Shown: positions 1 through 30,469 of the stretch, piece by piece
Numbering within the stretch: position 1 is the stretch's first letter
Layout: each line of letters begins with the position of its first letter
NCBI GenBank assembly: GCA_022925895.1
Contig: JAKSYS010000719.1
Span: 1 to 30,469 of the forward strand
Direction: 5' to 3'
Length of the DNA: 30,469 nt
From: Fragilaria crotonensis
Lineage: Eukaryota; Bacillariophyta; Fragilariophyceae; Fragilariales; Fragilariaceae
Notes under the pieces: model-generated
Told to the model about the DNA's origin: nothing
The model's database searches: none
Seen by the model: the letters and a program-made list of their open reading frames with translations, nothing else
Translations under genes and position numbers: made by a program

Positions 1-1409
1 TTCAGTCCACTTCTTGAGAATGGGGTGGTATCCAAAGATTTCCATCGACGGTTCGGTGTAAGGGTTGAAGGCTGGTTTGAAACGAAGCTGGGTAATTCCA
101 ATCTTTTGGAAGAACGTTTCAATCGTTCCAATCAATCACCCAAACTCAAATCGTAATCCGCGACGAGACCTTCCACTTGATGGAATTCACACAGATGCGT
201 AGCATCCATCGTTTCATTACGAAACACGCGATCAATAGAAAAGTACTTGGCAGGTGTGAAGCCTCCTGGTTGGTTGGCGAGCTTGTAGAGCATTTGGGAG
301 GACACTGCCGTGGTGTGAGTACGAAGCAAATTTTTGAAGGCTTCGTCCCTCTGAAAGACGTATCGGTATCCGATACTGCCAGCGCCGCCGACTTCGTGCA
401 TGGCTTTGACGCGTTCGTAGTATTCTTCGGGGACGGAAACCGTTTCAGCGGGCGATGAAATGAAAAAAGTATCGTGAGCATCGCGAGCTGGGTGCGATTG
501 AGGTTGAAAGAGCGTATCAAAATTCCAGAAACTGCTTTCGACCCATTTGTTAGTAGGCATTTCCGAGAACCCCATTTCCATAAGGATTTTTCTGAATTCG
601 GCTCTGACTTTGAGCAGTGGATGGAGATAACCGCCACCGACTTTTTGACCAAGTGTCAAAAAGTTGTAAGGTTTGAATGGAGTTGTCTTCCATGCGCCGC
701 TATCAAGCATTTCCTTGGAAATGTCGGCAGCCTTTGTAACACGGACTGGAGCATACGCATTGCCCTTCGAGATTTTGTGCGACTTGATGGTGACAAGGTT
801 GATGAGCTTGCGTTTCTTCAGTTCTTTGGCAACCTGCGAGTGATGAAAATCCAACGTGGCGCATGTATGAACAGTCAGTATAAGTATCCACCAGAAGTGT
901 AGCACAATGCACAACACAAGAATGAAACAATGGAGTATTCCAGATTGCAGTACATACCTTATCGTCGATGGCATCCGGATTTCCCTCCTTCGCCAACAAA
1001 TCCTTGAGTTGCCCTTGTACGACATCGTCCACCGATTCGGCCATCGGGACCAAATCTGCACCATCTTTCTTGATCCATCTGCTTTTCATACAATTGGCCA
1101 TTCCGATTTTGGCCACTTCCGCTCCAACCTTTTCACTCAAGTCTCCCAAACTCAATTTACCAGCCTCTTGAATTGCCACGTAGACTGCATACTCTGGAGA
1201 GCCGGTCTCGACAACGGCTGTTCCCTGGTCAGTCAACTCATAGAACGATGTGGAGAGATCTTCACACTGAATGTAGTCGTCGGCAATGAGTGACTTGATC
1301 GCACCCACAACCTTCTTATGGTCCAACTCGTTTGCTGCCGACCAAGGAACGAATCGTCGATGAAATCGTTGGTCGCAAGGTGCGTTAGAATTGCTTCTTC
1401 TTCATTCAT
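1..1409 (-). CDS. FARSA: Phenylalanyl-tRNA synthetase alpha subunit, cytosolic type (3' part beyond window; two frameshifts)
   Basis: It charges tRNA-Phe as the alpha subunit of the cytosolic alpha2-beta2 PheRS. Seen: an N-terminal winged-helix segment ([13 protein letters not shown]), then the class II core with [33 protein letters not shown] (motif 2 region), LLRTHTT and [12 protein letters not shown], in the order and spacing of eukaryotic FARSA. The ATG at 1409 starts [21 protein letters not shown] 124-nt intron lies at 834-957 (minus GTATGT...CGCAG, phase 0) and joins DDK to [10 protein letters not shown]. Two single-base losses break the frame. One at about 1340-1346 falls between FIDDSFL and [10 protein letters not shown]. 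The other, at about 131-137, makes a TGA after LGD, while the -1 frame continues as [19 protein letters not shown] to the window edge. PheRS is essential, so these are either sequence errors or marks of a non-functional extra copy. The identity is certain; the state of the gene is not. Confidence 0.93.
834..957 (-). other. Intron in the PheRS alpha gene
   Basis: The donor is GTATGT and the acceptor CGCAG on the minus strand. Removing it joins two protein segments that are contiguous in the family. It lies between codons (phase 0). Confidence 0.88.
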
Positions 1410-2291
1410 GATTGGTGCGGTGCTTGCAATTGTTCGTGCAATGCTTCAGGAAAACTACTATGATACCACGGTATGTGAAAACAGTTTGATACTCGCCCGG
1501 ACTGCACAAGCAATCGACAGGAAGAGTAAGGCGTCGATGTTTGAATGTGGCGAGACTGGGTGGAGAGTGGAGACAGGAGGGGGAGGATGATTGCATTGAG
1601 TGGATTTGATACGGTACGGCAGTGTTTTGGTGTTGCACTGGAACGAGAAACAAAATTCTACTGACATAAATCAGCCTACTGCTACTATGCATAGTGCAGT
1701 GTCGCGTGCACTTTTCCACTTGGTTCCTGGTACCAGCTACTACGAGAGTACTGTACCAGGTACTTTTAGCGGTGCGACCTCCACGTTGAAGGTTCGTGCT
1801 GACCGTCCATTGGTCCAATGTCATTCACAACACGCGGCACGCGGGCACGCGGGAACCAAATCGACCGTAGAAACCATACCAGGTAGTATTTCAAGGACGA
1901 CTATGAGATACACAGTATTAACATCGTACCAGTACGCAGACTGCAGCTACCGTAGACTTCTGAACTTTACATACAGTAGTACTCGATACTCGCATTACAC
2001 TTCTACATGACATATAACGTTAGAGTACTTAGTACTCCGAGTACTCGGGTACTTAGTAAGACCCTCCGAGCATGTGAACTCTCTTCGAAGGACTTTTCAG
2101 TACCGAGTGTGAGCACGGAGCATCGCCATAAATTCAAATCCGAACATATATTTGTGTACGACGTTGGATATATCTTGAATATTGGCTTGTTGCACTGCAA
2201 AACATCAAAGCAAAATCCGGGAACCAACAACCACCGACACCATGTGTAGTTGGAGGACATTCAAGATTTGCGACTGCAACAAGGCAAGGCC
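1410..2291. other. Intergenic region with GTAC-centred palindromes
   Basis: No convincing gene is seen. The stretch separates the divergent PheRS and sulfotransferase genes and so holds both promoters. From about 1728 to 2070 it is packed with short palindromes centred on GTAC, such as CTGGTACCAG, ACCAGGTAC, GTACCAGTAC and GTACTCCGAGTAC. Short open frames here have no family-like features. Confidence 0.6.
1728..2070. repeat. Cluster of GTAC palindromes
   Basis: Repeated short inverted motifs built on GTAC include TGGTACCAG (~1728), GTACCAGGTAC (~1750), CGTACCAGTACG (~1926) and the run GAGTACTTAGTACTCCGAG (~2024). The same vocabulary recurs at 3690-3980, about 7237, 7831, 8210 and 11290. Copies are dispersed and imperfect, not a tandem array. 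Confidence 0.6.
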
Positions 2292-3245
2292 ATGGCGAAC
2301 CGCCAATCGAAACGATGCAGTCCGTTTCTTTTCATGCTGACGGTGATTTCTTTCATTTTGGGTTGGAGGCTTTTGCGGCTGTCAGTGTTGCCTGAGATGC
2401 AACCAACCGGTGAAACGATGGGTACAGAAACGAAGTCCTACATGATGTTCACATCGTCGCCTCCCGCCTTTGTCGATGAGGTTGTTAGTTGCTTGCGCTC
2501 TGAAACATGTCACATTCTTTATCATCATGTTCAAAAGACAGGTGGTAGTAGTGTTGCATCACGGCTTTTCCCACTTGTCGAGCAACGGGAATACAATTCC
2601 AACGAATGGTGTTGCAACGAAAAGTTGCTCGATCGCTTTCGCCTCCATCCGCGTGAATACTGCTCTCGAAAGTTGAGCGTGTATGAAGTCAAGGCCCCTC
2701 AATATCATGAAATCATGGAAACTTGTAAACATCTTCATCCGTCCCATTATTACCTTTCTCTCATTTCGGTTAGGGAACCGATTCAACGGACTTTATCGAT
2801 GATCCATCACCAATGCAACAAGAATTTTGACCACAAGAATGCGATTGAGCAATCAATTTGTTCCAATTGTACGTACACTCCCGAATCGGCATGGTTCTGG
2901 GATCAATTTACCACTCAGACGAATACAATCTACGTGGAACTGCTGGAAATGGTGCAGAACGAAACCCGGCAACGCCTGCTTCATCACCGACCGACCAAGC
3001 TCACGTGGTTGTTTCTGGACAATTCCATGATTGATCCATTTCTGGAATTATTCAAACTAACCATGCAAGTGAATCTCACGTACGGCAAGAGCAACAAGGA
3101 GAATACACATGTGTGTAACTTTGGAATGACATCCAGTATGATGAAGGACTTGCGACGGTCTCAAATGATTTATGCCAGTTTGGTCGGTGGTTACATGCCA
3201 GAACATGGTACTCGATACAGCCAAAGCAGTTCGGCCGTTCAGTGA
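2292..3245 (+). CDS. Type II membrane sulfotransferase-like protein
   Basis: Predicted Golgi-type sulfotransferase that would move sulfate from PAPS to a glycan or protein; the substrate is unknown. The 317-residue protein starts at the ATG at 2292 in a GCCATGG context; the open frame extends upstream only through a TTG. Residues ~11-33 form one hydrophobic segment (PFLFMLTVISFILGW) preceded by basic residues, as in a type II signal anchor. HVQKTGGSS (~79-87) matches the 5'-phosphosulfate loop (PKTGGTS-like). SVREPIQRTLS (~169-179) matches the 3'-phosphate motif (R-D-P-x-x-R-x-x-S), with Glu in place of Asp. Many cysteines and several N-x-S/T sites fit a lumenal domain. The family call rests on these two motifs and the topology; the rest is divergent. 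Confidence 0.75.
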   Translation: MANRQSKRCSPFLFMLTVISFILGWRLLRLSVLPEMQPTGETMGTETKSYMMFTSSPPAFVDEVVSCLRSETCHILYHHVQKTGGSSVASRLFPLVEQREYNSNEWCCNEKLLDRFRLHPREYCSRKLSVYEVKAPQYHEIMETCKHLHPSHYYLSLISVREPIQRTLSMIHHQCNKNFDHKNAIEQSICSNCTYTPESAWFWDQFTTQTNTIYVELLEMVQNETRQRLLHHRPTKLTWLFLDNSMIDPFLELFKLTMQVNLTYGKSNKENTHVCNFGMTSSMMKDLRRSQMIYASLVGGYMPEHGTRYSQSSSAVQ

Positions 3246-4055
3246 GAATATGCCTTTCGTTTCAAGGACAGCACTGCTTGGTGCTGAAAGGTGGACGTTA
3301 TGGTGGGATCGCTATCGTTCGACACAGGACTGAACGACACAAATTGACGCCAAACTTGCGCTATGCGTACGTTAATGCTCTCCTCTTCCATATGAAGGAC
3401 AGATGTGGCTTTCTTGCTTTCATGCTCCATACCGTGCGCATTCCAACGTTCCCGTTGAGATGTCAACCAATCGGAAAGTTCTGCATTGGCAGCGATAGAA
3501 CCAAGATCATTCCTTGTTAACTAACAATATACTCGAAGTATAGCATTTCGTGATTCGCAAATCGCAAACGAATGTGTCCTTCAGTTGAAATTAGTGTTGC
3601 GGTCGCATAGATGGGATGCGTGTATGTAGCAATTGTATGCTCGTAGCGTTCGCCACTGTCCCAACAGGGTAGGCGACCTACAAGTACATGAACCTGGTAC
3701 TACTGGTATGATGGAGGTTGGCAGTATGGCCGTTATGGAGTACCAGTATGATACTATGGCCGTATGGCGTACGGTGTTCGGCGTGTACTGGAGTACTCCG
3801 TGGAGACCAGTACCCGGTACTTGTACTCAGTACGATACCAGGTGTGAATGGAGTTGTTTTGGGAATCTGGAATCTATCGAATTGACAAGCGAATATGACA
3901 GTAACATCCGCCAGTTTACAGTGCCATGTGTGCGGTGGACAGAGGAGCAGATTGCGTAGTACTCGGAGTACCTGGCATACCACTTCGATGACGCAGGAGA
4001 GCCATCAATCAGCAGGCAGTACTTGTTCTGCAGTTCTTCAGCAAACAATTGCACC
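3246..4055. other. Intergenic region with second GTAC palindrome cluster
   Basis: No supported gene. Short frames at 3242-3520 and 3633-3959 lack motifs, a good start context and protein-like composition. From about 3690 to 3980 the DNA is rich in GTAC palindromes and CAGTATG/CCGTATGG direct repeats. The last 70 bases should hold the promoter of the small plastid protein gene. Confidence 0.55.
3690..3980. repeat. Second cluster of GTAC palindromes
   Basis: Examples are CCTGGTACTACTGGTA (~3690), GGAGTACCAGTATGATAC (~3738), GTACTGGAGTACTCCG (~3786), CCAGTACCCGGTACTTGTAC (~3808) and GTAGTACTCGGAGTACCTGG (~3956). The motif vocabulary matches that of 1728-2070, on the other side of the sulfotransferase gene. 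Confidence 0.6.
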
Positions 4056-4527
4056 ATGGTGTCTCGTATTCTTGTTCTCCTAGTCATTGCCCTTGTGGCC
4101 CTATGCTCCAATGTAAGTTTCGAATGGTCCAATACGGAATTGGAGTGTGCTCTGAATGCGTCGTCGAAAGTTGCGACGAAATGTGTTTCCCTGTGCTCAA
4201 ATTGATGTGTCGTCTGTCCCCAATCCTCGACTAACCATCATCGTTACTCCATTATCCGATTAGGCTTTCGCCCCTCGCCCTACCTTCTTCGGTGTAAGAT
4301 CGTTGACTTTCTGCACTGCCTTGGATGGATGCCGCATTAACGCCAAGAAGGAGAAGATTAAGCGCAATCGCGAAAACATGCGCAAGTTCAAGGTCGTTGG
4401 AAAGCGCGGCACCAGTCGCCGCAAGACCCTCAAGAAGGCACAGGCAAACAAGGCCCGCCAGACGGAAAGTGAATTCATTGCCAAGTGCTTCTCGACCGTT
4501 CCTGCGCCAGGAGCTGATCAACAGTAA
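4056..4527 (+). CDS. Small basic plastid-targeted protein (unknown function), two exons
   Basis: A 106-residue protein from exon 1 (4056-4112) and exon 2 (4264-4527). Exon 1 encodes a signal peptide, MVSRILVLLVIALVALCSN. Exon 2 opens with AFAPRPTFFGVRS, so splicing creates the N-A-F-A-P junction expected of the ASAFAP-type signal for complex plastids in diatoms. The mature part is very basic and lysine/arginine-rich (RNRENMRKFKV, KRGTSRRKTLKKAQ), then ends with SEFIAKCFSTVPAP. The intron has GTAAGT, a CTAAC branch-like site near 4232 and an ATTAG acceptor. Basic composition and size suggest an RNA- or ribosome-associated plastid protein, but I do not recognise the family. The gene model is firm because the targeting signal only appears after splicing. 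Confidence 0.8.
4113..4263 (+). other. Intron separating signal peptide from plastid transit motif
   Basis: The intron is 151 nt, GTAAGT...TTAG, phase 0, with a branch-like CTAAC about 27 nt before the acceptor. It sits at the signal-peptide/transit-peptide boundary. Confidence 0.82.
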
Positions 4528-6010
4528 ATTTTGTTTTTACGCGTACTAGTACTACTACTAACAAGAATAGAATGAAAATGTTGATGGTTGAAACAAGGAA
4601 GTTTCCTTGCGATTCCCTACCCTAATATCTGGCATCAGAAGTCATGTTCATGCCGTTTATTCTCAACAGTGCCAGTCGTGTGGACAAATCGTGGCTTCTG
4701 GACGCCTTCTTAACGTCCTGCGGATCTAAGGCCTGGTCGTCTTTCTGAACCGCCAGTCAGACGATGCCGATGTCCTGAGAGCTGTAGTATGTTGGGAATT
4801 CAAAAGTCAACTTAAGAGCCATGAGCAACAGTTCTGGTCCACGCGTTCACGCTGCACAAGATCTAGTGGTCACACATAAGCTATTGAGGTGCTCGGCCTG
4901 CGACGGAGCAAAGCAGGGCCCTTGAACGCCACCTTTCAGCAAGTTCAGGAAACAAATCCATCTGGTGTTGTCCTAAGGTACGCGATTGGTCGACAGTGTA
5001 AGAGCATGAGGTCCTCGGAACTCCATTTTAAGGGGAAGTGGTTCCATGATCTTTTTCCTCCAGACGGGTAGCCCGTTTTGTAGCCTGCTACAGTCGAGCT
5101 CGTCACAAGGAAAAGGCCGAGGAGTACCTTCTTCATCAGCGCCATCTAATTGAGTATTCAAACGAAACCTATAGATGATTTAACCTAAGCATAACCAGAA
5201 CGTTGTAAGGCAGGATCCAAAGTCCGCATTTAAGACAAATGAAGGAAATTCCCTTACTACCTCAATTGTAGATCACCTCCACGGACATAATCCTACTCTG
5301 TGTTCTAATACACAGAAACAAGGCAAAGAACAGCGCACGGGGTTTTCTACTCTACTTGAGATTTTCCTCTGTTTTACTCTCCATAATACTCCTCAAAGTC
5401 AATGTAATGAAGTTATCCTTCTTTCATATGCAGATACCTTTGCCAATATTCTGATGAACCCGTCATCAGGAGGCATCAATCCCAGCTTTCGACTTGGAAT
5501 TATATGCAAACATTACGCTTCGACTGTCATTCAGTTTCGCCAACACGTAGTTGCCTTATCCAGCCATGACTTCTTCGGAGAAGTGTTACAAACGACGCTC
5601 CGAACCGAACATGCGTTGTTAAGGTTGTGTCCTTAGAACGGTAGGACATGCCGAATCGTGGCCATCTGGCTTGTCATGAGCGCAATTTGACAAGCGTCAA
5701 GAAACGCTTCGAAGATCATGTGAATGATTGTCACATTGCATGCGATCCAGTAGACGATCACAACCAACAGAACGCCGACTGTGACTTGTGTTCATAAGGA
5801 CCGACATCCATTATCATCACACACGGCACAGATCATCGAAGAAGATGGCGGTCGTGGCGATTGCCTCAAGTACACGCTCGTTATACTCGCCTGGTGAAAC
5901 AAAAAAGGAGATGTTGAAGATTTGTCGGGCAATTGTGTCCCCCATTGCGGTTCGAGGTGCGGACTTGCGAGAGAGAGGGAGAGATTCCACGTTCCAAGCC
6001 GTTCCAGTCA
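4528..6010. other. Gene-free stretch
   Basis: Only short frames below 90 codons are found and none carries recognisable motifs, on either strand. CTAGTACTACTACTA follows the stop of the upstream gene. The 3' end of the GPCR gene (minus) closes the region. I see no RNA gene or repeat of note. Confidence 0.5.
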
Positions 6011-7210
6011 TTACGTCACCGTGTCCTGAGTGATCTCCACATCCACCAAATTGCAATCCTCCGCGTCGGGATGAACATTCTCCAAATCCTGCGATGATGG
6101 AAGATCATCTTCGTCAACGCCGCCGGAGCTGCTATCGCTTCTGGTATCTGAATTGTCACTGCCGGGGACCGCTAGCTCTGGAGCAAAGTCATCAGCACGT
6201 TGGTCATCATTTGACTCGACAGGTCGAGACTTTACACCGATGACGATTTCCGATATTAATGAACAGAAGGAGTACCTGTCACCTCGATTTCGTCGCAACG
6301 CAATGTACCGGGGTCGGACGTAGATGATAAGGTTGAAGAGGCCTTGGAGTGGTACTATCAGCTTAACCAAGAACGAAAGAACAAATCTGGCTGTCTCTTG
6401 CTGTGTTGGGAACACATGGTTGAACGAATGGTTCACGAGGAGAAGAGCATTCGGAAAAAGGCTTGCCGCAATGTAGAGCAGCGCTTGGGCGACAGTTTGT
6501 CTTGCTGTTTGATCCAGTCGAGGCCGTGTTCTATATCGCACGACAGCGGCAATTCGACCTCGAACGTGACATATGATCATGAACATAATGATCGCGATTC
6601 CAATAAACGAAGGAAACAGCATGCCAACGAACATAACAAATGAGATGGTCCTCTCCGAGAACCCTCGCGTGCACTCACCGGCTGCGGCGTCGCACAAGGG
6701 CGGATACTTTGTAAATGAGCACCATCCACCAAGAAAAGGCAGGGGATTCAATGCACTCGTTAAGAGCGCCCAGAAGTTTACTGCCATTGGTATACTTAGT
6801 GCAAGAAAGTGTGTGTAGGGCTCAATGTTACGTGAAACAAACTTCTGTGTTTTCCCATATCGAACGATCAGGAGATAATAAAGTGCCAGACCAAAATTGT
6901 AGAGAATTTGAGACGCGAAGAAGGTGTTCAAGAAACCACTCGCCGCGCATGAAGCGGTGTTGCCCTGAGCGCCCCAGAAGTTGCCTACTGGGACAAGTAG
7001 AAAGCCAAAGGCAAAGTTCAAGGACGCGATGCAGTCACAAATGGACAAGGCGAACAAAATGCGATGATAGACACATTTGAGTTTCTCGTGGCGATCTCTC
7101 CAAATGATGTAGATGATGGTGAGCGACCCGAGAAGAGACACCAATCCTGAAATTAGCGAGGTGATTACCAGTGTGATTTGTTGAGGTATGGTGTAAAAGT
7201 CGACGGCCAT
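6011..7210 (-). CDS. GPCR-like seven-transmembrane receptor, copy 1 (intact)
   Basis: A single-exon, 399-residue protein with seven hydrophobic helices at about 12-36, 51-74, 92-117, 131-154, 189-214, 239-260 and 275-299. An early cytoplasmic loop has IWRDRHEKLKC. A second extracellular loop has several cysteines (GGWC...PPLC...GEC) that could pair with Cys near 87 (NTASC). Helix 7 ends in LFNLIIYVRPRY, which resembles the NPxxY region. A long acidic, Ser/Asp-rich tail (~320-399) follows. The layout is closest in style to cAMP-receptor-like or other non-rhodopsin GPCRs of protists; the ligand is unknown. A broken paralogue lies at 13329-14496, and homology extends about 130 bp upstream of both starts. 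The start at MAVDFYTIPQQ is shared by both copies, which supports it. Confidence 0.82.
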   Translation of the reverse strand: MAVDFYTIPQQITLVITSLISGLVSLLGSLTIIYIIWRDRHEKLKCVYHRILFALSICDCIASLNFAFGFLLVPVGNFWGAQGNTASCAASGFLNTFFASQILYNFGLALYYLLIVRYGKTQKFVSRNIEPYTHFLALSIPMAVNFWALLTSALNPLPFLGGWCSFTKYPPLCDAAAGECTRGFSERTISFVMFVGMLFPSFIGIAIIMFMIICHVRGRIAAVVRYRTRPRLDQTARQTVAQALLYIAASLFPNALLLVNHSFNHVFPTQQETARFVLSFLVKLIVPLQGLFNLIIYVRPRYIALRRNRGDRYSFCSLISEIVIGVKSRPVESNDDQRADDFAPELAVPGSDNSDTRSDSSSGGVDEDDLPSSQDLENVHPDAEDCNLVDVEITQDTVT

Positions 7211-8357
7211 GGTGAGTTTGATAATGAATTACGATTGTACCAGGTACGTCAGTTCCAAGTTATTTCTGCGTGACGATGTGAGGCACTGGAGTGCCTGGTA
7301 TCACGGCCTGAAGGCGACAAATGCAAGGTTTGTGTTTTCAGTCACAATACAATGAAGGGTACTGTGGCGTACAGTCTTCAGTGTTGACGCTTTGTTGGAC
7401 TGGGATGTACAGCTGTGCAGTTAACACGTTCACACTGTGTTTGCTTCACGTATAACTATTATTTATTTAGAAGGTTTGTTGGGCACTCGAGTGATGAGGA
7501 AGTACCGAACACCTATCAGGTCATGGTGAAGCCGAAAAATATCCATTGTTATACTACGAGTTCACTAATTCGCAGAGAGGCATTCTCTGTAGTTCGGTTT
7601 CGTCAAGGGCAGTAGCAATTTAGTATACTCGAAAGATATAGATGTTGTATTCGTGAAACACTTGTTCGAGGTTTTCGGTGTGCCTTTGGACTCTTATGTG
7701 TGCGATGATGGCATGTTGTTCGATGACCCGATGACTGACAAATGGTCCGCGCGTTTCGTTCTCGCAAAAAAAAAACGGTCTTATTTATTTGCCCGAAACC
7801 CGACTGACCATGATTTATTTATTATATATGTACTCCGAGTACACGTTGTAGTTCGCCTCTGAATCGCGATAGTAGTATCAACTGCATTTTCTAGGACATC
7901 CTCCCTTGGAGTGTCTCTTCATCAATGACGCTACAGTACCGAAGCCAACAACCTGTTGCCATCCGAAATGTCATTTCTATAGGATGCAAATGAGACATTG
8001 TCGATTTCGATGAGTACGTAGATAAGTCACTGATGACGATTTTTACATTCCAATTCACCACTAGTTACCAATTTCCACGTGCACTGCGTGAACTGTGACC
8101 GAATCGTTTGATGTCGGAATTCGAGATCGGAAGACGTGACAAGGAGAACAAGAAAGGCAAAACCTAATAAATGTTGACGGATATATGTAGTAGAGGGATT
8201 CTACCTGGTACATGTACCTGGTAGTATGACAAATACACCACAGCGACTGGCGGAATTCCTTCTCATCTGGGATAAGGGTTCTTGCACCGAGTTGAAAAAT
8301 CTTTCTGCTGGAATAGAATTGATGATACAATTTTTGAACTTTGACAACTCTACTCTC
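7211..8357. other. Gene-free stretch between GPCR copy 1 and the transposon
   Basis: The first ~130 bases are the 5' flank of the GPCR gene and are partly conserved upstream of GPCR copy 2. They carry GTACCAGGTAC at ~7237, which copy 2 lacks. The rest is AT-leaning, with short frames lacking motifs and isolated GTAC palindromes at ~7831 (GTACTCCGAGTAC) and ~8210 (ACCTGGTACATGTACCTGGT). Confidence 0.5.
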
Positions 8358-8426
8358 TAGTAGTGTCTATCCACCCGGTCCATGCCTTAATTAATCCCTT
8401 CATTTTGCCTTAATTAACCCCATTTT
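8358..8426. repeat. Left inverted repeat of the piggyBac-type element
   Basis: Blocks GTGTCTATCCACCCG, two TTAATTAA palindromes and CCCCATTT occur in the same order as in the inverted right end, with small indels between blocks. Confidence 0.7.
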
Positions 8427-8548
8427 AAAAAACCCGAGATTGCGTAGACAAATTACTGTTCTTTACATCAAAATGGTGTTGACGATGACGGTCGATACAA
8501 ATGCATTGACGCTAACAAATGCAGATTGAACTATTGACATTAGGCTTA

Positions 8549-10867
8549 TCACTCATTCAATTGTGCGTGGTTGCGAGACAGGTGATTCAAAAAGCACCGT
8601 TGCCCATTTTTGGTTGCACAAAGATACACTGTTTTTCCGTCATCATCGCAGTCGGAGCACTGCCATGTCGACTTCTTTTGGCACTCCTTGCACCTCCCTT
8701 GATACCTGAAAGTTGTTTTTTCACCTTTGCTATTTTTTAGGCGCTTCACAGGAGTTAAATGAGTGAGCACACCGGCACGTGGGCCTGCGCTTTCAAGCGC
8801 TCTGATGCAAGCATCTTGAAACGAACTCCCAGTCGGTGATGATCGAGGTCGATCCGCTCGACCTCTATTACCATAGGAATTGTCGATCAGCTCTTCTGCA
8901 AGGGCAGCATAGAACTCCTTTTGATTGTAGCCAACGCCGGCCGGTGTGCTCTTGAAGGTGGAATAGACCAACCAAGTGTCAACGACGATCATCGAAAAAA
9001 TTGATAAGTTTACTCGCATTGACCAATCCTTTGTCTCGATCTTCTTTTCAATTCGTAGGTCATCCTGTCGCAGCCTGTTGTGTTTGTCGATGGCTGCACA
9101 TGTAGAATAGTAGATCTCGGCAATTTTTGGTTGCTGTATGGAGAATGTCACCTGCTCTGGCGCAGCATTTGGAGCTTGATCCAATTGCCTCCACCGAAGG
9201 CGAACATATGGCGTTCCGGCTTCAAGGGTACCGGCAGTTGATATGAAGTACCGACGCTCACGGTCCATCCAGACGAATGCACCCAGTGATGGTTTGTTGT
9301 CACTTGCAAGTCTCTTAAGTGCCAAGAAGTCCCCGCGACTTTCCAATTCCACGCTGGAAAGGAATGTCTTCGGAAAGCCTCGAGTTGCCGTCTTGACAAC
9401 TCCGATGAAGCGAAGGCCATTTCGAAACAATTCTTCTGCCGCTCCCACTGACGCAAAATAGGAATCGGCACAAACAATCCTGTTTGAACCGAACCAAGGT
9501 GAGACAACCTGCTTTAATACATTCGTTCCATGCAACAAACTGCTTTCGTTTCCCGCAACCTCATCATCATCGTCTGCACCCATAAGGTCCGCTCCCTTGA
9601 CAAGTTTCAAACGAATCATCACACCACTCCTTCCACACGCAGCATTTTGTATTTTGCAGCCATTTTCAGGCTTTCGGTCAATAGCAATGTACTGAGGGAG
9701 GCCATGATTAATCCAGTGCCCTCCTTTACCGTACCAACGGCTCATGGATTCGTCAACACAGATTAAGTCTGAAGGATTGAAATAATTGGCACGATAGTCG
9801 TTGAAGTTCTTGACGAAATCATCGACCAGCCTCCATCGATGTTGCTCCGAAGAAGTCCCCACATCAGGGACATCAGGCTGATAGCTCCACCGAATGGTTC
9901 GAAACAGGTCTTCAAACCTGTGTTTCGACATGCCCGTCAAGCCAAACTGAGGTGCTGGTTGGTACTTTGTCCACGCGGTGGTTTGCCATAAGGAGGTCCT
10001 GGAGGTGAACTCGAATTTCGTAGTGAGAATGATTATGCCGAACAATTTCAACAACTCACTGCTTGATGTTTGCTTCAACTCCAACTTGCCAAGCTCACAG
10101 TTTGTCCAATGAACCATGTCAAGGAGCTGCTTTGGTGGGAACATTAAGAGAAAAAAATCCAAGGGCAACATATCCTGTGTAACAGTCGTGTTATGTCCCG
10201 GAATCAACACCTCACCAACCATGTTCCGAATGTTCCACATTCGAAACGGTACATTACCATTCAAAGGCGGGTCGTTAATTGATGCCCTGACCCATTCAAC
10301 GCCATTGACAGTGGCAATCACAGGAGGTGAAGACGCATTAGTGGTATCGCCATGCAACAACAAGGTCTCCGAGACATCTTCCGGAGAATGGTGAAGGCCT
10401 GCTGCTGCGGCATTTGCTGCATTGCTGGAAGCACCAGGGACAATTGTCTCAATATTGTTGATGGTGGCGGCATTATTGACGTCCATAGGCATGACATGAT
10501 CAGGCAGATTGACTCCAGGGGCTTCATTTGCGATGTTGATCGGAATCGATACATCAGTCCCGAGTCCAGTCACGGGTTCATTACGCTCGTCGGGGATGGC
10601 TGCAACGTGACCAGCCTTCACCGACCTTGAATTCAAGGTCGCGACCTTCACGCACTGCCCACCAAGGGTATATATGGCAGTAATAAGAGTCACCGCTCGC
10701 TTTTGTGTTGATGATGGGACAGTTTTAATCTCTGACACCGTCCCGTTGACAAGCTTGGTTTTCGCGTTGCTGCCGTAACGACGGTGACACTCAATTAGAG
10801 CCGTCACATGCATGGCTTTTGCATGCACGGGTGCCCCCACCTGGAAACGAGGATCATTACTGCTCAT
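8549..10867 (-). CDS. piggyBac-like transposase (DDE_Tnp_1_7 type), intact
   Basis: A 772-residue transposase that would cut and paste its element at TTAA sites. The core runs from about 235 to 645. Candidate catalytic aspartates are D372 (ICVDESMSRW), D468 (IVCADSYFAS) and D594 (AAIDKHNRLR), each in the sequence context typical of piggyBac. The first ~190 residues are low-complexity, Asn/Ala-rich and not recognised. The C-terminus (~726-767) has a Cys/His cluster (CKECQ, WQCSDC, YLC, RCFLNHLSRNH) that fits the zinc-binding domain of piggyBac transposases and could bind the terminal repeats. There is no stop or frameshift, the start context is unremarkable, and the gene lies wholly between the inverted repeats. 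Autonomy is plausible; domestication is possible but less likely given the preserved ends. Confidence 0.92.
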   Translation of the reverse strand: MSSNDPRFQVGAPVHAKAMHVTALIECHRRYGSNAKTKLVNGTVSEIKTVPSSTQKRAVTLITAIYTLGGQCVKVATLNSRSVKAGHVAAIPDERNEPVTGLGTDVSIPINIANEAPGVNLPDHVMPMDVNNAATINNIETIVPGASSNAANAAAAGLHHSPEDVSETLLLHGDTTNASSPPVIATVNGVEWVRASINDPPLNGNVPFRMWNIRNMVGEVLIPGHNTTVTQDMLPLDFFLLMFPPKQLLDMVHWTNCELGKLELKQTSSSELLKLFGIIILTTKFEFTSRTSLWQTTAWTKYQPAPQFGLTGMSKHRFEDLFRTIRWSYQPDVPDVGTSSEQHRWRLVDDFVKNFNDYRANYFNPSDLICVDESMSRWYGKGGHWINHGLPQYIAIDRKPENGCKIQNAACGRSGVMIRLKLVKGADLMGADDDDEVAGNESSLLHGTNVLKQVVSPWFGSNRIVCADSYFASVGAAEELFRNGLRFIGVVKTATRGFPKTFLSSVELESRGDFLALKRLASDNKPSLGAFVWMDRERRYFISTAGTLEAGTPYVRLRWRQLDQAPNAAPEQVTFSIQQPKIAEIYYSTCAAIDKHNRLRQDDLRIEKKIETKDWSMRVNLSIFSMIVVDTWLVYSTFKSTPAGVGYNQKEFYAALAEELIDNSYGNRGRADRPRSSPTGSSFQDACIRALESAGPRAGVLTHLTPVKRLKNSKGEKTTFRYQGRCKECQKKSTWQCSDCDDDGKTVYLCATKNGQRCFLNHLSRNHAQLNE

Positions 10868-11128
10868 CTCTACTTCAGTTGATGATGTTGTCGATGAGCG
10901 ATGGACGCATCAATATCATCGTCGAGAATTCCCACGACTACGAAAAAAATGGGAGGGAAAAAAATTTCATACAGCAAATCTCTTATAACTTTATTACAAC
11001 AAACACTGGCCTTCTGCCCATTCAAACCATGCACCTTTATACAGTTCTTGAGGCGCACACCAACTTAGAAGTCCGACGGACGACGAACAAGATAACAGGA
11101 ACGATTTCCGAAATGAGCAAATACGGAA

Positions 11129-11180
11129 TTAATTAACCCCAAATGGGGTTAATTAACCCCGTCGGGTGGCTAGACACTAG
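11129..11180. repeat. Right inverted repeat of the piggyBac-type element
   Basis: It contains TTAATTAACCCC, AAATGGGGTTAATTAACCCC and CGGGTGGCTAGACAC, which pair in inverted orientation with the left end at 8358-8426. Confidence 0.7.
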
Positions 11181-11427
11181 TAGTAGTAGAGTAGGAGAAC
11201 GTACAGAGTTTTTTATCCTCCTAAAGCAGTACATCTATTGTACACTGGGCAACGGCAGACACAACTAGCTTTACGACGATATAATACACAGTATGTACTC
11301 GAGTACATCATTGGTCGACGGCAATTGAGCAACAAGCTTTTCTACGACGTGATTGGTTGCCGGCCGGCTGCTTGACTACGGAAGTCGTGTTGTGTGAACC
11401 AGCAACCCAGTTTTCTGCTTTAATGCA
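11181..11427. other. Short spacer between transposon and pseudogene block
   Basis: No gene. It contains TAGTAGTAG next to the transposon end and a GTACTCGAGTAC palindrome at ~11295. Confidence 0.5.
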
Positions 11428-11554
11428 TGAGCCAAACGACGTGACAACAACCGCAGGATGACGACTTCTGCGTCGGCTGATATCCGGATGATGAGAATGG
11501 GAAGCCATCAAGTCTGGTTCTGTGCCAACGAGACAGTAGAGAGTGTAGAGGATG

Positions 11555-11572
11555 CCCCCCCCCCCCCCCCCC
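11555..11572. repeat. Poly(C)18 tract
   Basis: Eighteen consecutive C inside the pseudogene. The intact gene has GGTGCACCTACAGACG at the equivalent place (~20418). Confidence 0.9.
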
Positions 11573-12734
11573 TGCAGGTGCAAGGCGAGTCTCGTTCTGC
11601 AGAATCCTTACGTCGTCAGCATCATTGGTTTGCTGCATCTCCTCAACAACAACTTTAGACGTCGTTTTTCAGTGTCTGGCCAACAACAATTGACAGAAAT
11701 TTCAGAGTTTGAGTCTGCTGGTAATCACTCCTTAATCGCTGATCGTTTTGAGACACGCCCTGGGGCTTCTCAATGTCCGCTCGTGTCGATCGCATTCACA
11801 ACGAGGCAGATTCGTCAACGTCGGTAAGCGACAGCAGATTATCGACCCGAGAAGTCTTGGCAGGACACAATTCAAATTTGATCATTCAGAACGTTATGAT
11901 GCCAACCCTCGGCGACGAATTAGGGACTGAGGCAGATTCAGACAACGAGCACAGGAATGTGGACGACCTCCCGGAACAAACTACGGAAGCGGCGGAGCCT
12001 TCGCCGCCGAAGAGAAATCTTCTAAACATCGCTCGCGCTTACTTCCGTGGAGGAAGTGATATTCTCGTGATCTCACTGCTTGGGACAATGGTATATTTCT
12101 TCATTGTTGGGATGCGATTAGTGGTGGTGCTGATCGAAACGGGTGTTCTGTTAATTACGACAACACTTGGCATCTTGAAGAAGCGCAGTTGAGTTTTTCT
12201 CAGACAGGCGCTATTCAAGTCTCTCAGCGGCTGCTCAATCCGTTGTTTTGGCTGGAAAACTAGCGAAAGCGGTTCAGACAAAACATGCTGGTGAAAATGG
12301 CCATTCCCTTGGTAGTGTACTCGAGGAGACTGATACATCGTCCAATGCTGAAGCAGGGCTCTGCAAATTCGAACGCGAGGCGTGCAGCTTTCCACAAGGA
12401 AAGGCCGACAGTATTGTTGATGCAAAGCAAACCTAACAAGACCTTCCACACCTTGGTGACGACAGCTGCGCTAACCTGCAGGATTATCTAGTGGTGGTTG
12501 ATCCCAACAAAACGCAGCACGCGATTCCTGCTGTCGATAGGTTCAAGAAGTTGGCACATTGCACCTACGACAACGTAGTGATGTACCTTCGTTCTTTATT
12601 GGGTCACCTCCTTCGCATCGTCGACATCCAAGCGAGATACCTACTGTTCACTCGTAAGGAATGGCTGGCGCTTCTCCTCCACCGCCAATATCCCGAGACC
12701 AAGCGTGGTTCGACGTGTGACTTCTCTTGGCAAT

Positions 12735-12938
12735 GCCTTGAAGGGATCGGAAGTGGCAACAGGAGGTGCAACGATGGCTGCTATTAAAACGGGTCACATT
12801 CGACGCGCGTCATCGGTCGGAGAAACTGTCAGTGTCGCCTTGAAGGGATCGGAGGTGGCAACAGGAGGTGCGACGATGGCTGCTTTTAAAACGGGTCACG
12901 TTTGACGCGCGTCATCGGTCGGAGGAACTGTCAGTGTC
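12735..12938. repeat. 102-bp tandem duplication
   Basis: Two nearly identical 102-bp units (12735-12836 and 12837-12938), each beginning GCCTTGAAGGGATCGG. The intact gene has a single copy (~23184). The length is 34 codons, so the duplication keeps frame. Confidence 0.9.
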
Positions 12939-12950
12939 GCACTTGACTTG

Positions 12951-13350
12951 TCATAGCCATCCTCCCTAGCGATCCGAGTTGCACATCGTGCTTCCGAGGA
13001 CGCACCCTGATTCCTCCCTCGAGAATGGTGGCAAGACACTATTGTAGGTAAAATCAAGTAGTACAATAAACAGCGATTGAGTTGATTTAGGCTGCCAACA
13101 AAGTGTGCGTACGTATGCTGTCTCGTTCCTTCTGAATCATGTCCTCTTGACCCTTGCGCTTCCGATAAAACAGGGATTTTAGGAACTTTCGAAAAACATG
13201 AGAACATCCGACTGTTCGGACATGATGGGCATACTTGGAATCTTTCAAGGGATACTCATTTGTGCCTCACATACCTGCATCATGTGATCCATAAATGCGG
13301 AATCTGCATCGACTCATTATGGAACATGTCAGCCTGCTGAGCGGTCATTC
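12951..13350 (-). pseudogene. Remnant of the 3' part of the convergent unknown gene
   Basis: It matches 23330-23795: the MLO-fusion 3' flank, including AATAAA at 13065-13070, then the tail of the minus-strand gene (TTTCGAAAAACATGA, CATCCGACTGTTCGGACATG, GATGGGCATACTTGGAATC). Only one of the two 90-bp units found at 23432-23611 is present. Similarity stops at GCTGAGCGGTCA, where GPCR copy 2 begins. This is the visible breakpoint of the duplicated block. Confidence 0.82.
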
Positions 13351-14496
13351 TCTACATCCTGCGTTGATGGAAGATGATCTTCGTCAACTCTTTTAGTTTC
13401 GATTTCAAAATTATCACTGCCTGGGGCGGCGCGTTCTGGCGCAAAGTGATCAGCAAGTTGATCTTCATCTGCCTCAATAGGTCGAGCTTTCATTCCGAAG
13501 ACGATTTCCGACATTATCGAACAGAAGGAGAGGCTGTCCCCTCGTTTTCGTCGTAACATTATGTACCGGGGTCGGATGTATATGATCAGGTTGAACAGCC
13601 CTTGGAGCGGTAGTATCAGCTTTATCATGAACGAGAGAACAAATCTGACAGTTGTGTCATGAGTTGGGAAAAAGAAGTTGAACGAATGGTTCACGAGGTA
13701 AAGAGCATTCGGTAAAAGACTTGCCGCGATGTAGAGCAGCGATTGGGTGACAGTTTGTCTTGCTTTTTGATCCAGTCCAGGGCGTGTTCTGTATCGCACG
13801 ACAGCACTGATTCGGCCGCGAACGTGACGTATGATCATGAACATAATGATTGCAATTCCAACAAACGAAGGAAGCATCACCCCGAAGAGCATAGTGGCCA
13901 TGATGGTCCTACTCATCAAGCCTCGAGAGCACTCGCCCGCTTGAGCGTTGCATAAGGGTGGATACTGTGCAACTAAGCACCATCCACCGACGTAGGGCAA
14001 GGGGTTCAATGAACTCGTATAGATTGCCCAGGATGTGAGTCCCATTGGTAAAGTGAGTGAAAGTAGGTGTACGTAGGGTTCAACGTAGCGTGCGATGAAT
14101 TCCTGTGTCTTCCCATATCGAATAATTAGGACATAGTAAATTGCCAGTCCAAAATTGTAGGGATTTGAGACGCGAAAAGGTGGCCAAGAAACCACTCGCC
14201 TCGCATGAAGCAGTATTGCCTTGAGCGCCCCAGAAGATACCTTGAGGGACAAGAAGGAAGCCAAAAGCAAAATTCAATGATGCGACGCAGTCGATAAGGG
14301 ACATGGCAAACAAAACGCGATGATAGACAAATTTGAGTTTCTTGCGGCGATCTCTCCAAATGATGTAGATGATGGTGAGTGACCCTAGGAGCGACACCGA
14401 TCCAGAAATTAGCGAGGTGATTACCAGTGTGATTTGTTGAGGTATGGTGTAAAAGTCGACGGCCATGGTGATTTCGATTTTTAATGATGACTGCAA
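13329..14496 (-). pseudogene. GPCR-like receptor, copy 2 (frameshifted)
   Basis: Paralogue of 6011-7210, with the same MAVDFYTIPQQITLV start (ATG near 14466), the same helices and the same RTRPGLDQKARQT loop and LFNLIIYIRPRY ending of helix 7. The frame breaks in helix 3. Copy 1 reads FFASQILYNFG; here two single bases are missing about 20 nt apart (~14160-14180), so upstream reading continues as FSRLKSLQFW and stops. Downstream the other frame is open from SNPYNFG to the end. The C-terminus is shortened: the acidic tail ends at VENDRSAG because the gene was joined to other DNA at ~13350. Apart from these changes the coding sequence is well preserved, so the loss is recent or due to sequence error. 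Confidence 0.85.
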
Positions 14497-15880
14497 TTCC
14501 GTTCAGTGTTGTTCTGTGTGACAATCTGAATTCCTACTCTGTTGTCTATCACGGGTTGAGGGCGTCGAATGCAGGGTTTGTGTCAATCACCTGAGGCTTG
14601 TTGTGCGCTTTCTTGACTGAACTGCGGGGAGCGGGGAGTAGACTACTGGTAGAACGTTGGGTTTTTGTCCGTCACGAGGAATGAGGAAGGGCTCATGTGT
14701 GTATCATATTAGAAATGTTGGAAATAGGGGACGTATCAAGGTTACAGAATTAGGGAGAGGTGGAAATAACTGCCCGTGAGGGACATTTATTGGGTGTTCG
14801 TCTGTTAACAAAGAACATTTTCGACGGGGTACGCTGGTCCTAAATTGGCACAGATAGAATCTGAGAATGGTCATAATGTCATAATGGTTTTTAATGCGTT
14901 TCACATGCCTGCCAGACATTTTTGGCTTCTGTGGTTGACCCATAAACATTTAAGCCGAGGAATTCCTCGACTTACGTTTTTTGAAAAATCATAAATCTGT
15001 ATGTGACATACAACACGATAACACGATTACACTCATTTCCATCGATTGACCGAGGGACACGAATGCAGTGGTAGACCATACTCGGCGAGCTTCTGACAAC
15101 ATGCATTTTTGCGTGTTTGAATACACACGTACTTAAAAAGAAAGCTTGTTGTAGGGGAAGACGGGATTTTTATTGCTCCATTAGATTTCCACACCAAACA
15201 ACGTCAGGAAGCGTAATCTCATAATCTCGAGATCGAGATGCGAATGTGATTACTTCGATTACTACCTGGTGGAGTAATTTCGACACTTGTACTGCACATC
15301 GCACAAGGTTGGCTTTTGAATGCAATCGCAGCCCAATCGCGTGAGTTCATAATTCAATGAAAACGTGTCGGGATGTTTCAGGATAAGGAACCGCCTGAAA
15401 CCAAACGAGACACATCGTTTCTAAAAAACCCTGAAAACATGTTTTCTTCAGGGCGTGTTTTCAGGACATAGGTGCGACACGAACCGAGAAATTCTTGAGT
15501 TTCGAGCGACAGGCATATTCGTCAGGAACAACGACTGTATTGGCCTCCCGACATAATGTTTTGGGTTCTTAAACCGATAAGATTAGTGCATGAATATTTT
15601 TGGAACTTGATATCTTTTAGACTTAAGAGTTTAGAGTGCCTCCTTTTAAAATTTTCATCGTCGTCGTTGCATGACCGTGTCGACGTTGGCACAACCAATG
15701 GCCACCAACTTTTGGTTACGAGCCCTCCTCGGGGAAAGCATCTTCCCTAATGACAAACCGGGCCTGCAAGTACAACGTCGACGCTGGTAGCGGTGTAGCG
15801 GTGTGGGGTCTGCATTTGAGGTATCGGGAAGAGAACTGAGGAAGACAACGAGGTGGACAGATCTATCTGCATACAAGATG
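14497..15880. other. Gene-free stretch with hairpin cluster
   Basis: The first ~120 bases resemble the 5' flank of GPCR copy 1. The rest has no supported gene on either strand. Inverted repeats at 15376-15402 and 15430-15465 are the only structure I see, besides AATCTCGAGATCGAGAT near 15220. Confidence 0.5.
15376..15465. repeat. Two adjacent hairpins sharing a TTTCAGG stem
   Basis: GTTTCAGG (15376-15383) pairs with CCTGAAAC (15395-15402). CCTGAAAACA (15430-15439) pairs with TGTTTTCAGG (15456-15465), and the palindrome GAAAACATGTTTTC lies inside. The shared stem sequence suggests a folded repeat remnant. Confidence 0.6.
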
Positions 15881-17640
15881 TACTGTGGTCCCTATAGTGT
15901 CACTGTTACAGTAGGGATTCATCGTTTTTTGTTCCTTCGATGGCTCGATGCTCGAAACTTGAAAAGACAGAGCCCTAAGCCCATTCCTAATTCCATATAC
16001 AGAAATTCTATCAACAACATTTCTGACACACATGTTTGTTGCTCACTTTTGTTTTTACTGTCCTTAACAGACAATTATCTCAATTGTAATTGTCAAATGG
16101 AAAATGAGTGGTCATCCCAGCACATCCTTGTCTTATCAAAACTCCTTTTCACTGCTGTGTACGGTCTCTCAACTGTTGTTCCATACTTTATTACAACAAA
16201 ACACACAGCAAACAATGTTGTCTCTTGTCCCTGTCAAAGCCTTCCCTTTATCCATGGTCCTTTTGCTTGTTGCCATTTCAACAATGACAGTCACAGAACT
16301 GTATGGATGCTTGTTACAAAGGGCCTAAGGCCACTCCTTAAAGTCAAACAACTGACAGCATAAATGAACATGTATAATGTTTTTGAAAGAACATTGTTGT
16401 TGCTACAAAAATGAAAATGACAATCAAACAAGTCAAGGGCACAATCAGGAAGAAAATACCAGCAATGCTTGCTGCTCATGCTGGGCTATAGATAAAGTAG
16501 CTATCACATTAACAGACACAGAGTTGGGCAAGGCCTTGATGCTTTTCTCATGAATCAGCATTTGTTGCACAATGATCCAGTTGCATCTATGATGTTGAAG
16601 CCATCGCTCATTACGACATTGACCCATAAGTAGCAAAAAGAATTTGAGGTTCAAGGGGGGGGGGGGGGGCAATCAAGCACCAGCAACTTTGCTTGACTCA
16701 GCACGATAAGAGATCAAGGACCTCCTACCAATTGCTCGTACCCAAACCCCAAACCAGTCCTATGACCCATTCACTGGTGTTGACCGAAGTAGTGTGACCC
16801 AATCCATCATGACCATTGTTGTGACTCAGCAACCCAGTTCCATTCTTAGCCATCTTTGAGTGAAACAATCCTCCGAGTATACCGCTTTCACGCACTATAC
16901 TATCTGGTCCTCCTCATGCTCATACCAACAGCCCAAGTGACATTACTTCTTAGAACTATGATTGTGACCCACACAATGGGGCTGACAAGGACAACAGCAA
17001 CTTCAAGGCCTAATGCAACAAAGTTCAATGATCAAAGGTTTCCCCACACTTCAGTCAAACTCCTTACTACAACATCATCAAACAGCATTACTAGTCCTTT
17101 CTTCAGTACTACAGCGGTACAGGACCCTTTCTCTTGTGCAAGTAGTGTGGTGTTATCCTCAACCACAGTATGTTATCAACCACAGTACACATTCTTAGTA
17201 AGCAGCTCTCTCTTGTGTAAGCAGTTTGCTATCACAGTACAATGGTTTTGTGATGCACTGAAGAAACAATGTCTAATCATATTTGATAAGGCACTACAAG
17301 AATGCATTCAAGCCCACTTCAGCAACCAAGTTGTTGCATTTCATACTATTGTAATGCATGTCCACCAACTCTGTACCTACAATGCACCTTGATAATGGAT
17401 CTTCTTTCAAGTGTAAATGTAGCATGAAATGCAATTACCCTGGTGATACAGAGAGTTACCCCCACCATTGAGAAGGTTACTAGCTTGCGTAAGGAAAGCC
17501 ATTACCTTCACCCTTGGGAAAGATATCTTTCAAGGGAAAGTTGTTGCCTCGACCCATTCGTTTACCCTTGCTTGATAACCATCAGGGGAAAGGTGAGTAC
17601 TTATCACGTATCACATCTACTAGAGTACCATAGCTCTTTC
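15881..17640. other. Gene-free stretch of distinct composition
   Basis: It is rich in CA/TG and TTGTTGC/CAACA words, unlike the flanking DNA. The plus-strand frames at 15803-16363 and 16856-17392 are long but have no homology-like motifs and an improbable composition (runs of Thr/Ser/Val and scattered Cys). Likely old repeat or transposon debris. A G15 run lies at 16655-16669. Confidence 0.5.
16655..16669. repeat. Poly(G)15 tract
   Basis: Fifteen consecutive G after TCAA in gene-free DNA. Confidence 0.9.
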
Positions 17641-18127
17641 AACGAGACCAACTGTTGCTGACGCAATCCCAGGGGTTGTTCTTGGTGTTGCTGCGGCCTG
17701 TATTGTAGCAATACCTCGTACTGCGAGTATCTGTACATACGTCGTACGGTGAGCTCGCAAATACGCAATGCATTCATTAACGAAAATGGCATATTCAGAC
17801 ATTTTATTTGTCAAGTACGATACGGGGCGAGACAAATAGGAAGTGGAAACGATATACAGACATGAATATTTTGGCGCACGACTAACGTCGGCAGGCGCTT
17901 AGATTCCAATTCAACGGCTCCCACACATGCACTCGCCACACATGTAGCACCACACTCAACTCCACCTTGTTACACTTGCAGGACGAGGGCTGCAAATACA
18001 CGTGTGCCTCCTCTGGCTCCACTTGCCGATTCCGCAAACCGATCCCAACGCAACGGGGACGAAACCATAAACAAAGAACAAAGCACATCCTTGTGTTGGT
18101 CGTCTCTCCTTGCGTCCAGACCAGACG
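17641..18127. promoter_or_regulatory. 5' flank of the MLO-fusion gene
   Basis: No gene is supported. The last ~60 bases (ACCATAAACAAAGAACAAAG, then a CT-rich stretch) precede the ATG at 18128 and may be the core promoter and 5' UTR. No clear TATA box can be assigned. Confidence 0.35.
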
Positions 18128-21100
18128 ATGCGAGCAACGCTGAAAGAAAGGCTCTCTCTGCTACCTGAAATTGCCTACCAGCATGTGTTCAGGGCAAGCG
18201 CCGAAGGCGAATCGGGAGCGTCTTATCTGGATTTCTCGATCCTGAGCGTTGCTGTAACGACTCTTGGGTTGATCTTGCTAGTACAGCTCATTCGGCACAG
18301 ACTAGATCGCAATGCAACCGGTCGACCTTTCTTCAAGACTGTCTTGGAGGGCGTGTATCGAGAATGTAAGTTCGTTTTCAGCATATTGTTACTGTTGCAT
18401 TTTGTGCTGCGTGTAACAGCGCAGTTCTCTAAGTTTCGCTAGCTTCGATCTCACCCTTTTTCGTTCTTCGGATTCAGTGGCAACACTAGGAATTGTCGAG
18501 TTCGTCATCTTCCTGTTGCATAAGTATTATACCGATCTTAACGTGGCGCAGGAGCTCATATTTGCAGACGTTCATTTTACACTTTTCTTCACTGCATTGT
18601 TCAATGCCTTCCAATCTTGCATCTTGGCATTCTTCATTTCTCGCAATTCTCACAGGTTGTGGGTGCAAACTGAATATCAAGATTTGCACCATTACGTGGA
18701 AATCCGCGAGGAGTTCGACAGGCTTGACAAGGAGCTGCGAAAATTCAGAGAACCGCTGTCGGTTCATGGCACAAGGTTCGACTCCAACAAAACCGACCGC
18801 AGCAATGGTTCTCTCCGCCAATCCATGACAGCTCAAATGTGGGCCACTGATGAATCGGATCGCGTGCGTGGTGAATTTGGATACTCATTGCAGAGCATCA
18901 AAAAGGTCTGGTACTTCCTGCTCCGGTCAGCGCGATATCCCCGTTTGTCTCGGAAGCATAATGATCTGCTCGTTCAGGTCCGATTTCACGAGCTCAAATT
19001 TCACTTTATTCAAGCCAACAAGCTTCCCATAACCATGCACCTCTCCGATTACTTGAAGCGATGCGAGCTTCGCATTATGCAAAAGCTGGTGCATATTAGG
19101 ACGCTAGCCTGGCTCCTTCTTACTGCTGGTCTTAATCTCTTGTATTTCTTGATGGGTGTGGTTGTGTACACGACGGATGGCGACCTCGCGACAGTGGGAA
19201 AGGCGATGACGGTCATTTTCTTCTCTGGTATTTTCGGCTTTGTTGCACTTTCATTGATTATTTGGAACAAAATGACTTGGATATTCTATACGATCATGCA
19301 CACGAAGCTTATTACACAATCTGGACCGGTCGAGCACCACGAGAACGGCCAAGCTTCGGACCAGCCAGCGCCAGCGAACGATGGGCTTCCTGCTTTTAAT
19401 CAGCAATCACTCTTCTGGGGAAGCAGTCCCAGGTACATCATTATCTTGATTCAGTTCATGCAATTTGGCTTCGCTCTGGCGCTGTCAATTCTTCTCGTCT
19501 TCTGGGATGACATTCATCCACAGAGTGAATCTCCAGGCCTCAAAGCCTGGTACTTTCTGTTGGCAGTGGTTCTAGGATACATCTGCTTCGTTGCTATTAT
19601 TTCCAGGGTTGTTCCTCGGTTCACTCTTTGTTCCAGCATCGGCCAGATGGTGGACCAAGACCAGCTGCATGAGACATTAGCTCGACATCGCCTAAAAGAA
19701 GCTCAACGAGAGCGCCAGCAGAAACTGATGGAACAAGAGTTCGAGGAAACCTTTCGGCAGGAGGAGGGTGACTATTCTCAATACCTTGTAGGCTTAGTAT
19801 CAGGGAATTATGGCCCGTTGTTCAAACCTCAAGTCACTTCCTTAAGTTCCAGGGTTTTGATGGATCCAAACTTGTTACAAGAATTAATCAAGACAAGTAC
19901 CGAGGATCTCAGAAAAACATTACCGGCGAAGCAGCAAGACGAGTTAAATGAACAGGAAAAACTGGTTCAAGCCCGCCGGAGTCGCAGAAAAACGCTTTCA
20001 GATGGGTAAGTTTTTTCTGTGTGATATTCGTGGGATACACGTAACGACTAACATTGATCCTAGAGTGGAGGCCATGCGCGAAATGGTTGGCCTGGGATCG
20101 GAGATGAGCAGTTCTGGAGCCGCCGACAGTCGGAAAGCGAATCGTCACATGAGGCGCAAGTCGTTGTCGGCATCTGCAAGTATTCAAATGATGAGAGATG
20201 TGAAATCTCTATCGGTTCCACTCAAACAGGAGTTACCTGATGCTCCCCTCAAGACTAAAGATGACTTAGATGTGTCACTTGACGACCGAGCCAAACGACG
20301 TGCCAACCGTAGGAAGACGATTTCTGCGTCGGCTGACATCCGGATGATGAGAATGGGAAGCCACCGAGATGTTTTGAAGGCTGATTCTGTGCCAAACGAG
20401 ACGGGAGGGAATGTAGAAGGTGCACCTACAGACGTGAGGCGAGTCTCGTTCTCGGAATCAAACTCGTCATCATCGTTGGTTGCATCTCCTCATCAGCAAC
20501 TTCGGAAGTCGTTTTCAGTGTCTGGCCAACAATCATTAACAAAAATTTCAGAGTTTGAGTCTCCTCGTACTCACCCCTTTTTTGCTGATCGGTTTGAGGC
20601 GAGCCCTGGGGCTTCTCGATGTCCGCCCGATCGTATTCACAACGAGGCAGATTCTTCGACGTCGGTAAGCGACAGCAGATTATCGATCCGAGAAGTCTTG
20701 GCAGGACACAATTCAAATTTGATCATTGAAAACGTCAAGATGCCAACTCTCGGCGATGAAGCTGTAACTGAGGCAGATTCTGACGACGAGCACAGTGATG
20801 TGGACGACCTCCCGGAAGTTCAGGAAAGCGACAAACAACGGAAGGCGGAGCCTTTGCCTCCGAAGAGAACTCTTCTAGATATTGCTCGCGCTTACTTCCG
20901 TGGAAGAAGTTACATCCTCGTAAGCTCACTCCTCGGGACTATGGTATGCTTCTTTATTGTTGGGATGCGATTAGAGGCGATGCTGATCGAAACGGGTGTT
21001 CTCGTCAATAATGACAACACTTGGCACCTTGAAGCGCAGGTAAGCTTCTGGGTTGAGTTTGGACTCCTCACTTGTTTCATATTCGGGGACTTCGTCATCC

Positions 21101-23391
21101 TCTACATCTTCCGACCCGGAAGAATGTTTGACAATCGCGACCGACGTGTATTCGTTTCCACCATCATCGACCTGTCAATTTGCGTGACCTGCATTGGCTG
21201 CTTGACTGGTGCGCAGGTACAACGTTGTTGTGATGACGCCGAAAAAAGATTTCTTGGTGGAAGTGAAACACCTGATGGCTACTACGGGTATGAACAACCG
21301 ATTGCGTGCTGTCCTCCATTTGGCGAGAGACTATACGGAGGCTATGGAAGCATTGAAATGTTCACATCGCTGGTTGGCTTAAGAGTGGTGCGATTCTTTG
21401 CAGCAAAGATTTGCGTTCAGAGATTTTACAAAAACAGTAGCTTGCCAGAGACGGCAACTACATCTGCGGAAGGTGATAGTCCCCCAATAGAATATCCTTT
21501 TGATCCATTTTACGAGGTGCGCGTGAAGGGTCAGTCGAAACACCGCGCACGCCTTGATGATGAAACTGGCACAATCGTCGAGCTATGGAAGTCAGCTTTG
21601 GCGTTACATCCAGACATCGTCGCCAAGCATGGAGAGTTCAGTGGCCAGCTGCTTCAAGCTATGTTGGGCATTCCTGTTATATGTGACGATACAGCAGGTT
21701 CTACCGAAGCCATAAAGGACTCCAAAACGGATGATGCCGTTGACGGCGTCGATCAGGAGCACCTCGGAGAGTCAAAGTCGATATCAAGAGAACGCTTGGA
21801 AAGCGGAGACACACCGATCTCAAGGCGTCGCCTGGGAAGCGGAGACATGTCGATGTCAATGCGTCGTCTGGGAAGTGGAGATGTGGATGAGCCCCAAGCA
21901 TTAAGTCGACCGTCCATAATTTCAGACAGGCGCTACTCAAGTCTCTCAGCGGCTGCTCAATCCGTTATTCTGGCTGGAAAACTAGGGAAAGCTGTTCGGG
22001 CAAAACATGAAGGCGAAAATGGCCATTCACTTGGTAGTCTACTCGAGGAGACTGAGACATCAAATGCTGAAGGAGGTATCTCTGCAAGTTCGAACGCGAG
22101 GCGTGCAGCTTTCCACAAGGAAAGGCCTACATTGCATCACTACGGAGAGAGTCAAACAGACTTAGGGTGGACGGCACAGTTGGCGCAAACGCCTGAATTT
22201 GAGATAAGGACTGATGACGACGATGACGAGTCTGCCTCTCAATTCTTCGCCCCTAATTCTAGACTCATCAGGAGCATGCGACGTTGTGACCGCAAAGTCA
22301 TGCCCATGCTGGATAGGTGGACAGTTGTTGATGTTGTCATGACAAACTTTGAAATCGTTTATTTTGATGCCAGCGACGTTGACGACTTGGGCGGTTCAGC
22401 AAATCCACGCATCAAACGTATGCAAGACATTCGGCAGGCAATCATTGCCACGAAAGGTGGGAAGGGGCTCCGTCTCCGTGACGTTGCCTTTGGCAGAAGG
22501 GTAGTCGGAACGCAGGTCCTCAACGACATTGAATCGATCCATGTGGATCGCATTTTGCCACACATGCACAGACATGATTCTGTCGGAGCTGCCGCTCGTG
22601 AACCGCTAGCCGACGAGTTCTGGAAAGAGAAGGTTCATCAGAGTGCTGCTTCGGAAGAAAACATGCCCGAGGATGTGAAGCCCTCCAGGCACATTAGGTG
22701 GACGTCCATCAAGGAAGACCGTTTGAAAGTCAAGACCAAGCATGATACTACGCTTTATTTGCGATTCTATAGCGATTTGGACAATTGTGAGTCACACCAG
22801 GAACGAATGATGAACGAACTTGAAACAGAAGGAGACCTTTTCAAAAACAACGCCTTCCAATGGTGTCAGACCATTGGTCGCATTGTTGGGGCAAGCAAAC
22901 TCAAACAAGACCTTCCACACTTCGGCGACGACAGCTGTGATGAACTGCGGGACTATCTTGTGGTGGTTGATCCCAACAAAGAGCAGAGCGCGATTCCTGC
23001 TGTCGATAGGTTCAAGAAGTTGGTCACATTGCACCTACGTCAACGTAGTGATGTCCCTTCTTTCGTTATTGGGTCACCTCCTTCGCATCGTCGCCATCAA
23101 AGCGAGAGGCCTGCACCACCGCCACCACCAACAATGTCCCTCCCGAGACCAAGCGTGGTTCGACGTGTTACTTCTCTTGGCGATGCCTTGAAGGGATCGG
23201 GGGCGGCAACAGGAGGTGCAACCAAGCCTGCTTTAAAATCGGGTCACATTCGACGCGCGTCATCGGTCGGTGAAACTGTCAGTGGCGCGCTTGACTTGAC
23301 ATCGCCATCCGAAGCGATCCGAATTGCAGGTCCTGCTGCAGAGGACGCACCTGATGCCTCCCTTGATAATGGTGCCAAGACACTATTGTAG
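18128..23391 (+). CDS. MLO-like protein fused to a second membrane module and a PH-like region (three exons, 1697 aa)
   Basis: Exons are 18128-18365, 18478-20005 and 20064-23391; both junctions keep frame. Residues 1-480 are MLO-like, with helices at ~36-57, 80-95, 116-133, 289-309, 323-342, 399-421 and 436-455. LFWGSSPRYIIILIQFMQF matches the LFWF-x-x-P-x-x-LL signature, followed by the amphipathic SIGQMVDQDQLHETL segment where MLO binds calmodulin. A charged coiled linker follows. Residues 590-870 are Ser-rich with basic phospho-site-like repeats (RRKSLSASA, RRKTISASA). Four more helices lie at ~871-893, 915-938, 951-972 and 1018-1037, with two Cys-Cys pairs in the last loop and LRVVRFF in the last helix, loosely like a voltage sensor. 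Three 12-residue RRLGSGD repeats precede a PH-like region (~1340-1540) and a proline-rich tail. Plant MLOs are membrane proteins linked to calcium entry; the role here is inferred. The MLO call is good, the second module tentative. Confidence 0.85.
18366..18477 (+). other. Intron 1 of the MLO-fusion gene
   Basis: 112 nt, GTAAGT...TTCAG. It splits a Leu codon and joins VYRE to LATLGIVEF, which rebuilds the second MLO helix. Confidence 0.88.
20006..20063 (+). other. Intron 2 of the MLO-fusion gene
   Basis: 58 nt, GTAAGT...CCTAG with GACTAAC as branch site. Splicing joins RRKTLSDG to VEAMREMVG (phase 2). Without it the MLO part ends at TAA (20007). Retention would therefore give a 589-residue MLO-only protein, and splicing the 1697-residue fusion. 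Confidence 0.8.
21784..21891 (+). repeat. Three in-frame 36-bp repeats
   Basis: Three 36-bp units encode imperfect 12-residue repeats (SRERLESGDTPI, SRRRLGSGDMSM, SMRRLGSGDVDE) in the linker of the MLO fusion. Each has a basic-x-x-Ser phospho-site pattern. Confidence 0.8.
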
Positions 23392-23408
23392 GTAGAATCA
23401 AGTAGTAC

Positions 23409-23414
23409 AATAAA
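23409..23414 (+). terminator. Poly(A) signal-like AATAAA
   Basis: AATAAA starts 18 bases after the TAG stop of the MLO fusion. The copy at 13065-13070 in the pseudogene block is conserved. Close convergent genes make this position plausible for 3' end formation. Confidence 0.45.
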
Positions 23415-23431
23415 CAGCGATTGAGTTGATT

Positions 23432-23611
23432 TAGGCTGCCAACAAAGGGAGCGTACGTAAGCTATCGCGTTCCTTCGGAATCATGTCCTCTCGACCCTTA
23501 CGCTTCCGATGAAATAACGACTAGGTTGCCAACAAAGTGTACGCACGTGAGCTGTCTCGTTCCTTCGGAATCATGTCCTGTCGACCCTTACGCCTCCGAT
23601 GAAATAACGAC
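23432..23611. repeat. 90-bp tandem duplication covering the tail of the convergent gene
   Basis: Units 23432-23521 and 23522-23611 begin TAGGCTGCCAACAAAG and TAGGTTGCCAACAAAG and end GAAATAACGAC. The minus-strand gene stops at 23521-23523, exactly on the unit boundary. The outer unit encodes a second copy of its last 30 codons followed by its own stop. The older block at 12951-13350 has one unit. Confidence 0.88.
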
Positions 23612-24633
23612 TTGGGAAACTTTCGAAAAACATGATAACATCCGACTGTTCGGACATGATGGGCATACTTGGAATCTTTCAAGAGATAATCACGCGCCTC
23701 TCGTCCCAACACCACGTGATTCAGGAATGCGCAATCTCCTTGGTCGTCTTCCGAAGACGAGTCAAGGAACATGTCATCCTGCTGAGCGGTCAGGGTACTG
23801 ACCGTGGTGAAACTTCGCGCCGACAAAGTTCGGGCTCGATAAAGTGGTGGAAACAGCGCAGGTGTCATCCCATGGCCAGGTCGTCCTCGTCGATTGCCCG
23901 GGTCCTCCATGCCGTGTGCGATATTCCACGAGGACATGAAAAGCATGGGAACAATACTCTCGTTTTGTTCATCATAATGCAATTGGGCATAACCAAATAT
24001 GGGAGCATGTTCGCCACTGTCTTTCTGAAGTGTAATGGACTTGGGTGGAAGGCCTTCTGTGGATGGGTTGCTTTGAAGCACGCTCGAGTTTGATTTTGTG
24101 GCATCACCTTGGCTATCCTCAACAGGCATGGAGTCCGGGGCGACACGATGGTCGATTGCGAGACAGTCGCCTTGCATCACATCAACCTTGTTAGCTGCAG
24201 TGCCTGCCGAATCCCTTTCATCGTTGTTGGTAAGATTTTGGATCGGAAAACGCATGGTCGACATTTTTATGCTTTTTGCGATACAATGAAGGCAGCGTAA
24301 AATGGGCGATCATGATCGGAAGGGATGTACCAGTGTGGTAGTGGTACATGAGTAGTTGTAGTATTATTGTTGTCGGCGCTGTGGACGTGATTATACTCAC
24401 ATCGTGGTAACTCTCGCCAACTGGAACAGGAAAACTTGGAGATTTGGAGTATATTCGCAGTTCGTAATGTTGCGTCCTAACAGATTGAATCCAGTTTTCA
24501 TCCTCTGCGCCGCACCCATCCTTCCCGGATCAACACGATTCTGTGCCGCATACGACGACTCCATTTCATACTCTGGTATGCATAATAGCATGCAACGTAT
24601 AGCTTCGTCGGGATTCCCAACCAACTTGTCCAC
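23521..24633 (-). CDS. Unknown protein, two exons, convergent to the MLO fusion
   Basis: Exon 2 (24271-23521) is a firm open frame. It is Ser/Asp-rich in its middle (DDMFLDSSSEDDQGD) and ends in a basic tail (KSLFHRRRKGRQDMIPKERD). Upstream, a minus frame from 24633 (MDKLVGNPDEAIRCMLLCIP) reaches a GTGAGT donor at 24400, and an AAAAAG acceptor at 24273-24272 restores frame, giving 327 residues. If that intron is wrong, translation could begin at MSTMRFPIQNL (24264) with 247 residues. I recognise no family. Part of exon 2 is conserved in the decayed block at 12951-13350, so the gene travelled with its neighbour in the duplication. It ends 130 bases from the MLO-fusion stop, tail to tail. Confidence 0.6.
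24272..24400 (-). other. Possible intron in the convergent unknown gene
   Basis: GTGAGT donor, weak pyrimidine tract, AAAAAG acceptor, 129 nt. Supported only by frame continuity (VTT joined to IIKMSTMRF). Confidence 0.45.
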
Positions 24634-25347
24634 TCTTTAAGTCAGATGAGTTATGAGTTATGAAATATGTAATGACCGTGAGATATTTTGAGTTTTCATT
24701 GTTTTATAGAACACTCCGAGTTAACAACTACATAATACAACATGCAGAGCATGTAGTTTGTAGTGTATGGTGTACGGATATATAGCATGTAACATAACAC
24801 ATAACACTCAAAATGATTATGGCCACAGCGAGTATGTTTGTAAACATGTTTGTAAACATATATTTTAAAGTATATAATTGATATAGTATATACAGAGTAA
24901 AGAGTATACTGACGACGCCGCATAGAAAAACTCAAGAAATCTAATGTCACGATATATATATATGTATATTAATCAGAAATTTGAACACTGTTGTTATACT
25001 CAGTCAACTACTCTAGAGAGCTAGATTCCAAATTCCAACGTACTGATCTGGAATCTCAAAATCGGACGATGCCCCGGCTTCGACACAAATGAATAATGGG
25101 ACCCACCCCATCAGAGAATTATGAGACAGAACTCAGATGTTGCATGATTCATTGCTCCATCATCTACTCTGTTGATAGTTCATAGGTTACAGTTTATGCT
25201 TTATACTGTACACGCAGTTGTTCGGTCTCGTTCATCATCACATTGAAATCGAATATCGAGCGTTCCGTCTCAGACTGCGCTCTCGACACTTGTCAATCAT
25301 ATCTGTACAGCGGTCAAGTCACCCAACACTCAATTTTTATCATTGAC
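24634..25347. other. AT-rich gene-free stretch (head-to-head promoter region)
   Basis: It separates the divergent unknown gene and riboflavin kinase gene. AT-rich, with a tandem 12-mer TGTTTGTAAACA at 24835-24846 and 24847-24858 and TATATATATATG at ~24953. No coding signal is seen. Confidence 0.55.
24835..24858. repeat. Tandem TGTTTGTAAACA pair
   Basis: Two exact adjacent 12-mers containing TGTTTGTAAACA, a forkhead-like word, between divergent genes. It could be a regulatory site; there is no direct proof. Confidence 0.4.
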
Positions 25348-26283
25348 ATGGTTTCAATTCCATACTTGTCAGCAGCCACGATAATGTTTTTGCTATCTCA
25401 CTTGGTCCACGGGTTTGTCCCGTCGTTGCCGAAAATATCCCTAACAAATCGCCTGCTGGTAGCCCACTCGCAGTTTGCCTCAGCATCCATCACTCCTGGT
25501 CACGATCGTGCATTCACAACCAGGATTGCCCTGTTTTCTTCTTCATCTTCCAATACTTCAAAAGGCACAAGCAACACAACAGCAACTGCTACTCCTTCTT
25601 CGAGAAGTGTTCAACCTCTGGATCGCGTGATTCGATTGAGGGGCAAGGTTGCAACAGGATATGGTCGAGGTGGAAAGAAATTGGGTTTCCCAACCGCCAA
25701 TCTACCCTCATCACTCTTTCAGAATGCTCTGCAACATGTTCCGACTGGTGTCTATGTAGGATGGGCTTGGATTGAGGAAGATCATCAACGAAATCATGAT
25801 AATGATAGTCCGATCACTGCTACTGCTACAGGACGAGGTGTCGCTCACAAGGCGGCCGTCAATGTCGGATATTCTCCAACCTTTGAAGGAGTCGAGAATA
25901 AGGAGAAGATTGTCGAAGCTCATTTGATTCGTTGCAGCAACGACAACAATGATGATGATGCCATGACTGATTTTTATGGCGAATACATGCGATTACTTCT
26001 GGTTGGATACTTGAGACCCGAACAAAAGTTTGATTCCTTCGCAGCCCTAATGCAGGCCATTACATCTGACGTGGAAACAGCCAATCTCGCTCTCGATGAA
26101 GAACCCTATGTGTCATTCCGATCCGATATGCCATTTTTTGAAGACAATGATACGAAAACGAAGGACCTTAATCATGATCCTTTTGCAGTTGGACCAGTGT
26201 GGATAGGCAAGGATGGTGGTGATGCCGAAGCGAGTTGGGAGTTTCAAGATTGGAACCAGGCGCAGGTGATGTCACCAGTGTAA
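25348..26283 (+). CDS. Riboflavin kinase, probably plastid-targeted
   Basis: It converts riboflavin and ATP to FMN. The 311-residue protein starts at the first ATG of the open frame (25348). It begins MVSIPYLSAATIMFLLSHLV, a signal peptide, then HGFVPSLPK, where Phe at the presumed cleavage point matches the plastid ASAFAP-type rule, then a Ser/Thr-rich transit-like stretch to ~85. The flavokinase domain (~91-250) shows GYGRGGKKLGFPTANL (ATP loop and metal-binding PTAN), PTGVYVGWA, AAVNVGYSPTF, VEAHLI and DFYGEYMRLLLVGYLRPE with the catalytic Glu after YG. There is no FAD synthetase or HAD phosphatase domain. A low-complexity Asp/Asn insert sits in the domain (~145-160 and 198-206). The function call is firm; plastid location is inferred from the N-terminus. 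Confidence 0.9.
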   Translation: MVSIPYLSAATIMFLLSHLVHGFVPSLPKISLTNRLLVAHSQFASASITPGHDRAFTTRIALFSSSSSNTSKGTSNTTATATPSSRSVQPLDRVIRLRGKVATGYGRGGKKLGFPTANLPSSLFQNALQHVPTGVYVGWAWIEEDHQRNHDNDSPITATATGRGVAHKAAVNVGYSPTFEGVENKEKIVEAHLIRCSNDNNDDDAMTDFYGEYMRLLLVGYLRPEQKFDSFAALMQAITSDVETANLALDEEPYVSFRSDMPFFEDNDTKTKDLNHDPFAVGPVWIGKDGGDAEASWEFQDWNQAQVMSPV

Positions 26284-26390
26284 GGTATTTTACTACAACT
26301 GCTACTACCAGCCACTTCTAGTGTAGTACTCGTTGCTCTTTTTCATCAACACTTGGACAGCGAGTGAAAATGATGATTCACAAAATATTG

Positions 26391-28425
<2,035 letters not shown>

Positions 28426-28855
28426 GGATGGCTGGGCAGTGAAACTAAATTTTCACATGTTCAGTGTTACCGGATAATGGTGTCCGTCTTTCCTGTTCTT
28501 ACAATGTACATGGTCGAGTAAACAAATATGTTAGCTCAACAATATATTGTTACTATTAACCATATCAGCAACATATTGACTTGTTTCATAAACATTTATG
28601 TTAACATATTTTGCTTCTTGTTACTTTCTTATAACGACAATACACCATCTTTGTTAAGTGATTCCGTTGTAAAATGACCATATTTGTTGTCGTTTATGTT
28701 GCTTAGTAGATATATATGCTGTTGACTATGTTTCTTTGTAACTATATATGTTACTCCTAAATTCAATTGTACAAATCACAATTGTTGATTAAATCCACCT
28801 ATATTGTTTCATTACGAGTTGCTGATGTTGTTGTCACTTCTAACGAGAAGGCACC
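28426..28855. other. AT-rich gene-free stretch
   Basis: AT-rich with many ACATAT/ATATGTT words, for example repeated AACATATT and TATATATG. It lies upstream of the repeat-bearing gene and downstream of the degenerate right-end region. No coding signal is seen. Confidence 0.5.
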
Positions 28856-30469
28856 CGATGCAACGTCTAGTCATCATCTGAGTCCCAGTCCGCCTCGACA
28901 GGCACCATTGCTTCCGCTCTCTCAACGTATTATTGGGCGCTGCACCACCTGCATCTAGCTCGTCATCCTGATTATCACCAGCATTCTTCTTTCCAGCGCT
29001 TGCCCTGCAGAAGCGCATCAACTCCTTTTCCATTTGCTCGGCTTCCGGACACGCCCTGTCCTCTTCAACCACCTTGCGCAATGCATTGAACTGGCTAATT
29101 CCGTCGCGACTCCACCCACTGTACTTGCATTGTCCCGCTTTTTTAGTATACTTTCCCGCCATTCTTCTTGCTTTCTTTTGTATTCCCTGCCCGCTGCCTG
29201 TTTCTGCTTCTGTTGTTGTGCTGTTGTTTTCCGTTCTTGGTCCAGTGCCTCCTGCCTCCTCCTCCGCTACGACTTTCCACTTCTCAAGTAATTGTCGATT
29301 AGCAACAAACCGAAGGCTTCGTCGCTCACACTCACAATTTTTTGATCCATTGCTCTCTCGCGCCGCCGAAATGAGCTGTGTTGTTTTTGCATTTCTCAAG
29401 ACGTTCGCACCACAAACACATTCCAAGAAGTTGTTGAAGAACCAGAAGAACGCCCTTTTTCCCTTTCTGACGTAGATCTCCTGAGCTTGCAGAATTCCTC
29501 GAATGTGAAGAACTCTTCACCGCGCTTTTTAAGTCTTTGATTGCATCCCTTGCAATTTGGGAGCCGGACTGTTCGCAGTACTTCGTTTTGGTTCAACGCC
29601 TTAGTGAAACATTTTCGTATGTCAATTGAAACACGTACGGATTCTTGGGCCTCCACCTCTCACCTTTTGAAAAGCCTTGGTGAATGATGCTTGACTGGTT
29701 ACAAACTTGATCCTACGGAACAAGTTGTTTTGACAAATATCGTAATCCGCTGCGCCACATTCTTCTCCACTGTCGGAACTTCCAACTCTGCATTAAACTG
29801 CAACTCCCGCGGCCTGTAATCATTTGTTGCCCTGCTTGGGGGCTGCGCCTTCGAAGTTCCGTCCTCGTCCTCGCTCGGAGGATCAGCCGCACCTTCCTGG
29901 GCACGGCGGCTCGACTCCTTGATTCTGTTGCTGACGTTTCAAGGGAGTTGCTGCGACGACAGAATCCTCGTCATCGCCCGATGATTCGTTGTCATCTGGT
30001 GAGTCTTGAATAGCATCGGGGTTCGAGGAACTTTCTTACCCCGCCTCGGTATCATCATCCCTGTCGCCATCAGTAGATTTGTAGGACGAGTCATCATCCG
30101 AGTCCTTTCGTTCAGAACCCGGGTTGTTGCGTGGTGGGGCGGAGCCCTTTGCTTTTGCCCTGTTTGTTTTCTTCCTCTTTGCCTTGCCGCCGAACCAACA
30201 ACACGCTTTTTCCCGGTTTCTCCAGCTCAACTGTCTCCACAGGGTCCGTTTGCTGTCCTGTCTCCAATAGTTTTGCACGTTTTGCCGCCTTCCTTTTCTC
30301 CTCTTTCAGTTTCTTTGTCCGCGCCGTTGGTGTTTCAGGTTCACCGTTCCTGTCTGAACGAACGCGTCCGCCTTGTCCTTGTTTTGCTCGAGTGCGCGTT
30401 GCTGGTGAGGATTCCAGAATGTTTGTCACCACTGGAGGCATGACGGCTGCAATGGACAAGTACAAAAAA
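28856..30469 (-). pseudogene. Degenerate gene of unknown family, running off the window
   Basis: Protein-like segments appear in order but in shifting frames. MPPVVTNILESSPATRTRAK (~30441) leads a Lys/Glu-rich stretch, then an acidic run (DSDDDSSYKSTDGDRDDD, ~30060). Next is PPSEDEDGTSKAQPPS (~29850). Then LPNCKGCNQRLKKRGEEFF (~29560) and FFWFFNNFLECVCGANVLR (~29430). Then RRMAGKYTKKAGQCKYSGWS and NALRKVVEEDRACPEAEQME (~29100). The end is an acidic tail, MVPVEADWDSDDD, before TAG at ~28867. At least four frame changes are needed, and some may hide introns. The basic-then-acidic layout with Cys pairs looks like the repetitive, possibly transposon- or virus-derived genes seen in diatoms, but I cannot name the family. 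Confidence 0.5.

Follow-up and report, generated by a model that had tools for sequence, protein, structure and literature searches.

A diatom gene predicted to join a divergent MLO-like seven-helix module to a putative voltage sensor-like four-helix module

A single gene of the diatom Fragilaria crotonensis, located on the forward strand (as are all features described here) at positions 18128..23391 of the window, that is, the whole 30,469-nucleotide stretch of contig JAKSYS010000719.1 that was analysed (assembly GCA_022925895.1), appears to encode an 11-helix membrane protein. Residues 1-500 would form a divergent MLO-like seven-helix module whose N-terminus is outside and whose second cytosolic loop is long. 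It would be joined to a second module, S1-S4, by a cytosolic linker that is basic, some 400 residues in length and marked by recurring Arg-Arg-x-Ser/Thr kinase sites; a cytosolic tail would follow S1-S4. In this second module, S2 contributes two acidic residues, S3 a single one and S4 the pair Arg-x-x-Arg, which together may make up a reduced voltage sensor-like unit. The MLO-like part would conduct or control Ca2+ entry, as in plant MLOs, and phosphorylation of the linker, together with the four-helix module, might tune it, possibly by membrane voltage. The nucleus of this proposal, namely, an 11-helix protein with an MLO-like part for Ca2+ entry that is tuned by linker phosphorylation and the four-helix module, comes close to an even chance without reaching it, and the mechanism in its entirety is rather unlikely. 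The most likely reading is of an MLO-like channel that is regulated by phosphorylation and contains its own membrane regulator.

Exon 1 (18128..18365; residues 1-80) opens with the start codon, encodes the N-terminus, helix 1 and the start of helix 2, and ends at a GT donor; exon 2 (18478..20005; residues 80-589) encodes MLO-like helices 2-7 and the start of the linker; and exon 3 (20064..23391; residues 589-1697) encodes the remaining linker, the four-helix module, the cytosolic tail and the stop codon. Intron 1 (18366..18477; 112 bp, GTAAGT...CAG) and intron 2 (20006..20063; 58 bp, GTAAGT...CTAG) are both of the GT-AG type, and splicing gives an uninterrupted frame of 1,697 codons that closes with a stop codon. 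The coding signal changes frame at intron 2: in held-out codon-usage scores, the exon-2 tail reaches +9.3 in the exon-2 frame and the exon-3 head +18.2 in the exon-3 frame, whereas the remaining frames are negative, as they are for exon 1, which scores +8.3 in its own frame. The preliminary description had proposed three exons with frame-keeping junctions that encode a single chain; the exons and junctions are confirmed, and the single chain is well supported at the DNA level. Separately, the length of intron 2 leaves little space for a 3' plus a 5' untranslated region.

In the first module, hydropathy places the hydrophobic segment peaks near residues 37-55, 75-93, 115-133, 291-309, 323-341, 400-418 and 440-458, and, together with the charge counts, predicts the topology expected of an MLO, with seven helices, the N-terminus out, the C-terminus in and a long second cytosolic loop. 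There are 27 K/R in the 149 residues of loop 3-4 and 5 in the 21 residues of loop 1-2; loop 5-6, cytosolic in the proposed topology, has only 2 K/R and 4 D/E in 54 residues. At the start of helix 6, LFWGSSP (19410..19430; residues 391-397) lies within the Pfam Mlo match and conforms to LFWxxxP, an MLO-type signature also noted in the preliminary description. Plant MLOs carry conserved Cys in the outside loops, and loops 2-3 and 6-7 of the diatom module contain none. Directly after helix 7, no basic amphipathic Trp helix was found in 18-residue windows over residues 460-531, which have net charges of -6 to +3, moments of 0.05 to 0.37 and no Trp. Because the loop Cys and the basic calmodulin-binding helix after helix 7 are missing, we call the module MLO-like and not a member of the family. 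Basic amphipathic stretches are present at about residues 603-629 and 852-874, and a calmodulin-binding site might therefore lie elsewhere.

The seven-helix module is very probably an MLO-like relative, with weak support in the statistics, and it is unlikely that its resemblance to MLO arose by chance between non-homologous helical membrane proteins. The chance reading draws on the fact that the Pfam Mlo matches, with E values of 0.0024 to 1.9e-4 and scores that vary between pieces from 16.8 to 20.4 bits, all fall under the curated cut-off of 24 bits; the barley MLO used as reference scores 694.7 bits against this profile. In one piecewise run, Mlo was absent from the matches for 3/6 pieces (exon 1, residues 81-357), and exon 2 also drew a clearly spurious NCBIfam match, TssA (E 0.0037). 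BLASTP and single-sequence hhalign comparisons with this barley MLO were not significant, and the Mlo profile found no match in the diatom's own genome, but the controls were equally without a match. However, helix number, loop pattern and the order of landmarks agree with MLO, Mlo ranks first among Pfam families in 5/5 pieces containing helices 6-7, and the best match (E 1.9e-4) covers profile positions 344-451 of 483. The module aligns to the barley MLO with a score of 154 (shuffle mean 73, z 4.9), which 0/1000 topology-preserving shuffles attain; the reversed sequence scores 83 and a receptor-like seven-helix protein from the window 42, and class-preserving shuffles (n=200) attain a maximum of 164, above the observed score. 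The barley MLO matched no PDB sequence at E 0.01, and scans of collections with few or no eukaryotes turned up no relatives. For the MLO-type module of the preliminary description, the seven helices and LFWxxxP stand and the alignment exceeds topology-preserving shuffles, but the profile matches are sub-threshold and the other pairwise comparisons are not significant. Equally unlikely is that two genes have been read as one, an MLO-like gene of ordinary size (589 aa), whose stop falls at the beginning of intron 2, and another gene within exon 3. Retention of intron 2 does bring an immediate stop and a 589-aa MLO-like-only product, a length usual for an MLO; from 19948 onwards the exon-3 frame is already open, with an ATG at that point; and the relic duplicate described below contains exon 3 only. 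Two observations speak against a sharp frame switch: the score of +3.1 that intron 2 has in the exon-3 frame, and 3/15 sliding windows (19780, 19840 and 20440) that prefer another frame. Nevertheless, the summed coding signal follows the exon-2 frame over 19701-20005 and the exon-3 frame over 20065-20400, and two ordinary genes are unlikely because codon usage changes frame across the 58-bp intron. Its sites are clean, with a GTAAGT donor, a CTAG acceptor and a CTAAC-like branch point (read by eye), and RRK[ST][LI]S motifs occur on either side; beyond these motifs, the likeness of the flanks is at background level (39/500 windows score as high). Exons 1-3 very probably encode one single chain, a reading well supported at the DNA level.

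The linker (20065..20844) is basic and probably disordered. RRx[ST] occurs in it at residues 619, 671 and 714, and once more at residue 582, at the end of exon 2; the four sites in residues 471-850 are an excess, matched by 7/5000 shuffles. Beyond it, the four additional helices, the CC pairs and the LRVVRFF last helix that had been noted earlier are all confirmed by hydropathy and translation: S1 (20908..20964; residues 871-889), S2 (21049..21105; residues 918-936), with acidic E920 and D931, S3 (21151..21204; residues 952-969), with D958, and S4 (21361..21417; residues 1022-1040), with R1029 and R1032 three apart within LRVVRFF (residues 1028-1034). The corresponding hydropathy peaks are near residues 872-890, 919-937, 951-969 and 1022-1040. 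The CC...CC pairs (21226..21312; residues 977-978 and 1004-1005) are in the S3-S4 loop, which is predicted to be outside. The K/R counts fit this arrangement, with 5 in 13 residues of loop S2-S3, as for a cytosolic loop, and 0 in 25 and 4 in 50 residues of loops S1-S2 and S3-S4, respectively, as for outside loops.

It is quite possible, if short of an even chance, that the four-helix module acts in the manner of a voltage sensor. The mid-membrane charges occur in voltage-sensor order, and acids in S2 and S3 with Arg-x-x-Arg in S4 recur in 0.036% of shuffles in the strict layout and 0.49% in the loose one, in a test devised after the sequence had been inspected. The suggested voltage-sensor-like unit is consistent with this charge layout but not with the similarity searches: there is no likeness to KvAP or NaChBac (z 0.7 and 0.15), Ion_trans is not listed by Pfam up to E 10, and no more than two arginines are in register in S4. 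These results would fit a single chain in which the module is an unrelated domain for assembly or for ligand sensing via the Cys-rich S3-S4 loop, be it tetraspanin-like, a TRP-like S1-S4 that does not sense voltage, or one specific to the lineage, and this reading, too, falls short of an even chance. The CC...CC pairs in the predicted outside loop would suit it, and TRP and polycystin channels are among the structural matches, but the Foldseek scores are insignificant, with nothing better than E 1.9, and these matches cover helices 1-2 in a model of low quality (pLDDT 45). Tetraspanin is not listed by Pfam for the module, and the entries that are (Flavi_NS4A, DUF2448 and SH3_18) all fall under their cut-offs, including a weak DUF2448 match of a longer piece (E 0.015, 15.7 bits, cut-off 24.5). 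No pore helices S5-S6 were seen after S4. The boldest version of the voltage-sensing scenario, a voltage- and kinase-gated single-chain MLO-type Ca2+ channel in which the four-helix module senses voltage and drives the MLO-like pore, is improbable; to our knowledge, no coupling of a voltage-sensing module to the pore has been described for MLO proteins.

In the cytosolic tail, the RRLGSGD repeats of the preliminary description correspond to a tandem repeat whose 36-bp unit is present in 2.5 copies (21793..21881), and its Pro-rich tail to a Pro-rich stretch at about residues 1594-1620 (23077..23157). The claim of a PH-like, lipid-binding region (22261..22947; residues 1322-1550) found no support. 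A PH domain is a seven-stranded barrel capped by a helix. A Pfam search with residues 1322-1550 and 1322-1587, whose filters remove the majority of matches above 0.1, gave no family up to E 10, the sole match of residues 1322-1550 among PDB sequences is a sorbitol dehydrogenase (E 0.6), and an AlphaFold2 model without alignment has a mean pLDDT of 30.

With the MLO family (PF03094, plant Ca2+-permeable channels), the diatom protein shares the seven hydrophobic segments and the extended second cytosolic loop, the motifs LFWxxxP and PGLKxxY in the region of helices 6-7, and similarity to the barley MLO across the whole module. It differs in the sub-threshold Pfam scores, the missing loop Cys and Trp helix, the extra four-helix module and its length, 1,697 aa compared with 573 aa for Arabidopsis MLO2 (PMC13360292). 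Plant MLOs give Ca2+ currents in animal cells, and MLOs have been described as Ca2+ channels that occur in plants alone (PMC9810639); another account confines the family to plants and some algae (PMC13360292). A divergent MLO-like module in a diatom would bear on the origin of this family. The four helices with their S2 and S3 acids and S4 Arg-x-x-Arg resemble voltage-sensing domains and, as in SLC9C1, where such a domain is used outside channels, are attached to another transport-type membrane module (PMC10620092); unlike those domains, the diatom module combines two S4 arginines in register with no detected sequence similarity and no visible S5-S6, and its voltage response is putative. Should it sense voltage, it would add to the few examples in which a voltage sensor controls something that is not a classical channel pore (PMC10620092). 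Ca2+ signalling in diatoms is described as little known in a survey of diatom Ca2+ channels that covers EukCatA, Cav, TPC, TRP and Orai and in the main text of which "MLO" does not occur (PMC11085791). Like the surveyed channels, the present protein is a candidate for Ca2+ entry in a pennate diatom, but it is of a different class, and a voltage/kinase-gated MLO-type channel, if true, would be a route unnamed there (PMC11085791). If experiments confirm it, the fusion of MLO-like and voltage-sensor-like modules would represent a new way of controlling calcium entry.

At 11429..13347, the window also contains a decayed partial copy of exon 3 together with the 3' flank, which is interrupted by stops and frame changes and has lost two large internal segments; exons 1-2 have no second copy in the window. 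Gene and relic differ at 76/476 third codon positions and at 95/956 first and second positions (chi-square p 0.0009), and 52/117 single-change codons are synonymous, whereas a ts:tv rate of 2 would lead one to expect 27% (p 4e-5). Seen via this decayed copy, exon 3 was under purifying selection in the past.

The gene at 18128-23391 is real and its architecture unusual. Exon 1 (18128-18365), exon 2 (18478-20005) and exon 3 (20064-23391), all on the forward strand, join in frame across introns with GTAAGT donors and AG acceptors, and translate into 1,697 codons and a stop. Codon-usage log-odds, learned from two stretches of the gene itself (18480-19700 and 20401-23388) and scored on held-out pieces, favour the matching frame in exon 1 (+8.3 versus -26.8 and -8.9), in 19701-20005 (exon-2 frame, +9.3 versus -22.8 and -6.2) and in 20065-20400 (exon-3 frame, +18.2 versus -29.9 and -43.8). 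At DNA level, the three-exon model of the preliminary description holds. Intron 1 scores negatively in every frame; intron 2 (20006-20063) scores +3.1 in the exon-3 frame, a blemish on this signal, and three windows, with starts at 19780, 19840 and 20440, prefer another frame. Retention of intron 2 would yield a 589-residue protein with the MLO-like part only, of ordinary MLO size, and is a possible isoform switch.

Support for coding status from outside the gene comes from a decayed relic at 11429-13347, which repeats exon 3 in part and carries large deletions, frame changes and stop codons. It aligns piecewise with 20288-21034, 21922-22131, 22882-23294 and 23185-23514, as well as with the further 3' flank at 23522-23792, all at 79-89% identity. 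Mismatches between gene and relic at codon positions 1, 2 and 3 number 46/479, 49/477 and 76/476, and 52 of the 117 single-change codons are synonymous, compared with 27% expected (p = 4e-5); together, these observations indicate that exon 3 was protein-coding sequence under selection. Presumably, part of the divergence arose after decay, which would have weakened the signal. The relic says nothing on ancestral joining of exon 3 to exons 1 and 2, of which the window holds no other copy; a search of the organism's own genome with exon 2 returned, besides this gene, only two spurious matches. Within the relic, a 102-bp repeat (12735-12946) duplicates a stretch of the sequence coding for the C-terminus; separately, a 90-bp direct repeat (23432-23612) lies directly 3' of the gene.

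By hydropathy, exons 1 and 2 encode seven hydrophobic segments, the loop from helix 3 to helix 4 being 149 residues long. The top Pfam family is Mlo, with E values of 0.0024 (589-residue piece) and 0.0016 (467 residues), and of 3.4e-4, 2.9e-4 and 1.9e-4 in three pieces holding helices 6-7; exon 1 and the two pieces of residues 81-357, that is, three of six pieces, gave no Mlo match, and every match lies below the curated cut-off of 24 bits. A spurious NCBIfam match to exon 2 reached E 0.0037. Pairwise evidence for MLO kinship, obtained against a barley MLO sequence that Pfam rates as Mlo at 694.7 bits, is mixed: BLASTP and hhalign found no match between it and the module, and global alignment gave z 5.7 over 200 plain shuffles, z 3.9 over 200 class-preserving shuffles (whose maximum, 164, exceeds the observed 154) and z 4.9 over topology-preserving shuffles, 0 of 1000 reaching the observed score. 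We judge homology to MLO to be likely. Because the module falls below the cut-off and shows neither the expected loop cysteines nor a calmodulin-binding helix directly behind helix 7, we file it as MLO-like rather than as a family member; the likeness itself stands, on weak but mostly consistent evidence.

The four-helix module of exon 3 carries E920 and D931 in the S2 core, D958 in S3, R1029, R1032 and K1037 in S4, and no charged residue in the S1 core. Of 200,000 shuffles of the pooled core residues, 0.036% reproduce this layout by strict criteria and 0.49% by loose ones; these percentages are guides only, the criteria having been chosen after the sequence was inspected. The layout is suggestive of the possible voltage-sensor-like unit proposed earlier, but resemblance to KvAP and NaChBac is at chance level, with 245/1000 and 433/1000 shuffles scoring as high, whereas these two match each other at z 6.5. 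AlphaFold2 without an alignment placed long helices at the expected positions (pLDDT 45), and fold searches with that model returned nothing informative. Pfam DUF2448 gave sub-threshold matches (E 0.19 and 0.015) over S4 and the following stretch (21349-21630, residues 1018-1111).

RRx[ST] motifs are basophilic kinase sites. The basic linker between the modules (residues 471-850) has four, against 0.55 expected (reached by 7/5000 shuffles), and residues 1061-1697 have three, against 0.63 (133/5000). The RRLGSGD units form a 36-bp tandem repeat and are, therefore, probably recent and of little meaning. A PH-like region, also suggested at the outset, may still be present, but it found no support among Pfam or PDB sequences or from a usable model.

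Arabidopsis MLO1, 5, 9 and 15 produce Ca2+ currents in HEK293T cells co-expressing an active form of MARIS kinase (PMC9810639); other authors leave open the relevance of channel activity to MLO function in plants (PMC13360292). By analogy with plant MLOs, we propose that the diatom protein, under regulation in cis, could be permeable to Ca2+ or control it.

Two rhodopsin-class receptor-like copies on the reverse strand, 79% identical over 6076-7335 and 13346-14583, match Pfam 7tm_1 below cut-off: one at 6011-7228 (E 5.5e-5) and the other, broken across two frames, at 13329-14502 (E 0.018), adjoining the relic at 13346. Upstream of the relic's 5' end lies a 786-residue transposase frame (8549-10909, reverse strand; DDE_Tnp_1_7, known by the name piggyBac, E 3.2e-40), which may mark the cut point of the exon-3 duplicate. 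Pfam further identifies frames resembling phenylalanyl-tRNA synthetase (132-1085, reverse; class II core F), sulfotransferase (2250-3245, forward) and riboflavin kinase (25186-26283, forward), and a tract of about 202 TGT copies (27426-28030) creates long artificial single-amino-acid frames.
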